Positions 1 through 64,000 of a stretch of DNA of 64,000 bases are shown piece by piece. Every line of letters starts with the position of its first letter. Within the stretch, counting starts at the first letter, position 1. The stretch is from an uncultured Lachnospiraceae bacterium (GTDB lineage: Bacteria > Bacillota > Clostridia > Lachnospirales > Lachnospiraceae), in NCBI GenBank assembly GCA_947178145.1, contig CAMWXE010000002.1, positions 1-64,000 of the forward strand, given 5' to 3'. The notes beneath the pieces were generated by a model, which was given only the letters and a program-made list of their open reading frames with translations, was not told the origin of the DNA and made no database searches. A program made the position numbers and the translations under genes.

Positions 1-92
1 TATGTGTCATTACTCTATTAATCTATATATATATAATAAATCAGTTTTATTATTTTACACATTAAAACAAGAAATAATTTCAAATGTTTATC

Positions 93-116
93 CTGTCTGT
101 CTGTCTGTCTGTCTGT
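93..116. repeat. (CTGT)6 tetranucleotide tandem repeat
   Basis: Six perfect head-to-tail CTGT units (ACAG on the minus strand). The tract begins 2 bases downstream of the -10 hexamer of the minus-strand promoter at 118-147, so it would cover the transcription start and the first part of the 5' leader of the gene beyond the window edge. Short perfect tandem repeats of this kind change copy number by slipped-strand mispairing. A role in phase variation is inferred, not shown. The rest of 1-92 is AT-rich and shows no gene. Confidence 0.9.
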
Positions 117-117
117 A

Positions 118-147
118 ATCATATTTTCCCTCCCCATTCGTTGTCAA
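118..147 (-). promoter_or_regulatory. sigma-70 type promoter reading out of the window
   Basis: On the minus strand a perfect TTGACA (142-147) is separated by 18 bases from TATGAT (118-123). It lies just downstream of the SGNH gene at 164, so it probably drives the next minus-strand gene, which lies beyond base 1. The expected start point falls inside the (CTGT)6 tract. No start codon with a good ribosome binding site is visible between the promoter and base 1. Confidence 0.7.
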
Positions 148-163
148 TACCTTTTATTCATTT

Positions 164-1231
164 TCACTGTCTATTTGCAAATATTTTTTCATAGTCATAA
201 TTCAGATAGTACTGTCTCTCCTGCTCATAGCGCTCCATATAATTCTCTTTGGTCACAAGGCCGTCACCTGCGGCAATCCACTCCAATATCATCGAGTTGA
301 CATGGGCTGCATAATGTTCCTTGTCTCTGTAGTTGTCCAGATTTGTTATTATATCATATTTATCATGAAAATTATATAGTTTTACGTTGGGACATTCCAA
401 AAGCATCTTGGTCGTGATAAGCTCTGCGTCAAAATAATAGTTAATCATACCCTCCTGATTCATGAAATCCCACCAGCATATACTGTAGGGGGTATAAAAA
501 ATATAAAAAGTTGTATCAGGATACTTTGTGACAAGATCCACAAAATTCTGTTGTATATTGTCCGTCACCATCACCGCATCTTCCTCTGAGAGTGGAGGAG
601 CCTCCGGCGCTTTCTCCTCCCAGCGGTCGTAGCTTGCCATCACATACGCATAGCCCGTCTCCTTCTCCCACGCCGAGTACTCGTCAAATGTAGTGCTCGG
701 CTGGCCTGTGAGCGTCATCGCCAAATTGTTCAGCACGCCATGATACCATATATTTTTGTTGAACACATAGCTCACATCATTCCATGGATTGTCGTCATAG
801 AGATAGGTCGGATACCCGTCATAGTCCGTATAGTCCTTGTCGCGCAGAATCGCATTGGCATCCATCGTCCAGATAATAGCCTTCAAATTCCCGTTCCGTT
901 TCAGCGCTCTTCCAAGATTCTCTGAAAGCTCTTTGTATCCCGCTCCGGAAAAAGTCTCCTTCACTGACGTTGCTCCAAACAAGACATCCGCCTCGCTCGT
1001 CTTGAAATTCTGCGCCATTGATGTCCCTGTAATAATCATGTCATAATCAAAATGCCTGGAAATCCCATCATTCATATAGCGCTCATCATACAGCCGATAA
1101 GAGACAAAAGGAAACGGTTTATGAAAATGAAAATATGGGTCAAATATCCAAAAAACAAGTGTCAGCAGCAGTAACGCCCCCAGCAGCGCAGCCATACATG
1201 CCGCGAACCATTTTTTCGCATTTGATATCAT
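164..1231 (-). CDS. AlgJ/DltD-like SGNH-hydrolase-type protein, partner of MBOAT
   Basis: 355 residues with one N-terminal membrane segment (about 9-30) and the remainder predicted outside the membrane. A G-T-S block at 69-71 gives a candidate nucleophile Ser71, and an Asp303-x-x-His306 pair near the C-terminus matches the D-x-x-H that completes the SGNH catalytic site. In alginate (AlgJ/AlgX) and teichoic acid (DltD) systems such proteins pass acyl groups supplied by an MBOAT protein to an exported polymer. The MBOAT gene ends 52 bases upstream in the same direction, so the two very likely form one O-acylation module. A close paralogue lies at 25212-26288. The acyl group and acceptor sugar cannot be read from the sequence. 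Confidence 0.75.
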   Translation of the reverse strand: MISNAKKWFAACMAALLGALLLLTLVFWIFDPYFHFHKPFPFVSYRLYDERYMNDGISRHFDYDMIITGTSMAQNFKTSEADVLFGATSVKETFSGAGYKELSENLGRALKRNGNLKAIIWTMDANAILRDKDYTDYDGYPTYLYDDNPWNDVSYVFNKNIWYHGVLNNLAMTLTGQPSTTFDEYSAWEKETGYAYVMASYDRWEEKAPEAPPLSEEDAVMVTDNIQQNFVDLVTKYPDTTFYIFYTPYSICWWDFMNQEGMINYYFDAELITTKMLLECPNVKLYNFHDKYDIITNLDNYRDKEHYAAHVNSMILEWIAAGDGLVTKENYMERYEQERQYYLNYDYEKIFANRQ

Positions 1232-1283
1232 ATCGATAATCCTCTCCTATCCGCTATCAGATATATAAATCAGATCTCACAAA

Positions 1284-2747
1284 TCAGAAATTAAAATACA
1301 AAAATTCACTCACTTCAGAGAGTGACAGGATACTCCAGAGCAGCAGTCCCACAGTCACTGCAATACGCTTAGCGCCATATCTGCCATCATTCACCTTCTC
1401 CTGCGTGTTGCGCAGCACAAGACACACAGCAATCAACAGCAGCACAAACACTGTCAGCATCAACCATGGACAGGACTGTATCAGAGAGCTCAGCCCCAGT
1501 CTTCTAAGCATCCGCACCTCACAGAGCTGATGGAAGACCTCCTGCATCTCTTCATATAATTTTCCGTCGCCAGGCACGCCCAGATTTGCAATCATCTGCA
1601 GTCCCTGCTCCACGGAAGCTGCCCGAAACATGCTCCATGCAATTGTGCAGAAGCAAAAGGTGGCGGCCACCCGCAGCATACGCGGAATTTTTCGCAGGAC
1701 GCAATCCAATAACCGGTCAAAAAGATTTCCCATACCATTTACAACACCCCACAGAATAAACGTCCAGTTTGCCCCGTGCCAGAATCCACTCACCAGAAAC
1801 ACTATCATGATATTGACATAAGTCCGCATTTTCCCTTTTCTGCTGCCACCCAATGGAATATAGACATACTTCGTAAAGAAACGAGTCAGTGTCATATGCC
1901 ATCTGTCCCAGAACTCCCGGACAGAAGCCGCCTTATAAGGGGAATTAAAATTAACAGGCAGCTCCACATTGAACAGAAATCCGATACCATATGCCATATC
2001 ACAGTATCCGCTGAAATCAAAATAAATCTGCATGGAATAGCATACCATAACCAGTATCGTGCTGACACTGTTGAGCGCACTCACATGTTCATATCCAACC
2101 GTCACCACTTTTGACAGGGTATCTGCGACCAGAACCTTCTTGGCCATGCCAAGCGCAAACGCATACAGTCCCTTGCACAGGTTTTCATAGCGAATGTGAT
2201 GGTTCTCCTCTGTGCGAAGCTGTGGTATTAACTCATCATGGTACACAATAGGCCCCGCAATCAGCTGCGGAAAAAAGGACACATACGCAGCATACTCCAA
2301 CAAGGTATACCGCTCGCAGTCCCCCCGGTAAGAATCAATCACATAGGATAACTGCTGAAAGGTGTAAAAACTGATTCCCAACGGAAGCGCCAGTCTCAAA
2401 AAATGATAGTCTGTCTTCAAGACTGCGTTGACGTTCTCAATAAAAAAGTCATAATATTTAAAATAGAACAAAATCCCCAGATTGTAAAGCAATCCCAGCA
2501 TCAATAACAGTCTTCTCCGCGCCGTTTTCTGTGTCTTATCCATACCCTTGACTAACAGGTAATTGACTAGAATGCTCACAACCAGAATTACAAGATATCG
2601 AATACTATTGTACCCATAAAACACCATGGACATCGCAATCAGATAGCCAAGCGCTGCTTTTTCCAGCTTCCGGTGATGCAGCCAGTAGTATCCAGTCACC
2701 ACAAGCGGCAAAAACAAAAAAACAAAAAGATAGGAATTAAAAAGCAT
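1284..2747 (-). CDS. MBOAT family O-acyltransferase (AlgI-like)
   Basis: 487 residues, with roughly 11 hydrophobic segments. The MBOAT signature is clear: F-W-D-R-W-H with His284, followed by L-G-G-S-R-K-G, and S-G-F-W-H-G with His324, the invariant histidine expected to be catalytic. Known relatives (AlgI, DltB, PatA) move an acyl group from a cytoplasmic donor across the membrane to a partner protein. The ATG at 2747 follows GGGGAG at suitable spacing and opens with the M-L-F-N-S-Y start typical of this family. It is followed by the SGNH partner gene. A paralogue in the same two-gene order lies at 26301-27764. Confidence 0.92.
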   Translation of the reverse strand: MLFNSYLFVFLFLPLVVTGYYWLHHRKLEKAALGYLIAMSMVFYGYNSIRYLVILVVSILVNYLLVKGMDKTQKTARRRLLLMLGLLYNLGILFYFKYYDFFIENVNAVLKTDYHFLRLALPLGISFYTFQQLSYVIDSYRGDCERYTLLEYAAYVSFFPQLIAGPIVYHDELIPQLRTEENHHIRYENLCKGLYAFALGMAKKVLVADTLSKVVTVGYEHVSALNSVSTILVMVCYSMQIYFDFSGYCDMAYGIGFLFNVELPVNFNSPYKAASVREFWDRWHMTLTRFFTKYVYIPLGGSRKGKMRTYVNIMIVFLVSGFWHGANWTFILWGVVNGMGNLFDRLLDCVLRKIPRMLRVAATFCFCTIAWSMFRAASVEQGLQMIANLGVPGDGKLYEEMQEVFHQLCEVRMLRRLGLSSLIQSCPWLMLTVFVLLLIAVCLVLRNTQEKVNDGRYGAKRIAVTVGLLLWSILSLSEVSEFLYFNF

Positions 2748-2811
2748 ATCTGCTCCCCAATTTTCGTATTGAACTCATAAAACACCTCTTCAAACCATTC
2801 CCGGCAGTTAC

Positions 2812-3831
2812 TCAATGCCGCAGCGGAACCACAATTCGGTCATACAGCCACACCACCATCACATAAGCAGTCGGCGATAAAAAAAAGAGTTTCCTGCGCA
2901 TCCTGTCTCCCCTTGACACAATCCCGCTTCCATAAATCCGGTCCATTTCTGCCTTGTCCTTTCTTAACTCAGTGACAAGCCCTGACGCCATTTCTTTATT
3001 TTTCCTGTTTCTTGCATCGATATAATAAAATAACAGCCGTCTTTGAAAATGATATCCCGCCAAATCTGCCATCTGCGGCGAAACCATTGCCCTGATACAG
3101 GAAATATGCTCCCGCCAAAACGGAATTTCATCCCGAAACATCCGCTCGCCCTGCGCCGCATTCATGATGCTGCCCTCCCGGTCAATCACATAGTGATAAA
3201 AGCACTGGTCAAGATAAACTGCCTGCTCCACCGCACAGAAGGCGCGCGTTGTGTACATGATGTCCTCCGAGTTTCTCCCTTTTGGAAAAGTCATCCCCTT
3301 GACCAAATCCCGCCAAAAGAGCTTGCTCCAGACAGAATTGTAGATGACATATCTGTCATGCCCACTGATATATGCTTCCAGAAGTTCCTCCCTGGAAAGC
3401 GGCACGACACTGCCGTCTCCCCCGGATACAGTCCGGTCCTGATACTCACGAAAGTACCGGCACACTGCAATCTGTGCATGATGCTCAGTACATGCCTGAT
3501 GCATACGCGCATACATATCCCGCTCGATCCAGTCATCACTGTCAACATATCCAATATAATCGCCCGTCGCAATCTTCAATCCTGCATTTCTCGCATCCGA
3601 CAGACCACCATTTTGCTTGTGAATCACCTTGACACGGCTGTCTCTTTTGGCATATTCTTCACACTTTGCCGGCGAAGAATCCGTAGAGCCATCATCCACA
3701 AGAATAATCTCGAGATTGTGATAAGTCTGTCGCAGGACTGACTCCATACACCGGTCAAGATATTTTTCCACATTATATACAGGCACGATGAGCGATATCA
3801 AGTCCTGTTCATCCTCGTTTTGTATTCCCAT
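2812..3831 (-). CDS. GT2 family glycosyltransferase
   Basis: 339 residues with a GT-A fold N-terminus: the strand with V-P-V-Y-N (16-20), V-D-D-G-S-T (45-50) and the metal-binding D-S-D-D-W (97-101). The sugar is presumably taken from a nucleotide donor in the cytoplasm. The reading frame stays open to an ATG at 3924 inside the upstream fucosyltransferase gene, but homology begins near ATG 3831, which has GGGAG 11 bases upstream, so the shorter form is preferred. The C-terminal 100 residues carry no recognised motif and may be membrane-associated (a hydrophobic stretch near the end). Donor and acceptor are unknown. Confidence 0.85.
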   Translation of the reverse strand: MGIQNEDEQDLISLIVPVYNVEKYLDRCMESVLRQTYHNLEIILVDDGSTDSSPAKCEEYAKRDSRVKVIHKQNGGLSDARNAGLKIATGDYIGYVDSDDWIERDMYARMHQACTEHHAQIAVCRYFREYQDRTVSGGDGSVVPLSREELLEAYISGHDRYVIYNSVWSKLFWRDLVKGMTFPKGRNSEDIMYTTRAFCAVEQAVYLDQCFYHYVIDREGSIMNAAQGERMFRDEIPFWREHISCIRAMVSPQMADLAGYHFQRRLLFYYIDARNRKNKEMASGLVTELRKDKAEMDRIYGSGIVSRGDRMRRKLFFLSPTAYVMVVWLYDRIVVPLRH

Positions 3832-3880
3832 ATCCAGCTTCACTCCCAAGTCCCATACGTTACAACCAACACATGTCCTG

Positions 3881-4795
3881 TCACGGCGCACTCTGCCCCT
3901 GACAGATTTTCCCTGAAGCGTCAATCAGTATCCACCCTGGCCAGTTCCTATGCGCTGTCTTCGCATCGGAAACCTCATAATTGTCATGGTGCAGCGGACG
4001 TATCATTAGCTTATCTGAATTTTTGTTCAGTCTCGCTCCCCATATGCTAAATGTACTGTTCGCGCAGATATTGTGCTCACAATGGCTCATCAGCTCCATG
4101 TCATGTATGCTTTCCCTGCCAGTATTCCAGTCCACAATACGCATATTGCTTTTGTCGTAATGTTCTCTCGCATATGCAGTATCATCTGAAAAAATATAAA
4201 ATACAGGATTCTCCACCCGCTCTGCGATATAATCGATCGCACTGGAATAATAGGCATCTGTACAAATCCCCATATATCGCTTTCCATCCGCCACTGTGAG
4301 ATAATCCTTGCGCCGGATATGAACGCTCACCGCATTTTCACGCTCCATTGCCTCGATTGTCTCCTGATTGCGCGGATTGGCGCTCGCCGGAAATCGAATC
4401 TTCTCCTGTAACAGCGGAATGATATCAGTGTAATACCGCTCACAGCCCCATAATCCATAGAGATAGACATCATCCATCCCAAAAATTTCAGGCATATAGT
4501 CTGCCGTCTCCCTGACTGTCCTGTCCCGCCTGCCCATGAACTTACGCCTTATCCGGTCTGCCAGCTTCGTGCTGTTATCCAGAAAAAGCTGTCTCTCCTT
4601 TGTTGTACAGACCTCGTACTGCAGTGCATCAAGCCAATCCAGCTCAAACTCACGCCACTCTCTGTCTTCCCCCTGCGCCTCCTTGTAGGCATACAGATCC
4701 AGCTTCACTTCTTTTCCGAGATATTTCAATTTTTCATATAATGCATACTGGTAAAGCTGATTTCCAAGCCCTCCCATGACATGGATCAGGATCAT
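3881..4795 (-). CDS. alpha-1,2-fucosyltransferase (GT11)
   Basis: 304 residues. The N-terminus G-G-L-G-N-Q-L-Y-Q-Y (8-17) and the motif H-I-R-R-K-D-Y at 159-165 (consensus HxRRxDY, GDP-fucose binding) are diagnostic of GT11, and an S-x-S-I-W-G block near residue 270 fits the third family motif. The enzyme would transfer L-fucose from GDP-fucose, usually to galactose. No gmd or fcl gene for GDP-fucose synthesis lies in the window, so the donor must be made elsewhere. The ATG at 4795 follows GAGGG by six bases. Its presence suggests a terminal or branching fucose in the glycan of the left block. Confidence 0.9.
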   Translation of the reverse strand: MILIHVMGGLGNQLYQYALYEKLKYLGKEVKLDLYAYKEAQGEDREWREFELDWLDALQYEVCTTKERQLFLDNSTKLADRIRRKFMGRRDRTVRETADYMPEIFGMDDVYLYGLWGCERYYTDIIPLLQEKIRFPASANPRNQETIEAMERENAVSVHIRRKDYLTVADGKRYMGICTDAYYSSAIDYIAERVENPVFYIFSDDTAYAREHYDKSNMRIVDWNTGRESIHDMELMSHCEHNICANSTFSIWGARLNKNSDKLMIRPLHHDNYEVSDAKTAHRNWPGWILIDASGKICQGQSAP

Positions 4796-4857
4796 AAGAT
4801 ACCCTCATTTCTACTTTGACTTGTCGTGACAAATCAGGTACTTCTCCAGACAACTAT

Positions 4858-6435
4858 TCATTGCTTTGTCAGATGATAGAGCTCCGCCGTCGTGTCAACC
4901 ATCGGTTCCACCTCATAGCCCAGCTCCACAAACGTATCCACAAACGCATTCCACTGACCTGTCACCAGATAAAGCTCGTCTGGAATTTGACTGTCATACA
5001 CCTTGTTCAGATAATCCTTCCATACCTGTGTATCGTTTGTATAATAGGTTTCTACTTCATCGTTATAGACAATATTTTCCCACTGCGACTCGTCATAGTT
5101 AGCATTGTGTGTAAAATAATATGTGAATCCGTACCGCTGATGGAAATCGAGCAGCGTCGGCACCTCATATCCATCAAGCGCATACCACTCGGCAACCACA
5201 GTCCGCAAATCCATCTTATTCCAGTGACAACTGATACGGTAATCACCATACACGCAGTACAGCACGCCGGCAGACACAAGGCCGATCTGCACGATTTTTG
5301 CCCCGCCTCCGGCGACAAAGCGGATACTGCTCTGCCGCAAAATCAGCACAAACTCATATAACGACACTGCAATCAGCACAAACCACAGCGGAAACAGAAA
5401 CATGTTATAGCGGTTTCCATACCATCCATAGGCATAGATGTTGAGCTTTGTGATAATATAGTAAATCAGATAGACCGCAATATTGCAGTATAAAAATTTT
5501 CTGAGCACATCCCGTCTGCTCTTTACTGCCACGAACACGATTATCAGCGCAATCACGACCATCGCAGCAATTATGAGCCACCAGATCTTCTCCCAGTCTC
5601 TGTCCATATCAATCGTGCTCCACTTGAACACCCACATAAGGCTGTAGAAAAAATCATATAGGATATTTCCCTTCTCAATGATAATCTCCTGTTCTGAATA
5701 AAGCGTCGATACCTGATTGGCCGACTGCGGTATCAGAAAAAAATACACGAGACAGAAACCGCCAATCCCTCCCGCTGCAATATCCGACACAAGACTGAAC
5801 AGAAAGCAGCCCCAGTCCCCTCTCCGCGCTGCCATCACAAGAACACTGATTCCAAAAGGCACTGCGACAAACACCGCCCCGTAATGTGTAAACACAGACA
5901 AGACACAGAGCAGCGTAAACCAAAGAATTCGTTTTCGATTCATCTGTTCGCATAACAGAAACCACACATAGACAAGCCAGAATAGAAACGCGAGCAGCAG
6001 CGCGTACTCGGATGCTTCCTTCACATAATACATCAATGTATAAATACTGGAATAGATCACAACACAAAAAGCCGCCATATAGCGGTCGCAAAGCTTTCTT
6101 ATGACAAAGTAAAGTCCTATCGCTGCGATAAAACCAAACACAGCACTCGAAAAACGATACCACCACTCACCCTCGCCAAACCGAAGCCACAGACTCATCA
6201 CCCAATTGTACAATGGTGGCTGCTGCTGAATATTTGCCATCCGCTCATACATAGTGGCATATTTCGTCACGCCCCGGATTGCCCCTTTCACAGGTATGGA
6301 ACAATAAAATTCCATCGACTCATCCTGCCAAATGGGCGCTTCCGTCAGCTTGTACAGCGCCATAACCCAGTAGTAAATCAATGCAATACCGGCTGTTATC
6401 CATTCCGGCAGGCGTATTTGCTGAAATTTCTTCAT
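4858..6435 (-). CDS. GT-C fold membrane glycosyltransferase (GT39/ArnT-like)
   Basis: 525 residues with about 11 membrane segments and a soluble C-terminal part (from about residue 400). In the first extracytoplasmic loop W-Q-D-E-S (Asp38-Glu39) matches the D-E/D-D catalytic motif of PMT/ArnT-type GT-C enzymes. These use a polyprenyl-phosphate sugar and act on the outer face of the membrane. The start at 6435 is supported by GAGGAG six bases upstream. The fucosyltransferase gene follows after 62 bases. Family is fairly sure from topology and the acidic pair; sugar specificity is not known. Confidence 0.75.
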   Translation of the reverse strand: MKKFQQIRLPEWITAGIALIYYWVMALYKLTEAPIWQDESMEFYCSIPVKGAIRGVTKYATMYERMANIQQQPPLYNWVMSLWLRFGEGEWWYRFSSAVFGFIAAIGLYFVIRKLCDRYMAAFCVVIYSSIYTLMYYVKEASEYALLLAFLFWLVYVWFLLCEQMNRKRILWFTLLCVLSVFTHYGAVFVAVPFGISVLVMAARRGDWGCFLFSLVSDIAAGGIGGFCLVYFFLIPQSANQVSTLYSEQEIIIEKGNILYDFFYSLMWVFKWSTIDMDRDWEKIWWLIIAAMVVIALIIVFVAVKSRRDVLRKFLYCNIAVYLIYYIITKLNIYAYGWYGNRYNMFLFPLWFVLIAVSLYEFVLILRQSSIRFVAGGGAKIVQIGLVSAGVLYCVYGDYRISCHWNKMDLRTVVAEWYALDGYEVPTLLDFHQRYGFTYYFTHNANYDESQWENIVYNDEVETYYTNDTQVWKDYLNKVYDSQIPDELYLVTGQWNAFVDTFVELGYEVEPMVDTTAELYHLTKQ

Positions 6436-6512
6436 TTCGTACTCCTCATTCTCTTGTCAGTCTCGTCCTTATATAAAATATTATGGATTTCTTCAGACTT
6501 TCTTATTCCGAA

Positions 6513-8222
6513 TCACTCTCCCCCGCCTGAATAAAAACCTGCTTCGATCGATTCCCCCCTAAATTCAATCGGTATCTGTCTTGGAAGGGCTGGAAAAAAA
6601 TCATACCCGGTCCGGTCATCATTCACTGGATAATAAAATGGAATCCCGTTTACAACATAGCTTTCCAGAGCATAGCTTCCATAATCCTGCTGCCATACAT
6701 ATGCTGGCTTCGCGGCCTCGCCGCAGCTGTATCGCACAAGTGATACCAGCTTGACTGCCGAGAACGCCCACAAGGCAATTATTCCCAAAACAGTCATCCT
6801 TCTTATCATATCCCTTTTTTGCCATTTGTCAAAGTATTTTATCAAAATATCACATAAAATACCTGCTGTTATCACAGCCACAAGCAGAACATATGCATAT
6901 CCATAGCGCAAAAGCGGCGCCGAAAGCTGCCAGAATCCATACGACACAAGCACAGCGGCAAGCACAAAAAGATGGTCTCTTTGCAGTTTCTCTGTACCGC
7001 GCACATTCAGAATCATCCTTATCAGCAAAACGGCAAAGACAAACAGGCATACAATATCTGCCAGGACAAGAATCTTCCCAATTCCGGGAAGCGATCCCTG
7101 AAACCATCCCATAAACCACTCTGACACAGGCAAATCCACCAGTGCCGCATTGTTGAGTCCCCTGCCCCACGTCCTGATTTCTGCGGCATCCAGTGCTGCC
7201 GCTGCAGCATCCATTTTCCAGTCCACATCAAAAAGGTCCAATGCCGGGAACGGATATAACAGATATCCCGACAGCATCACCGTCCTCGCAAGCCACGGCA
7301 CAATCGTCACAATGCCCATCGCAAGACAGATACCGATATCACACCATTTTTTCTCCCTGACAAACATACAAAGCGGCTTTGCCGCCAAGATTAAGATCAG
7401 CCCGGCTGTCAGCTTCAAGGTCACTGCATACACACCTGCCACGCACAGCAGTGCGTACGGCACAGGACTGTCCTCCTCTCTCTCCAGCAGCTCCAGCCAC
7501 CTTATGACAATCAAAAACACCACGCACATGACAGCATAGTCTGATGCCGGTGCCACAATGTCGCTGTAAATGACAGTGAGATAATAGAACGCACCAATCC
7601 TTGCAAAGCTCGTCACCAGTGATTTTCCTGTGCATTTCTGCGCACAAAACAGTGGAAGCACCTGCATCCAGAGCAGGAGCGCCACGAATCCGTTCACTGC
7701 ATGAAGGGAGTGTCCTGTCAAAAACTTCATGCTGTAAAGTGCTGACAGCGCAAAAAAGGAACTATTGTAGGCAAACCGCACGTGAATATTGCCCAGCCCT
7801 TTCACAATTCCATACTCCTCAATCCACCGGATACTCTGTGCGTGATAAAGGTCGGAATCATAGTGCATATACCCTCTTGAGGTGCAGTAACACCACATTA
7901 TAATACTCAGTAGCATGACCCACTTCCACACCGCACTTCTGCTCTTCCACGCTTCTGACAAAAGCTGCGCGATCTGACTTCTCCACACCACTGCGGCCAC
8001 AAGACATGCGGCGGCAAGCACCAGATTTGCGGCAGCGCCGACTTTGTAAGCCAGGCTGACGATCTGCGCATATGCAGTGACTGCCACAAGTCCCAACGCC
8101 ACAATGCAGCTGATCTCCTTTACGCGGTATCCCAACACCCTGCGAACCAGCACACACAGCCCAAAGCCTGCCAGAAAAAAAGTAAGTGCAATATAGAGCC
8201 AATTGAAAAGTACCGAAATCAT
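6513..8222 (-). CDS. polytopic membrane protein, probable GT-C-like glycosyltransferase
   Basis: 569 residues and about 13 hydrophobic segments, with a short soluble tail. The loop near residues 120-150 has H-Y-D-S-D-L-Y-H-A-Q followed by W-I-E-E-Y-G, a pattern I associate with large membrane proteins of uncertain function in polysaccharide loci; an acidic pair in the first large outer loop is compatible with a GT-C enzyme. A GTG at 8234 also opens the frame, but the ATG at 8222 has a perfect GGAGG five bases upstream, so it is chosen. It lies 13 bases after asnB and is surely co-transcribed with it. Function is inferred from context only. Confidence 0.6.
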   Translation of the reverse strand: MISVLFNWLYIALTFFLAGFGLCVLVRRVLGYRVKEISCIVALGLVAVTAYAQIVSLAYKVGAAANLVLAAACLVAAVVWRSQIAQLLSEAWKSRSAVWKWVMLLSIIMWCYCTSRGYMHYDSDLYHAQSIRWIEEYGIVKGLGNIHVRFAYNSSFFALSALYSMKFLTGHSLHAVNGFVALLLWMQVLPLFCAQKCTGKSLVTSFARIGAFYYLTVIYSDIVAPASDYAVMCVVFLIVIRWLELLEREEDSPVPYALLCVAGVYAVTLKLTAGLILILAAKPLCMFVREKKWCDIGICLAMGIVTIVPWLARTVMLSGYLLYPFPALDLFDVDWKMDAAAAALDAAEIRTWGRGLNNAALVDLPVSEWFMGWFQGSLPGIGKILVLADIVCLFVFAVLLIRMILNVRGTEKLQRDHLFVLAAVLVSYGFWQLSAPLLRYGYAYVLLVAVITAGILCDILIKYFDKWQKRDMIRRMTVLGIIALWAFSAVKLVSLVRYSCGEAAKPAYVWQQDYGSYALESYVVNGIPFYYPVNDDRTGYDFFPALPRQIPIEFRGESIEAGFYSGGGE

Positions 8223-8235
8223 TTTGTCCTCCACA

Positions 8236-10122
8236 CTATGCTTTGACTGCCTCGTCCATGATCCACGACTGGAACATCAGAATGTACCAAATCTGCTTCC
8301 GCCAGTTTCCGTTCTCTGTAAAGTCTCTCCAAATCCTCTGCACTTCATTGGCATTCAATATCCCCTGCTGCCTGATGAGACTGCTGTCCAAAAGGGACTC
8401 TGCCCATTCCCGCAGCCCAGGTTCGCGAAGCCACTGCGCAATCGGAATCGCAAAGCCCTTCTTCGGCCTGTCCATCATTTCTTTCGGGACATATTTGTAC
8501 AGCACATCCTTCAGGACGAGCTTCCCTTCCTCTCCCTGCTTTTTGTATTCCATGGGTATCGTCCACGCAAATTCCACAACATCCCTGTCCAGCATTGGCA
8601 CGCGCGTCTCCAGCGATACCGCCATAGCCGTGCGGTCTACCTTGACCAGAATGTCATCCGGGTGATAAACCTCCATATCCATCAGCATAATGCTGTTTTG
8701 CGGATCCTTTAGCGCCCCATAGGGAAAACTGTTGTGCTTGTAAGGATACGTAGTCTTATCCAGCGCAATCTGCAGGTTTGACACCTCCTGCGCGTTAGAG
8801 AGCTCATACAAGTGCTCCGGGCTTTGGGCCCTTAGCAGGTATGCCTTTGTCTGAAGAATCTGATTCTGCTTAATCAGCGGATTTCCAGCCAAAAGGCTGC
8901 TGGCAAGCTTCCGCACACCATAAGGACAACTTCTCATTTTTCCCCAAATCCGATCAATTGCCGAATAGGACGTATATCCACAGAACAGCTCATCTCCCCC
9001 GTCACCGCTCAAAGATACTGTCACATGCTCCCTTGTCATCCTGCTCACAAGGTAAGTTGGTATCTGGGAGGAGTCGGCAAACGGCTCACCAAAAATCCCG
9101 GAAAGCTTAGGGATCACCGCCCTTGCATCCTCCTCCGTAATATAGAGTTCCGTGTGTTCTGTCCCGAGATGCTGCGCAATCTCTTTCGCATAAACTGCCT
9201 CATTGTACGCCGGATCTTCCATTCCAATCGTAAAGCTTCTGACCTTCCGCTCCGACTGTGCCTGCATAAGTGCCACAATCGTGCTGCTGTCAATCCCTGC
9301 TGACAGGAATGCTCCGACCGGAACATCCGCCACCATCTGCTCCTTAATGGAAGCCTTCAGAAGTCGTTCCAGCTCCGCTGCCGCCTCCTGCCTGCTTCCC
9401 TGAAATGGATGCGCCTGGCCATACTTTGCCGCCTCCCGCACAGACCAGTAGACACTGATTCCAGGCTCCTGATAGGGTGCATCCAATTCCAGCATACACC
9501 CCGCATCCAGCTTATAGATATTCTGATAAATGGAGTACGGCGCCGGAATGTATCCATGTATGAAATACAACTGCAGCACTTTCGTGTCAATGGGGTTGTT
9601 AAAACCGTCCAGCACACTGATACAGCCAATGTCTGATGCAAACACAAAATGTCCGTTTACGAACCCATAGTACAACGGTTTCTCACCGATTCTGTCCCGA
9701 ATGAGTGTCAGCTTTCCGGTCTGTCTGTCAAAAAGGGCAATCGCAAACATTCCCTTACAGTGCCTGATCGTCTCCGTCACCCCATATGCCTCGATCGCCT
9801 CGAGCAGCACTTCCGTGTCAGAGGTACCGCGAAAAGCGGTAACCTTCTTCTCCTTTAACAGCTTGTCCCGCAGCCTGCGGTAATTATAGATTTCCCCGTT
9901 AAACACGCACACATATCTGCCGGATGCCGAGTGCATCGGCTGCGCGCCGTTTTCTGACAAGTCCACAATCGAAAGCCTGCGGTGACCGAGTACTACATTT
10001 GCATCTTCGCTTGCCCAGACACCTCCGGCGTCCGGCCCTCTATGATACATTCTCTGATTCATCTTTTCGATATTTTCTTTCCAATTCTCAGGATTGTTGC
10101 AAAAACCTGCTATTCCACACAT
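8236..10122 (-). CDS. asnB: asparagine synthase-type glutamine amidotransferase (copy 1)
   Basis: 628 residues in two domains. The N-terminal class II glutaminase starts M-C-G-I-A-G, where Cys2 becomes the nucleophile after Met removal; this fixes the start at 10122 although the frame is open to 10155. The synthetase domain has a PP-loop S-A-G-I-D-S-S at 274-280, in which the usual second Gly is Ala. The family makes Asn from Asp, but copies inside glycan loci can amidate sugar carboxylates, as proposed for WbpS in Pseudomonas O-antigen. A UDP-HexNAc uronate pathway is encoded at 36405-38733, so amidation of a uronic acid is a plausible job. A second copy is at 23230-25137. Confidence 0.85.
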   Translation of the reverse strand: MCGIAGFCNNPENWKENIEKMNQRMYHRGPDAGGVWASEDANVVLGHRRLSIVDLSENGAQPMHSASGRYVCVFNGEIYNYRRLRDKLLKEKKVTAFRGTSDTEVLLEAIEAYGVTETIRHCKGMFAIALFDRQTGKLTLIRDRIGEKPLYYGFVNGHFVFASDIGCISVLDGFNNPIDTKVLQLYFIHGYIPAPYSIYQNIYKLDAGCMLELDAPYQEPGISVYWSVREAAKYGQAHPFQGSRQEAAAELERLLKASIKEQMVADVPVGAFLSAGIDSSTIVALMQAQSERKVRSFTIGMEDPAYNEAVYAKEIAQHLGTEHTELYITEEDARAVIPKLSGIFGEPFADSSQIPTYLVSRMTREHVTVSLSGDGGDELFCGYTSYSAIDRIWGKMRSCPYGVRKLASSLLAGNPLIKQNQILQTKAYLLRAQSPEHLYELSNAQEVSNLQIALDKTTYPYKHNSFPYGALKDPQNSIMLMDMEVYHPDDILVKVDRTAMAVSLETRVPMLDRDVVEFAWTIPMEYKKQGEEGKLVLKDVLYKYVPKEMMDRPKKGFAIPIAQWLREPGLREWAESLLDSSLIRQQGILNANEVQRIWRDFTENGNWRKQIWYILMFQSWIMDEAVKA

Positions 10123-10170
10123 CGTCTCAACCCCCACTCTCTGCATACTGCACAAAATGATTCCCTACAG

Positions 10171-10179
10171 ATAATACCA
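10171..10179 (-). promoter_or_regulatory. probable extended -10 promoter for the asnB-led operon
   Basis: On the minus strand TGG (10177-10179) runs directly into TATTAT (10171-10176), an extended -10 element. No good -35 is present at 17 bases. The segment shares the 12 bases AAAATTATGGTA with the -10 region of the pseB promoter. The expected start near 10164 gives a leader of about 40 bases to the asnB ATG at 10122, which has a G-rich ribosome binding site eight bases upstream. Confidence 0.45.
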
Positions 10180-10233
10180 TAATTTTTTTCCAATTCCTAG
10201 AGCGTGTAGAAAAAATAGCGTATTCCGGATGGC

Positions 10234-12177
10234 CTAATATGTTTCAACATAACATTCCCTGTGTGTATAGTCCATGAACACAATTCTGACCGCTTCACTG
10301 TCCCGAAGCACTTCATTGGGCACTGTAATATGAAAACCGCATTGTTTCAAGGATTCATTTTTGAAAACATCTGATACATCTTCCCGGTCCATTTTCTCCG
10401 CCGTGTAATAGTTTTTTTCATCTATGACTGCCACAATATCATCCCACACCGTATTATAGGAGGGATTGAAAGACCAGCCTGACAAATAGGTACTCTCGCC
10501 GTCATCTTCCACAATATCCCCATCGGCAATACCATGTCCCCAGTCCACAAGTGCCTGAACCTGTGATTGTGCTTCATCCAACAAATCATTCCAAAACAGA
10601 TAATTCCTTCCTATATGCTCCTTCCTAAATCCATACTGTTCATACAAAGCAATCCAGCTCTCAGACGTATCTGGTACAATGTAATTCCCTGCCGGATCAA
10701 TCTTCTCCGGAAAATAGAATCTGTAATTCTTATAGCTCTGTGTCCACACCCATAGCGTATATGGCTTATCATCCGCAAGCACATTGTATTCATCAGGCGG
10801 TAGCAGCGTTCCGCCCAGATAATAGATATAGATCTGATCCCCTTCCCCTATATAAGTCGTCCGGTCAGCGACATTTCCGGGCAGTTCCTTCTCAATATAA
10901 TCCAACGCATCCACAAAAGGATAATTAAACAAGTCAACCGTTTGTTTGCTCCCTATATAGCTGTTAAAATAATGCACTATAAATGATGAAAACAGTACGA
11001 TATAAACAGCTGCCACCGCTCCCCAAAAAATCCCCGCCCTAATCTGCAAAAACTTCTTTACGACATTATATATGACAAGAATTCCATCCGTCCCAAACAA
11101 TAAATATGCAAAAAAAACACTATTTACGCGATATACTGTAGGACCTCCGTCAGCAAGAAAAATACCTGTCAGATAGATACTGAGCGCCCACAATACAATA
11201 ACGGTATAGTTACTCATAATTCTATTTTTGCACGAACATACACCCTGGTGTACACTGTGTACTATCCCCACGATAATAAATGGTATCGAAAGAAAATACA
11301 TGTTTCCATATTCAGGTATACTGTTAAATGGCACATTGTCATAAAAAAGTGTCATCCTGAAAAATTCGCCCAGATTTTTTCTAACAATATCAAACGACAT
11401 GTCGTCGCTCCTGTACCTGTAAAGCCTGGGAATCGTAAATATTCCAATCTCCACTTCTTCCAATCCAGCAATATTAATATAATGAAACAAGAGTAGCGGA
11501 AACGCAAGAATGAATAACGGCACTCCCAAAACCACTATTTGCTGAAAATTAATTTTGTTGATATATAGCAGGTATAAAACCAACAACAGAATAAAAAGAG
11601 GCATTGACATATGGCTCAGAACATAACTATAGAGTAACAGGCCACCCGCAAGACCAGCAAGAAAATAATCCCAATATTTACCACTGTCTACAGCCCTGAT
11701 CAGCAAACAGATAAACATTGCACTCATTCCCAGCATGAGATTGCAGTCCAGTCCAATCCTGGAAAGCAACAGAAATACTGGAGATACAGTATAAAGCATC
11801 CCCACAAACAGATTGATATACTTATTCTTCCATATACGGTCTGCAACACAAACAGAAAAAAACAAAGTGACAAATGAAAAAATGATAGCCGGGATCCTTA
11901 ATACAGCCGCCGAAATTCCAAAAAAATATACAAATGGAGCGCACAAATACGCATATAACGCACTTTGTCCTCCGCTAAAATTGATCAGATAGACTGGAAA
12001 ACTGTTAAGATACCTGTCTGTACCAAAGTTTGACAGACACCATGCATCATATCCCATTCCCATTTCATCCACATTAATTCCGCATGGTATCTGCCCTATG
12101 CGAAAACAATGTATAAAAATCATTGTGACAATAATAACTGCCCAACAATAAATTTCTTTATTCTTTACATTTTTCAT
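10234..12177 (-). CDS. GT39-like membrane glycosyltransferase with C-terminal sensor/binding-type domain
   Basis: 647 residues. About 11 membrane segments fill residues 10-430, and N-V-D-E (Asp37-Glu38) in the first outer loop matches the acidic pair of GT-C enzymes. The C-terminal 200 residues are soluble and probably extracytoplasmic. Within them, a segment around 570-630 has the pattern S-G-W-S-F-x-P, then D-V-S-D-V-F, then C-G-F-H-I-T-V-P, a beta-sandwich-like signature (GWxxxP / DVxxxF / GFxxxIP) that I recognise from other bacterial polysaccharide membrane proteins. ATG 12177 has AAGGAG seven bases upstream and its own promoter at 12215-12243. The gap to asnB contains a second promoter, so it may be a single-gene unit. 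Confidence 0.75.
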   Translation of the reverse strand: MKNVKNKEIYCWAVIIVTMIFIHCFRIGQIPCGINVDEMGMGYDAWCLSNFGTDRYLNSFPVYLINFSGGQSALYAYLCAPFVYFFGISAAVLRIPAIIFSFVTLFFSVCVADRIWKNKYINLFVGMLYTVSPVFLLLSRIGLDCNLMLGMSAMFICLLIRAVDSGKYWDYFLAGLAGGLLLYSYVLSHMSMPLFILLLVLYLLYINKINFQQIVVLGVPLFILAFPLLLFHYINIAGLEEVEIGIFTIPRLYRYRSDDMSFDIVRKNLGEFFRMTLFYDNVPFNSIPEYGNMYFLSIPFIIVGIVHSVHQGVCSCKNRIMSNYTVIVLWALSIYLTGIFLADGGPTVYRVNSVFFAYLLFGTDGILVIYNVVKKFLQIRAGIFWGAVAAVYIVLFSSFIVHYFNSYIGSKQTVDLFNYPFVDALDYIEKELPGNVADRTTYIGEGDQIYIYYLGGTLLPPDEYNVLADDKPYTLWVWTQSYKNYRFYFPEKIDPAGNYIVPDTSESWIALYEQYGFRKEHIGRNYLFWNDLLDEAQSQVQALVDWGHGIADGDIVEDDGESTYLSGWSFNPSYNTVWDDIVAVIDEKNYYTAEKMDREDVSDVFKNESLKQCGFHITVPNEVLRDSEAVRIVFMDYTHRECYVETY

Positions 12178-12214
12178 GACGCACTCCTTTGTATCTTTGT
12201 AAGTACTCCTTTAT

Positions 12215-12243
12215 AGTATATCCTTTTAAAGCATACTTTACAA
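12215..12243 (-). promoter_or_regulatory. promoter of the 10234-12177 gene
   Basis: Minus-strand TTGTAA (12238-12243), 17-base spacer, TATACT (12215-12220). The predicted start near 12208 leaves a leader of about 30 bases. It is back-to-back with the kinase promoter at 12294-12322. Confidence 0.65.
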
Positions 12244-12293
12244 GTCCATAAATCTAATGCCATTCCAGTATGTGTTCAAAAATCAGTAAAACA

Positions 12294-12322
12294 TTGACAT
12301 CGATTTCTGTGATTGTTAGAAT
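12294..12322 (+). promoter_or_regulatory. promoter of the hybrid histidine kinase
   Basis: Plus-strand TTGACA (12294-12299), 17-base spacer, TAGAAT (12317-12322). The leader to the ATG at 12390 is about 60 bases and ends in GGGGAGG at 12376-12382, seven bases before the start codon. Confidence 0.75.
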
Positions 12323-12389
12323 ATAGGTTAGGGATACCGAAATATAACTACACGATATCAAGATTATCGCATCCAGGGGAGGATTTCAC

Positions 12390-15300
12390 ATGTATCATTG
12401 TCATATAAACTTCTTTTTTCTTGGCAGTAAGCGCAAGCTGTTTCAGATAATCGAGAACATAGCTCCGCTTGAGCACTTCGCACATGAATTTTTTGAGAGT
12501 AAGATACCTTATGAAACAATGATCTCAAAGGCCGATGTTATCATAGCTGACCTGCATGACATGGATATTGCTGCGACAATGCAGACACTGCTCGCAAGCA
12601 AAAGACAGGATGCAGACCTCATCGTGCTGGCAGACAAGGAACATCTTGCCACTTTGACCAGTATGACTGACTACCTGTCCGCAATTCACGATATCTGGAC
12701 GCTGCCGCTGTCCAATGCAGAATTAAAATTTCACTTTGCAAAATGGCAGCAAAATTATAAAATGCGCAAGGACTGCTGGCAGACAAGCCAATACCTCGAA
12801 TCTACAATCAACAGCATTCCGTCTCTCATCTGGTACAAGACCAAAGATGGCATCCACGAAAAAGTAAACGACAGCTTTTGCCAGACAGTCAACAAGACAA
12901 AAGCTCAGGTGGAGGGACGGGGCCACGCCTACATATGGGATGTCGAACACGACGACCCTGCCTGCATTGAATCAGAGCACGAAGTCATGCAGCAGAAAAA
13001 AACCTGTATTTCCGAAGAGATCGTACAGACAAAATCCGGGGAAAAAGTGCTCACTACATACAAATCCCCGCTGTATGATCTGGATGGAAGCGTCATGGGA
13101 ACCGTGGGAGTCGGCATCGATATCACCAAGGAAAATGACTATAAGCAGCAGCTCATCGCCAAGACAAAGACACTGGAAACACTGTTTACCACAATGGATT
13201 GTGGTGTCCTGTGCCACTCTGTTGACGGTTCCAAAATCATCAGCGTCAACGGTGCTGCTCTCAAAATCCTAGGATACGAAACACAGGAGGAGATGATCAA
13301 ATCTGGATTTGACCTGATTGCATCATCCGTTGTGGAGGAGGACAAAGCCCCTCTTCGAAAGAGTATTCTGTCGCTGCAAAAGGAGGGCGACAGTGTCAAT
13401 GTCGCATACCGGGTGCATCACAATAACGGTAATCTGCTGCACATTATGGGAAACATTAAGCTCATACAGGAAAACGGAGAATTATTCTACCAGCGTTTTC
13501 TTTTGGACTGCACGACGCAGCGGCTGCGCGAGGAAGCGGAGCGAAAGGAAAACGAAAGACGCCAGATGGAATTAATTCATGCACTGAGCATCGATTACAA
13601 TCTTGTATGTTACTTTGACCTGGATACAGGCGTCGGAAATGCCCTCCGAATCAGTGAATGCAAATATCACATATTAGACGAACTCTTTGCAGGTGAGCTG
13701 TCTCTGGAAGAAGATCTTGGACATTATATCAATAAATGCGTCTATGAGGAAGACCGGGAAATGTTGCGGCAAGCCCTCTCCCGCGAGATTTTGATGCAGA
13801 GACTTGCCGAAAAGAAAATGTACTCCGTAAACTACAGAACGATCTGCAACAATGAGATGCGTTATTTTCAGATGAAAGCGGTCTGTGCCGGGGATTGGAG
13901 TGAGCACTGCGGTATTGTCCTTGGATTCCACAGCATCGACGAGGAAACCCGCAGCGAGATGGAAAAGAATACAATTCTGGAGGATGCGCTGATACAAGCA
14001 AACCGCGCCAACAAAGCCAAAAGTGTATTTCTCTCCAATATGTCACATGATATTCGGACTCCGATGAACGCCATTATTGGCTTCACGACACTCGCCCTGG
14101 GACGACTCGAACACACTGATCAGGTGGAGGGATACCTCAAAAAGATCATGACCTCTGGCAATCATCTGTTGAATCTGATCAACAATGTTCTCGATATGAG
14201 CCATATTGAGAGCGGTAAGATGCAGCTGTCAGAACAACTCTGCAGCCTTCCGGAAATCCTGCACGGACTGCGCAATATTATACAGGCAGACATCCATTCC
14301 AAGCAGCTCGAACTGTACATGGATGCCATCGATGTACAGAACGAAAATATCTATTGCGACAGGCTTCGGCTGAATCAAGTGCTGTTAAACCTGCTCAATA
14401 ATGCCATCAAGTACACGACGGCCGGCGGAATTGTCAGCATCAAAGTCACAGAAAAAGCTGCCGCACAGGAAGGATATGCCAACTATGAATTTCAGGTTAA
14501 GGATACTGGCATTGGCATGAGTGAAGAATTTGTCGCCCACATTTTCGAACCGTTTGAGCGGGAGCGCAACTCCACCATCAGCGGTATTCAGGGAACGGGC
14601 CTTGGCATGGCTATCACCAGAAATATTGTGACGATGATGAACGGTACGATCAGCGTGACCAGCAAGCAGAATGTCGGATCAGAGTTTACGGTCTCCTTCA
14701 CCTTCCGAACCAGCTCGGAGGCCAAAGAGTCACCGCTGATTCCCAAGTTGCAGGGATGCCGGGCTCTTGTCGTGGACGATGATTTCAATACCTGCGACAG
14801 CGTTTCCTATATGCTGCAGCAAATCGGAATGCGCGCAGAGTGGACATTGTCCGGGAAAGAGGCTGTCCTTCGCACCCATCAGGCTGTTACGCGCAAGGAT
14901 TACTACTCTGTCTATATTGTCGACTGGCTGCTGCCCGACATGAACGGCATCGAAGTCGCCCGCAGAATTCAAAAGGAGACAGGCGGCAATGTACCGATCA
15001 TTGTCCTGACTGCCTACAATTGGGAAGATATCGAGGAGGAGGCAAAGGAGGCCGGCATCACCGCATTCTGCAGCAAACCAATCTTCCTCTCAGAGCTCCG
15101 CGAATGCCTGCATTGTATTACAAACACTGAGGACAATCAGGAATCTGATGCAGACAGGAAAGAGAAGCCTTTTCATGCAGAGCGCATTCTGCTGGTGGAA
15201 GACAATGAGCTCAATCAGGAAATTGCCGCGGAAATCCTGCAGGAGGCAGGATTTACTGTGGAGATTGCCTGCAACGGCCAGATTGCTATTGACAAACTGA

Positions 15301-15554
15301 AATCTACTGCGCCCGGATACTTCCAGGTCATCCTGATGGATGTGCAGATGCCTGTTATGAATGGCTATGAGGCAACCCAGGCAATCCGCAAGCTCGAGAA
15401 CACACAGCTTGCATCGATCCCGATCCTTGCAATGACTGCCAACGCATTTGAGGAAGACAAACAGGAAGCCTTGCGCAGCGGCATGAACGGCCATATTGCC
15501 AAACCGATCAATATTGACAGCCTAATGAATGCGTTAAAGCGTATTTTAAAATAA
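12390..15554 (+). CDS. multi-PAS hybrid histidine kinase with two receiver domains
   Basis: 1054 residues with no membrane segment, so probably cytoplasmic. Order: an N-terminal receiver-like fold (1-125, I-I-A-D at Asp54), PAS regions at about 135-250 and 260-380, a third PAS-like stretch at 390-510, then HisKA with S-H-D-I-R-T-P (His about 552), HATPase_c with an N box near 661, D-T-G-I-G near 705 and G-T-G-L-G near 735, a receiver at 790-910 (phospho-acceptor Asp845) and a second at 930-1053 (Asp984). It is the only plus-strand gene and has its own promoter. There is no Hpt or DNA-binding output, so the phosphoryl acceptor is unknown. Control of the glycan locus would be guesswork. Confidence 0.93.
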   Translation: MYHCHINFFFLGSKRKLFQIIENIAPLEHFAHEFFESKIPYETMISKADVIIADLHDMDIAATMQTLLASKRQDADLIVLADKEHLATLTSMTDYLSAIHDIWTLPLSNAELKFHFAKWQQNYKMRKDCWQTSQYLESTINSIPSLIWYKTKDGIHEKVNDSFCQTVNKTKAQVEGRGHAYIWDVEHDDPACIESEHEVMQQKKTCISEEIVQTKSGEKVLTTYKSPLYDLDGSVMGTVGVGIDITKENDYKQQLIAKTKTLETLFTTMDCGVLCHSVDGSKIISVNGAALKILGYETQEEMIKSGFDLIASSVVEEDKAPLRKSILSLQKEGDSVNVAYRVHHNNGNLLHIMGNIKLIQENGELFYQRFLLDCTTQRLREEAERKENERRQMELIHALSIDYNLVCYFDLDTGVGNALRISECKYHILDELFAGELSLEEDLGHYINKCVYEEDREMLRQALSREILMQRLAEKKMYSVNYRTICNNEMRYFQMKAVCAGDWSEHCGIVLGFHSIDEETRSEMEKNTILEDALIQANRANKAKSVFLSNMSHDIRTPMNAIIGFTTLALGRLEHTDQVEGYLKKIMTSGNHLLNLINNVLDMSHIESGKMQLSEQLCSLPEILHGLRNIIQADIHSKQLELYMDAIDVQNENIYCDRLRLNQVLLNLLNNAIKYTTAGGIVSIKVTEKAAAQEGYANYEFQVKDTGIGMSEEFVAHIFEPFERERNSTISGIQGTGLGMAITRNIVTMMNGTISVTSKQNVGSEFTVSFTFRTSSEAKESPLIPKLQGCRALVVDDDFNTCDSVSYMLQQIGMRAEWTLSGKEAVLRTHQAVTRKDYYSVYIVDWLLPDMNGIEVARRIQKETGGNVPIIVLTAYNWEDIEEEAKEAGITAFCSKPIFLSELRECLHCITNTEDNQESDADRKEKPFHAERILLVEDNELNQEIAAEILQEAGFTVEIACNGQIAIDKLKSTAPGYFQVILMDVQMPVMNGYEATQAIRKLENTQLASIPILAMTANAFEEDKQEALRSGMNGHIAKPINIDSLMNALKRILK

Positions 15555-15578
15555 AAAGAGCGCAATTGCGCTCTTTTT
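15553..15578. terminator. bidirectional rho-independent terminator
   Basis: A perfect inverted repeat, AAAAAGAGCGC/GCGCTCTTTTT around a 4-base AATT centre, lies between the convergent kinase and GLUG genes. It overlaps the kinase TAA stop and ends just before the GLUG stop, and has an A-tract on one side and a T-tract on the other, so it can work in both directions. Confidence 0.9.
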
Positions 15579-15579
15579 A

Positions 15580-18500
15580 TTATTTTGTTTCTTCCTGACC
15601 GTTCCTTTCATCTGTACGCTTCTGGCACCTCTGTCTTCTGCGCGCAGCTGCTTTCCTAATCATAGCAAGCAATAGAAACGCCACAACTGCCGCAGCTGCT
15701 GCACAGACAATAACGAACACCAGATTAGAGGTATGCTCCACGATACAGAAAGACTCCTGCGTTCCAGTCATACAAACCTGTATGTACTGTCCCCTGTTCT
15801 TACCTTCTAATTCTGTCCATCTACCGTCCGTGTAACCATAAACTGTCGCATCCTCATAAGGATTCAATAGTCTCAGTGCGAAAGTAACATTCTCCTCAAT
15901 ACCACTGTTTTCCAGCGTTACCTCATATACCACACTCTGTTTACCGACCGCTTCCTCCGGTGGAGTGCTATCGCTGATTCTTACCTTTAACACAGTATCT
16001 TCTGTAAAAATATCCTCAATCAGTGCGTAAGGCCTCCTCCACTGTCCTTCGTCCACATTGTCTGTCTCTCCACTGCTCTGCACGACTGTCACGTTGTCTT
16101 TGTATTCTCCCTCAACCACAAAGATACCGCCCATTCTCTCCTCCGATACATCGGGCCATACTCCATAGTATCCCTCTTTCTCCGGAATTTGTGGGTAGTT
16201 CAGGCAATTCAGTTTTGCGCCATATTTCACTTCCTCAGAGCCCAGGTATGTGTCATCTATCCTGTAGATAACTTTCAGATGACGAAACTGTTCCGGAAGC
16301 TGCTCCACTGCCAGCAGTTCATCGTAGGCGATCGGTTCTGCCACGCCAATATAGCTGATATTGTCAATGCCATGGATGTCTTCACCGACATAATAATTAC
16401 CAACAACTTTGGCTGAATCTGTCTCCTCGGACGCATCACCAGCGCCAGCATTACTCTTGTCATACTCGGAAATATCCCCGGACAGGTGTCCTGACACCTG
16501 TCCTGCGATCGCGCCTGCCCTGCCGTTTACAGACCGCACATCCGCCATGGAATAACAGTTTTTCAGCGTATCTGCATAACCGGCAATGCCGCCTACGTTT
16601 CTGTTTCCGCCAACAAAGCACAGTGAATAGCATCCACTGATAATCGTGAGGGATTCCCCACAGATACCACCTACATAGTCTCCCTCTGTGCTTTCCACAC
16701 TTCCATAGCTCTCCGATGCCATGATAATACCGCGGTCCATATATCCGCAGATGCCGCCTGCACCATTTTTCTTGGCAGTAATATAGCCTTCGTTGACGCT
16801 GTCTGTGATCAGGCATTTCATGATAAAGCGCCTGCCCAGCTCATACTCAATGGAGCCTGCTGCGTTGTCCCGCAGGTCTTCATCATCAATTGCCATAGAA
16901 CCTGCAATCCCACCTACATTGTTATCACCCTTTACGATGCCTTTATTATTGCACGACTCTGCTCTGCCTGTCGTGATACAGTCAGGATCCGCATCGTCAA
17001 CATCTGTGTAAAAAGCCTCAAGTTCCAGCTTTTGGACATCTGAGAAGCGATCGGCCAGAAGATTAAATATCACGTTAATCTGATCATTCACTGCCCTCAA
17101 ATCCGCATTTACCACATCGGAATAATTGGACGCATCATCGCTCAATGCTTTTAAGCTGTTGCTAATCGCCTCCAGGTGGTTATGGAGATTGATCCTGTTG
17201 TAGTCATACTCTGCCCCAAGTTTGGTAAAATCAATATTGGGCTGCGCGTTCACATAATCGACAATATCCCTTGATCGCCTTGTCGCAGACTTTACAGAAT
17301 CAAGTGCACTCTTTAAATGATCTGACATATTGCCGAGGTCTCTGTTCACTGCTTTAAGGGTGTCCGCTGCCTGCCCGCCGTAGATGTCTGCAAGGATTTC
17401 TGTGTTTTCCATTATGGTGGCAATCGCAGATAACATTTTCTGTAACTCTTCTGCACTGACTGTACTGTTGCTGTTGATTTCGTCTGCCACACCTTGCACT
17501 TCGCGAATCGCATACTCTATCTCGGACTTTGCATTATCGACAGCGCCCGCTTTTGTTGTTATTTTTCGAAACTGAATGAAGACCTTATATTCCTCATCTT
17601 CTGACACCTGGAACGAATAAGAATTTCCGCTGGCTGCAGACATTCGGGAACCGTTTAAAGTTACGGAGTCTACGGTATATCCGCCTGATGGCCCAGCAGT
17701 GATTGTCACACTGTCCTTCCCCCCGTTGATCAGACAGCTTGCACTTCCTGACAGGTTGGACTCTATTTTGATCGTGGGAGGATTTGCTCTTATACCTGGA
17801 TCAACACTCATGGCCGGAGTGCTGATCTGTTCCGGTGCCAGACTTACTGCCGACGTGTTGAGACTTTGAACCACAATTCCATTCCCGGGCCCAAAATACG
17901 CTTCAACCCACACATTTTCTGCCGGCATTGTAAAGGTGTATTCTGTGCCGGATACTCTGGAAATCTCCACCTCCGCGCTGTTTGTCACCTTTTTTACGCA
18001 GATATCAGATAATTGATAATCCCCCTGTGAGTCATCTGCCGCCGCTGTGATAGTCACGGTCTCCCCCGCATTAGGATTGTACTTGTCAGAGGTAACATAT
18101 CCTCCGACAGTATGAAGAAGCGTGATTCTCCTGTTCTTTGACACATCGTAGGGATCGTTGCCGATATCGGTCATTTTTCCCAGGTCATCCGAGACATCCT
18201 TCAACGCTTCCGTGGCATTGTGAAAACAATTCTCTGCAATCTCAAGGTCTGTCAGCACCTCTGGTGTCATATTCATCACATGGTCAAGACGGTCTGTCAT
18301 TGACTGCATCTGATCCAGATTGTCATCCACAAAGTCGCCAAGCTGTTCCGCAAGCGCGTCGGCTGCATCCACCGCACCGTCACTGTAGGATGTCAGTATA
18401 TCAAAATCCCGTTTCACGCTGTCCTTTGTCGCCTGCATGTCATTTATGGTCTTGTCAATCAGGTCATGCAGCTTATCGACAGCGCTTCTGATGGACTCCG

Positions 18501-19473
18501 CCTCGTTGATCTCGATAAAGGGCTCCATCTGTCCCACGATACCGCCGACATCCTTACGCCCGTACACGGTGCCATTATTCGTACTATATGATACAACGCC
18601 TGACTGACGACCTGCGATTCCGCCAATATTGTAGCCTGTGTGCTCATATCCGACTGTTCCCGAATTCGTACACCGCACAATCAGACCGTCCGAATATCCC
18701 GCGATTCCGCCTGTGTCAACACCACTGTATAACTCACTGTCCCCATCATCGGCCAGACTTTCGAGGATTCCCATGCCCGTTCCCATCTCGTCATCCTCCT
18801 CAACCCAGGCGCTGTTGTCATTGATTCCAGCGCGGTTTGCGCAGTAATTCACTGTACCATGGTTAACGCCGACAATTCCTCCCGTTTCGTAATACCCTGT
18901 GATCCTTCCTTTCACAGAACATCCTGTTATGACGCCCGTGTCACCGTTTATCCCTGCAATGCCGCCGACGGTGTCACGCCCGCTCACCGTTCCCTGAAAG
19001 GTACAGTTTTTTATTGTGCCGTAATTCACGCCGCAGATACTTCCAATGCATTCCTTTTGGCTTTCAGACTCAATATTGCCCTTTAGTGTCAGGTTTTGTA
19101 TCAAACCCTGATTTTCCACATAGCGGAACAGCCCTACCACATATCCGTCCCCCATGTAGTCAAAGCCTGAAATCGTGTGTCCTACGCCGTCAAAGGTTCC
19201 GTTAAACACTGGAATCACACAGATTTGTGTCCCTGTGAGGTCTATATCTGCCTTGAGGCTTACATACTTATTTTCCGACCAGGAATCAAGATAACATTTT
19301 GACGCAAACTCCGCAAATTCCTCCGCTGTTCTGATATCAATACGCTCATATTTTATCTCGCTTTCCTCATTTGTCGTATTCTCTGCCGCGCGGATGCTCT
19401 GCAAAGGAATCATGCCAGTCAACACTGCTGTGGCCAGCATGAACGCAAACAGCCGGCTATGTATTTTACGCAT
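15580..19473 (-). CDS. GLUG-repeat surface protein with signal peptide and C-terminal membrane anchor
   Basis: 1297 residues from ATG 19473; a GTG at 19482 is also in frame. A signal peptide (about 1-30, ending A-A-E) is followed by two zones of GLUG repeats (V-G-G-I-A-G / N-I-G-G-I-A-G), at about 125-330 and 850-1010. Between them are stretches with helical, coiled-coil character (330-450, 655-830) and beta repeats with M-P-A-E-N-V-W-V, like divergent InlB B-repeats (450-640). Near the C-terminus is one hydrophobic helix with a Lys/Arg-rich cytoplasmic tail; there is no LPxTG. GLUG repeats occur in secreted and adhesin-like proteins. The gene overlaps the MMPL stop by 8 bases, so the two are translationally coupled. 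Role unknown. Confidence 0.8.
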   Translation of the reverse strand: MRKIHSRLFAFMLATAVLTGMIPLQSIRAAENTTNEESEIKYERIDIRTAEEFAEFASKCYLDSWSENKYVSLKADIDLTGTQICVIPVFNGTFDGVGHTISGFDYMGDGYVVGLFRYVENQGLIQNLTLKGNIESESQKECIGSICGVNYGTIKNCTFQGTVSGRDTVGGIAGINGDTGVITGCSVKGRITGYYETGGIVGVNHGTVNYCANRAGINDNSAWVEEDDEMGTGMGILESLADDGDSELYSGVDTGGIAGYSDGLIVRCTNSGTVGYEHTGYNIGGIAGRQSGVVSYSTNNGTVYGRKDVGGIVGQMEPFIEINEAESIRSAVDKLHDLIDKTINDMQATKDSVKRDFDILTSYSDGAVDAADALAEQLGDFVDDNLDQMQSMTDRLDHVMNMTPEVLTDLEIAENCFHNATEALKDVSDDLGKMTDIGNDPYDVSKNRRITLLHTVGGYVTSDKYNPNAGETVTITAAADDSQGDYQLSDICVKKVTNSAEVEISRVSGTEYTFTMPAENVWVEAYFGPGNGIVVQSLNTSAVSLAPEQISTPAMSVDPGIRANPPTIKIESNLSGSASCLINGGKDSVTITAGPSGGYTVDSVTLNGSRMSAASGNSYSFQVSEDEEYKVFIQFRKITTKAGAVDNAKSEIEYAIREVQGVADEINSNSTVSAEELQKMLSAIATIMENTEILADIYGGQAADTLKAVNRDLGNMSDHLKSALDSVKSATRRSRDIVDYVNAQPNIDFTKLGAEYDYNRINLHNHLEAISNSLKALSDDASNYSDVVNADLRAVNDQINVIFNLLADRFSDVQKLELEAFYTDVDDADPDCITTGRAESCNNKGIVKGDNNVGGIAGSMAIDDEDLRDNAAGSIEYELGRRFIMKCLITDSVNEGYITAKKNGAGGICGYMDRGIIMASESYGSVESTEGDYVGGICGESLTIISGCYSLCFVGGNRNVGGIAGYADTLKNCYSMADVRSVNGRAGAIAGQVSGHLSGDISEYDKSNAGAGDASEETDSAKVVGNYYVGEDIHGIDNISYIGVAEPIAYDELLAVEQLPEQFRHLKVIYRIDDTYLGSEEVKYGAKLNCLNYPQIPEKEGYYGVWPDVSEERMGGIFVVEGEYKDNVTVVQSSGETDNVDEGQWRRPYALIEDIFTEDTVLKVRISDSTPPEEAVGKQSVVYEVTLENSGIEENVTFALRLLNPYEDATVYGYTDGRWTELEGKNRGQYIQVCMTGTQESFCIVEHTSNLVFVIVCAAAAAVVAFLLLAMIRKAAARRRQRCQKRTDERNGQEETK

Positions 19474-21958
19474 CCTCTTCACCCCCTTCCTTCTGCATCA
19501 ATTCCTTCAAATCACTTCCATCATCCTCACGCTGTTCCAGCCTGCCCATATTGACAAACAGACTTGCATCGCCGCGCACCAGACCATGTACTTCACCGAT
19601 GATAGTACCATTAATCTGTCCCTGTATGATACCGTCGACGCGCATCAGACCGCTGGCACGCTCCAGCTTCAGCGGAATTGACACTGCAAAGGAAGTCCGG
19701 TCAATAATCTTCTCGCCCAGCAGAAGAATCTGCGGCAGCACAAACATAACTGTAACAATCGAGAGGATCGTACCTCTTCCAAGACACTGTCCGATACCGC
19801 ACACTGCGCCGTCGGAGGACATCTGCCCGATAAAAATTCCTGCAAGTGCAAGCATTGTGCCAGATGTGACGATTGTCGGAAAGGCAAAGTTCATCGTCTC
19901 AATAATCGCATCCTTCTTTGGCATTTTATCCTTCATCTCCAGGAATCGGCCTGAAATAACAATCGCATAGTCGATATTCGCACCCATCTGAATGGAAGAC
20001 ACGATCATGGCACTCAGGAAGAATACATTCTTCTGCTCCACAGAAGGGAAGGAGAAGTTCACCCATATAACCCCCTGAATCACCGCGATCAGAAGCACTG
20101 GCATACCCGCCGACATAAATGTAAATAGCAGAACGATAAGCACCGCGAGGATGGAAACCACATTGACGACTGTGTTGTCTCTCTGAAAAGTCTTGTAAAG
20201 GTCATATTGGCTGGTCGACTCCCCGGGCACCAGCACTTCTGTCTGGTCGTAATACTTGCCCGCAATCTCATGCATCTCATCCAAAAAAGCAAATGTCTCA
20301 TCGCCCTCTTCCGGAAGTGTCAGATAGATCAGCATACGACTGTATGATTTGCCCTGCAGCTGGTCAAGTGCAATCTGCATCTTGGTGTGCGCATCCTCCA
20401 ATGTCTCCATCAGGTCATCATCCAGGGTGACATACCCTTCATCCACCTCCTCGTAGAGGAACATAAACATATCAATCAGCGGAACACTGTAGTTGGAAAA
20501 TCCGTTTACAATCTTGGCATAGTTTTCGTCGTTTACCGCATATGCCATATACAGCAGCTCCGCCACCTCATAGTCGAGCTCCAATAACTCCGAAAAGTCC
20601 CTGGCTGTCAGCCTGTCGGTCAGCATATAGCCATCCATCGCTTCCGTGTTGGCAAGTCCCTGCGAGTGGTCTACCTCCGGTCTGGCGTCCAGCTCATTCA
20701 GGAGTTTTCGCTCCGTTTCATAATTTCCAGCTGGAACCACAAGTGCCACAAAATTTTCAGCGCCAAAGCTCTCCTCAATCATCTCGTCAACCACCATGGC
20801 ATCGCTCTGCACAGGCGTTTCAAGTTGTGTGTAACCATATACATAAGGACAATGGGATTGAATGATGTATGCACCGACCAACACCACGACAAACACTGGC
20901 GGTATGATGTATCGTGTCTTGTATGCAAACTTTCCGACAAACGGAATATCTGGGATAAAGCTCTTGTGCCTGGTCTTATCCATCGCCTTGCCAAAGAGCA
21001 TGAGCAGCCCTGGCATCAATAAAAATACAGCAAGCAGACTCAGCAAAATCGCCCTGATCAGACAAAATGCCATGTCCCGGCCAATCCCAAACTGCATGAA
21101 CATCATCGCGACCAGACCGCCTACTGTGGTAAGCGAACTGGATGAAATCTCAGGAATTGCTTTGCTCAATGCCACAATATCGGCCTCCCTGATGCCAAGC
21201 GTCTGATGCTCCTCCTTATATCGATTACAGAAGATAACTGCATAGTCAACAGACAACGCAAGCTGTAGTACGATTGTAACCGAATCTGAGACGAAGGAAA
21301 TCGTGCCCATCAGGAAATTTGTTCCTTTCGTAATCAGCGCTGCCGAGCAAAATGTAAGAAGTAATACTGGCACTTCCGCCCATGTCTGAGAAGTAAACAG
21401 CAGTACAGAGACGACAACAATAGCGACGAGCACACTGATTACAGACATTTCCTTCGCCAGCTGTTCTGCCGATGCATCACCCATGGAAGTAGACACATAG
21501 GTATCATATCCATCGAGCATCGCCCGGACTTCATCAAGTGCCTCCAGTGCTCTGTCATCCGTCTCCTCATAGCCAAATGTGATGCGATACAGTGCCGAGA
21601 AATTGTTATAATGACTCTTTGTGTTATCAAAGTCAAGCATAATAATACTGTCAAGTTCCTGAAGCTCCCCATAGATTTTGTCCGCCTCGTCATATGGAAT
21701 GTTCGTCACCATAACCTTGGCTGTGCCGTAGGTGATAAATTGCTCCTCCATGCGGTCAAGTCCCCGACTTGTCTCCGTCGTGTCCGGTAGATATGCCGAA
21801 AGTGCATTTTCTACTGCTACCCAGTTCATTGATACCACAGAAAAGATCAATGCGATTCCAAACAGCAGAAAAAACAGGTTGCGCCTGTCAACGATAAAGG
21901 TGGCGACTTTAATCATAAATCCGCCATCCTCACCGCCTTTCTTTGGTTGTTCATCCAT
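19466..21958 (-). CDS. MMPL/RND-superfamily transporter
   Basis: 830 residues with the duplicated RND layout: a membrane helix, a large outer domain, five to six helices, then a second copy of the same. Each half has the helix motif used for proton relay in MmpL3: S-V-D-Y-A (Asp238-Tyr239) and N-I-D-Y-A (near residue 660). Known relatives export lipids or glycolipids in actinobacteria and small hydrophobic compounds elsewhere. The frame opens at ATG 21979, but ATG 21958 has AAGGAG nine bases upstream and suits the promoter start near 21988, so it is chosen. It heads a two-gene operon with the GLUG protein. Substrate unknown. Confidence 0.88.
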   Translation of the reverse strand: MDEQPKKGGEDGGFMIKVATFIVDRRNLFFLLFGIALIFSVVSMNWVAVENALSAYLPDTTETSRGLDRMEEQFITYGTAKVMVTNIPYDEADKIYGELQELDSIIMLDFDNTKSHYNNFSALYRITFGYEETDDRALEALDEVRAMLDGYDTYVSTSMGDASAEQLAKEMSVISVLVAIVVVSVLLFTSQTWAEVPVLLLTFCSAALITKGTNFLMGTISFVSDSVTIVLQLALSVDYAVIFCNRYKEEHQTLGIREADIVALSKAIPEISSSSLTTVGGLVAMMFMQFGIGRDMAFCLIRAILLSLLAVFLLMPGLLMLFGKAMDKTRHKSFIPDIPFVGKFAYKTRYIIPPVFVVVLVGAYIIQSHCPYVYGYTQLETPVQSDAMVVDEMIEESFGAENFVALVVPAGNYETERKLLNELDARPEVDHSQGLANTEAMDGYMLTDRLTARDFSELLELDYEVAELLYMAYAVNDENYAKIVNGFSNYSVPLIDMFMFLYEEVDEGYVTLDDDLMETLEDAHTKMQIALDQLQGKSYSRMLIYLTLPEEGDETFAFLDEMHEIAGKYYDQTEVLVPGESTSQYDLYKTFQRDNTVVNVVSILAVLIVLLFTFMSAGMPVLLIAVIQGVIWVNFSFPSVEQKNVFFLSAMIVSSIQMGANIDYAIVISGRFLEMKDKMPKKDAIIETMNFAFPTIVTSGTMLALAGIFIGQMSSDGAVCGIGQCLGRGTILSIVTVMFVLPQILLLGEKIIDRTSFAVSIPLKLERASGLMRVDGIIQGQINGTIIGEVHGLVRGDASLFVNMGRLEQREDDGSDLKELMQKEGGEEDA

Positions 21959-21994
21959 TTTCATCCTCTCCTTTTCCATATCCTTGTCATGTGT

Positions 21995-22023
21995 AGTATA
22001 TTACATCTCTTTCCATTTTTCAA
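21995..22023 (-). promoter_or_regulatory. promoter of the MMPL-GLUG operon
   Basis: Minus-strand TTGAAA (22018-22023), exact 17-base spacer, TATACT (21995-22000). The predicted start is near 21988, giving a leader of about 30 bases to ATG 21958. Confidence 0.75.
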
Positions 22024-22024
22024 T

Positions 22025-22041
22025 AATGACCTGTGGTCATT
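22025..22041. promoter_or_regulatory. palindromic operator upstream of the MMPL promoter
   Basis: A perfect inverted repeat AATGACC-TGT-GGTCATT (17 bases) sits one base upstream of the -35 hexamer. Size, symmetry and the GACC/GGTC half-sites resemble operators of TetR-family repressors, which commonly control MMPL/RND transporters; no TetR gene is in the window. The plus strand is T-rich after the repeat, but no plus-strand gene ends here, so a terminator is less likely. Confidence 0.55.
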
Positions 22042-22074
22042 TTTATTATTTTATATTTTCTTTAGATTCGCCAC

Positions 22075-22118
22075 AAAAAAAGTAACTGTCCAGAACAGAT
22101 CTGAATCGTTACTTTTTT
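22075..22118 (-). terminator. rho-independent terminator of the large glycan block
   Basis: Arms of 11 bases (minus strand AAAAAAGTAAC at 22118-22108 and GTTACTTTTTT at 22086-22076) enclose a 21-base loop, and the 3' arm runs into a tract of seven T. It lies 7 bases past the stop of the GT4 gene at 22126 and would end transcription before the MMPL promoter. Confidence 0.8.
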
Positions 22119-22125
22119 GCATTTT

Positions 22126-23208
22126 CTATATTCTGTTCAGATACGCTTCCCACTCTGGGTTCACCTGGTCAGGAGCCAGCTTTTCCGCGATCTCGTGGGC
22201 CTTCTCCCGCATCTTTTGTTCAAAATCTTTATCCTCTAAAATCCTGCGAAATGCATCGGCGAGTGCAAAGGCATCCCCAACTGGCACGAGCAATCCATTC
22301 ACGCCGTTCTCGATCAAAGCCGCCGGTCCACCACAGGGACAATCCGTCGCGACAACAGGGATCCCGAGAGCCATCGCCTCCATAATCGCGTTGGGCATCC
22401 CCTCTGTATTGGAAGTCAGTGCAAAAATTCTTGCCTTACAGATGCGGTCTGCGATGTCACTTACACTTCCTGGAAGCGCAATTCTGTCACCCAGGCCTTT
22501 TACCTCGACAAGTACCTCCAGTGTTGTCCTGAGTTCCCCCTCCCCATAGATCACAAGTTTCATGGTCGGATACTCCTCCGCTATCTTGGCAAAGGCATGA
22601 ATCAGCATCGCATGGTTTTTGTTCTCGTCAAGCCTGCCCGCTGCAACAATCAAATCCTCCCGCTCCGCACTCATTGTTCTGTCCAAAAACTGTGGGCTTA
22701 GGGGATTGGGCAGGATTGCACTCTTATTCCTGACTGCTTTGGGAAAAAATGCGCGGGCTCTCTCTGTCTGGAGCACCACCCCGTCCGCAAACCGGAAGAC
22801 AAGCTTCGCGATTGTCTGCATCAGCTTCCCCTCATATTCCATGGTAGGCTCTCCCCGCACGGAAACCGCCACTTTCGTCGGCAGAAATGCCGCCGTCGCC
22901 ACAGCCATCAGATTATTTTTCCCGAGAAAGGACAAGACCACATCCGGCTTATACGCTTTCCAGATTTCGCGCAGTGTGCTGAAACGGACGATAAAATTTC
23001 TGATGCGCCCTCCCTGCAGCAACGCCTCATCCGGCTCTGAATAAACCCGGCGTATTTCCGGCAAAATGTCATATTCCTTTTGATTTTGATACTGGGTCAC
23101 GAGAATCACATCGTATTTTCTTGCGTGAAAATACTCTGCAAGCTCCACCATAACCCGCTCAGATCCGCCTTTTTGGAGGGAACTGATAAATAAAGCGATT
23201 CTTTTCAT
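22126..23208 (-). CDS. GT4 family glycosyltransferase
   Basis: 360 residues, GT-B fold. The N-terminal K-G-G-S-E-R-V motif (13-19) marks the acceptor-side domain, and the C-terminal block E-G-M-P-N-A-I-M-E-A-M-A (near 265-276) is the E-x7-E nucleotide-sugar site of retaining GT4 enzymes, followed by V-V-A-T-D-C-P-C-G-G-P. It resembles the enzyme at 28569-29672 in this last block. It is the final gene before the terminator and begins 21 bases after asnB copy 2. Sugar specificity cannot be read. Confidence 0.88.
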   Translation of the reverse strand: MKRIALFISSLQKGGSERVMVELAEYFHARKYDVILVTQYQNQKEYDILPEIRRVYSEPDEALLQGGRIRNFIVRFSTLREIWKAYKPDVVLSFLGKNNLMAVATAAFLPTKVAVSVRGEPTMEYEGKLMQTIAKLVFRFADGVVLQTERARAFFPKAVRNKSAILPNPLSPQFLDRTMSAEREDLIVAAGRLDENKNHAMLIHAFAKIAEEYPTMKLVIYGEGELRTTLEVLVEVKGLGDRIALPGSVSDIADRICKARIFALTSNTEGMPNAIMEAMALGIPVVATDCPCGGPAALIENGVNGLLVPVGDAFALADAFRRILEDKDFEQKMREKAHEIAEKLAPDQVNPEWEAYLNRI

Positions 23209-23229
23209 AAATAGACCCCAAATAAATTC

Positions 23230-25137
23230 TCAATACATATATGTCTTATACCACTGCTGGAATACAAGAAGCGCCCATACTGTCCTGGAATAATTGCTGC
23301 CACTTCCCGCTCCCCTGTCACCGCTCTCCAGATATCCACGAACAAATTCGGAAGTGTACTTTGGGTGAAATAATCCCTGTCTTTGCAGAAAATGATCCTG
23401 TGTATGATCCAGAAGCATTTCTCTCAGCGGTCCTCTAAGCCACTGGTCCAGCGGCACGCCAAACCCTGTCTTTGGTCTGTCGAGCAGTTCTCTTGGTACA
23501 TACTGATAGGCCAGCTCCTTTAGTATCTTCTTTTTCACACCATTTTTATATTTCAGTGAATGCGGAATCCGAAAAGCAAATTCCATCACCGCAGTATCCA
23601 GCAGCGGACACCGCGTCTCAAGTGAATATTTCATCGATGCCCTATCCACTTTCGTGAGAATGTCACCAGGCAGATACGTGTCCATATCAAGCAGCATTCG
23701 TCTGACCTGCCAATTCTCTTCCTCATAAGAGCGCTCCCAATCATAATAGCACGGCAGCGCATCCTCCTGATCTGTCATGTGCTCTGCCACTGTCAGATAA
23801 TTCCCGGATATCAGCTGTGTCTTGGCATCCTTCTCCCGATTTTTAGAAATCACTTTCAGTTTAAATGGATACCGCTCCTCAATGCCTGCCACCTGGCCGA
23901 TCCAATGCGCAATTGCGCCAAGCACATCCAGCTTCTGCGCCTGTGCCACCCTTTTGTACAGATTATAGCCGCAGAAAAACTCATCTCCGCCATCCCCTGA
24001 CAGCGCCACGGTCACTTGCTTCCTGGCCAGCTGGGACACCAGCATGGTCGCAATCTGCGAACTGTCCGCAAACGGTTCATCATAATAACAAGGAATACTC
24101 TCCACCAGTTCCAGCATATCCTTCTCACCGATCATCAGCGTCGTATGGTCAGTTCCCAGATAATTCGCCACGTTGTTCGCATACTCCGCCTCATTGTACT
24201 TCGGATCATCAAATCCAATGCAAAAGGTTTTTACCGGAAGATCGGAAACAGATTGCGCTACTGCGGTGACGAGCGTGGAATCATATCCACCGCTCAAAAA
24301 AGTTCCCACCGGCACGTCCGCCACCATTCTTAAGCGCACCGAGCGTTCCAGCAGTGTTCGAAACTCTGGCAAGGCGTCTGCAAGCTGTGCAGGGCCGCTC
24401 CCCTTCTCTTTGTGGTACACTGTTTTGATGTCCCAATACTGCCAGCGGTCTACACTGAGCACTGCATCCATCTTCTCCCGCCGCTTCACGCGCAGCTTTA
24501 CAATCTCTCCCGGTTTGACCTGAAAAACATGCTCGAATACAGTCTCCGGCGCAGCAATGTACTTCTGATAAAGAAACCGTCCCAAAATCTGCCTGTTTAT
24601 CTTCTTGTGGCCATCGCCGATATATTCCATTGCTTTCATGACTGGCTTCAGCTCCGAGCCAAACACCACACTATCCTGTTCCCGCCAATAATACAATGGC
24701 TTCTTGCCAATTCTGTCCCGGCACAAATACAGCTCGTCCTTCTTTCGGTCATAGAGGGCAATCGCAAACATTCCGTTAAAATGCTCCACACAGGCAATCC
24801 CCCACTTTAAGAAGGCCGCAAGGATCACCTCCGTATCGCAGTTTGACTGAAAAGGATACCCGCAGAGCTCCTGACGAATCTCCTGATAGTTGTAGATCTC
24901 CCCATTAAAAACGATTGAGAGCCTGCCATCCGCAGAATGCATCGGCTGGTGGCCAAGCGGGGAGAGATCCAGGATCGAAAGCCTCCGCTGCGCAAGACCC
25001 AGGATAAATCCTCCTGCAGCATCGCACAATTCCTCGCCGCTGTCATCCGGTCCCCTGTGATACATTGTATCGTTCATCGCTTTTAACTGCTCCAACACAA
25101 TCCTTTTTTTCGTGATAAAACCGCAAATCCCGCACAT
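23230..25137 (-). CDS. asnB: asparagine synthase-type glutamine amidotransferase (copy 2)
   Basis: 635 residues. The start M-C-G-I-C-G supplies the Cys2 glutaminase nucleophile and has GGAGGAG three bases upstream. The synthetase domain keeps the canonical PP-loop S-G-G-Y-D-S-T at 282-288, unlike copy 1, which has Ala in place of the second Gly. The two copies share the same architecture but differ throughout, so they are not a recent duplication. It sits between the SGNH acylation gene and a GT4 gene, all in one direction. As with copy 1, amidation of a uronic acid in the glycan is more likely here than amino acid synthesis, but ordinary asparagine synthesis is not excluded. Confidence 0.85.
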   Translation of the reverse strand: MCGICGFITKKRIVLEQLKAMNDTMYHRGPDDSGEELCDAAGGFILGLAQRRLSILDLSPLGHQPMHSADGRLSIVFNGEIYNYQEIRQELCGYPFQSNCDTEVILAAFLKWGIACVEHFNGMFAIALYDRKKDELYLCRDRIGKKPLYYWREQDSVVFGSELKPVMKAMEYIGDGHKKINRQILGRFLYQKYIAAPETVFEHVFQVKPGEIVKLRVKRREKMDAVLSVDRWQYWDIKTVYHKEKGSGPAQLADALPEFRTLLERSVRLRMVADVPVGTFLSGGYDSTLVTAVAQSVSDLPVKTFCIGFDDPKYNEAEYANNVANYLGTDHTTLMIGEKDMLELVESIPCYYDEPFADSSQIATMLVSQLARKQVTVALSGDGGDEFFCGYNLYKRVAQAQKLDVLGAIAHWIGQVAGIEERYPFKLKVISKNREKDAKTQLISGNYLTVAEHMTDQEDALPCYYDWERSYEEENWQVRRMLLDMDTYLPGDILTKVDRASMKYSLETRCPLLDTAVMEFAFRIPHSLKYKNGVKKKILKELAYQYVPRELLDRPKTGFGVPLDQWLRGPLREMLLDHTQDHFLQRQGLFHPKYTSEFVRGYLESGDRGAGSGSNYSRTVWALLVFQQWYKTYMY

Positions 25138-25211
25138 TTCTCCTCCGATTCTGCTGTACTCAGCTGTGCCATCATGCCCATCAAGTCCAGCCTCTCCAGA
25201 TGGAATATTGT

Positions 25212-26288
25212 TTACTCGTACAAAAATCCATCATAGTCCACTTCATTATAGAAAAACCGTATCAGTTCCAGATAATCCTCATAATTCTCCTCCGTCAGCA
25301 GTCCTTCCTCACTTGCCATATTATATAGTATAACATCACACACATCCTGGTTATAGTGCAGCGTATCACTATAATTCCAGAGATTACAAGTCAGGTCAAA
25401 GTTGTCAAAAAAGGAATACAGATGCACATTGTCATATGGAAGCAGCAATTTGATTGCCTCTTCATGTGCATCCAGCATCTTATCCAGCTCGCCCTTCTGG
25501 CGCAAATCGTCAAAATACAAAACACTGTACGGCGGAAAAAATAAATAGAACTCCGTGTCAGGATGCGCTGTTACCAGTGCCAACACATTCTGCTCCAGAT
25601 TCTCCGTCAGAAGTTGTATCTCTTCCTCAGACAACTGCTGCAATGTGTCCACACGCTCTGTTCTCTGGTCCCGATACGCCTCTTTCAGACGCTGGCCATT
25701 ATACTCATAACTGCCCGAATAATTTCGATAAACATCAAAATTAGTACTCTTTCCCCCAAGGCGCATATAAGTAAACACGTATTCTGTAAACTTAAAATAC
25801 ATATCCTTGTTCAATACATACTCAATGTCATTCAAAAGCTCATCATCGTACAGATATTCCGGCCTGTTCGAACTGTAAATGGTATCTTTGTCCACCACCA
25901 GCATCGTGGAATCCAGAGCCCGCATAACATGTGTGATATGGTCATTATGCGCAAATGCCTGCTCCAGCAGCTCGTTGATCTCACAGTAACTCGCCCCATA
26001 CAGCGGAACCTTGATCGCGTGCGTGTCAAACAGTTCCCCAAACAGCGATGCCTTGAAATTGGCCGCCATAGAAGATCCTGTAATAACTGCATCGTATTCA
26101 AAATGCTTTACGATGCCATCATTCATGTATTGGTCATCGTAGAGTGGATACTCCAGTCCCTCCATTGGCGCATGATAATGAAACAGCGGGTCTACGTAAA
26201 CCGTCGTCCCGGCAAAACCGAGCAGTACAACCAATATTCCAACAATTGAAATCCAAACATAAGCGCACGCACTTATCCCTTTCTTCAT
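25212..26288 (-). CDS. AlgJ/DltD-like SGNH-hydrolase-type protein (copy 2)
   Basis: 358 residues, with an N-terminal membrane anchor (about 10-31) followed by an outer domain. G-S-S at 71-73 provides Ser73 and Asp308-x-x-His311 completes the SGNH site, at the same places as in the protein at 164-1231. The two are clear paralogues along the whole length (Y-V-D-P-x-F-H-Y-H, Y-M-N-D-G-I, Y-L-Y-D-D). GGAGG lies six bases before ATG 26288. It follows its MBOAT partner by 12 bases. The expected job is transfer of an acyl group to the exported glycan. Confidence 0.75.
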   Translation of the reverse strand: MKKGISACAYVWISIVGILVVLLGFAGTTVYVDPLFHYHAPMEGLEYPLYDDQYMNDGIVKHFEYDAVITGSSMAANFKASLFGELFDTHAIKVPLYGASYCEINELLEQAFAHNDHITHVMRALDSTMLVVDKDTIYSSNRPEYLYDDELLNDIEYVLNKDMYFKFTEYVFTYMRLGGKSTNFDVYRNYSGSYEYNGQRLKEAYRDQRTERVDTLQQLSEEEIQLLTENLEQNVLALVTAHPDTEFYLFFPPYSVLYFDDLRQKGELDKMLDAHEEAIKLLLPYDNVHLYSFFDNFDLTCNLWNYSDTLHYNQDVCDVILYNMASEEGLLTEENYEDYLELIRFFYNEVDYDGFLYE

Positions 26289-26300
26289 AAGAAGCCTCCA

Positions 26301-27764
26301 TCAAAAACCGCCATAGATAAACTCCACCACCGTTGAAAACGATACCACAGACCAGCTAAACAGCAAAATCGTAAGAATACATTTCGCAATGCCCGGCCGG
26401 AACGTTGTAACCTTGTCCCTGACATGAAAACAAAGCAAAAAGACAATCAGCAAAAAAACAATCAGTCCAAACACCGGATACTGCCCCAGAAACTCTCCGA
26501 TCACAGGAAACCTGTCTTTTAAAAATGTGACCTCCGACAGTTCAAAGCAGGCCAGCAGCGATCCGCCGATAGTCAAATCTTCCATTTTTATAATTTTCTG
26601 TATCATCTCCCACGCATGTGAAACGGACTCTGCACGAAAGAAAATCCATGCCATATTGACAAAGCTAAATGTCACGAACCATCGAATTACGACATGCAGC
26701 TTTTCCCACTGCCGCTCAAACGCCTTATTCAGACACTGACCAATCCCGTGCAGTCCTCCCCAAAACACATAGTTCCACGCAGCGCCATGCCACAGGCCGC
26801 TGACCAGAAATACAATCATTGTGTTCAGATAGGTCCTGACGGTTCCCTTCCTGCTTCCTCCCAGCGGAAAATATAAATACTCCCGCAGAAAGCTTGTCAA
26901 CGATATGTGCCATCGCTTCCAGAATTCGATGACAGAGACAGCCTGATACGGCGAATCAAAATTATCCGGAAGTGTCAAATTCAGCATCTTCGAAATTCCC
27001 AATGCCATATGACTGTATCCGCTGAAATCAAAATAAATCTGAAAGGTAAAGCAAAGCGACACTACCAGCGCTTCCATTGCTGTCAGATTCGCAACTGGCA
27101 ACTCATATCCCCAGCTCACCGCTTTCGACAGCACATCCGCCAAAAGTACCTTCCTTGCCAATCCTGTTGCAAACAGCCATAAACCATAAGCAAGATTATC
27201 CATATTGGCTTTTCTGTTCTCCGGGTCGTTCATCTGCGGAACCAAATCCTCATATTTTGTGATTGGCCCCTGAACCAATTTGGGAAAATAGCTGATATAA
27301 AAAAGATAATCCACAAGGGAGACTCGTGAAATCTTTCCCCGGTACAAATCCACCAAAAAAGCAATTTGCTGAAATGTAATAAAACTGATTCCTGCCGGAA
27401 GCAAAATCTCTCTGAGAGAAAAGGAGGCGTGCAAATATCGATTCACATTCTGCACCAGAAAATATGCATATTTAAAATACCCCAGTACTGCAATCTGTAC
27501 CCCAACGCCAACACCCAGAAACACCTTGGAAACAATGCTGCCGTGATCACATTTTCTCAATGGAATTCCCAATATCCACGTAATCAACGCGCCAGACACT
27601 AGGAATGTCACTGCGTACCGATCGCCAAATCCCACAAAGAACAGCGAGATGGCAATCAGCCAAAACTTTGATAAAGAATACTTTTGCACGCGATTTAGAA
27701 TGAAATATATCAGCACTGTAACAGGCAAAAAACACAGTGTAAAAATATAAGAGTTAAAAATCAT
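26301..27764 (-). CDS. MBOAT family O-acyltransferase (copy 2)
   Basis: 487 residues from ATG 27764, the same length as copy 1. F-W-K-R-W-H (His286), L-G-G-S-R-K-G and S-G-L-W-H-G (His326) are the MBOAT hallmarks. A GTG at 27782 with AGGA upstream would add six residues, but copy 1 starts at the equivalent M-L-F-N-S, so M-I-F-N-S is preferred. It lies between a deacetylase-like gene and its SGNH partner. Divergence from copy 1 suggests a different acyl acceptor or an old duplication. Confidence 0.9.
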   Translation of the reverse strand: MIFNSYIFTLCFLPVTVLIYFILNRVQKYSLSKFWLIAISLFFVGFGDRYAVTFLVSGALITWILGIPLRKCDHGSIVSKVFLGVGVGVQIAVLGYFKYAYFLVQNVNRYLHASFSLREILLPAGISFITFQQIAFLVDLYRGKISRVSLVDYLFYISYFPKLVQGPITKYEDLVPQMNDPENRKANMDNLAYGLWLFATGLARKVLLADVLSKAVSWGYELPVANLTAMEALVVSLCFTFQIYFDFSGYSHMALGISKMLNLTLPDNFDSPYQAVSVIEFWKRWHISLTSFLREYLYFPLGGSRKGTVRTYLNTMIVFLVSGLWHGAAWNYVFWGGLHGIGQCLNKAFERQWEKLHVVIRWFVTFSFVNMAWIFFRAESVSHAWEMIQKIIKMEDLTIGGSLLACFELSEVTFLKDRFPVIGEFLGQYPVFGLIVFLLIVFLLCFHVRDKVTTFRPGIAKCILTILLFSWSVVSFSTVVEFIYGGF

Positions 27765-27794
27765 CGTGTCGTTTATCCTCACTTTTTCCTATGA

Positions 27795-28565
27795 CTATTT
27801 TAATTGATAAATCTGTTTCTCCAAAAACCAGTCCCGATACTCCCCAAAATCCTTGCACTCCCCATCCACGCTGTCCACAATTTCCTCATATTTCTCCTGA
27901 ATCAGCTTCTGATAATTCTCAAAATTGTCGTACCCTTTCTTCGTCCATGCAAAGGGATGTGTTAAGATTTGCACCTTATCATGCCCAAAGATATTGTTCC
28001 TGTCGGGATATCCGTAGCGCCAGATATGATTGGCATCCGACATATATTTTATGTTTAATACCATATCCTCCGATACCTTTTCCGCAAAGGTAAAGAATTC
28101 ATCCTGATAGGCATTGATAATCCCAGGAAGCTTGATATTCTCGCGCAGCACATCGCGGGATGGTCTGTGGATTGAAAACTTGTTAATCTCAAATCCAAGC
28201 ATCTCACTCAGCATATGCATTTCTTTGATAATCTGTTTGCGAATCAATTCCATATCTGTCATGCCATTCAGCGCAAAGTGAAGACCGATATTTTCCCCCC
28301 GCTCATGCATATCCCGCACCATACTGAGATTTCTTCTGGAAAGGATATTGTACGAATTGTTGGTCCACTGGAAAAAGAAGGTTGAAGTAAAATCCATACT
28401 GCTCTCTACCTTCGCCAAATCATACGCCCTGCTCACACTGTACTCCACGTCATGACGCATCAAGATAAACTGTTCCCGTCCAAGCGCCTCCTCGTAGGAA
28501 GATACATAATTTCCGGTCGATTGAATCAAACGAATGATCTCCCTGTAATCTTCAAAGGAAAACAT
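27795..28565 (-). CDS. polysaccharide deacetylase-like protein (NodB-fold, degenerate motif)
   Basis: 256 residues. R-H-D-V-E (His38, Asp39, Glu41) stands where NodB enzymes have T-F-D-D, L-H-F (His96) stands where the metal histidines occur, and H-R-P (133-135) fits the third motif. This arrangement is seen in a branch of carbohydrate esterase 4-like proteins often found beside glycosyltransferases. It has no signal peptide, so it should act in the cytoplasm, perhaps on a lipid-linked or nucleotide sugar. The next gene upstream, a GT4, ends only 3 bases before its start. Catalytic activity is uncertain because the second Asp is Glu. Confidence 0.6.
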   Translation of the reverse strand: MFSFEDYREIIRLIQSTGNYVSSYEEALGREQFILMRHDVEYSVSRAYDLAKVESSMDFTSTFFFQWTNNSYNILSRRNLSMVRDMHERGENIGLHFALNGMTDMELIRKQIIKEMHMLSEMLGFEINKFSIHRPSRDVLRENIKLPGIINAYQDEFFTFAEKVSEDMVLNIKYMSDANHIWRYGYPDRNNIFGHDKVQILTHPFAWTKKGYDNFENYQKLIQEKYEEIVDSVDGECKDFGEYRDWFLEKQIYQLK

Positions 28566-28568
28566 CCC

Positions 28569-29672
28569 CTATCCCCTCCTTCTGCATATTTTCTCTAGGT
28601 ATTGTTTCCATTGCACATACACCGCCTGCGCATTTGCAATCTCGGCAATCCTGCCTGCCTCCGCAGCCATTTTTTCAGCCTCCTCAGGATGCTCAATCAG
28701 GTAACAGATTCCTTCTGCAAGCGCCTGCGGATTCTTAATCGGAACTAACAGCCCATTCTTTCCATGGCTCATAATCGTAGCCGGTCCTCCACAAGGGCAG
28801 TCTGTGGCGACAACTGGCAGCCGCAGTGCCATCGCCTCCATAAGCGCATTGGGCAGCCCTTCCCAGTCTGAGGAAAAGGCATAAACCGCAGCATGTTTCA
28901 TCTCCTTCTCCAACCGATCGCTGCCCCCCATCAATTTCACGTAATCACCGGCATGATTTTCCTCGATTTTTCGTTCCAGGATTTCTTTTGTCCCATCCAG
29001 TGTATCATGTCCATATATTTTCAGGCAATAGTCCGGATGTTTCCTGTGAACCAGCTCAAATGCATCCAGCAGCATTGCCTGATTCTTAAAGTCCACCAGC
29101 CGCCCTGACTGTACGACAACTTTCTCTCGTTGCGCCGGAGCCGGCTCATCGATATATTTCTGGTGAATGGGATTCAGGATCACGACAGACTTCGCGTGCG
29201 TGTACGCCGGGAAAAAATCGCGCTGTCCATTTGTCTGAAACACGAATCCTGCCGCCTGTGGAAACAGATACTTAATCAGCAGTTGATCCATCCGGGAATC
29301 ATAGTGTCCCACCGGATCGGTTCTGACACAGACGCACACCGGACATCCGGTTCCTCTCGCCGCAAACAGTCCCCGATAGATTGCCTTCCGCGCAAACGCC
29401 ACCAGAACATCCGGCTGCTCCTTCTTGATAAAATTCCGCAAGTTCTTAACCCTTTTTATGATTTTATAAATGCGCCCTTTCTTCTCATCCTCTGGTGCTA
29501 GTCCAACATGAATCCTTCTGACTCCATCATCCAGTGAGAATTCCTCTTCCCCCTGCCATTCTGTGGCAACCAAAACGTCATAGCCCTCCCTGGCAAACTG
29601 GTTAGACAGATTGCTGACTACCCGCTCCGCTCCGCCATGCTCCAAACAGTTCAAATGAAATGCTATTTTCAT
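28569..29672 (-). CDS. GT4 family glycosyltransferase
   Basis: 367 residues of GT-B fold. The motif H-G-G-A-E-R-V-V-S (12-20) and the C-terminal E-G-L-P-N-A-L-M-E-A-M-A followed by V-V-A-T-D-C-P-C-G-G-P identify a retaining GT4 enzyme. The C-terminal half is very like that of the GT4 at 22126-23208, so the two may share donor type. Its ATG overlaps the stop of the formyltransferase gene by 4 bases. Confidence 0.88.
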   Translation of the reverse strand: MKIAFHLNCLEHGGAERVVSNLSNQFAREGYDVLVATEWQGEEEFSLDDGVRRIHVGLAPEDEKKGRIYKIIKRVKNLRNFIKKEQPDVLVAFARKAIYRGLFAARGTGCPVCVCVRTDPVGHYDSRMDQLLIKYLFPQAAGFVFQTNGQRDFFPAYTHAKSVVILNPIHQKYIDEPAPAQREKVVVQSGRLVDFKNQAMLLDAFELVHRKHPDYCLKIYGHDTLDGTKEILERKIEENHAGDYVKLMGGSDRLEKEMKHAAVYAFSSDWEGLPNALMEAMALRLPVVATDCPCGGPATIMSHGKNGLLVPIKNPQALAEGICYLIEHPEEAEKMAAEAGRIAEIANAQAVYVQWKQYLEKICRRRG

Positions 29673-30589
29673 GTAAAAATATCCCCCTTTTTTATTGCAA
29701 AATCACACTCATATTCGTCTATCAAGAGGGAACCATCCACCGTTCTGACCACCAGCCTGTCGTCAAAAATATCTGCGACTTCGCCACATGCACAGGCTGA
29801 AAAATCGATCATCTCATCAAAAGGATGCGCTCTCCAGATCGTAACCTTTTTCGATCCAATCATGGCATAAGCGCCCGGAAAAGGTGCCGCGACACCGCGA
29901 ATCAGATTATAAATATTTCTGGTCCTGTCCTGAAAATCAATTTTGCCGTCTGCTGCTGTCCTTTTGGGATACCAGGAGTCAAAATCTTTCGAGTCTGTCT
30001 TAACCGCGACAGTTCCTGTCTGATATGCCTCCAACAATTTTCGAATCAGATTCTTGGCACAGATCATATTTTTGTACTGTGCTGTTCTGATATCGTCATG
30101 CTCTGTGATCGAAAACATCTCCTTCGCAAAGACATTCGGGCTGTCAGCCTTCTCATCGTAACGAAACAGATTGAGGTTAAAGCGCGTATCCCCCTGAATA
30201 ATCGACCAATTCAGCGGTGACCGCCCCCGTCCAAAAGGAAGATAGCCGCAATTGCCATGAAAGCCGAAAATGCCATAGGCAAATGCATCCAGGACAGATC
30301 CTGGCATAAGGCGCTGCCATCCCATCGAAATTCCAATCTCAAACTGGTTCTCCTGTATCAATTCCTGTGTCTTTTCGTCTGTGAGGAAATAACTATCCGC
30401 CATGTGAACAGGAATTCCATATTTCTGTGTCAGTCCATCAAGGCCCTTATACCCGGAAACCTGATTGCGGTTTACAACTTCCTCGCTGATTGTGATCACC
30501 AAATCCACACTGCAAATCGTATTATGGATAAATTCTACGATATTCTCTGTCGTGTCCTTTACCCCAAATACCACTACTTTATACTTCAT
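29669..30589 (-). CDS. formyltransferase family protein (sugar N-formyltransferase candidate)
   Basis: 306 residues from ATG 30589, which overlaps the upstream stop by 4 bases; the frame continues to 30796 but without homology. The block F-G-F-H-G-N then L-P-F-G-R-G-R-S-P-L-N-W (108-127) matches the F-N-L-H-G-S-L-L-P-K-Y-R-G-R-A-P-L-N-W of ArnA and other formyltetrahydrofolate-dependent enzymes, with His111 kept and Asp149 (K-A-D) in the place of the third catalytic residue. The catalytic Asn two before His is Gly109 here. The likely substrate is an amino sugar such as the 4-amino sugar of the PglF/PglE or WecE pathway. A second family member is at 56871-57581. Confidence 0.75.
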   Translation of the reverse strand: MKYKVVVFGVKDTTENIVEFIHNTICSVDLVITISEEVVNRNQVSGYKGLDGLTQKYGIPVHMADSYFLTDEKTQELIQENQFEIGISMGWQRLMPGSVLDAFAYGIFGFHGNCGYLPFGRGRSPLNWSIIQGDTRFNLNLFRYDEKADSPNVFAKEMFSITEHDDIRTAQYKNMICAKNLIRKLLEAYQTGTVAVKTDSKDFDSWYPKRTAADGKIDFQDRTRNIYNLIRGVAAPFPGAYAMIGSKKVTIWRAHPFDEMIDFSACACGEVADIFDDRLVVRTVDGSLLIDEYECDFAIKKGDIFT

Positions 30590-31968
30590 GAGCCCTCTCC
30601 ATTCTTTCTTAATTTTGCGCCCTCTATCAGCATAATAAGCCCCGACTGATAGAAAAATGCCGTGTTGTACAGCATATAGCGCATCTGGCAATAAATCGTA
30701 GCTGATGTAAACACCACGTTTGCAGCAATCGCTGTCAATACAACGATTGCAAACGGCAGAACAGAACACTCCACCACCCGATTGGACTTCTTCCACGCAA
30801 GTAAGAGGAGCAATGCGATATACGCCATATATATCAAAAGTGCGATCCAGTTTAAGATACGGTGTACTTTTAGCACTGTCGTAATCAATCCGTGAATCAC
30901 ATTGCTTATGAAAATGCGAAACAGATCAGGCAGGCACGGTCCAAGCAGCTCCCCTGACATTTCATTAACAATCTTTTCATAGCCGCTCTCCCGCTGGTCC
31001 TCGGGTATTCCATTCTGTTGCTGGTATTCCCTGATTACTGGCATCACTGTGTCAAACTTTATTCGATCATAGGAAAGACTATAGTGATCCTCCAATCCCA
31101 TCCAGCCCTCTCCCGCATACGCGATATTGTACTGATTGCCGTCTGCACGTTCCAATATCTCCAAAAAGATCGCCCTGTTTTCCTCCGAGGAAATATTTTG
31201 TGCCATATCCTTATTCGCAGCATATATTTCATTTCCAAATATAAAGCTTGAATCCCCTGTATGCGGCGCGAAAACACCGCGCACCGCATCATTGTACACG
31301 CAGTCGATCAACCGTGTGCCCGCAAATACCGCCACCGCAATGCAGACTGCACAGGGAACCGCTTTCCGAAAGCTCTTCTTACACAGGTATGCATATATGA
31401 CCGCCAAAAACAGAAGACCAAGACTAATCATCATGTGCTTTCTGATCGAAATCAGGACAATGCTCCACACAACTCCTGTCATAATGCTTTTTTTGTCTCT
31501 GTCATAGACAATCCCAAGCAGGCTTATAAAGAAAAGAATCCAAAAGGAATAGGCCAGCGCCTCTGTACATATACTATTATAATAACTGTATCTTCTCTGT
31601 GCAACAAAACGGTTGAGCAAGGTAATTCCATACTCTATCACCAGCATGCACACCATCCAGAACCAGTGCAGCTGAAATCTTCTCTGCAGCTCCATCGCCA
31701 AAGCTGCAGCCGCATATCCTGCAATCAGGCACTGGACAATCACAACTGCATCCAGATACCTGTCTTTTCCCAGCATCGTCCGAAATATCCATAAAAACGT
31801 ACAATACCCTGGCTCCCTGTCGCTTGTCATGTCAATATACGTGAGACCATCCGGCGTCATGATCACCCCATCGTGCCAGTACCATATCAAATAGAATACC
31901 ACACTGAATACAAACAATCCCAAATATACAATTCGTCTTGTCCTCTTATCCGCTAAATCAACGTTCAT
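30586..31968 (-). CDS. polytopic membrane protein, possibly GT-C-like
   Basis: 460 residues with about 11 hydrophobic segments and a soluble loop at about 225-330. M-T-P-D-G-L-T-Y-I-D in the first outer loop gives acidic residues in the place expected for a GT-C enzyme, but the classical D-E or D-D pair is not seen. ATG 31968 has GGAGG six bases upstream and is preferred over ATG 31974. It sits between the hexapeptide acetyltransferase gene and the formyltransferase. Membrane protein is sure; enzymatic role is inferred from neighbours. Confidence 0.55.
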   Translation of the reverse strand: MNVDLADKRTRRIVYLGLFVFSVVFYLIWYWHDGVIMTPDGLTYIDMTSDREPGYCTFLWIFRTMLGKDRYLDAVVIVQCLIAGYAAAALAMELQRRFQLHWFWMVCMLVIEYGITLLNRFVAQRRYSYYNSICTEALAYSFWILFFISLLGIVYDRDKKSIMTGVVWSIVLISIRKHMMISLGLLFLAVIYAYLCKKSFRKAVPCAVCIAVAVFAGTRLIDCVYNDAVRGVFAPHTGDSSFIFGNEIYAANKDMAQNISSEENRAIFLEILERADGNQYNIAYAGEGWMGLEDHYSLSYDRIKFDTVMPVIREYQQQNGIPEDQRESGYEKIVNEMSGELLGPCLPDLFRIFISNVIHGLITTVLKVHRILNWIALLIYMAYIALLLLLAWKKSNRVVECSVLPFAIVVLTAIAANVVFTSATIYCQMRYMLYNTAFFYQSGLIMLIEGAKLRKNGEGS

Positions 31969-32015
31969 TGCCATCCTCCATCTGCAGTCACTCCGTATCC
32001 AGCCGCTCTTTTATC

Positions 32016-32546
32016 CTAATCCCTGCTCTTTATCCTTCCTGCCGGAACGCCGACCAGCACTGCGCCCTTTTCTTCACAAGATTTGTTCAAGACCGCGTTC
32101 GCACCAATCTGCACTTCATCCGCCACCCGAATATCCCCAAAAACCTTTGCGCCGGGTCCTATATATACATGCTCCCCAATCACGGGTGCCTTATCATGAT
32201 TTGCACCGATGACGACCCCCGGATGCACTCTGCAGTACCTTCCAACCTTTGCCTTCGCATTGATAATCACAGAGCCGAGATGTACCATCTCAAACCCCTC
32301 CTCCACTACATTGAGCGGAATAGAGATGCCATATCTTGTCTGTATCCGCAGCAGTTTCACAAGATACCAATACCTAGAAAGCTTCCCATTGTTCGCCGCG
32401 TACTCTGCCTTTCTCAAATATTTCATATGTTTATATAAAATCTGATACTCTGTGAGCATCACAGGCAGATTGTAGTACCACTTTTTTCCATATATTTTTT
32501 CCTCGATTTCAAGAACATGTCTTAGCTGTTCCTTTGTCTGAATCAT
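32016..32546 (-). CDS. hexapeptide-repeat acetyltransferase (serine acetyltransferase-like fold)
   Basis: 176 residues. An alpha-helical N-terminus of about 80 residues is followed by left-handed beta-helix repeats (I-I-N-A-K-A, V-G-R-Y-C-R, V-V-I-G-A-N, V-Y-I-G-P-G, I-R-V-A-D-E, V-Q-I-G-A-N) with His near residue 107 as probable catalytic base. It resembles CysE-type proteins of capsule loci that O-acetylate sugars; the G-G-T-G of true serine acetyltransferases is absent. It is not built like PglD, which has an extra N-terminal Rossmann-like domain. Its ATG overlaps the stop of the upstream GT4 by 4 bases, with GGAGGGG ahead. Confidence 0.75.
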   Translation of the reverse strand: MIQTKEQLRHVLEIEEKIYGKKWYYNLPVMLTEYQILYKHMKYLRKAEYAANNGKLSRYWYLVKLLRIQTRYGISIPLNVVEEGFEMVHLGSVIINAKAKVGRYCRVHPGVVIGANHDKAPVIGEHVYIGPGAKVFGDIRVADEVQIGANAVLNKSCEEKGAVLVGVPAGRIKSRD

Positions 32547-33661
32547 ACAGCCCCTCCGTTCCTTCCAGGCTCTTTGTCAACAATCTTCCCAAAATAGTCT
32601 TCATACCAGGAAGACAGGGCTTGCGCATCATATCCCGCCGCCGCGATCGAATCATACTGGCAGCTCCGATCATAACCTTTCTGTATGCTGACAGCCTTTT
32701 TCGCCCACACCGCAGGCGGCTCTTCGATCGAAACATATTCCAGCAGCCCCTCTGACATGATTACATCCCTGGTAATCGTGTCGGATATCAGGCTCTTCAG
32801 ACCTGCTGCCTGCGCTTCAATCAGCGTCAGCGGAAGCCCTTCAAATACAGATGGAAATATTAACACATCAAAGCATGACATGAAATCCTCCGCATCCGTT
32901 CTGATTCCTGTCAGTACCACCTTGTCCGCTATCCCCAGCCGCCTTATTTCCGCCTCAATTTCGGTTCTCAGCGAACCCTCTCCCAGACAGAAAAACCGGG
33001 CACTGTCGTCCAGCTTTGCAATTTCCTTGTATATTTTCAACAGATACATATGATTCTTGGATGCGATAAAGTTTGCGATATGACCATACACCGGTCTGTC
33101 TCCCAACCCAAACTCTTCCCGGATCCTCTTTGACGCATCCGGTCTATATGCAAACTTCCGGATATTAATCGCATTGTGAATGATCTTAAAATCCTGTTTT
33201 CCAAACATCCACTGGCCCGCTTTTTCGGAACACGCAAAGCGCTCTGCCGCTGCGGCCCTCATCAACAGTTTTCCAAGTCGGTGCAGTATCCGATTGGGAT
33301 CCGTCTCATTGTGCGAATGGCAGATTGTATAGGCGCCGCCCCATTTGGCCGCCAACAGCTGCGGCGTCACCAGCGCGTTGGAGGTATGTCTGATCACAAT
33401 CCTGTACGAATTGTCCTTCACAATGCGATAGAGCCGGACCAGATTGTTCAGGGGGCTTCTCGTCAGCCTCGGAAGTTCATAGACCTTTCCCCCCATTTGC
33501 TGGATTGCCTCCACATAATCATTCTCTTTTCTCTTATGAATCACCATGTCAAACTGTACTTTATCGCGATCGATGTTTTCGTACAGATTCATAATGAAGT
33601 TTGGAATCCCGCCCGGATCAATCGGTCCGACAATGTGAAGCACCCTGATTGGTTCCGCCAT
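32543..33661 (-). CDS. GT4 family glycosyltransferase (EpsF-like)
   Basis: 372 residues. D-P-G-G-I-P-N-F-I-M-N-L (near 15-26) and F-P-S-V-F-E-G-L-P-L-T-L-I-E-A-Q-A (near 275-291) mark a GT4 enzyme of the EpsF type, as does the enzyme at 34502-35647; the two align along their full length. ATG 33661 has GGAGG at six bases, better than ATG 33667. Neighbouring genes are the FemAB-like protein upstream and the acetyltransferase downstream. Confidence 0.88.
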   Translation of the reverse strand: MAEPIRVLHIVGPIDPGGIPNFIMNLYENIDRDKVQFDMVIHKRKENDYVEAIQQMGGKVYELPRLTRSPLNNLVRLYRIVKDNSYRIVIRHTSNALVTPQLLAAKWGGAYTICHSHNETDPNRILHRLGKLLMRAAAAERFACSEKAGQWMFGKQDFKIIHNAINIRKFAYRPDASKRIREEFGLGDRPVYGHIANFIASKNHMYLLKIYKEIAKLDDSARFFCLGEGSLRTEIEAEIRRLGIADKVVLTGIRTDAEDFMSCFDVLIFPSVFEGLPLTLIEAQAAGLKSLISDTITRDVIMSEGLLEYVSIEEPPAVWAKKAVSIQKGYDRSCQYDSIAAAGYDAQALSSWYEDYFGKIVDKEPGRNGGAV

Positions 33662-33691
33662 ATGCATCCTCCTTCTGTGTGCGCAAAATCG

Positions 33692-34477
33692 TTAATGGAT
33701 ACGTTTCAGCAGTTTCATCGCTGTGACTGCCATCTTTCCCAGCAGCGTATTTCCTGCATACACATTATAGTATGTGGCTTTATCCCCTCCAAATTTCAGC
33801 TTGAATTCATCAATCCCATTGGGATTGTCAAAATCAGAGATTCCACCCCAGTCGTATCGCTGCAATCCTTTCTTCTTGAAATATAAAATATCCTCCCAGT
33901 GGAGACGCTTGTTCGCGCGTCCGATCATGGACTGATCAGCACTCTCCTCGCGGAAACAGGAGGCTGAATGCAATAGTCTGGCATCGGTATGGTCACAGAT
34001 ATAGGAGTGAAACACAAGCATCTCTCCCTCATGCCACACTGCGGAGAACAAGACGCTGTCCGCCTCGATATACTTTTTCACTCCTGTTAGATTATATTTG
34101 GCATCAATCCCCTTTGACTGATACATACTCTCGTATAGTTGCGCAAATTGTCCCAAAAGCTTCCTATCCTTCTCAAGATCGGACTTTTGATAAAATTGAA
34201 TCTCTATGCCATCCCTCTCACTCCTGCGACACTCATATCTCACATTCTTATTGACTGCCGCATGCATTTTCTCTTCTGACATCGTTAGATCATTCATACA
34301 GGTATGAAACTCCTGCCAACCCCGAAACCTGCCTTTCGTCTCCCCGACAGGGACACCGTGAACAAACAAAATATCCGCTCTCCGCTTCTGCCCCAGAAGC
34401 TCCGACAGTTTAACCGCTCCAGGATACCAGATCTGGTTCACTTGGATCAATTTCTTCCGATATGAGACATCAATCAT
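33692..34477 (-). CDS. FemAB-like / GNAT-fold acyltransferase
   Basis: 261 residues with no membrane segment. The C-terminal half has Y-D-W-G-G-I and then G-I-D-E-F-K-L-K-F-G-G, the signature of FemAB-type peptidyltransferases and related BioF2-like GNAT proteins. Classical FemAB enzymes add amino acids from aminoacyl-tRNA to lipid II; single-domain relatives in glycan loci are thought to acylate amino sugars. At 261 residues it lacks the coiled-coil arm of FemA and may hold one full and one partial GNAT fold. It lies between two EpsF-like GT4 genes. The acyl or aminoacyl donor is unknown. Confidence 0.65.
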   Translation of the reverse strand: MIDVSYRKKLIQVNQIWYPGAVKLSELLGQKRRADILFVHGVPVGETKGRFRGWQEFHTCMNDLTMSEEKMHAAVNKNVRYECRRSERDGIEIQFYQKSDLEKDRKLLGQFAQLYESMYQSKGIDAKYNLTGVKKYIEADSVLFSAVWHEGEMLVFHSYICDHTDARLLHSASCFREESADQSMIGRANKRLHWEDILYFKKKGLQRYDWGGISDFDNPNGIDEFKLKFGGDKATYYNVYAGNTLLGKMAVTAMKLLKRIH

Positions 34478-34501
34478 CGCTTTCTACCTCTCTACAACAA
34501 T

Positions 34502-35647
34502 TTATTGTGTTATCATTCCAGGCGGATTCTCCCCACTGATATAAAATGCTTCCATCTTTGCCGCCTGCCTGTGCACATCGAAATCCTTCCCGGCAATTGC
34601 TGCCCGCATGTCCTCTCTTATGAGCGCTTTTTTGCTGTTTCTCATGATTTCACTTGCCCAGCTGGCAGCCGGATCCTCGATACTCTTATACGTTACAAGC
34701 GCTGTCAGCGCCACCTCTCTTGTCACCTTATCCGAGACAAGGCAGCAAAGCCCTGATGCCTGTGCCTCCGCCACACTTCCTGGAAACCCCTCAAAGACCG
34801 ACGGAAAGACAAAGTAGTCAAACGCCTGATAATACCGCTCCACATCAAAACAATTCCCGAGAAACACAACCCGGTCTGCAAGTCCTGACGCGTTGACCTT
34901 CTCCCTGATCTCTCCTTCCAGCCCGCCTTTTCCAATCAGTACGAGCGCCGCATCCTCCCTCATTTTACATAATTGGGCAAAAATGTCAATGAGATAACGG
35001 TGATTCTTCATAAACCCAAACCTGCCCACATGTCCGATAATAAACTTGTCCGCAAGACCCAGTTCTGTCCTGACTTCTTCGCGCACTGCAGGATTGAATG
35101 CAAAACGCTGCACATCAATCGCATTGGGAATCGTCCATACTTTTCCCTTTCCGATCCACTTCCGGCCATAGACTGCCTCACCTGCCTCGGCAGAACAGGT
35201 AAAGCAATAGTCTGCCCTGTACTTTAGTGGATATCGGATCACCTTTGTCACAAGACCTTTGATACCTGGGTCAACTCCCGCGCTTCTGGCATGGGCGATC
35301 GTCACTGGGACACCCGCTCTCTTCGCAATCGGAAGATAGATCGACGCAGTGCTGGTCATATGTCCGTGTACTGCCACAAACTCAGGATGTCCCCCAAAAA
35401 ATCTTCGCAGCGCTCTTTGGTAGGACAAGAGATTGAACACCCGAAATCGCGGAACGCTGTATATCCGGCCGCCAAGGCGCCGTATTTCCTCACTGTACTG
35501 CCCTTCCTTGTCCGTGTGCACCAGAAAATCAAACTGAACCTGGTCTTTGTCAAGCGCCCGGTAGAGCTCCATCACCCTGCTCTCCGCACCGCCGAGATTC
35601 GTCGTGCCAAGCACATTGAGTACCCGCACCGGTTTTGTCTGCATCAT
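34502..35647 (-). CDS. GT4 family glycosyltransferase (EpsF-like)
   Basis: 381 residues of GT-B fold. T-N-L-G-G-A-E-S-R-V-M-E-L (near 15-27), a conserved G-H-V-G-R-F in the donor domain and F-P-S-V-F-E-G-F-P-G-S-V-A-E-A-Q-A (E-x7-E) identify the family. Paralogue of the GT4 at 32543-33661. Its start overlaps the stop of the DUF2334 gene by 4 bases, so translation is coupled. Confidence 0.88.
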   Translation of the reverse strand: MMQTKPVRVLNVLGTTNLGGAESRVMELYRALDKDQVQFDFLVHTDKEGQYSEEIRRLGGRIYSVPRFRVFNLLSYQRALRRFFGGHPEFVAVHGHMTSTASIYLPIAKRAGVPVTIAHARSAGVDPGIKGLVTKVIRYPLKYRADYCFTCSAEAGEAVYGRKWIGKGKVWTIPNAIDVQRFAFNPAVREEVRTELGLADKFIIGHVGRFGFMKNHRYLIDIFAQLCKMREDAALVLIGKGGLEGEIREKVNASGLADRVVFLGNCFDVERYYQAFDYFVFPSVFEGFPGSVAEAQASGLCCLVSDKVTREVALTALVTYKSIEDPAASWASEIMRNSKKALIREDMRAAIAGKDFDVHRQAAKMEAFYISGENPPGMITQ

Positions 35648-36408
35648 ACGCTTAACCCTCTCATATTCACCAGCACAAACTTGGTGACTGCCATCAGATA
35701 CTCTCTCACATTCCCCAATGTACCGCGTTTCTTCGGCTGCAGCTCCAGCAGTTCTGAATACGGAATCAGTCTGTCCCTGTGCGCGGCAAAAAGTTGTTCA
35801 TACCGCTCAAAATCCTTGTCATCCATTGTGTTTGCATGGACGACAAAAGTCGTATATCCCTTTTTTCCGCACTTTTTCAGGACGCTGCTCTGCCTGTACG
35901 AAATCGGATAGAACAGCATCCCCCAACGGCTGTACGGCGCATCGCCAAACCCATCAGTCATCCTGCGAAATCCCAGTTTTTTCAGTGCTTTTACCGTATT
36001 GTGGTCAAAAGAGTGCGCCGGCGCCATAAAAATATCAGTCCTGATATCATGCCTGTTCAAAATATCTCTGCCCCGCTTCAATGCCTCATACTGCTGCTCA
36101 TACGCTATCCCTGCAAATTCCGAGAGACGGTTCAATGGAAAACAGCCCATCTTTTGCGTGGTATAACAATGTGTCACACCATGTTGTGCGATGCGCCAGC
36201 CTTCCTGCTCAAGTTTTTTGAGATAGTGCCAAAAATCCTCCACTGGAGCTGTCCCAGGCTCGACAATGTGGAGCTTTTTATCCTGATTATCGGGTACTAC
36301 CCCCAGCAGCGGTTTCACCTGATACCGATCGCACAGTGTCTTAAACCGCATAAATTTCACCCAATCCATATCAGGGGTAATATCATCCATTCGAATACTT
36401 ATTTTCAT
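35644..36408 (-). CDS. DUF2334 / polysaccharide deacetylase-superfamily protein
   Basis: 254 residues. R-M-D-D-I-T-P (6-12), Q-H-G-V-T-H (near 95-100) and A-P-A-H-S-F-D (near 150-156) place acidic and histidine residues as in NodB-fold metal-dependent deacetylases of the DUF2334 group. There is no signal peptide, so a cytoplasmic sugar substrate is expected. Its ATG overlaps the epimerase stop by 4 bases. It is the second NodB-fold protein of the locus; the other is at 27795-28565. Substrate unknown, and the activity is inferred from fold. Confidence 0.65.
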   Translation of the reverse strand: MKISIRMDDITPDMDWVKFMRFKTLCDRYQVKPLLGVVPDNQDKKLHIVEPGTAPVEDFWHYLKKLEQEGWRIAQHGVTHCYTTQKMGCFPLNRLSEFAGIAYEQQYEALKRGRDILNRHDIRTDIFMAPAHSFDHNTVKALKKLGFRRMTDGFGDAPYSRWGMLFYPISYRQSSVLKKCGKKGYTTFVVHANTMDDKDFERYEQLFAAHRDRLIPYSELLELQPKKRGTLGNVREYLMAVTKFVLVNMRGLSV

Positions 36409-37391
36409 AAATTTTCCTTGTACCAGTCAATCGCAAGGGCGATTCCCTGCTCAAAATCATACTCCGGGTGATACCCCAGCAGCTCCCTTGCCTTAGAGAT
36501 ATCCGCATTGGAATGCTTGATATCTCCCGCACGGTCCGGCCCGAAATGAGGCTCCACTTCTTTGCCGAGGGCCCTGCACAGGTCATAATAGATGTCAATC
36601 AGGTATTCCCTGCCGCCATATGCGATGTTAAACGCCTGCCCTGCCACATCACCCGATGCCTGGCAAGCCCGCAGATTCGCCTCAATCACATTGTCGATGT
36701 ACGTGAAATCTCTCGACTGCTTCCCGTCGCCGTTGATTGTCGGCACCTCTCCGTCAAGCAGCTGCCTGATAAATTTGGGAATCACCGCCGCATAGGCGCC
36801 GTTTGGGTCCTGTCTGCGCCCAAACACATTGAAATATCGCAGTCCATAGGTATCGAGATGGTAGAGCTTTTTATAGAGTTTCCCGTACTCTTCATTTGTG
36901 CGCTTTGTCAGTGCATAGGGTGATAACAAATTACCTTCCTGCCCTTCTTTCTTGGGTAAGACAGGATGGTCCCCATAGACGGACGAGCTTGACGCATAGA
37001 CAAATTTCTTCACCCCGTTCTGTCTTGCCGCCTCCATCATATTCAGCGTACCCATGGTGTTATTTTGTTCGTAGAACAACGGCATCTCAATACTTCTGGG
37101 AACAGACCCCCATGCCGCCTGATTCAGGACGTAATCAACACCCTCACACGCCTTCATACAGATATCCAGGTCTTTGATGTCCCCCTTGATAAATGTGTAG
37201 TTTGGCCTGTCGAGAAACATCTTTACATTCTCTTCCCTGCCTGTCGAGAGATCATCAAGACATCTCACTTGATAGCCCATATCACTCAGCGCCTCACACA
37301 GATTCGAACCGATGAAACCAGCGCCGCCTGTCACAAGAAATACACTGTCCTTGTCAAACTTTAAATCTCTATATCCCATGCTGCAAACCAT
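36405..37391 (-). CDS. UDP-N-acetylhexosaminuronate 4-epimerase-like SDR (TviC/WbpP type)
   Basis: 328 residues. Extended SDR with T-G-G-A-G-F-I-G-S-N (20-29) for NAD and the S-S-S ... S-P-Y-A-L-T-K catalytic group; D-N-V-I-E-A-N and R-D-F-T-Y-I-D are typical of the family. W-G-S-V-P-R-S-I is characteristic of WbpP/TviC, which interconvert UDP-GlcNAc(A) and UDP-GalNAc(A). The adjacent upstream gene makes the uronic acid, so the pair should yield UDP-GalNAcA. ATG 37391 has AGGA at good spacing; ATG 37379 is the alternative. Confidence 0.85.
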   Translation of the reverse strand: MVCSMGYRDLKFDKDSVFLVTGGAGFIGSNLCEALSDMGYQVRCLDDLSTGREENVKMFLDRPNYTFIKGDIKDLDICMKACEGVDYVLNQAAWGSVPRSIEMPLFYEQNNTMGTLNMMEAARQNGVKKFVYASSSSVYGDHPVLPKKEGQEGNLLSPYALTKRTNEEYGKLYKKLYHLDTYGLRYFNVFGRRQDPNGAYAAVIPKFIRQLLDGEVPTINGDGKQSRDFTYIDNVIEANLRACQASGDVAGQAFNIAYGGREYLIDIYYDLCRALGKEVEPHFGPDRAGDIKHSNADISKARELLGYHPEYDFEQGIALAIDWYKENL

Positions 37392-37416
37392 GCCTTTCCT
37401 ATCCTAATTCAATATC

Positions 37417-38733
37417 TTATAGTCTCCAATAAAGATATCCCGCATTCATATATGCCTTCTTATCCAATATCCCCTTGAGGTCCGTCAACACCTTTTGCTT
37501 GCCGCGGTCCGCATAGAGTGCGTCCAAATCTGCCATGCCAAGCAGCTTGTACGACTCGTGTGCCACCGCGAGGATGACTGCGTCGCAATCCTTTATCTCC
37601 GTCATCGGCGTAAACTCAATTCCGTACAGGCGCTTTGCCTCGTCGGCATCCGCATTGTCATCTGTGACCTGCGCTGTGATTCCATACTCCTTTAACTCGT
37701 TGTAAATATCGATAATCTTGGTATTTCTGGTATCCGGGCAGTTCTCCTTGAACGTAAAGCCAAGAATTGCTACTTTGGCGCTCTTTACCGGAATGTCTGC
37801 CCGGATCAGATTTTTGACAAGATTTTCCGCCACGTATTTGCCCATATCATCGTTGATCCGACGCCCGGAAAGAATAATCTGCGAGTGATACCCCAGCTGC
37901 TCTGCCTTGTAAGTCAGATAATAGGGGTCCACGCCAATGCAGTGCCCGCCGACAAGTCCCGGCTGGAAATTCAGGAAATTCCACTTTGTGCCTGCTGCTG
38001 CCAGCACAGCCTTTGTGTCAATCCCCATTTTATTAAAAATGATAGAAAGTTCATTCATAAATGCAATGTTGATATCCCGCTGGCTATTCTCAATGACCTT
38101 TGCAGCCTCCGCCACTTTGATCGACTCTGCCCTGTATACACCAGCCTCGACCACAAGCTCATACACCTGCGCAACCTCGTTGAGTGTCTCCTCATCCATG
38201 CCGGAAACAATCTTTGTGATCGTCTCAAGACGGTGAACCTTGTCCCCTGGGTTGATGCGCTCTGGTGAGTAGCCAATCTTGAAATCCACACCGCACTTTA
38301 ATCCAGATTCTTTCTCGAGAATCGGCACGCAGATATCCTCTGTGACACCGGGATACACGGTCGATTCAAATACGACAATCGAACCTTTGGTAAGATTCTG
38401 CCCAAGAATACGGCTTGCACCCTCAACCGGTGTCAAATCCGGCGTGTGGTCATCATTGACCGGCGTCGGAACCGCCACGATGTGGAACTTTGCCTCCCGC
38501 AGCTTTGAGGCGTCGGCCGTAAATTCCACCTTTGTGTTCTTAATCACCTCATCCCCCACCTCATTTGTGGGGTCAATGCCTGACTGATAGAGGTCAATCT
38601 TTGCCGCGTTGAGGTCAAAGCCGATGACCTGGATCTTTCTGGCAAAAGCCACCGCTATCGGCATTCCCACATAGCCAAGTCCTACCAGTGACAATTTCTC
38701 TTTTCCACTCACAATCTCCTCATATAAACTCAT
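37417..38733 (-). CDS. UDP-N-acetylhexosamine 6-dehydrogenase (TviB/WbpO type)
   Basis: 438 residues of the UDP-glucose/GDP-mannose dehydrogenase family: N-terminal Rossmann motif G-L-G-Y-V-G-M-P (18-25), central helical linker, catalytic Cys265 in G-G-H-C-I-G-V-D-P, and C-terminal G-F-T-F-K-E-N-C-P-D-T-R-N-T. It is closest in feel to TviB/WbpO, which oxidise UDP-GlcNAc or UDP-GalNAc to the uronic acid with two NAD. Together with the epimerase that follows it would give UDP-GalNAcA, a possible target of the AsnB-type amidotransferases. Its start overlaps the GT4 stop by 4 bases. Confidence 0.9.
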   Translation of the reverse strand: MSLYEEIVSGKEKLSLVGLGYVGMPIAVAFARKIQVIGFDLNAAKIDLYQSGIDPTNEVGDEVIKNTKVEFTADASKLREAKFHIVAVPTPVNDDHTPDLTPVEGASRILGQNLTKGSIVVFESTVYPGVTEDICVPILEKESGLKCGVDFKIGYSPERINPGDKVHRLETITKIVSGMDEETLNEVAQVYELVVEAGVYRAESIKVAEAAKVIENSQRDINIAFMNELSIIFNKMGIDTKAVLAAAGTKWNFLNFQPGLVGGHCIGVDPYYLTYKAEQLGYHSQIILSGRRINDDMGKYVAENLVKNLIRADIPVKSAKVAILGFTFKENCPDTRNTKIIDIYNELKEYGITAQVTDDNADADEAKRLYGIEFTPMTEIKDCDAVILAVAHESYKLLGMADLDALYADRGKQKVLTDLKGILDKKAYMNAGYLYWRL

Positions 38734-39836
38734 CTCGCATTTTCTCCTTTCCTTATCCCATGAATTTCATCCATATAGGCCTGTACCACCTGCCTGCGGT
38801 CAAATTCCTTTTCCATCTTTGTCCTTGCGTTCTTTCCCATCTGCACGCGCTCCTCGTACGGAAGTCTGATAAATTTCCTGATCGTCTCCAACAGTGCCTC
38901 TCTGTCCCTCGGCGCAAAGCCAAATCCTGTGAATCCTTCTTCAAAACCTTCCTGACATCCTGGTATCCGCGATGCCAGCACAGGTCTTCCGCTTGCAGCC
39001 GCCTCCAAAATGACGTTTGACATTCCTTCGTGATAGCTTGGCATAAGCACCGCAGATGCCTTCTGGTAATATGGCGTAATCTCTTTTTGATAATTGATAT
39101 GCTCTACGATATTCTCCTTTTCATACTGCTCTATCTTATCCCTGTAATCCTCCTCGTAACTCCCGACAAGCTGAAACACCACCTCCGGATACTCTTCGTG
39201 AACCATAGACGCCGCGTAAAGCAGCTCGTCCATTCCCTTCTCTCTCATAACTCTTCCCACATAAAGAAAAATCATGCGCTCTTTCTCAGAAGGATATTCC
39301 TGAAAACAATGCCTGTCAAGATTCACCCCCGAACCAGGCACCAGCCTCGTTTTCTTTCCACGAATGTGAACATGTTCGAAAAGCTCCCTGTTTGTCCTGT
39401 TTTGAAAAAAGACGCAGTCGGCATTTTTTAATGCTGTCCTATATAAAAATATTACAATTTTGCGAACCATTCCACCGTTTTCAAAAGCAGATCCGAGTCC
39501 TGTGATATTTGCCAGATGCGGGATTTTCATGAGCCGGCAGCACATACTTCCGTAAATATTGGGCTTGATCGTGTAGGTAAGAACCACATCTGGCCTGATT
39601 TTCCGCATCAGCCTAAAATATTCCCCGCACAGTTTCATATCGCGCACAGGATTGATTCCCCGCCGGTCAATTGATGTATGGATTACATGGCTCCCTTCCC
39701 GCGCAAGCTCCGGTGCCTTTTCCTCGTCCGGAAGGCTTATATAAACCTCATATTCCTGTAAAAGCTGTCTGATCAATTCATTGCGAAAATCATACAGCCC
39801 GCTCGCGGAATTGGCAAGAATCAGTATTTTTCCCAT
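38730..39836 (-). CDS. GT4 family glycosyltransferase (PglA/CapM-like)
   Basis: 368 residues. A-N-S-A-S-G-L-Y-D-F-R (8-18) and T-Y-T-I-K-P-N-I-Y-G-S followed by N-I-T-G-L-G-S-A-F are typical of the PglA/CapM group, which adds the second sugar to an undecaprenyl-diphosphate-linked bacillosamine-like sugar; the E-x7-E site is E-G-M-S-N-V-I-L-E. The frame is open to 39860, but ATG 39836 begins the homology, follows the ATP-grasp stop by one base and has AAGGA ten bases ahead. Next to PglC this makes it the best candidate for the second transfer step. Confidence 0.85.
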   Translation of the reverse strand: MGKILILANSASGLYDFRNELIRQLLQEYEVYISLPDEEKAPELAREGSHVIHTSIDRRGINPVRDMKLCGEYFRLMRKIRPDVVLTYTIKPNIYGSMCCRLMKIPHLANITGLGSAFENGGMVRKIVIFLYRTALKNADCVFFQNRTNRELFEHVHIRGKKTRLVPGSGVNLDRHCFQEYPSEKERMIFLYVGRVMREKGMDELLYAASMVHEEYPEVVFQLVGSYEEDYRDKIEQYEKENIVEHINYQKEITPYYQKASAVLMPSYHEGMSNVILEAAASGRPVLASRIPGCQEGFEEGFTGFGFAPRDREALLETIRKFIRLPYEERVQMGKNARTKMEKEFDRRQVVQAYMDEIHGIRKGENAR

Positions 39837-39837
39837 A

Positions 39838-40821
39838 TCATGTACTTCCTTTTGCATCAACTGTATCTACAATCATAATCTCATTGTATTTCATCATGAC
39901 TTTGTCGGTCTGATAACCGCCTATCCTCACTGGATTTGCAATTCCCATCAGATTGTTTCGAATCAGTGTCATATGGTCGGCACCGCAGGCATATGCGTGG
40001 GGATATCCCCCGCCAAACCGCGGGTTTACCTCAGAAAAATAATAAACGCCGTCCTGCTCAAAAATATCAATGTCAATCTGCCCTGCAAAACCGCTTTCCA
40101 CGACAAATTGCTTAATCTGTTCGAATAACTTCTCATCGATAAAGGATATCGCTTTGTCGGTCTCCCCTGCCCGCATCACAAGCTTCTTCTTCGTAAAGAT
40201 GGACACGACCTCTCTGCTCATCAGGTCGATATAGACGTCAGCCCCAATTTCCTCCCCGGCCATATACTCCTGTATGATCATCTGTTCCCCGTGGGAAAAC
40301 AAAAATTTCGCAGTTTCCAAGTCATCGGCTCTGGCAATCTGTATGCTTGCACTGCCCTTCATCGGCTTTACAAATACAGGAAATTGAATTTCCCCAAGCT
40401 CCAGGTCATGACAGAACTCTTTGATTGTACGATATGTTTTCGCACACGGATAGCCGTGCTCCCTCATCCAACAGTATAACTCCCACTTGTTTAGTGTCCG
40501 CTCACACAGCTCATAACTAGAGCCAATGACTGTCACCCCAAGATTTCTGAACGCCTCCTCATGCGCTGCAATCAGAGACAGCTCCGGGTCTATGAGGGAC
40601 AATACGCCTGTGATCGCTTCTTTTTTACAGATATCATATATGACATCCAGATATCCGGGCTCTGTTATCCTTGGAACAATGTAATGTGCGTCGGCCTCAT
40701 AGAGTGCCGGCGCATAAGGACTGCAATCCGTGCAGATCACTCTGCCATCCGCACCAAATGATTCCCTAAAATACCCAACCACCTTATCTCTTGTACCGCA
40801 GCTTAATATCAAAAGATTCAT
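39838..40821 (-). CDS. ATP-grasp ligase (carbamoyl-phosphate synthase-like)
   Basis: 327 residues. An N-terminal pre-ATP-grasp domain is followed by F-P-V-F-V-K-P (near 145-151), I-I-Q-E-Y-M-x-G-E-E (near 178-187) and S-E-V-N-P-R-F-G-G-G-Y-P (near 270-281), which bind ATP and Mg. ATP-grasp enzymes join a carboxylate to an amine or thiol by an acyl phosphate. The gene sits between pglC and the second-step GT4, where one would look for the 4-amine acyltransferase PglD. Attachment of an amino acid or other acid to an amino sugar is therefore plausible. Start 40821 has AAGGAG seven bases upstream. Confidence 0.8.
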   Translation of the reverse strand: MNLLILSCGTRDKVVGYFRESFGADGRVICTDCSPYAPALYEADAHYIVPRITEPGYLDVIYDICKKEAITGVLSLIDPELSLIAAHEEAFRNLGVTVIGSSYELCERTLNKWELYCWMREHGYPCAKTYRTIKEFCHDLELGEIQFPVFVKPMKGSASIQIARADDLETAKFLFSHGEQMIIQEYMAGEEIGADVYIDLMSREVVSIFTKKKLVMRAGETDKAISFIDEKLFEQIKQFVVESGFAGQIDIDIFEQDGVYYFSEVNPRFGGGYPHAYACGADHMTLIRNNLMGIANPVRIGGYQTDKVMMKYNEIMIVDTVDAKGST

Positions 40822-40825
40822 ACAT

Positions 40826-41452
40826 CTACTCCTTTTTCTGTTTCGCTTTTCTGATCTCCGCAAAATTTCCTTCGACCTGATTGGTATTCACTTCGATATC
40901 CTCGTGCACAAAGACCTTGCGGATTGTCAGGAAAAAGATTTTTACATCCATCGCAAACGTCAGGTTTCTGACATACTCCACATCCGTCGCAAACCGCCTG
41001 TCCCAGTCAAGCAAATTTCTTCCCCGCACCTGCGCAAGCCCTGTCAGTCCTGGTCTGACACTGTGTCTGAGCCTCTCCTCGTCCGTGTAATAGGGAAGAT
41101 AACTGACCAGCAGCGGCCGTGGTCCGATCAGGCTCATATCGCCTTTTAAGATATTCCAGAGCTCTGGAAGCTCATCAAGGCTTGTCGTCCGCAGCACCCT
41201 TCCGAACTTTGTCAACCGTATCTCATCTGGAAGGAGCTCTCCGTCCGCTCCGCGCTCGTCCGTCATGGATCGGAACTTGCAGAGCCTGAAGATCTTCTCC
41301 TGATAGCCTGGTCTGTCCTGATGAAAGATTACCGGGGAGCCAAGTTTTACACGCACGAGCACTGCGACAACCAGCAGTACAGGGCTCAATATGATAAGTG
41401 CTGTGAGCGATATGGCAATATCCAATAATCGTTTGATATATTTCTGATACAT
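40826..41452 (-). CDS. pglC: PglC-like initiating phosphoglycosyl transferase
   Basis: 208 residues: one N-terminal re-entrant membrane helix (about 8-34), then K-F-R-S-M-T-D, the Asp93-Glu94 dyad in S-L-D-E-L-P-E-L-W-N, and G-P-R-P / R-P-G-L-T-G-L. The dyad is catalytic in Campylobacter PglC. The enzyme transfers a phospho-sugar from a UDP-sugar to undecaprenyl phosphate at the cytoplasmic face and so starts the repeat unit. PglE and PglF genes directly upstream suggest a 2-acetamido-4-amino(acyl)-2,4,6-trideoxy sugar as substrate. A GTG at 41467 opens the frame, but ATG 41452 with GGGAG eight bases upstream is preferred. Confidence 0.92.
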   Translation of the reverse strand: MYQKYIKRLLDIAISLTALIILSPVLLVVAVLVRVKLGSPVIFHQDRPGYQEKIFRLCKFRSMTDERGADGELLPDEIRLTKFGRVLRTTSLDELPELWNILKGDMSLIGPRPLLVSYLPYYTDEERLRHSVRPGLTGLAQVRGRNLLDWDRRFATDVEYVRNLTFAMDVKIFFLTIRKVFVHEDIEVNTNQVEGNFAEIRKAKQKKE

Positions 41453-41466
41453 TTCCTCAGCTCCCA

Positions 41467-42609
41467 CTACTGTTCAAACAGTCCTCTCACGATGCCAATC
41501 ACTTTATCCATATCTGCGTCTGTGTTCTTGATATCGCTTGGCAGGCACACGCCGCGATGAAAGATATCCTCACCGACACTGATTCCGTTCTCATTGTGAT
41601 TGATAAAATCATACGCCGCAAAGACTGGCTGCAGATTCATTGGCTTCCAGATGGGCCGTGACTCAATGTTCTCGGCTTCGAGTGCGTCCATCACCATGTC
41701 AGGCGTCACGCTGCTTCCCTCCCTGATCGTCATACAGGACAGCCAGTTATTGGCATCGCCCTTTGGATTCAAAGGATTCATGGTAATCTCTGCAATATCT
41801 GCAAACGCTTCCTGATATCTTTGATAGATTGCCTTTTTCCGTTTCAGATGTTCATCCAAATGCATCAACTGCCCTCTTCCGATGCCGGCATCAATGTTGC
41901 TCATCCGGTAATTGTAGCCAATCTTGGAATGCTGGTAATGCCTCGCCGCATCTCTTGCCTGTGTCGAAAGCATTCTCGCTTCCTTCACAAGCGCCTCCTC
42001 CTTAGAGACGAGCATACCGCCGCCGGAGGTTGTGATAATCTTATTTCCATTAAAAGAATAGATTCCAATACGGCCAAAGGTTCCCGTATGCTTTCCGTCA
42101 TAGGTAGAACCCAGCGACTCTGCTGCATCTTCCAATATCGGTACATTGTGCGCCTCGCAAATCTGCATGATCTCATCCATCTTCGCCGGTGTGCCATACA
42201 GATGCACGACAATGACCGCCTTGGGATTCGGATATTTTTCAAACGCCTTCTCTAGCGCCCTTGGCGACAGATTCCAGGTGTCAGGCTCCGCGTCGATGAA
42301 TACCGGCGTCGCCTTCTCATACACAATGGGATTGCAGCTGGCAGAGAAGGTCAGGGAAGACACAAATACCACATCTCCCTGTCCCACACCGAATAGTTTT
42401 AGTCCCAGATGAATCGCCGCAGTTCCCGCGCTCAGTGCAGCTGCATAGCCACATTTTGTATACGCTGCAAGCTCTGTCTCAAAATTGTTGACGTTTGGTC
42501 CCAGGGGCGCCACCCAGTTCGTGTCAAACGCCTCCGCCACAAAGCGCTGTTCGTCCCCATGCATTGTCGGACTCGATAGATAAATTCTCTTTTTTGCACT
42601 GTTTTCCAT
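41467..42609 (-). CDS. pglE: PglE-like UDP-4-keto-6-deoxy-HexNAc aminotransferase
   Basis: 380 residues of the DegT/DnrJ/EryC1 class. PLP lysine is Lys190 in F-N-G-N-K-I-I-T-T-S-G-G-G, with E-D-A-A-E at 160-164 holding the cofactor. It should aminate the 4-keto product of the PglF-like dehydratase encoded next to it, giving UDP-2-acetamido-4-amino-2,4,6-trideoxyglucose. GGAGG lies six bases ahead of ATG 42609. The distinction from other 4-aminotransferases rests on the PglF-PglE-PglC order. Confidence 0.85.
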   Translation of the reverse strand: MENSAKKRIYLSSPTMHGDEQRFVAEAFDTNWVAPLGPNVNNFETELAAYTKCGYAAALSAGTAAIHLGLKLFGVGQGDVVFVSSLTFSASCNPIVYEKATPVFIDAEPDTWNLSPRALEKAFEKYPNPKAVIVVHLYGTPAKMDEIMQICEAHNVPILEDAAESLGSTYDGKHTGTFGRIGIYSFNGNKIITTSGGGMLVSKEEALVKEARMLSTQARDAARHYQHSKIGYNYRMSNIDAGIGRGQLMHLDEHLKRKKAIYQRYQEAFADIAEITMNPLNPKGDANNWLSCMTIREGSSVTPDMVMDALEAENIESRPIWKPMNLQPVFAAYDFINHNENGISVGEDIFHRGVCLPSDIKNTDADMDKVIGIVRGLFEQ

Positions 42610-42630
42610 AAGATTCCTCCTCCACTCCTG

Positions 42631-44511
42631 TTACTCGATCTCTTGTTCCATATCGGAACTTTTCGGCGCGTATGTCGGCACAATCTCCTGTATCAATGGC
42701 CTCACATCCTCACACTCACTCTCGACTGCCTTCTTCAGATTGTTGAGCTGCACATAGAACAGCTCCTCGTCAAACTCAATTGGCCGGCCGACATGAATCA
42801 GCTTGTTCTCCGTATCGGTAAGCCCTTCCTCGCTCATCAAAAGCTCCTCGTAAAGCTTTTCACCAGGCCTTAATCCCGTAAATTCAATCTTGATATCCTC
42901 ATCCACCTTGTAGCCTGAGAGTTTTATCAGATTTTTCGCCAGATCCAGTATCTTGACAGGCTCTCCCATATCAAGGACAAAGATCTCGCCACCCCTGGCA
43001 TAGACACCCGCCTGAAGCACCAGGGATACCGCCTCCGGAATCGTCATAAAATAACGGATGATATCAGGATGCGTGACTGTCACTGGCCCCCCCGCCGCAA
43101 TCTGCTTCTTGAACAGCGGAATCACGCTTCCGTTGCTCCCAAGTACATTTCCGAATCGGACTGCCACAAATTCCGTATCGTAGTGGCGGTTGTATGTCTG
43201 TATGATCATCTCACAGATTCGCTTGCTCGCACCCATGATATTTGTGGGATTTACCGCCTTGTCCGTAGAAATCATAACGAATTTCTTCACACCATTTTGT
43301 ACCGCTGCCTGCGCCGTCTTCCAAGTGCCAAAGACATTGTTCTTAATCGCCTCATTCGGGCTTACCTCCATCAATGGCACATGCTTATGCGCTGCCGCAT
43401 GATAGATAATATCCGGATGATAATTCTGCATGATACTGTTCATGCGGTTCGTGTTTCTCACGGAAGCAATCAGCACCACCAAATCAAGTTCGGGATACTT
43501 GTGCCTTAGCTCCTGCTGTATCTCATAGGCATTGTTCTCATAAATATCAACGATGATCAGCCTTGCCGGCTTATGTCCTGCAATCTGGCGGCAAAGCTCA
43601 CTCCCAATCGATCCGCCTCCGCCAGTAACCAGGATCGTCTTACCTTTGACATAATTTAAGATTGAATCCAGATCGACTTTGATCGGATCGCGTCCCAGTA
43701 AGTCCTCTACATCCACATCCCTCAATTTGCTGACATTGACCTCGCCATTTACCAGTTGATAGATGCCCGGAAGTGTCCTGAGCTTGCAGCTTGTCTCTTT
43801 GCAGATCTCTACAAGCGCTTTCATTGTCGCACGGTTTGCTGATGGTATTGCGATGAAGATCTCGTCGATGCCATACAGTGCAGCGTACTCCACAATTCGC
43901 TCGCGTCCTCCCACAATTTTGATTCCCTGTATAAATCTGCCCCACTTATTCTCATCGTCATCGATAATGCACTTGATCGTCATAGTGCTGTAGCTGCTGT
44001 TTGTAATTTCCTTAATGACCGTGTTCCCTGCATCCCCAGCACCGATAATCATCACGCGGATACCATTTTTTCTATTCTGTGCCTTGTGGCGCATATTGCG
44101 CATAATGCGATAGGAAAATCTGGTACCCGTGGTAATTCCAGTCAGCATCAACGCGTACGTAAAATAATAGCTTCTCGGAATCGGATACTGCAAAATCTTC
44201 ATACCGAGAAAATCCAGTATTGCACTTAAGATGCAGGCCGCCAGTATATTCTGCACCTCCGCCGTCCCGGCAAATGCCCATAGACTATGATACAGCTTAA
44301 AGACATAGAACACAACAAGCGTCATGACCACATTGACAATCATGAAGTTCCATGCAGAGCTCAGATAAATCTCCGGAATATCTTTATAATTTAATTCAAA
44401 ACGTATCCACAGCGGCGCAATGCTTGCGATGCATACCGTCATGATATCCAGTATCACGAGCACAATTCTTCTCTGTAAAAGCTGTGGATTGATACGATTT
44501 ACTATTTTCAT
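42631..44511 (-). CDS. pglF: PglF/CapD-like membrane UDP-GlcNAc 4,6-dehydratase
   Basis: 626 residues. Four N-terminal membrane helices (10-125), a CoA-binding-like Rossmann domain (about 145-270) and the SDR domain with T-G-G-G-G-S-I-G-S-E near 296. In the catalytic group S-T-D-K ... N-I-M-G-A-S-K the usual Tyr is Met, as in PglF and WbpM. The reaction is NAD-dependent 4,6-dehydration of UDP-GlcNAc. It is the first of three genes that make and load the initiating sugar. The end of the membrane-polymerase gene lies 26 bases upstream. Confidence 0.93.
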   Translation of the reverse strand: MKIVNRINPQLLQRRIVLVILDIMTVCIASIAPLWIRFELNYKDIPEIYLSSAWNFMIVNVVMTLVVFYVFKLYHSLWAFAGTAEVQNILAACILSAILDFLGMKILQYPIPRSYYFTYALMLTGITTGTRFSYRIMRNMRHKAQNRKNGIRVMIIGAGDAGNTVIKEITNSSYSTMTIKCIIDDDENKWGRFIQGIKIVGGRERIVEYAALYGIDEIFIAIPSANRATMKALVEICKETSCKLRTLPGIYQLVNGEVNVSKLRDVDVEDLLGRDPIKVDLDSILNYVKGKTILVTGGGGSIGSELCRQIAGHKPARLIIVDIYENNAYEIQQELRHKYPELDLVVLIASVRNTNRMNSIMQNYHPDIIYHAAAHKHVPLMEVSPNEAIKNNVFGTWKTAQAAVQNGVKKFVMISTDKAVNPTNIMGASKRICEMIIQTYNRHYDTEFVAVRFGNVLGSNGSVIPLFKKQIAAGGPVTVTHPDIIRYFMTIPEAVSLVLQAGVYARGGEIFVLDMGEPVKILDLAKNLIKLSGYKVDEDIKIEFTGLRPGEKLYEELLMSEEGLTDTENKLIHVGRPIEFDEELFYVQLNNLKKAVESECEDVRPLIQEIVPTYAPKSSDMEQEIE

Positions 44512-44537
44512 AATGCTGTTTCTGCCTCCCGGCTTCC

Positions 44538-47237
44538 CTATTTCCTGTGTCCCGTTCTCCTCTGCGGCCTGCGTTTGTTTTCCACAGGTGTGCTGTCCCG
44601 CATCAGAACCATCTGCATCAGTATAAAACTAAAACCTGCCGGAATACATGGATGGTACGCCCATTCTGTCAGACTGATAAATCCAAATGCAACAATCATC
44701 GCAAACGGCACCAGCACAATGCTGTACTTACTGCCATACTCCATAAAAAACTGAACCGAACGCCATAGAGTCAGCGCACACAAAACCAGGAATACCAGTC
44801 CTGCAATCAGCCCGAAGTTGTATGCTACCTGCAGATAGGAATTGTGCGCATGAGCGTATTCATTGCCCTTTCTGTCCAAGGGCCCCATATGGGGATGCCC
44901 TTGTATGCCGATTTCCTCGATGTAATCCCGATAGATTTTGAATCTGCCATTTGAAATGTCGTCTTCCTCCTCTTCGTCCGAATTATTTCCATCCTCGTTT
45001 CCCATGGAAAAATACCGCGTGTCGAGACCAGCCAGGCCATCTCCTATGTAGGCCAGTTCCCCGGCCTCCTGCCACTCAAATTCCCCGGTCCGGCCCGCAT
45101 CCGCCTCTTCGCTTTCCTCTGATGACGTCTGAAATCTTCCAAACAAAGTAGCAAAAAAGCGCCGCACAGTCATATATTTATCCGAATCGATCGGATCGCC
45201 CTCATAGATCATAAAGTACCTGTCCTGAAATTCAATGTCATAGCGCACAGGGTCATTCACGACTGCCGGAACCATCCGCACTGCTGTATAGACCATCGGA
45301 AAACTGAGCAGGCATACTGCTGCCAGAATACCAAGCTCGGACACAATCCTTTTTGCGCCCTTATGGTAGGCAGCCGTCGTCAGCACCATAATCATAAACA
45401 CCATCACAGCCACCGTCAGAAATGCTGTCCGCGACATGGTAAGCAGGATAAATCCCGTCGTGCATGCCGTCACAAAATATTCAGGATAGCAAAAGAGAAA
45501 CATATTCTTTCTGTTCTTTGACTTGCCGCAGAGCTTTGCAAGCGCCACCCCAAACACGACTGTGAGGTACATGCCGGTACATGCCACTGTGTGAAAGATT
45601 CCACCATACCGATAGAGCATCCAGTAGTGATGTGGTCTGTGCGCCAGACAAAATACAGTCACCAGCGCAAAGCTCAGAAGAACGCCATTTCCAAAATTTT
45701 TTAAAAATCTGCATTTCGCTGCAAGCGTGTTCGGTGCAAAAAGGAATGTCAGAAACGGAAGCGTCGCCGTAAATACCCACACCTTCTCATACCGATTTGC
45801 ATACATCAAAAGACTGTATACCACCCACAGCGCAATAAACAACACTTGTTGTTTATTCTTCTTAAACTGCCTGGAAAGCCTGTCTCCAATACCAGGAAGC
45901 CAGGCAGCCTTCGTCCGCAGCAGATTCAGGAGAATATTCCATACCAGCAGCCCCCATGACACCACAACGCCGCAGGTAAGACGCGCAAGCGTTTGCTTCT
46001 CCTCATCGGTTCCAGCCGTTTTACAGTACCACAAAGAACCGACAAATCCAAGTACAAGCCAGATGATGCTAATCTTGTTTACAAACTGTCTTTCATTATA
46101 ATTCATCAGCAGCGCAATTGCCAGAAAAATCAACATCCACCGGGTATTTTTATACTGATAGAACAGCCTGTCTGCATTGGCATACTGGCACAGCGCATAA
46201 AACAGCAGCCCAAAACTAACTGTCTGAATATAGTTTCTCCAGGTAAGGCCTATCATACTGGCCGCTGACATTTTAGAATGTGTTTTCGTTCGGATAACCC
46301 GTGTCATCCGCCACAGAAACCCAATCAGCCACGCCTGTCCCACAACAATCCCAACTGCAAAGAACAGTCTGTCCCACAGTTCCCCGCCAAAGCAGTTTTG
46401 CACCACCGCACAGACCAGCAGCACTACAGATGCCAGGATACTTATAGCTGCCAGCGCGCATCTGGCATATTTTCCAATCTGTTCGGAATCCTGCAAAAAA
46501 CGTTCCTCATACACCCGAACCGCCATCAGGATCAACAGATATATGACCAATGCCGCTGCGATAATGCAGATGTCATATCCAATAATTCCTGCCACCGTCA
46601 ACGGACTTGAATAGTCGAAGTCCGCGACAAGGCATACTTCATCATTTATGATACCATCAATAAATAAGGTGCTGTTCTCCGTCTGCGCCAGCGCCGTTCT
46701 ATCCGCAGTCGGAAGCGTGTAGACCGCGGTGCTCTCCTCACCGACCAGAATTTCATAGTAATATGCCCTTCCCTTTTCGACATCCAGATCAGGTGTCGCA
46801 GTCAGAAAGCCCTTCTTTTCTATTTTCCTATTGTCAATGTCCTCCTCATAAATACAGGAAAACGTATCATCATACAGCCGGAACAGCACCCCTTCAGAGT
46901 CCCCGGAAGTCTCAGAGACACTGCACTGCATATACAATGTGATCTGGTACAGATGTTCTTTTTCAAAATACACTGTCTGCAGCTTCTTGTCACTGGCTGT
47001 AAAAGCATCCCCTGCCGACCCTGCTTTTTCCGGCGCATCAAATGCTTTCTGCTTCGACAATGTATGGTTTTGTACCAGTCCCGCCGGAAACACACGCATC
47101 AAAAGGATAAATGCGACCGTCGCCACCAATATCTGTATGATTGCGTTTCTCTTCGCATACCATCGCGTGTATTCGTTATCAGAAAATGTGCAGGCGATGA
47201 TATTGTTGATGTAGGAAATCATTCTGTTTTGTCCCAT
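44538..47237 (-). CDS. O-antigen ligase/Wzy-like membrane protein with N-terminal outer domain
   Basis: 899 residues, unusually long. One N-terminal helix (about 30-48) is followed by a soluble, probably external domain (about 60-210), then about 12 membrane helices. The large outer loop near the C-terminus ends in A-H-A-H-N-S-Y-L-Q, the His-Asn motif of O-antigen ligases and polymerases that use undecaprenyl-diphosphate glycans. The same loop holds an acidic run (D-E-E-E-E-D-D). The frame is open to 47276, but ATG 47237 has GGAGG five bases ahead and the promoter -10 lies inside the longer frame. It could polymerise repeat units or attach the glycan to an acceptor. Confidence 0.8.
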   Translation of the reverse strand: MGQNRMISYINNIIACTFSDNEYTRWYAKRNAIIQILVATVAFILLMRVFPAGLVQNHTLSKQKAFDAPEKAGSAGDAFTASDKKLQTVYFEKEHLYQITLYMQCSVSETSGDSEGVLFRLYDDTFSCIYEEDIDNRKIEKKGFLTATPDLDVEKGRAYYYEILVGEESTAVYTLPTADRTALAQTENSTLFIDGIINDEVCLVADFDYSSPLTVAGIIGYDICIIAAALVIYLLILMAVRVYEERFLQDSEQIGKYARCALAAISILASVVLLVCAVVQNCFGGELWDRLFFAVGIVVGQAWLIGFLWRMTRVIRTKTHSKMSAASMIGLTWRNYIQTVSFGLLFYALCQYANADRLFYQYKNTRWMLIFLAIALLMNYNERQFVNKISIIWLVLGFVGSLWYCKTAGTDEEKQTLARLTCGVVVSWGLLVWNILLNLLRTKAAWLPGIGDRLSRQFKKNKQQVLFIALWVVYSLLMYANRYEKVWVFTATLPFLTFLFAPNTLAAKCRFLKNFGNGVLLSFALVTVFCLAHRPHHYWMLYRYGGIFHTVACTGMYLTVVFGVALAKLCGKSKNRKNMFLFCYPEYFVTACTTGFILLTMSRTAFLTVAVMVFMIMVLTTAAYHKGAKRIVSELGILAAVCLLSFPMVYTAVRMVPAVVNDPVRYDIEFQDRYFMIYEGDPIDSDKYMTVRRFFATLFGRFQTSSEESEEADAGRTGEFEWQEAGELAYIGDGLAGLDTRYFSMGNEDGNNSDEEEEDDISNGRFKIYRDYIEEIGIQGHPHMGPLDRKGNEYAHAHNSYLQVAYNFGLIAGLVFLVLCALTLWRSVQFFMEYGSKYSIVLVPFAMIVAFGFISLTEWAYHPCIPAGFSFILMQMVLMRDSTPVENKRRPQRRTGHRK

Positions 47238-47264
47238 TTCACCCTCCATTTCCCGTGCGTTTAG

Positions 47265-47293
47265 AGTATAGCACAATACAAATTTTTATACAA
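47265..47293 (-). promoter_or_regulatory. internal promoter before the ligase-pglFEC block
   Basis: Minus-strand TTGTAT (47288-47293), 17-base spacer, TATACT (47265-47270), in the gap after the GT2 gene. The expected start near 47258 gives a 20-base leader to ATG 47237. It would let the ligase and pgl genes be expressed apart from the pse block. Confidence 0.6.
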
Positions 47294-47296
47294 CTG

Positions 47297-48244
47297 TCAT
47301 TCTGAGTGCCCGCAGTTCTGACTGTTGGTCTCCTCGCGAATGACATACTGCGGGGAGCTGTTAATACTGATATAGATACGCCCGATGTACTCCCCAATCA
47401 GCCCCAGCATAACCATCAGCATACCGCCAATAAATACGACTGCCGCCATCAGCGAACTAAAGCCCATTGGCACTTCTGGATTTACAAATTTTTTAACAAT
47501 TGTGTAAATTCCATAGACAAAGCCTGCACTTGCAAAAGTAACACCTGTTACTGTAGCAATCCTGAGCGGCAAGATGGAAAATGCCGTAAACCCGTTGAAC
47601 CACAGGCCAAGCAGTTTCTTCATCGTATAGCCCGATGTGCCGACTTCGCGGCTGCGGTGGCTCACCGGGACATTTGTGATATTCCTGGTGGCGCGCAGCA
47701 CCAGACCGATAATATATGGATAGCAGTTTTCGTATCGGAGCATGCTGTCAACCACAAAACGCTTTGCCGCAAAGTAGCTTGTCAGATGCAAATCCCTGGG
47801 TTTTCCAAGCATTGCCCTTGTCATAATATCATTCATCCACGTCCCAAAATTTCGAAATGCACTGTGCTTCTTGTTCTCATAGCTGGCATAGACTACATCG
47901 CTTCCCTTTTCGATGCCCTCCAGAAGCTTTCCAACCTCATTGGCCGGCGTCTGTCCGTCATCATCCAGGCAGACGACAATCTCCCCGTCCGATTTGCGCA
48001 GTCCTGCCATCAATGCTGCATGCTGTCCAAAGTTTTTCGCCAGGCTGATTCCTGTAATATTGTCATATTTTGTACACAACGCCCTGATCACCTCATACGT
48101 ATCATCCGGCGAACAGTCGTTTACCAAAAAAATATCATAGACATATTTCGGTATGGATTCCATTGTATTTTGTATTTCTGCCACAACGCCCTCAATTGTC
48201 TTTGCGCTTCGATAGCAGGGAATGACAAAACTTATTTTACTCAT
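47297..48244 (-). CDS. GtrB/ArnC-like GT2, polyprenyl-phosphate glycosyltransferase
   Basis: 315 residues. GT-A domain with V-I-P-C-Y (7-11), V-N-D-C-S-P-D-D (41-48) and the metal-binding D-D-D-G-Q (94-98), followed by two C-terminal membrane helices (about 232-255 and 268-292). This layout is that of GtrB, ArnC and DPM1-type enzymes, which make an undecaprenyl-phosphate-linked sugar in the cytoplasmic leaflet. The product would feed GT-C enzymes acting outside, and the locus encodes six GT-C-like proteins. The gene upstream is a GNAT acetyltransferase. Confidence 0.87.
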   Translation of the reverse strand: MSKISFVIPCYRSAKTIEGVVAEIQNTMESIPKYVYDIFLVNDCSPDDTYEVIRALCTKYDNITGISLAKNFGQHAALMAGLRKSDGEIVVCLDDDGQTPANEVGKLLEGIEKGSDVVYASYENKKHSAFRNFGTWMNDIMTRAMLGKPRDLHLTSYFAAKRFVVDSMLRYENCYPYIIGLVLRATRNITNVPVSHRSREVGTSGYTMKKLLGLWFNGFTAFSILPLRIATVTGVTFASAGFVYGIYTIVKKFVNPEVPMGFSSLMAAVVFIGGMLMVMLGLIGEYIGRIYISINSSPQYVIREETNSQNCGHSE

Positions 48245-48278
48245 AGTCCCCTGAACTCCTTATCATGTCCGAAACCTT

Positions 48279-48821
48279 TTATCCCCTGGGATTAATCGCT
48301 CCAAACATCACCAAATCTTCATATTGTCCATCCAGAAACAGCTCATCCTTCAGATACGCCTCCTGCACATAGCCTGTTTTCTCATGCAGACGTCTGCTCG
48401 CTGTGTTATACGCAAGCACGCGCGCTGCCAGCTTGTGCATCCCAAGCGTCTCAAAAGCATAGCCTGCCATCAAATGTATGGCCTCCGTGCCAATCCCTTT
48501 TCCATACGCCTGTGCTTCGCCAAGATAGATTCCCGACTCTGCCTTCCTGTGTTCTTCTTCAAAATTTTGGAGATATACAGACCCCATAGGCAGCTGATCC
48601 TCATTCCTGCACACGATAAACTGGTGCACCAGTCCCTTGAAGACTTTATTCTTAAGCCAGTTTTCATGGTCCTCGCAGCTGACAGGCTTCCGGTAAATAA
48701 AATTTTTGACTACCACCGGCATGTTCCGCCAGCGCACAACCATTTCTGTATCCTCCACTGTAATTGGCCTCAGATAAATCTGCTGCCCTCTTATCACAAT
48801 ATCTTTATTCATCGGTTCCAT
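48279..48821 (-). CDS. GNAT family N-acetyltransferase (RimJ/RimL-like)
   Basis: 180 residues. A-Y-G-K-G-I-G-T-E-A (near 109-118) is the acetyl-CoA pyrophosphate-binding loop, and N-T-A-S-R-R-L-H-E-K-T-G-Y the C-terminal GNAT motif. Start 48821 has GGGGAG ahead. It is two genes downstream of wecE, so N-acetylation of dTDP-Fuc4N, the WecD reaction, is a fair guess, although true WecD proteins have an additional N-terminal domain. Acetylation of another 4-amino sugar is equally possible. Confidence 0.75.
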   Translation of the reverse strand: MEPMNKDIVIRGQQIYLRPITVEDTEMVVRWRNMPVVVKNFIYRKPVSCEDHENWLKNKVFKGLVHQFIVCRNEDQLPMGSVYLQNFEEEHRKAESGIYLGEAQAYGKGIGTEAIHLMAGYAFETLGMHKLAARVLAYNTASRRLHEKTGYVQEAYLKDELFLDGQYEDLVMFGAINPRG

Positions 48822-48842
48822 ACAAATCTCCCCGTCTCCTCT

Positions 48843-50732
48843 TCACTTCTTTGCCAGTTCATATACATCAAATGCCCGTTCTGCTGTGCTTGTCTGTATC
48901 TGATCAATGCATTTTAGTTCTATCGTTATCCCACGTTTTTCGTAATACTGTACGAGCCAGTCAAGCTCCTTGTCCACATGCACCACAAAATACGCTTTTG
49001 CCCGTCCGCCTGTCCCGGAGGCACAGAGTGCACTCTGAACATCCCTGAAACGATACTGCTCCAGTTTCTGCTTTGCAAGCGGGCTTTTGGCTGCCCATCC
49101 TCCACAGAGTTCAAAGTTTTTATACGAGTTATCCACATCCGTAAATATTTTCTCCGAGTAGGGTGCATTCTGATAGGATGTCGCGGAATACACATCGATC
49201 ACATAATAATTATTTCCATTTTTTCGGCAATAATCCATCATTGCGTTCCAACGCTCATCTGCGACTGCACGTTTGCTGTACTCATACTGTATATTCTGCA
49301 GATTTACTGCAAATATGGCGATGACACCGGCCATGCACAGAAGCGATGCTGCTGCCCGCCCCCCCTTCGGCACCCTGTTGCTGGCTTGCTGTGGACAGTC
49401 ACAGAGCCAAAAGCCAAGCAGCATGACCAGCTCCATCATCAGAAGTGGTATGGCGACACGGTCCAGCACTCTGTCGACCATGCACAGATACATCCACAAG
49501 ATGCTGCGCACTGCAAGGAGACCAAGTATTTTGAGAATCGCCATCCCACGCATCTTGCCTCTCGCCATCACCACACCTGTGACAAAGTACAGCAGATATG
49601 CACCGAGCACTGCCATGCTGACCGGTATCCGCCCCGCCGGCTCCTCCCACGATGCCGACACATAGCGCAGTACCAGACTTTTCACTGCGCTAAAATCCCC
49701 CAGCATTTGATTCCTGTACAGCCACAATGCCCCTCTCACATCGTTTTTGCTGACAAATCCAAAGGTATTGTGCAGTCCGTTTTCTCCCCCGGCCGTCCGG
49801 GCAAGTTGTTCCTGATAGGCCACGATCGCTTCCAGTCTCCAGGTATCAATTGACTCGTCCAGCGCAAAATTATAGTTTTCCAACAGTGCGTGCGACTCCC
49901 GCGACAGTCCAATCGACTCATAAAACTCCTGGTTGCTCTCATACGCAGGAAGTCCATAAAAATCATATAGTTTTGTCCGGGCATCAAAGAAATCGCGAAA
50001 GCTTGCCCACTCGCTCCCCCTGTATGCAACCAGGTCGAGCGAATCCACTGCCACCATGCACAGAACCGCCGTTGCGATCAGCATCAAATATTTCCTGCAA
50101 TTGACTGCTGTAAAAAATTTACCCTCACCACACCACTTTGCCAATCCAGCAAGAAGCAGAAAGGGAAACAGCATAATGCAAACTTCTGTTCGAATCATAA
50201 AGGACAACACCACCAGAATAAGCGGCAGCAAATTTCGCCGGAAAAATACTGCCGGCCTGTCTATTTGAGGCGTCGTGAGGAACAAAAACACCGCCCCGGT
50301 CATACAGATTCCCGAAGTGACGCTGTACTGTATGACCACAAACTCCCGCAGAAAGACGCCAAACGCCAAAACGGCCACCGCCGCAGCTGCCATGAATGCC
50401 GCCCGCACACGCCGGACGCGCAGAAGAAGCCTTGCTGTAATCAAATACACCACACCGAACTGACACAGACACAAAAACAAGCCATACCATGGAATTGTCG
50501 GAATGGCCTTGTAAAAAAGCGCAAGACACCACGCCAAAGGATACAGCATCTGTATACAATAGCCGCTCGGCTGACCTGTATATGCCCCTGATACAATATC
50601 CTTTATCATGGTATCGTCATTCAAATCATAATAAAAATCAAATAAGACAGATAAAAGCAGCGCAAGCAAAAAGGTATATACAAAAGCACCACACACTTTT
50701 GCTGCCTTTACTCCTGTGCGGTCATCCATCAT
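48843..50732 (-). CDS. polytopic membrane protein, probable GT-C-like glycosyltransferase
   Basis: 629 residues. About 12 membrane helices to residue 470, then a soluble C-terminal region of about 150 residues. The first outer loop has D-L-N-D-D-T (37-42), an acidic pair at the position used by GT-C enzymes, and Y-C-I-Q-M-L-Y-P follows. Its start overlaps the wecE stop by 4 bases. No closer family could be assigned. The likely donor is a polyprenyl-phosphate sugar, perhaps made by the GtrB-like enzyme two genes downstream. Confidence 0.6.
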   Translation of the reverse strand: MMDDRTGVKAAKVCGAFVYTFLLALLLSVLFDFYYDLNDDTMIKDIVSGAYTGQPSGYCIQMLYPLAWCLALFYKAIPTIPWYGLFLCLCQFGVVYLITARLLLRVRRVRAAFMAAAAVAVLAFGVFLREFVVIQYSVTSGICMTGAVFLFLTTPQIDRPAVFFRRNLLPLILVVLSFMIRTEVCIMLFPFLLLAGLAKWCGEGKFFTAVNCRKYLMLIATAVLCMVAVDSLDLVAYRGSEWASFRDFFDARTKLYDFYGLPAYESNQEFYESIGLSRESHALLENYNFALDESIDTWRLEAIVAYQEQLARTAGGENGLHNTFGFVSKNDVRGALWLYRNQMLGDFSAVKSLVLRYVSASWEEPAGRIPVSMAVLGAYLLYFVTGVVMARGKMRGMAILKILGLLAVRSILWMYLCMVDRVLDRVAIPLLMMELVMLLGFWLCDCPQQASNRVPKGGRAAASLLCMAGVIAIFAVNLQNIQYEYSKRAVADERWNAMMDYCRKNGNNYYVIDVYSATSYQNAPYSEKIFTDVDNSYKNFELCGGWAAKSPLAKQKLEQYRFRDVQSALCASGTGGRAKAYFVVHVDKELDWLVQYYEKRGITIELKCIDQIQTSTAERAFDVYELAKK

Positions 50733-51859
50733 ATGTGATAGAACTCCTTCACTTTCCTTACGATATAATCAACCTCAGCCGGCGTCAGCGAATAGAACAT
50801 TGGCAGACGCATCAGCCGCTCACTTTCCTTCGTCGTATATACATCCTCACCGACAAACCGGCCAAACTTCAAACCGGCCGGTGCAGAGTGCAGCGGAACA
50901 TAGTGAAATACTGCCCATATGCCATTTTCTCTCAGAAAATCAATCAGCCTGGTGCGCTCCGCCAAATCCTTCGCCTTGACATAGTACATATGCCCATTGT
51001 GCACACACCCCTCCGGCACCTGGGGGAGCTCTAATACCCCTCTCTCCTGCAATGGCTGCAGCAGCTCATCATACTGCTGCCACAGCGCCACGCGCTTTGC
51101 GGTTATCTCGTCAATCAGCTCAATCTGCGCCCACAGATAAGCCGCATTCATGTCGCTTGGCAGATAGGAGGAACCATAATTCACCCAGCGGTACTTGTCA
51201 ATCTGTCCCCGGAAAAACTGAGAGCGATTTGTGCCCTTTTCCCGGATAATCTCTGCGTCATTAATATATTTCCCGTCCTGGATCAAAAGCGCGCCGCCCT
51301 CTCCCATGCTCAGGTTCTTTGTCTCATGGAACGAATAGCATCCAAAATCACCGATTGCGCCAAGCTGCTTTCCCTTGTATGTCGCCGCCATTCCCTGCGC
51401 CGCATCCTCCACTACAAAGAGCTTGTGCCGCCTTGCGATATCCATGATCGTATCCATCTCACAGGCAACGCCCGCATAGTGGACAGGAAGAATCGCTCTC
51501 GTCCGGTCTGTAATCGCCTGTTCAATCAAATTTTCGTCGATATTCATCGTATCGGGTCTGATATCGACAAACACTGCTTTGGCGCCGCGGAGCACGAAAG
51601 CGTCCGCAGTGGACACAAAGGTATAGGAAGGCAGGATGACCTCGTCTCCTTCTTTGATGTCAATCAATAATGCTGCCAGCTCTGTCGCCTGTGTGCAGGA
51701 AGGAGTCAGCAGGCACTTTGCCGCACCCGTCTGTTGTTCGATCCACTCACTGCACCTTTTCGTGAACGGACCGTCCCCACATATCTTCTGGTTTTCCACT
51801 GCCTGCCTGATATACTCCATCTCCTTGCCTGTAAACGGCGGTACGTTAAAATTGATCAT
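50729..51859 (-). CDS. wecE: dTDP-4-amino-4,6-dideoxygalactose transaminase
   Basis: 376 residues, very close to Escherichia coli WecE/RffA along the whole length: C-G-D-G-x-F-T-x-R-C near the N-terminus, L-P-S-Y-T-F-V-S-T-A, V-H-Y-A-G-V-A-C-E-M-D-T-I-M, and PLP Lys181 in F-H-E-T-K-N. It aminates dTDP-4-keto-6-deoxyglucose to dTDP-Fuc4N with glutamate. RmlA and RmlB, needed for the substrate, are not in the window. The gene has its own promoter and a hairpin-forming leader (51926-52000). Confidence 0.92.
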   Translation of the reverse strand: MINFNVPPFTGKEMEYIRQAVENQKICGDGPFTKRCSEWIEQQTGAAKCLLTPSCTQATELAALLIDIKEGDEVILPSYTFVSTADAFVLRGAKAVFVDIRPDTMNIDENLIEQAITDRTRAILPVHYAGVACEMDTIMDIARRHKLFVVEDAAQGMAATYKGKQLGAIGDFGCYSFHETKNLSMGEGGALLIQDGKYINDAEIIREKGTNRSQFFRGQIDKYRWVNYGSSYLPSDMNAAYLWAQIELIDEITAKRVALWQQYDELLQPLQERGVLELPQVPEGCVHNGHMYYVKAKDLAERTRLIDFLRENGIWAVFHYVPLHSAPAGLKFGRFVGEDVYTTKESERLMRLPMFYSLTPAEVDYIVRKVKEFYHI

Positions 51860-51925
51860 TACACAACCATGCCTTTCCCGATTTTATCCCATAACCTGTT
51901 AATTTGACTTCCGAACAGTTTCCTT

Positions 51926-52000
51926 AGGAACTGTAGGAAAATAAGTGATGCAGATTGCGCAGGATATTTCTTCGAGGGTACTTATTTTTCTACAGTTCCT
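51926..52000. repeat. long inverted repeat forming a hairpin in the wecE leader
   Basis: Two 21-base arms (51926-51946 and 51980-52000) are reverse complements with a single mismatch and enclose a 33-base centre. In the minus-strand transcript from the promoter at 52027-52055 the element forms a long stem. No T-tract follows, so it is not an ordinary terminator. The inner end of the 51926 arm can also pair with 51915-51920 (ACAGT/ACTGT), giving a competing small hairpin. It could be a dispersed palindromic (MITE-like) repeat, an RNA stability element or an attenuator. Confidence 0.75.
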
Positions 52001-52026
52001 TAATATGGAAATTTATTTCTCGCTTT

Positions 52027-52055
52027 ATTGTACTCTTTTCATGCCATTTTGGCAA
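52027..52055 (-). promoter_or_regulatory. promoter of wecE
   Basis: Minus-strand TTGCCA (52050-52055), 17-base spacer, TACAAT (52027-52032), 11 bases past the stop of the upstream gene. The -35 lies within a small inverted repeat, TGCCA-TTT-TGGCA (52042-52054), which might be an operator. The leader to wecE would be about 160 bases and contains the inverted repeat at 51926-52000. Confidence 0.65.
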
Positions 52056-52065
52056 GGTTTTGAAA

Positions 52066-54939
52066 TTAATATGCGCAAAACACTGTATATGCTTCATTGC
52101 GAAAGCACTGCCTGTATCCATTTCCCTCTGCAAAATCCATAATGAGCATCAGCTTCTGATAGGTGTGTCCATTGGCCTCTGTCAGACTTTCTACAGAAGA
52201 ACGCCCTAATATAATTACAGGGAGCGCATCTGGTGCTGTTTCGCCTGACAGGTTGTTTAGATCTGCCTCCAATAAGTCAATCCCGTTCGAATCGAGGTCC
52301 GCCCATGTCGTAAATATTGCAGGCTCCATATCGAACAGATATGCTATAGAAGGAATATTGCCATATAATATCACCTGCTTTTTATTCAAGTCGTTTTGAC
52401 ACAAATATTCGTCAAGCTCCCTAAGCGCCTCTTCCTTATCCGCTGTCGTCGCAAGTCCTGCACCTGCGCTGCCGCATTGCAGCGCAATACGACTGTTATT
52501 TTCCTGCACGCCCTTGTCGTGAAACACAAAACGAATTCCAAACAAAACGCTCTGCACTGCTGTGCACACAAGTATAAAGCCAAGCGTTACCCGGAATGCG
52601 TAACTTTTTAATCCCAGTTTGCAGCTTTTCCTAAATACACTCTCAATCATCCAGAGCGAGACCGGCGCCACCAGAAACAGATTGTTGATAATTGGATACA
52701 ACCCATTATTACTTCCAAGCGGCGTCACAAATATAATAACAAGCAAAAATACTGCCCATAATCTGAACTCTCTGCCCGCGTCTTTGTTCCATAACAGCCA
52801 TATACACAAAGCAATCACAATCAGCAGGTATACGGTCACCCACTTATACATACTAAAATTGTCATTGTAGGCAAAGTCAAACATCCCTCTGCCATAGCAG
52901 AAGCGAAGCACCACCAACAGGCCTAACGTATATAGCACTTTGAATGCATTTGTTATTTTGTTCTTCTGCGCAGTTTTGACAAATCTGTCCAACAGATTAA
53001 AAAATAACAGGCCTGCTGCCATGTACCCTGCGAACAGCAGCAGCCATACACTGTACTGAATATAGTCCTCAAACATCGCCGTAATCATCGATGTGGGTCT
53101 ATAATCTGTCGCGTGATCCGTCATCCCGAACAGTGAGGAAATCATCTGAGGATATGCCGTCATCCCATACCGTGCACTGATCACTGCCAGCGGCACAAGA
53201 AGTGCTGTGAGATACCCGCTGATACAGTACAAAGTATGCGCAGCTAACCGCCCAAGCCATGCGTTTTTCTTTGTTTCTTGTCCTGCTGCGCCACGATTCC
53301 AGAAGCAGTCGAGCCACACCGGCAGAATAAATGCCATATATGTGATATTTGGCATCCGCACCGTCACACAAATTCCAAGAATAACACCCGCTATCACAAA
53401 ATATTTCTTTCTTTCCTTCCTCATCGCCTGAAACAATACGATAACGGCCACTGTCATAAGCAAATATCCCAGATAATGATATAATATAACAGCTGGCGCC
53501 CAGCAGAGCGAGAGTGCTGTCAGCTCCGACACAAATAGCAGAATGGAAAATAACTTCCTCTTCTGTCCATATTCCTTCCACAAAAAAAGATAAACGCCCG
53601 CTGCCACCGCACCAATCAACAGCCCACAGTACACATTCATGCCAATCCATGTATCCCCAAAGGGCAATTCAGACAATAATACCCCTGTCACATTTGCCAG
53701 ATAGGTCGCAAGCTTCCAGGTCTGATTCAGCGAATCAAAGAAGTGGTAATTTCCAAGCGCGTAGCCCGCATCCATCAAGTCCAGACCAACTGTGGCATGA
53801 CGCAGCGGGTACACCAGCAGAATCAATGCCGGAAGAATTGTCATGCTGCACTTCTGACGAATCAGCTCGATCGCTGTACAAACCAGATAGACACATAAGA
53901 CACTGACCAGCATGTGCCCCAGGAAACCGACAACCGAATTGCCAGCCTGCTCCTCACAGTGAAGCCACTCCGGCCATGCATAGCGGATATTCATATGTTC
54001 ATGAATCAGATAGACTCCAAAAGTCGCTCCCGAGAACAGCTCAATGAGCTTTCGGAATCGCTCCGGCACAGCTCCTGCCTCCGTTTCCTTATCACTCTTA
54101 TTTGCCTGAAACAAGAGCATCATGCCCACTGCACCCGTATAACAGAACAGAAAATTGTAGGTGTACCCATAGTTGATCATCGCTTCCAGTCTTCCTGTTT
54201 TCAAAAAAATCATTCTGATCAGGAAAAAAGAGGCAAAGACCGCCATCATACTGCCAAAGTACAGTGCTGCTGCCCTTTGTCTGGTACTGATCAACGGCAC
54301 CTTATACCGCCTGAGATAGGCCCCCGTCAAATACAGAACCACAAACCACATGCCATCATACCCGTATTTATCCCATGGAAGCTGCATCGGAATGACCGTT
54401 TTGGAGACACTAAATATCAACACAAGCCCAATCAGCAGATATTGGCTTTCCCTCTGGTCCAAATAAGAGATCCCGACATTTAAAAACGGCATCAGCAGGC
54501 ACAAAACAACATAATAGGTTGCAAACCAGTAGTGCTCTGTCACAATCGGAAAGCAATAGGAAAAAAACTGATAGAGTTCAAACTCCTGCCCCCCAATCAG
54601 AAGTGCGCCACATCCAAAGAGCATCGAATAAAAAAACACTTGTTTCCATATTTTAACCGGCCTTCGCAGCACCTCGCGAAATGTAACTCTTTGCCCGGCA
54701 GACAGCCCCCATCGTGCATCCACGCCGAAATATCCGCTGATAAGCACATAGACATTGACCGCCACAAGACAGAATGCCTCGATCAGCCATGCCGCATATC
54801 CTGTGGCTGTCATGTCCGCCCTTGCCGGATTGCCAAGCAGCCCCCCCTTGCTGAGGTAGTGCAGACACACAATCATCAGCATCGCTATCATGCGCAGCAG
54901 CTCATAATTCAATTGTCTTTTTTTCCCTGCGGTCATCAT
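52066..54939 (-). CDS. acyltransferase-3 / GT-C-like fusion membrane protein
   Basis: 957 residues with about 22 membrane helices. Residues 1-370 are an acyltransferase-3 domain: L-N-Y-E-L-L-R-M-I-A-M near the start, His27 in C-L-H-Y, and F-G-V-Y-L-I-H-E-H near 320. Such domains O-acetylate or succinylate sugars at the membrane. Residues 380-770 form a second polytopic unit, and 790-957 a soluble tail, together like the GT-C proteins of this locus. No frameshift or internal stop separates them, so one gene product carries both. The start overlaps the pseG end by 38 bases. Confidence 0.75.
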   Translation of the reverse strand: MMTAGKKRQLNYELLRMIAMLMIVCLHYLSKGGLLGNPARADMTATGYAAWLIEAFCLVAVNVYVLISGYFGVDARWGLSAGQRVTFREVLRRPVKIWKQVFFYSMLFGCGALLIGGQEFELYQFFSYCFPIVTEHYWFATYYVVLCLLMPFLNVGISYLDQRESQYLLIGLVLIFSVSKTVIPMQLPWDKYGYDGMWFVVLYLTGAYLRRYKVPLISTRQRAAALYFGSMMAVFASFFLIRMIFLKTGRLEAMINYGYTYNFLFCYTGAVGMMLLFQANKSDKETEAGAVPERFRKLIELFSGATFGVYLIHEHMNIRYAWPEWLHCEEQAGNSVVGFLGHMLVSVLCVYLVCTAIELIRQKCSMTILPALILLVYPLRHATVGLDLMDAGYALGNYHFFDSLNQTWKLATYLANVTGVLLSELPFGDTWIGMNVYCGLLIGAVAAGVYLFLWKEYGQKRKLFSILLFVSELTALSLCWAPAVILYHYLGYLLMTVAVIVLFQAMRKERKKYFVIAGVILGICVTVRMPNITYMAFILPVWLDCFWNRGAAGQETKKNAWLGRLAAHTLYCISGYLTALLVPLAVISARYGMTAYPQMISSLFGMTDHATDYRPTSMITAMFEDYIQYSVWLLLFAGYMAAGLLFFNLLDRFVKTAQKNKITNAFKVLYTLGLLVVLRFCYGRGMFDFAYNDNFSMYKWVTVYLLIVIALCIWLLWNKDAGREFRLWAVFLLVIIFVTPLGSNNGLYPIINNLFLVAPVSLWMIESVFRKSCKLGLKSYAFRVTLGFILVCTAVQSVLFGIRFVFHDKGVQENNSRIALQCGSAGAGLATTADKEEALRELDEYLCQNDLNKKQVILYGNIPSIAYLFDMEPAIFTTWADLDSNGIDLLEADLNNLSGETAPDALPVIILGRSSVESLTEANGHTYQKLMLIMDFAEGNGYRQCFRNEAYTVFCAY

Positions 54940-56098
54940 GTTCCCTCATTTCTCCCGTCGCTTTTTCGTCCATGCACGTTTCTGTCACAAGATGCACCAG
55001 CTGCTCTGCAATGCGGCGCGCCCCTCTCCCATCGATGAGCCCTGTCTCCTGGCAGTTTAAAAGCTCCCTGTATGATTTATCGCTGATACAGCGTTTCAAT
55101 GCCTCCCTGATCCTGTCTGCCACTGCCTCGCCATTCCCGGCAAAACAGCCTGCATTGACGATATCTGTAAGCTTCTCCAGCGCCTCCGCTCCCTGCCTTT
55201 GATTCTCTGCAAAATAAAATACAATCATTGGCACGCCAAGGGAACTGACTTCATAAATCGTGCTCCCAGTCGCAGTTATGACCACATCACTTTGCAGAAG
55301 CAGACTGCGCATATCCTTTACATTTTCATGAATTGTAATCATGACCGTTGGCGTGTCAGCCGATGATGTATTCCAGCTGCTGCACTGATTCTGGTATTTG
55401 CGTTTCAACTCGTCTGCATATCGGTTAAAGGGACCGCTGATCAAATGCAGGTGGATCCCCTGTTCCGCGATTGCCCTGTCACTGATCAGGGCATCCGCAA
55501 AGGCCGCTGTTGCAAAATACGGATCGCTTCCGCCGGTCGTTATAATAACATCCGTTACCTGATTGTTGACCGCATATCCTGCCGGCTTCTGGAATGCCTT
55601 GCGAAGCGGCATATACTGTGCTCCCAAAAGCAGCTGTCGGGGATATCTGTCTGTCTCCTGACACTCCCAATCAAAGCACCTGTAATTTTTTTCCAGAACT
55701 GGCGCGTAAATATTGTAATTGATCAGCAAATCAACCGGATAGGCCTCTCCCATATCCTCAAAACACGCTACCTTCACAAACTTTCGCAGCGCGAGATAAT
55801 ATTCGCGGCTCACCTGATAACTGTCCACGAGCAGCACATGTCCGCTCCCCGCATCTGGCGGCACTCCCAACAGCGTTTCAAGCTGCGAAAGCTCACACAT
55901 CATATCCCTGTAATCGGTGCCCAGTACTATGACTTGGAATCCTCTGTCGCGTATCATCGGGCAGCACCTCTCATCTGCCGTGATAAAAACAGGCCGGTGC
56001 ATCCCGTCCAGATCCGCTGCTGCCTCCGCAACGGAGAGACAGCGCATCACGTGCCCCATGCCAATCTCTGCGTTGCCATCCGCACGAATGTACAACAT
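54902..56098 (-). CDS. pseG: PseG, UDP-2,4-diacetamido-2,4,6-trideoxy-beta-L-altropyranose hydrolase
   Basis: 398 residues. R-A-D-G-N-A-E-I-G-M-G-H-V-M-R-C (5-20) with the catalytic His16, T-T-G-G-S-D-P-Y (near 190) and S-L-G-V-P-M-I-V-F are hallmarks of PseG, a GT-B fold hydrolase that releases UDP from UDP-6-deoxy-AltdiNAc. It supplies the sugar that PseI condenses with phosphoenolpyruvate. Length exceeds the roughly 275 residues of Campylobacter PseG; part of the excess is a charged C-terminal tail. The gene lies last in the pse block, apart from pseI and pseH by two tailoring genes. Confidence 0.88.
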   Translation of the reverse strand: MLYIRADGNAEIGMGHVMRCLSVAEAAADLDGMHRPVFITADERCCPMIRDRGFQVIVLGTDYRDMMCELSQLETLLGVPPDAGSGHVLLVDSYQVSREYYLALRKFVKVACFEDMGEAYPVDLLINYNIYAPVLEKNYRCFDWECQETDRYPRQLLLGAQYMPLRKAFQKPAGYAVNNQVTDVIITTGGSDPYFATAAFADALISDRAIAEQGIHLHLISGPFNRYADELKRKYQNQCSSWNTSSADTPTVMITIHENVKDMRSLLLQSDVVITATGSTIYEVSSLGVPMIVFYFAENQRQGAEALEKLTDIVNAGCFAGNGEAVADRIREALKRCISDKSYRELLNCQETGLIDGRGARRIAEQLVHLVTETCMDEKATGEMREHDDRREKKTIEL

Positions 56099-56137
56099 CT
56101 CATCCCTCCCTGCAGTTCCTGCAATGCCATGATATCC

Positions 56138-56833
56138 TCATCCCTTTTTCCATCTCTTCCGCACCAGCATAAATGCCTCCGCCCGCTCCATTCCGGCCGC
56201 CATACCGCGCATTCTTGACATCACATCCATCCCTGTCACACTCCTCGGATGGGGAAAGGCGCAAAGCTCTGATACATAGCAGCGCATCGCCTGCTCCTTT
56301 TTGTCATAGTAATCCGTGATATCCACAAACACATTGGGACAAAAAGCAGGCTGTGCACTGTAATCAAAATTCCACTCCGAGGAGGAAAGCGTCTCGAACG
56401 CATAAATCTCCTCCACACAGCAGTCCGCCATCGGCCGTGTCGCCGTGAGCACCGCACGCGCGGTATGCTGATGATCGACGTTCAAGTCACCGCTGTAATG
56501 CGTATAGATAATCTGCGGCTGCAGTTCGCGTATTTTCTGCTCCACTGCTTTTACAATGTCAAGCAGATCAACATGGTCAAACCGGTTGTCTGGAAAATCT
56601 GCAAAAAAAACTTTCCTGAAACCGATTGCCCCGGCGCTCTCCAACGTATTCTGGTGAAGCTCCTCCACGACGTCCCGGCCAGTATCCTCCCTGTGCGTGC
56701 CGCGCGAAGTCTGCCCCTCCCCCAAAATAAGCGCATAGACAGCATCCCCTTCTGCCACATGCCTGGCCGCTGTTGCGCCGACTCCGAGAATCTCGTCATC
56801 TGGATGCGCCGCCACAATCAATACTGTTTTCAT
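56138..56833 (-). CDS. PIG-L family N-deacetylase
   Basis: 231 residues. A-H-P-D-D-E (9-14) supplies zinc ligands and the catalytic Asp, and the later N-V-D-H-Q-H-T-A gives the third ligand. PIG-L enzymes remove N-acetyl groups from GlcNAc-type sugars (GlcNAc-PI, BshB, MshB). Here the gene sits inside the pse block between the formyltransferase and pseG, so a precursor of pseudaminic acid or the finished nonulosonate is the probable substrate. GGGAG lies eight bases before ATG 56833. No signal peptide, so it acts in the cytoplasm. Confidence 0.85.
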   Translation of the reverse strand: MKTVLIVAAHPDDEILGVGATAARHVAEGDAVYALILGEGQTSRGTHREDTGRDVVEELHQNTLESAGAIGFRKVFFADFPDNRFDHVDLLDIVKAVEQKIRELQPQIIYTHYSGDLNVDHQHTARAVLTATRPMADCCVEEIYAFETLSSSEWNFDYSAQPAFCPNVFVDITDYYDKKEQAMRCYVSELCAFPHPRSVTGMDVMSRMRGMAAGMERAEAFMLVRKRWKKG

Positions 56834-56870
56834 ATCTCAATCTCCCATCTCTTGCCCAGAACGAAAAACA

Positions 56871-57581
56871 CTATTCTGCCGTTGGCCGGAATACCACCCT
56901 CGCCGAGAGCTCCCTTCCACTGCCCGCATCGTCCGCCATACACGCCTTCTCAAATTCCAGCCGGTAATTTCCAAACTCGATAAATGCCCTGGGATACCCC
57001 TCCGCGTCAAGCATTCTGATATAATCATAAATCTGATCGATTCCCATATCGGATGTGATCTGCCCATCCTCCGGCTTTCTGCGCTTAAATATAACCGGTT
57101 CTCCCTCCTGCGGCACTGGCACCATGTTCTCTTTGCCACCCTCTAAAAACAGCGGAATCATCTCCTGAAAAATAATATCCGAACAGCGCACAAAAATTTC
57201 CTGAGCACTTCCCTCCAGAGACAGCACGCGCTTCATATATACCGGACCTCCGTCAAGTCTCTCTGTCATTTTGATAGCTGAAATCTTTGTCTCCTTATGC
57301 CCGCGCACGATTAAGTTCTGCAGGGGACTTCCGCCGCGCCCATAAGGTAAATCTGTCATGTGAAACACCACACATTCCCAGTTGTCCGTAATCTCGCGCG
57401 GCATAATATAGGACCAGTGCGGCAGAAAGATGTAATCTGGTTGAAAATCGCGCACATTCTCTGCATTGAATTCTTCCCTGGTCGTATATATAACAATATC
57501 ATGGACCCCCTCATACTGTTTCTGCAGCGCTTCTGCGCGCGCAATATTCCATGATTTGATTGTTGCTACAATAATCTTCAT
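56871..57581 (-). CDS. formyltransferase family protein of the pse block
   Basis: 236 residues from ATG 57581; the frame runs to 57686 without homology. V-V-F-H-M-T-D-L-P-Y-G-R-G-G-S-P-L-Q-N-L (71-90) and E-R-L-D-G-G-P-V-Y (107-115) match the formyltetrahydrofolate enzyme core, with His74 and Asp110 kept and the Asn before His replaced. The protein lacks the C-terminal domain of tRNA formyltransferase. Its place after pseH suggests N-formylation of the 4-amine of the altrose intermediate, giving a 7-formamido pseudaminic acid. It differs strongly from the family member at 29669-30589. Confidence 0.8.
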   Translation of the reverse strand: MKIIVATIKSWNIARAEALQKQYEGVHDIVIYTTREEFNAENVRDFQPDYIFLPHWSYIMPREITDNWECVVFHMTDLPYGRGGSPLQNLIVRGHKETKISAIKMTERLDGGPVYMKRVLSLEGSAQEIFVRCSDIIFQEMIPLFLEGGKENMVPVPQEGEPVIFKRRKPEDGQITSDMGIDQIYDYIRMLDAEGYPRAFIEFGNYRLEFEKACMADDAGSGRELSARVVFRPTAE

Positions 57582-57594
57582 TCCATAACATCCT

Positions 57595-58053
57595 TTACAT
57601 TTCTTTTTCGTACTGTATATATTCTGGCCAGTCTTTTCTGCAAAAACCACACTTCTCAAAAGCCTTGGCCGATGCGTGGTTTTCATACTTTACCTGTCCG
57701 ATAAGTTTTGTGACATGTGAGCTCATATCGGCTGCAGACTGCGCCTGTATCATACGAAGCATTTCACTTCCATAGCCCTTTTTGCGCTGTCTGGGCGCTA
57801 CGCTGTAATCAATCAGCGCCCCGCTGCCTTCCACATTCAGCCGGATCTGTCCCACAGGAGTCCCATCATCACATAGGACATATTGGTACACCGATGCGTC
57901 CGCCATCATCTTTTCAAACCATTTCACATGATTTTCATATGGAATCTTTTCCATGTGAAACGCATTTGCCCGAACCGCATCATCATTCACCCATTCAAAG
58001 AGCAGATCCAGGTCCCCCTGACAGGCTCTTCGCAGCCATAAACTCCCTCTCAT
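57595..58053 (-). CDS. pseH: PseH, UDP-4-amino-4,6-dideoxy-L-AltNAc N-acetyltransferase
   Basis: 152 residues. The N-terminal L-R-R-A-C-Q-G-D-L-D-L-L-F-E-W-V-N-D and the GNAT loop R-Q-R-K-K-G-Y-G-S-E are like those of PseH. The enzyme acetylates the C4 amine made by PseC, using acetyl-CoA. The frame is open to 58098, overlapping pseI, but ATG 58053 with GGAGG five bases upstream is a much better start. A formyltransferase gene follows immediately, so both acetylated and formylated products may be possible. Confidence 0.82.
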   Translation of the reverse strand: MRGSLWLRRACQGDLDLLFEWVNDDAVRANAFHMEKIPYENHVKWFEKMMADASVYQYVLCDDGTPVGQIRLNVEGSGALIDYSVAPRQRKKGYGSEMLRMIQAQSAADMSSHVTKLIGQVKYENHASAKAFEKCGFCRKDWPEYIQYEKEM

Positions 58054-58081
58054 CCACGCCTCCTCAAAACAGCAGCTTCTG

Positions 58082-59131
58082 TCACCCGATATCCTCAAAC
58101 GAGAGTGGTGTCCCCCGCTTCAAATCACGCTTTGCCCTCTGCCCAAGCACCTCCTTGTAATGCTTGGGTTTTAATCCATACGCCGGCCGGATACTTCTGA
58201 TATTTTCCGGCGTCAATGTTTCCCCCGCAGCGATATCCTGCACGACAAAGAGAGAACGCCGGAAGCAGGCATTGCTCTCCTCCTGTCTGGAAACACCGTA
58301 TTGGACTGTCCCGATCGCCTTCTCCACCTTGCGCACCTCGCGGACCATCTCACGGAATTCCTGCGGCTCCATGGAAAAGCTGGAATCCGGATTCCTAATC
58401 GCACGGCTGATACAGAAATGCTTTTCAATGATACTGGCGCCCAGCGCAACAGCCGTCACAGCGCTGAACGCTCCCATCGAATGGTCAGAAAGTCCGATTG
58501 GAATACCAAACCGCGCCTTCAAATCGCGGATCGTGCCAAGATTCATCTCCTCACATTTTGCCGGATACGCACTTGAGCACTTCATCAGTGCAAGCTGCCG
58601 ATTCCCTGTGCGGTAGATCGTCTCCACCGCCTCGTTGATCTCCTCCAATGTGCCCATCGCAGTCGACATGATAATCGGCTTGTTCTTGGACGCAATATAC
58701 TCCAGCAATGGAATGTCCACCAGCTCAAACGAAGCGATTTTATAAAAGCGCACCCCCAGCTTTTCGAGAAAGTCAACAGAAGTATTGTCAAACGGTGTCG
58801 ACAAAAAGTCTATCCCCACTTTTGCCGCCTCATCCCGCAGCGCTTCCTGCCACTCCCAGGGAGTATATGCCTTCTGGTACAACCCATAGAGATTTTCGCC
58901 TTCCCAAGTCCCCTTCTCAATCTCAAAATATTCATTATGACAGTCGATCGTCATCGTATCCGCTGTGTAAGTCTGTATCTTGACACAGTCTGCCCCGGCC
59001 TCCTTCGCCGCATGAATCAGCTCCAGTGCACGCTCAATGCTTCCCGCATGGTTCGCGGACATCTCAGCGATAATATAGGCGGGATATCCATCCCCCACCA
59101 TTCTTCCATTGATAGTTAGCGTACTTTCCAT
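58082..59131 (-). CDS. pseI: PseI, pseudaminic acid synthase
   Basis: 349 residues. A NeuB-type TIM barrel (1-270) with A-E-M-S-A-N-H near the start, S-T-P-F-D, I-G-L-S-D-H-S and E-K-H-F, followed by a C-terminal SAF (antifreeze-like) domain from about 285. It condenses phosphoenolpyruvate with the 6-deoxy-AltdiNAc sugar to give pseudaminic acid. ATG 59131 has GGAGG five bases ahead and is preferred over 59146. The A-E-M-S-A-N-H form is that of PseI rather than sialic acid synthase, and the surrounding pse genes support it. Confidence 0.92.
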   Translation of the reverse strand: MESTLTINGRMVGDGYPAYIIAEMSANHAGSIERALELIHAAKEAGADCVKIQTYTADTMTIDCHNEYFEIEKGTWEGENLYGLYQKAYTPWEWQEALRDEAAKVGIDFLSTPFDNTSVDFLEKLGVRFYKIASFELVDIPLLEYIASKNKPIIMSTAMGTLEEINEAVETIYRTGNRQLALMKCSSAYPAKCEEMNLGTIRDLKARFGIPIGLSDHSMGAFSAVTAVALGASIIEKHFCISRAIRNPDSSFSMEPQEFREMVREVRKVEKAIGTVQYGVSRQEESNACFRRSLFVVQDIAAGETLTPENIRSIRPAYGLKPKHYKEVLGQRAKRDLKRGTPLSFEDIG

Positions 59132-59149
59132 TATTTCCTCCATCAATCT

Positions 59150-59854
59150 CTATCTTCTTCCATCCCCGCACTGCAGAAGCTTGTATTTCATCTCTGCGAG
59201 CGCCCAGTCCTCCGGGGTGTCAATATCCTGCACATACCGCTCATCCTGTATATAGGGAACTGCGTTCTCCATCCAGATGGCTTTCTGCTGCTGGAAGCGC
59301 CCGACATTCAGACAATAAAACTGACCACAATCGTGGTACAACGGCTCCAAATCCTGCGAGCGTTTCGCCATGTTTTCCGGCCACTTAGGCGTCAGTCTGC
59401 CATCCTTTACCACTACGCCCCGCTGCGGCGGGAAAGAAAATTTCACCACCGGAATCACGCAATCTGCCTGTTCCTGCTCCAACAGCATCATAGCGGACTT
59501 GATCGCACTGGCTGTCACAAATGGCGCTGTGGGATATATGCAGCACGCTGTGCAAAAATCCATTCCGATCCGCGCATAGGACTCAAGTACTTCCTCAATC
59601 ACATCCGCTGTCGTGGCAAAGTCATTGGAAGTCTTCTCACTTCTGAAAAAAGGCACCCTGGCCCCTGCCCTTTTTGCCACCTGTGCGATCTCCTCATCAT
59701 CTGTCGACACCATGACTTCATGAAACAAATCAGCCTGCAATGCCGCCTCAATACTGTACACAAGAATGGGTTTCCCCAGAAACGGCTTGATATTCTTGCG
59801 CGGTATCCGCTTGCTGCCGCCCCGCGCTGTTATGATTGCTACACTCTTATTCAT
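59150..59854 (-). CDS. pseF: PseF, CMP-pseudaminic acid cytidylyltransferase
   Basis: 234 residues. A-R-G-G-S-K-R-I-P-R-K-N (8-19) is the CTP-binding motif of CMP-sugar synthetases, and the C-terminal half has Y-V-Q-D-I-D-T-P-E-D-W. The enzyme activates pseudaminic acid with CTP for transfer. The frame extends to 59950, but ATG 59854 begins the homology and has GGAG upstream. A hairpin (59919-59942) lies between pseC and this gene. Confidence 0.9.
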   Translation of the reverse strand: MNKSVAIITARGGSKRIPRKNIKPFLGKPILVYSIEAALQADLFHEVMVSTDDEEIAQVAKRAGARVPFFRSEKTSNDFATTADVIEEVLESYARIGMDFCTACCIYPTAPFVTASAIKSAMMLLEQEQADCVIPVVKFSFPPQRGVVVKDGRLTPKWPENMAKRSQDLEPLYHDCGQFYCLNVGRFQQQKAIWMENAVPYIQDERYVQDIDTPEDWALAEMKYKLLQCGDGRR

Positions 59855-59918
59855 GCTCCATTTCTCCTTCTGATACAAGTTGGCCTGTTTGCGGTCACGC
59901 GCCGCTACACATTGCGAA

Positions 59919-59942
59919 AAGTCTGGCTTTTCAACCAGACTT
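59919..59942 (-). terminator. weak intrinsic terminator or attenuator between pseC and pseF
   Basis: Minus-strand arms AAGTCTGG (59942-59935) and CCAGACTT (59926-59919) enclose an 8-base loop and run into a short T-tract (TTTT, then CG). The tract is short, so partial read-through is likely, which would lower expression of pseF and later genes relative to pseB and pseC. Confidence 0.5.
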
Positions 59943-59951
59943 AACCGCACA

Positions 59952-61145
59952 CTATTTCTTATAATAGTCTACAATCTTTCGCACTGCCATAATCACGTCA
60001 TCAATATCCTGATCGGTCAACGAATAATAAATCGGCAGACTCATCATCTCCTCATAAAGCTTCTCCGCATTGGGGCAAAGGCCCTTTTTATATCCCAGCC
60101 TCTCATAATACGGATGCCAATACACTGGAATATAGTGTACATTACAGCAGATATTTTCCGCTGTCATCGCCTCGAAAAAGCCCTTGCGGTCAATCGTCAG
60201 CAATTCCGGCCTTATCCGCAGTATGTAGAGATGTCTCGTCGTGTCGGACTCCGCAATCTCCTGCTGCATGAAGAGCTGAGGTATCTGCGAAAACGCCGCA
60301 TTGTATCGCTCGACAATCTCTCTGCGTCTCTTTGCAAACTGTGCAAGCTTGTCTATCTGGCTTAGAATCAATGCACACTGAATATCCGTAATCCTGTAGT
60401 TGTATCCTAAATCAATCTGCTCATGATACCATGGACCATGACTCGCATTCTCATAAAATATCTCATCCTTCGTAATACCGTGGGAGCGGTAGAGCAGAAG
60501 TTTTTCATATAAATCTCTGCGGTTTGTGAGCACTGCGCCGCCCTCTCCGCCTGTCACCGTCTTGACAGGATGAAAGCTAAACGTCGTGATATCCGCAATG
60601 CTGCCAACCGTTTTGCCCTTGTACTTCGTGCCAATGGAATGCGCCCCGTCCTCTATCAGCACAATCCCCTTGTCGTGGCATAGCTCCATCAGCTCATCCA
60701 GCGGGGCCGCCTGTCCCGTGAAATCCACTGCCACCACAGCCTTTGTTTTTTCTGTGATCTTCTCCCGCACGCATGCCGGATCGATGTTGTAGGTATTTGG
60801 ATTAATATCTGCAAACACTGGTCTTCCCCCACAGTAGAGTGCACAGTTTGCAGACGCCGCAAAGGTAATCGGTGTCGTGATCAGCTCATCCCCCGCGCCA
60901 ACACCTGCTGCCATCGCCGCAATATGAAGCGCCGCAGTGCCGTTGCTGACCGCAACGGCATACCTTGCTCCCGTAAGCTCACAGAGCTTTTGTTCCAACT
61001 CCACCACTTTCGGACCACAGGTAAGATAATCGCTGGTGAGCACTTCCTCCACTGCTTTTACATCTGCCTGGTCAACAAACTGATGACCATAATATAGTTT
61101 TGTATCTCTGACCGGGACACCTCCCGCAATCGCTGGTTTTTCCAT
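59952..61145 (-). CDS. pseC: PseC, UDP-4-keto-6-deoxy-L-AltNAc aminotransferase
   Basis: 397 residues of the DegT/DnrJ/EryC1 class, with PLP Lys195 in S-F-H-P-V-K-T-V-T-G-G-E-G-G and E-D-G-A-H-S-I-G at 165-172. These features and the neighbours fit PseC, which aminates C4 of the PseB product. ATG 61145 lies 43 bases beyond the pseB stop; the frame is open to 61289 within pseB without homology. Confidence 0.93.
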   Translation of the reverse strand: MEKPAIAGGVPVRDTKLYYGHQFVDQADVKAVEEVLTSDYLTCGPKVVELEQKLCELTGARYAVAVSNGTAALHIAAMAAGVGAGDELITTPITFAASANCALYCGGRPVFADINPNTYNIDPACVREKITEKTKAVVAVDFTGQAAPLDELMELCHDKGIVLIEDGAHSIGTKYKGKTVGSIADITTFSFHPVKTVTGGEGGAVLTNRRDLYEKLLLYRSHGITKDEIFYENASHGPWYHEQIDLGYNYRITDIQCALILSQIDKLAQFAKRRREIVERYNAAFSQIPQLFMQQEIAESDTTRHLYILRIRPELLTIDRKGFFEAMTAENICCNVHYIPVYWHPYYERLGYKKGLCPNAEKLYEEMMSLPIYYSLTDQDIDDVIMAVRKIVDYYKK

Positions 61146-61188
61146 AATTTCCCTCCATGCCGCCTGGCAGAGCCCTTTGCACCGTTGC

Positions 61189-62178
61189 TTAGTTTTGTGT
61201 CTTGAGAAGCTCCCGAATCTGTTCCACGGAAAGCCATTCTGTATTGTTCCCTGACGAGTAATAGAACCCGTCCTCCACCTTCCGGCCACTTGGATTTGGC
61301 CGCTTTGACTCCTGCCAGAACATCTGTGGATAGATGATAAAGTTCTTCTCGTACTCGTAAGTCGTCATGGAATCTTCCGGTGTGATCATCACCTCATGCA
61401 GCTTCTCACCCGGGCGGATGCCAACCTCCACTGTTTTCATACCTGGCGCCATCGCCTCCGCAAGGTCTGTGATCTTAAAGGACGGAATCCTGCTGATAAA
61501 GGTCTCACCGCCCTTCGCCTCCTCGAGCGCCTTGATCACAAGCTCAATCCCCTCTGTCAGGCTGATCCAGAATCGTGTCATGCGGTAATCTGTGATTGGA
61601 AGCTCGCTGGCCCCCTCCGCAATCAGCTTTTGGAAAAGCGGAATGATCGACCCTCTGCTGCCCGCCACATTTCCATAGCGCACGATCGAGAAATTCAGGT
61701 CCTTTGTACCGCAGTACGCATTGGCAGCGATAAACAGTTTATCTGACACAAGTTTCGTGCCGCCGTATAAGTTCACCGGATTGACCGCCTTGTCCGTAGA
61801 CAGTGCGACAACTTTCTGAATCCCTGTGTTCAAAGCCGCGTCAATGACATTCTGGGCACCGTTCACATTCGTCTTGATCGCCTCGTTGGGATTGTACTCG
61901 CACGCGGGCACTTGTTTTAATGCCGCCGCATGAATCACATAGTCAACACCCTCAAACGCGCGCTTCATGCGCTCGTAATCGCGCACATCGCCGATAAAGA
62001 AGCGCAGTTTGTCCTGATACTGTGCAAAATCGTTTGCCATCACCCACTGCTTGAACTCATCCCTCGAATAGATAATAATCTTTTTGGGATTGTAATGTGT
62101 CAGTGCATACTCCGTAAAACACCTTCCAAAAGAACCCGTGCCACCTGTAATCAATATTGTTTTATCATCTAATATCAT
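61189..62178 (-). CDS. pseB: PseB, UDP-GlcNAc 4,6-dehydratase (inverting)
   Basis: 329 residues. Soluble SDR with I-T-G-G-T-G-S-F-G (10-18) and the catalytic set Asp129, Lys130 (S-T-D-K) and Tyr138 with Lys142 (Y-G-G-T-K), as in FlaA1/PseB, which removes water from UDP-GlcNAc and inverts C5. That keeps Tyr, unlike the PglF-like protein at 42631. GGAGG lies six bases ahead of ATG 62178. The ATG at 62232 lies upstream of the predicted transcription start and can be excluded. It is the first gene of the pse operon. Confidence 0.95.
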   Translation of the reverse strand: MILDDKTILITGGTGSFGRCFTEYALTHYNPKKIIIYSRDEFKQWVMANDFAQYQDKLRFFIGDVRDYERMKRAFEGVDYVIHAAALKQVPACEYNPNEAIKTNVNGAQNVIDAALNTGIQKVVALSTDKAVNPVNLYGGTKLVSDKLFIAANAYCGTKDLNFSIVRYGNVAGSRGSIIPLFQKLIAEGASELPITDYRMTRFWISLTEGIELVIKALEEAKGGETFISRIPSFKITDLAEAMAPGMKTVEVGIRPGEKLHEVMITPEDSMTTYEYEKNFIIYPQMFWQESKRPNPSGRKVEDGFYYSSGNNTEWLSVEQIRELLKTQN

Positions 62179-62222
62179 TGTAATCCTCCAAACCTGTTTT
62201 CCATATGACGAATCTAATCCAA

Positions 62223-62251
62223 ATTCTACCATAATTTTCTCTATCCGTCAA
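62223..62251 (-). promoter_or_regulatory. promoter of the pse operon
   Basis: Minus-strand TTGACG (62246-62251), 17-base spacer ending in TGG, TAGAAT (62223-62228), so both a near-consensus -35 and an extended -10. The predicted start near 62216 leaves a leader of about 38 bases with GGAGG before pseB. Confidence 0.8.
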
Positions 62252-62328
62252 AACAAATGCAAATGTGCCGTTCCTTTTCTCTTATATAGTTTGTCTTATC
62301 CCCACAAAAATATGTATTCCCAGCCCTG

Positions 62329-63360
62329 TCAGCCAGACGGGCTGCGGCGTATCTTATTGCGGTAAAAATATAGCAGCTGAAAATAAAGCTTGAATCTCAA
62401 CGGCGACTTCATGTGCATCGCCGCAAGCTTCTTCTGCTCCCCGTCAAAAGCATTCTGATAATAGATATTGTCCTGGAAATCCGGAAAATCCTGTTTGATG
62501 CCATCCGCAATCTGTCTCAGAAACTTTAATCTGGGTCTCTTCACCCCAAGCATATAGGTAAAAAGCGTGTTCATATAATAGAGCTTGGAAAAAGCAAACT
62601 CAAACTCCTGCCTGTATGGCTTATAGATCCCATATCTGCGCGCCTCCTCGATTAAGCGCTTTCCCATCGCAAGTCTCGCCTCACACTTTTCCACACTGAT
62701 CTCGTGCACCGTAGAAGTGTCATGCTGATAATAGTAGTATAGCGGCTCCTCGACTTTCTCAAAATGCGTAAAGTGCAGCATCCAGATCGGCGAGGCACAA
62801 TTGTCTTCATAGAAGGTTCTCTCTGGAAATCTCAGACCATAGTCATCAATCACCGCTTTCAGATACACTTTGATTACCATGCTTCCCGGATTCATAACAA
62901 GTTTTTTGTAGCGCTCATGATCAAGCACACCCGTCTGGTCCATTGTATTGTTGGGCATCAGTTTGCCGACATTCATGGTGTGCGCATCAACCATACAGTA
63001 ATCGCACCCGACCACGTCCGCCCCTGTCTTTTCCGCCCTCTTTATCAGCTTTTCGTACATATCGGGCGCTACCCAGTCATCGGAATCGACAAAGCCGACC
63101 CATCTGCCGCGCGCGACATCAAGTCCCTTGTTGCGGGCGCCGCCCTGTTTAACATTCTCATAGGACTGAATCGCTTTGAATTTCCATGGATATTTTGACT
63201 CATATTCCCTTAAAATTTCCAACGATTCGTCTGTTGAGGCATCATCGACTGCTATGATCTCATAGTCTGCAATCGTCTGATTAATCAGCGAATCCAGACA
63301 ATATCGCAGTTTATCATCCGCCGCCATATTGTAAACAGGCACTATAATACTAAGCCTCAT
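62329..63360 (-). CDS. GT2 family glycosyltransferase
   Basis: 343 residues. I-I-V-P-V-Y-N (5-11), V-D-D-A-S-T-D (38-44) and D-S-D-D-W (92-96) give the GT-A nucleotide and metal sites. The Q-G-G-A-R-N-K-G-L motif (72-80) is typical of capsule and teichoic acid GT2 enzymes. It lies just upstream of the pse operon promoter and follows the ABC transporter gene. Donor unknown. Confidence 0.87.
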   Translation of the reverse strand: MRLSIIVPVYNMAADDKLRYCLDSLINQTIADYEIIAVDDASTDESLEILREYESKYPWKFKAIQSYENVKQGGARNKGLDVARGRWVGFVDSDDWVAPDMYEKLIKRAEKTGADVVGCDYCMVDAHTMNVGKLMPNNTMDQTGVLDHERYKKLVMNPGSMVIKVYLKAVIDDYGLRFPERTFYEDNCASPIWMLHFTHFEKVEEPLYYYYQHDTSTVHEISVEKCEARLAMGKRLIEEARRYGIYKPYRQEFEFAFSKLYYMNTLFTYMLGVKRPRLKFLRQIADGIKQDFPDFQDNIYYQNAFDGEQKKLAAMHMKSPLRFKLYFQLLYFYRNKIRRSPSG

Positions 63361-63443
63361 AACCTACCACCACTTTCCCTCTGGCATCCTTTCATGCACT
63401 ATTCCTCTCGCGACAGGCTGTTACCCGACACAGGATGTGCCCT

Positions 63444-64000
63444 CTAACGTTCTCTTACAATATTGCCATTCTCCACTCGAAATACCATATCACACTTTTC
63501 GATTGTCTGTAATCTGTGCGCTATGATAACAAGTGTCTTTTTGCCGTGCAGTCTGTTGACAGACTCCATAATCGCCGCCTCTGTGTCATTGTCCAGCGCG
63601 GAGGTTGCCTCGTCCAGAATCAGCACCTCAGGATCATTATACAGTGCTCTCGCAATGCCGATACGCTGACGCTGTCCGCCGGACAGACGGATTCCGCGCT
63701 CACCGATGCCGGTGTTCACTCCCTCTGGCAGTGTCTTTACAAACTCGTCGAGCTGTGCCTCCTTCAGCGCATACCAAAGCTTCCCGTCATCGATCTCCTC
63801 CTCAGGGATGCCAAAAGCAACATTTTTCCGGATATCCGCATCCAGCAGGAAAATCATCTGCGGAATATAACCCACATTGGCAAGCCATTCCCTGTAGCGC
63901 TCCTGTATGTCCACATCGTCCGCAAGAACTTTTCCGCCCTGCAGCTGTAAGAGTCCTAACAGAATATCAATAATTGTCGTCTTTCCGGCACCGCTTGCCC
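63444..64000 (-). CDS. ABC transporter ATP-binding domain (partial, C-terminal part)
   Basis: Only the last 184 codons are in the window; the gene continues past base 64000. Walker A is present at the edge (A-S-G-A-G-K-T-T, from 63998), followed by the Q loop (I-P-Q-M), the signature L-S-G-G-Q-R-Q-R, Walker B V-L-I-L-D-E-A-T-S-A-L-D and the switch A-H-R-L. The run of features is like MsbA/PglK-type exporters with a fused membrane domain, which would sit upstream. In a Pgl-type pathway such a protein can flip the lipid-linked glycan, but this link is inferred. Internal ATG 63914 is not the true start. Confidence 0.9.
   Translation of the reverse strand, partial: ASGAGKTTIIDILLGLLQLQGGKVLADDVDIQERYREWLANVGYIPQMIFLLDADIRKNVAFGIPEEEIDDGKLWYALKEAQLDEFVKTLPEGVNTGIGERGIRLSGGQRQRIGIARALYNDPEVLILDEATSALDNDTEAAIMESVNRLHGKKTLVIIAHRLQTIEKCDMVFRVENGNIVRER

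Follow-up and report, generated by a model that had tools for sequence, protein, structure and literature searches.

A predicted N-acyl exchange unit of a formyltransferase and a PIG-L deacetylase within a pseudaminic acid gene cluster of a Lachnospiraceae bacterium

Flagella and polysaccharides of bacteria are coated with sugars that resemble sialic acid, and in the textbook pathway to these sugars the GlcNAc-derived acetyl group stays on C5. The CMP-pseudaminic acid (CMP-Pse) pathway of Helicobacter and Campylobacter consists of PseB-C-H-G-I-F. The same enzyme series is described in the accessible part of a published account (PMC5109656). A C5 formyl group is found on the 5-N-formyl-legionaminic acid of Halorubrum sp. 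PV6, whose cluster contains a candidate formyltransferase gene according to the text available; a term search of that text returned no mention of a deacetylase (PMC6137143). A Halorussus plasmid nonulosonate cluster carries a PIG-L gene between neuB and neuC as well as two formyltransferase genes, and two other haloarchaeal nonulosonate loci contained neither of the two gene types described below. Another described pse cluster likewise contains a deacetylase, to which the portion of text seen gives no specific role and in which a term search for formyl returned nothing. A literature search covering few subscription journals retrieved neither pseudaminic acid, a formyltransferase and a deacetylase together nor the present gene pair, and the abstract and term-searched text of PMC13317340 contained no formyl, deacetyl, PIG-L or WbqC.

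The window, a 64,000-nt stretch of a contig from an uncultured Lachnospiraceae bacterium, encodes counterparts of all six enzymes of the Helicobacter and Campylobacter pathway in one direction, those of PseH and PseG as candidates. Unlike that pathway, it adds a formyltransferase (FMT) and a PIG-L/LmbE N-deacetylase (PIGL) between pseH and pseG, with Pse5Fo7Ac as the predicted product in place of Pse5Ac7Ac. It resembles Halorubrum sp. PV6, as far as the latter is documented in the text available, in the C5 formyl group, here a predicted one, and in the formyltransferase candidate of the cluster, but the sugar there is legionaminic and here pseudaminic. All genes lie on the minus strand. The profile search placed four proteins above their NCBIfam equivalog cut-offs: the inverting UDP-GlcNAc 4,6-dehydratase PseB (61189..62178; TIGR03589, 526.9 bits against 407.75), the aminotransferase PseC (59952..61145; TIGR03588, 457.5 against 423.5), the CMP-Pse synthetase PseF (59150..59854; TIGR03584, 289.5 against 205.7) and the Pse synthase PseI (58082..59131; TIGR03586, 477.2 against 340.25). 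The GNAT protein in the pseH place (57595..58053), a predicted 4-N-acetyltransferase acting at the future C7, scored 63.6 bits with PF13302 and 55.3 with TIGR03585, below the cut-off of 93.1, and the UDP-sugar hydrolase PseG (54902..56098) scored 142.2 with TIGR03590, just under 153.55, so both identities rest on sub-threshold scores and position. FMT (56871..57581) matched PF00551 (38.0 bits, cut-off 26.1) and PF21553 (91.6, cut-off 27), and PIGL (56138..56833) matched PF02585 (95.1, cut-off 28.2). The profile searches used starts up to 3 codons upstream for pseC, pseF and pseH and 1 codon downstream for pseI; the coordinates given here are those of the ATG codons. The gaps are 13 nt between pseH and FMT, 37 nt between FMT and PIGL, and 39 nt between PIGL and pseG. 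The gene row pseB-C-F-I-H, FMT, PIG-L, pseG, closely spaced and in a single direction, was therefore confirmed as the first-pass annotation had listed it, open reading frames and families included.

The closest structure to FMT was PDB 1zgh (E 2.5e-77; TM 0.91), followed by ArnA, Fmt, HypX, WbkC and VioF, and FMT passed the profile cut-off and has the fold of sugar N-formyltransferases (PF00551 superfamily). The catalytic triad of formyltransferases is Asn-x-His...Asp. In FMT the complete triad was not found; Asn is replaced by Val, with His and Asp retained. Across the aligned sequences, window included, His74 (61 of 61) and Asp110 (62 of 62) were invariant, and of the 61 sequences that have a residue at position 72, 58 carry Val and only L103 carries Asn. 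Val72 aligns with an Asn of methionyl-tRNA formyltransferases, which we take to be the catalytic residue of formyltransferases. The same Val motif occurs in 1zgh, a Clostridium thermocellum protein titled methionyl-tRNA formyltransferase, to whose subfamily FMT belongs. This title is probably a misnomer and was probably assigned by homology; to our knowledge, no enzyme of the subfamily has been assayed. A housekeeping methionyl-tRNA formyltransferase was rejected as the identity of FMT on its TIGR00460 score (34.8 bits against a cut-off of 201.5). Two further matches to FMT were detected in its own genome, both weak (E 1.3e-7 and 2.1e-6).

The HPDDE motif and the later D-H of PIG-L/LmbE proteins are metal-binding and catalytic. 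PIGL contains HPDDE and D120-H121, and the residues H10, D12, D13, E14, D120 and H121 were invariant in 41 aligned sequences. Its fold matches included BshB, diacetylchitobiose deacetylase and MshB, which are N-acetylglucosamine-type deacetylases by their structure titles. Known PIG-L enzymes act on a C1-substituted GlcNAc and remove the 2-N-acetyl group. PIGL is predicted to be an N-deacetylase for the GlcNAc-derived acetyl group, which would end up on C5.

In the genus of the window, PseI was found above the cut-off in all 38 genomes, FMT in 35 and PIGL of the window type in 33. The two genomes with FMT and without PIGL (G004 and G016) both have FMT cut by a contig end, and three genomes (G008, G026 and G035) have neither gene and keep the order pseB-C-F-I-GNAT-G. 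These three pair-less genomes all belong to one genus, and one pair-less cluster (L201) encodes GNAT and PseG in one open reading frame. A PseB+PseC+PseI tree covering 35 loci has well-supported branches that require three separate presence/absence changes of the pair; together with the clusters kept in the pair-less genomes, this indicates that FMT and PIGL come and go jointly. The objection foreseen in the first-pass annotation, that homologous pse clusters seldom carry both genes, is half correct: in a family sample of 250 genomes, FMT was found in 3 against PseI above the cut-off in 56, but PIGL adjoined FMT in all three, and within the genus the pair is near-universal. In a phylum sample too sparse for such a comparison, FMT was found in 4 of 299.

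A scan seeded with PIGL detected FMT in 62 of 80 loci. In 54 of the 61 unfused pairs FMT precedes PIGL at a distance of -146 to +90 nt; pseG stands between the two genes in L068 and L069, a gap of 1563 nt separates them in L112, and in L107 the pair is on the plus strand within a minus-strand pse cluster. Of the 25 stretches retrieved in a scan of viral contigs seeded with FMT, 20 contained PIGL (18 of 20 once repeats were removed); it lies upstream of FMT in L174, L175, L187 and L191 and more than 300 nt from it in L176, L181 and L186. The five stretches without PIGL were L190 and L182 to L185, the latter four being 99.7% or more alike across their FMT match; in L182 and L190 there are 5 to 7 kb of room beyond FMT, so the missing PIGL is not a contig-end effect.

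Gene fusions were also detected. FMT and PIGL form one open reading frame in L045, and a PseH-like GNAT is fused to FMT in one open reading frame at seven loci (L053, L054, L072, L074, L077, L078 and L087). The fusions in L045, L053 and L072 were checked with Pfam. Most of the fusion loci come from metagenome assemblies; L053 and L054 are near-duplicates of each other, and the remaining five GNAT-FMT loci form one clade. Chance neighbourhood was rejected on the joint absences, the fusions and the opposite orientation of the pair in L107. Co-occurrence in the genus, with these fusions and losses, places the arrangement beyond chance and supports the view that neither gene is a stray and that both are tied to each other and to the pathway.

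The fate of PseH was followed at the 48 FMT-PIGL loci whose flanks extend 3 kb or more in both directions. A GNAT gene lay within 1.2 kb of the pair in 40 and within 6.5 kb in 43. Among the five exceptions, L089 has another formyltransferase type in the pseH slot and retains FMT-PIGL, L041 has a lipoyl-acyltransferase module, L068 and L069 have a second formyltransferase-family gene adjoining PIGL, and in L113 the nearest GNAT is 7.4 kb away. Thus the PseH-less loci mostly carry another acylating gene, with FMT retained. The order in L088 is pseF-GNAT-pseI-FMT-PIGL-pseG. A role of FMT as a substitute for PseH is not supported by the 48-locus count or by the comparison of L088 with L089, and the frequency of GNAT and the seven GNAT-FMT fusions likewise lend no support to the earlier suggestion of FMT as a competitor of PseH, or its replacement, at C7.

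Taking the computed results together (protein families, the PIGL motif, joint presence and absence, fusions, and retention or separate replacement of PseH), we consider it rather probable that FMT and PIGL form a two-enzyme N-acyl exchange unit within an otherwise complete Pse pathway leading to CMP-Pse5Fo7Ac. Its chemistry is inferred, from the donor of the formyl group and the C5 position to the sequence of steps and the final product. PseB, PseC and PseH would yield UDP-2,4-diacetamido-2,4,6-trideoxy-L-altrose, PseH remaining the C7 acetylator. PIGL would then strip the 2-N-acetyl group derived from GlcNAc, and FMT would formylate the freed amine with N10-formyl-tetrahydrofolate as the donor. 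PseG, PseI and PseF would complete the route to CMP-Pse5Fo7Ac (5-N-formyl-7-N-acetyl), and Pse5Fo7Ac would differ from Pse5Ac7Ac by -14.016 Da. The way the pair travels, fuses and disappears jointly suggests this sugar as a predicted variant, not yet observed. The variant pathway that the first-pass annotation had put forward is supported, and PIG-L most likely frees a C5-type amine for another acyl group, as it had proposed, to give an N-formyl nonulosonate.

The exchange could possibly occur later, with the free hexose released by PseG, Pse, CMP-Pse or the finished glycan as the substrate, and would still give an N-formyl nonulosonate. The adjacency of PIGL and pseG in the window and the placing of pseG within the gene pair of L068 and L069 are consistent with such timing, but the PseH-FMT fusions suggest a common UDP-sugar substrate and PIG-L enzymes act on C1-substituted GlcNAc; these two points favour the UDP-sugar level before PseG, and a later exchange appears rather unlikely. 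Also to be weighed is whether FMT is an amine formyltransferase at all. With another donor, or as a hydrolase or binding protein, it would leave the amine freed by PIGL unmodified or otherwise acylated. Val72, shared with 1zgh, fits this reading, as does the second formyltransferase type in L080 and L089, which reads VVHES and likewise lacks N-x-H. The conserved His74 and Asp110, the ArnA and Fmt fold matches ranking after 1zgh and the Pfam scores above cut-off argue against it and make it improbable.

In the version of the first-pass annotation, FMT would formylate the 4-amine in competition with PseH to give a 7-formamido Pse, and PIG-L would separately leave a free C5 amine. Pse5Ac7Fo is natural in Pseudoalteromonas distincta KMM 638 according to the part of the source seen (PMC3210612), and the accessible text on Geobacillus describes Pse clusters without a PseH orthologue, both type III strains having a formyltransferase, the pattern expected under this version (PMC5109656). 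Moreover, L089 and L080 (the latter a 4-kb contig) have a different formyltransferase between the CMP-sugar synthetase gene and pseI, where L088 has the GNAT. Against these points stand the GNAT gene near most pairs, with another acylating gene or a farther GNAT at the other five loci, the PseH-FMT fusions, and the joint presence and absence of FMT and PIGL, which an FMT acting only at C7 would not need; C7 formylation is thus improbable.

The exchange unit at C5 may have counterparts elsewhere. In distant phyla, the neighbour of PIGL varies among FMT, WbqC and ATP-grasp genes, the last often kilobases away. On the PIGL tree of 59 rows, the partner labels required 14 changes, where 3 would be the minimum and shuffled labels needed 18.2 on average, and hence the partners cluster, yet with many switches. 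FMT was given precedence in labelling (L113 also has WbqC, and L079 and L104 also have ATP-grasp). The WbqC label alone did not cluster beyond shuffles (153 of 500 were as low), and no candidate partner was found at L067, an FMT-less locus with full flanks. We tentatively propose, at somewhat less than even confidence, that PIGL is the core of a general nonulosonate acyl-exchange device of bacteria and archaea, in which a swappable partner (1zgh-type FMT, a WbqC-family protein or a PylC-like ATP-grasp protein) sets the future-C5 acyl group. If so, the partner gene would predict the C5 substituent, and WbqC-family proteins would gain a role in nonulosonate pathways. The FMT-PIGL pair itself, found in many phyla, predicts C5 editing by a dedicated two-enzyme module and would serve as a gene marker for N-formyl nonulosonates; it might also open a path to 5-N-formyl sugars like that of the haloarchaeon.

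Flagellin matches are present in the genome of the window. The two Maf-like (PF01973) matches both fall on contig C33, next to a different NeuB-like gene, and the neighbours of the cluster in the window are polysaccharide genes; a flagellar role was disfavoured on these grounds. Given the polysaccharide genes around the cluster, a surface polysaccharide is the likelier predicted destination of the product.

The genes pseB, pseC, pseF, pseI, a GNAT gene in the place of pseH, the formyltransferase gene FMT (56871-57581), the PIG-L deacetylase gene PIGL (56138-56833), and pseG lie in that order on the minus strand (62178-54902); 13 nt separate the GNAT gene from FMT, 37 nt FMT from PIGL, and 39 nt PIGL from pseG. 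PseB, PseC, PseF, and PseI passed their NCBIfam cut-offs, and PseH and PseG scored under theirs. The ORFs and profile scores bear out the first-pass annotation of a pse cluster with an embedded formyltransferase and PIG-L gene, on a single strand with short gaps. Outside the cluster, 26 proteins of the window were scanned, among them glycosyltransferases, a Wzy_C protein, an MBOAT protein, and products of further polysaccharide genes. A second formyltransferase gene (29669-30796) is located inside a run of polysaccharide genes, and a WecE-type aminotransferase gene (50729-51859) and a nearby GNAT gene (48279-48821) are perhaps a separate amino-sugar branch.

In the genus of the window, PseI exceeded its cut-off in all 38 genomes, FMT was found in 35, and PIGL in 33, genome G004 having only remote PIG-L matches. 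FMT sits at a contig end in the two genomes carrying it without PIGL. The three FMT-less genomes also lack PIGL and retain the other cluster genes in unchanged order, GNAT and PseG forming a single ORF in one of them. On the PseB+PseC+PseI tree of the 35 loci where all three genes were recovered, well-supported branches force at least three changes for absence of the pair. The joint absence, the retained cluster, and these changes are the pattern of a two-gene cassette atop a self-sufficient Pse5Ac7Ac pathway, by three losses or, less simply, repeated gains. In a family sample of 250 genomes (249 genera), FMT was detected in 3, adjoining PIGL in every one, compared with 56 having PseI over the cut-off; thus, few pse clusters of the family carry the pair, and FMT seldom occurs without PIGL. 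The conservation across pse clusters considered in the first-pass annotation therefore holds within the genus, where the set is near-universal, but not in the family.

The PIGL-seeded scan retained 80 loci from at least 360 relatives; among the matches listed, FMT was present in 62 and a PseI/NeuB homologue in 71. FMT and PIGL form a single 481-aa ORF at L045, a genus member, and in 54 of the 61 unfused pairs among the matches listed FMT precedes PIGL at a distance of -146 to +90 nt, the other seven being wider apart with pseG intervening in two. At locus L107, both genes lie on the strand opposite to the remaining cluster. A PseH-like GNAT shares a single ORF with FMT at seven loci (two genus near-copies and five from another clade), and a Pfam check confirmed the domains of the fusions L045, L053, and L072. 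A PseH-like GNAT is fused instead to PseG at L201:6246-7817 and to PseI at L146:7175-8698. FMT-labelled rows of the PIGL tree represent Bacillota and, under the phylum names used there, seven or more others. An FMT-seeded scan of contigs labelled viral by IMG/VR gave 25 loci (L171-L195). PIGL was present in the retrieved sequence of 20 (at most 150 nt away in 13) and a NeuB/PseI homologue in that of 15, and L182-L185 and L190 had FMT without PIGL. After removal of repeats, PIGL was present in 18/20, within 150 nt in 12/20.

The best match of FMT, by sequence and by fold, was PDB 1zgh (E 2.5e-77; TM 0.91; FMT model pLDDT 89.8), entitled methionyl-tRNA formyltransferase of C. thermocellum. Because the score of FMT with the profile for methionyl-tRNA formyltransferases was 34.8 bits (cut-off 201.5), this title is probably wrong for the subfamily of FMT. 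His74 and Asp110 of FMT are conserved in the aligned sequences. The N-x-H Asn of the aligned methionyl-tRNA formyltransferases corresponds to Val in 58 of 61 FMT sequences (residue at the column, window counted), the exceptions being L098 (Ile), L107 (Cys), and L103 (Asn), and this Val for Asn is the main doubt over the predicted formyl chemistry of FMT.

The first-pass annotation proposed that FMT competes with or replaces PseH, giving a 7-formamido form. Among the matches listed, 48 FMT-PIGL loci have at least 3 kb on either side, and a GNAT gene lies within 1.2 kb of the pair in 40 and within 6.5 kb in 43. Among the five others, L113 has a GNAT at a distance of 7.4 kb. A second formyltransferase-family gene follows PIGL at L068, and a similar one occurs at L069, where the FMT ORF has just 134 aa; at L041, a four-gene lipoyl-acyltransferase module is present in place of a GNAT. 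At L089, the pseH slot is occupied by another formyltransferase. This swap distinguishes L089 from L088, and FMT-PIGL is retained at each, which argues that FMT acts on another amine than PseH and is no PseH substitute in these loci. The proposed replacement was thus not borne out by the GNAT counts and this swap. A counter-example is found in Geobacillus, for which the accessible text of PMC5109656 describes Pse clusters without a PseH orthologue, two having a formyltransferase, possibly of another subfamily than FMT.

The four-gene module lies between pseF and FMT in two genus members, after pseI in L041 (3728-9265) and before pseI in L198 (2889-8283). It encodes a TPP-dependent E1 dehydrogenase, a fusion of a lipoyl domain with a PglD/NeuD-like hexapeptide acyltransferase (53% identical between the two), a lipoate ligase, and a dihydrolipoyl-dehydrogenase-like protein. 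Neither locus shows a GNAT beside FMT, and the L198 contig ends inside FMT. The module resembles a system that supplies acyl-lipoyl donors for the N-acylation of sugars, standing in for PseH. In the 250-genome family sample, lipoyl-fusion matches covered the hexapeptide part only, in 4 genomes, and the literature search found no paper pairing nonulosonic with lipoyl.

In the established pathway, PseC generates the amine at C4 of the hexose, which becomes C7 of the product, and PseH acylates it; the only other nitrogen bears the GlcNAc-derived acetyl and ends as C5. A deacetylase would be needed for this future C5 nitrogen alone. The PIGL model (pLDDT 92.6) matched in fold the BshB, diacetylchitobiose, teicoplanin, and MshB deacetylases, whose substrate is a 2-N-acetyl adjoining a substituted C1. 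We infer that C5 is the target position of PIGL and FMT; PIGL would free the C5 amine by removing the GlcNAc-derived acetyl, with CMP-Pse5Fo7Ac as the proposed product. A 5-N-formyl nonulosonate from Halorubrum sp. PV6 is reported in the accessible text of PMC6137143. In one haloarchaeal plasmid cluster, PIG-L is flanked by neuB and neuC, and two formyltransferase genes are present; two other haloarchaeal nonulosonate loci had neither PIG-L nor formyltransferase (FMT) within 9 kb.

When PIGL-tree loci were labelled with FMT given precedence, the 59 rows among the matches listed comprised 40 FMT, 8 WbqC, 7 ATP-grasp, and 4 with none of these, and the label requires 14 changes on the tree (least possible 3; shuffled mean 18.2). 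The 18 FMT-less loci of the PIGL-seeded scan, among the matches listed, included six with WbqC and seven with a PylC-like ATP-grasp protein. A second formyltransferase type is immediately upstream of PIGL at L096 and a formyltransferase-family gene immediately downstream at L070; no candidate partner was found at L067, and L057 and L099 are short or cut loci. That WbqC and ATP-grasp proteins are PIGL partners in acyl exchange is a guess. A bolder reading, offered tentatively, would have PIGL release the C5 amine and the partner gene set what takes the place of the acetyl. WbqC-family genes were observed immediately upstream of the PIG-L gene at L117:7291-8684 and L108:9264-10675.

Formyltransferases (PMC5109656, PMC4875605) and deacetylases (PMC7874193) occur in flagellin glycosylation islands, with no acyl-exchange role assigned in the accessible portions of these papers. 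No literature joining pseudaminic acid, formyltransferase, and deacetylase was found in a search that covered few subscription journals. The own genome is a 200-contig draft (contamination estimated at 6.77%), and own-genome searches gave no FMT and no PIG-L match on contig C33. This contig carries a second NeuB-like gene (locus L202) near two Maf-like (PF01973) matches, with cytidylyltransferase fusions, and L202 is a separate, probably flagellar, nonulosonate locus.
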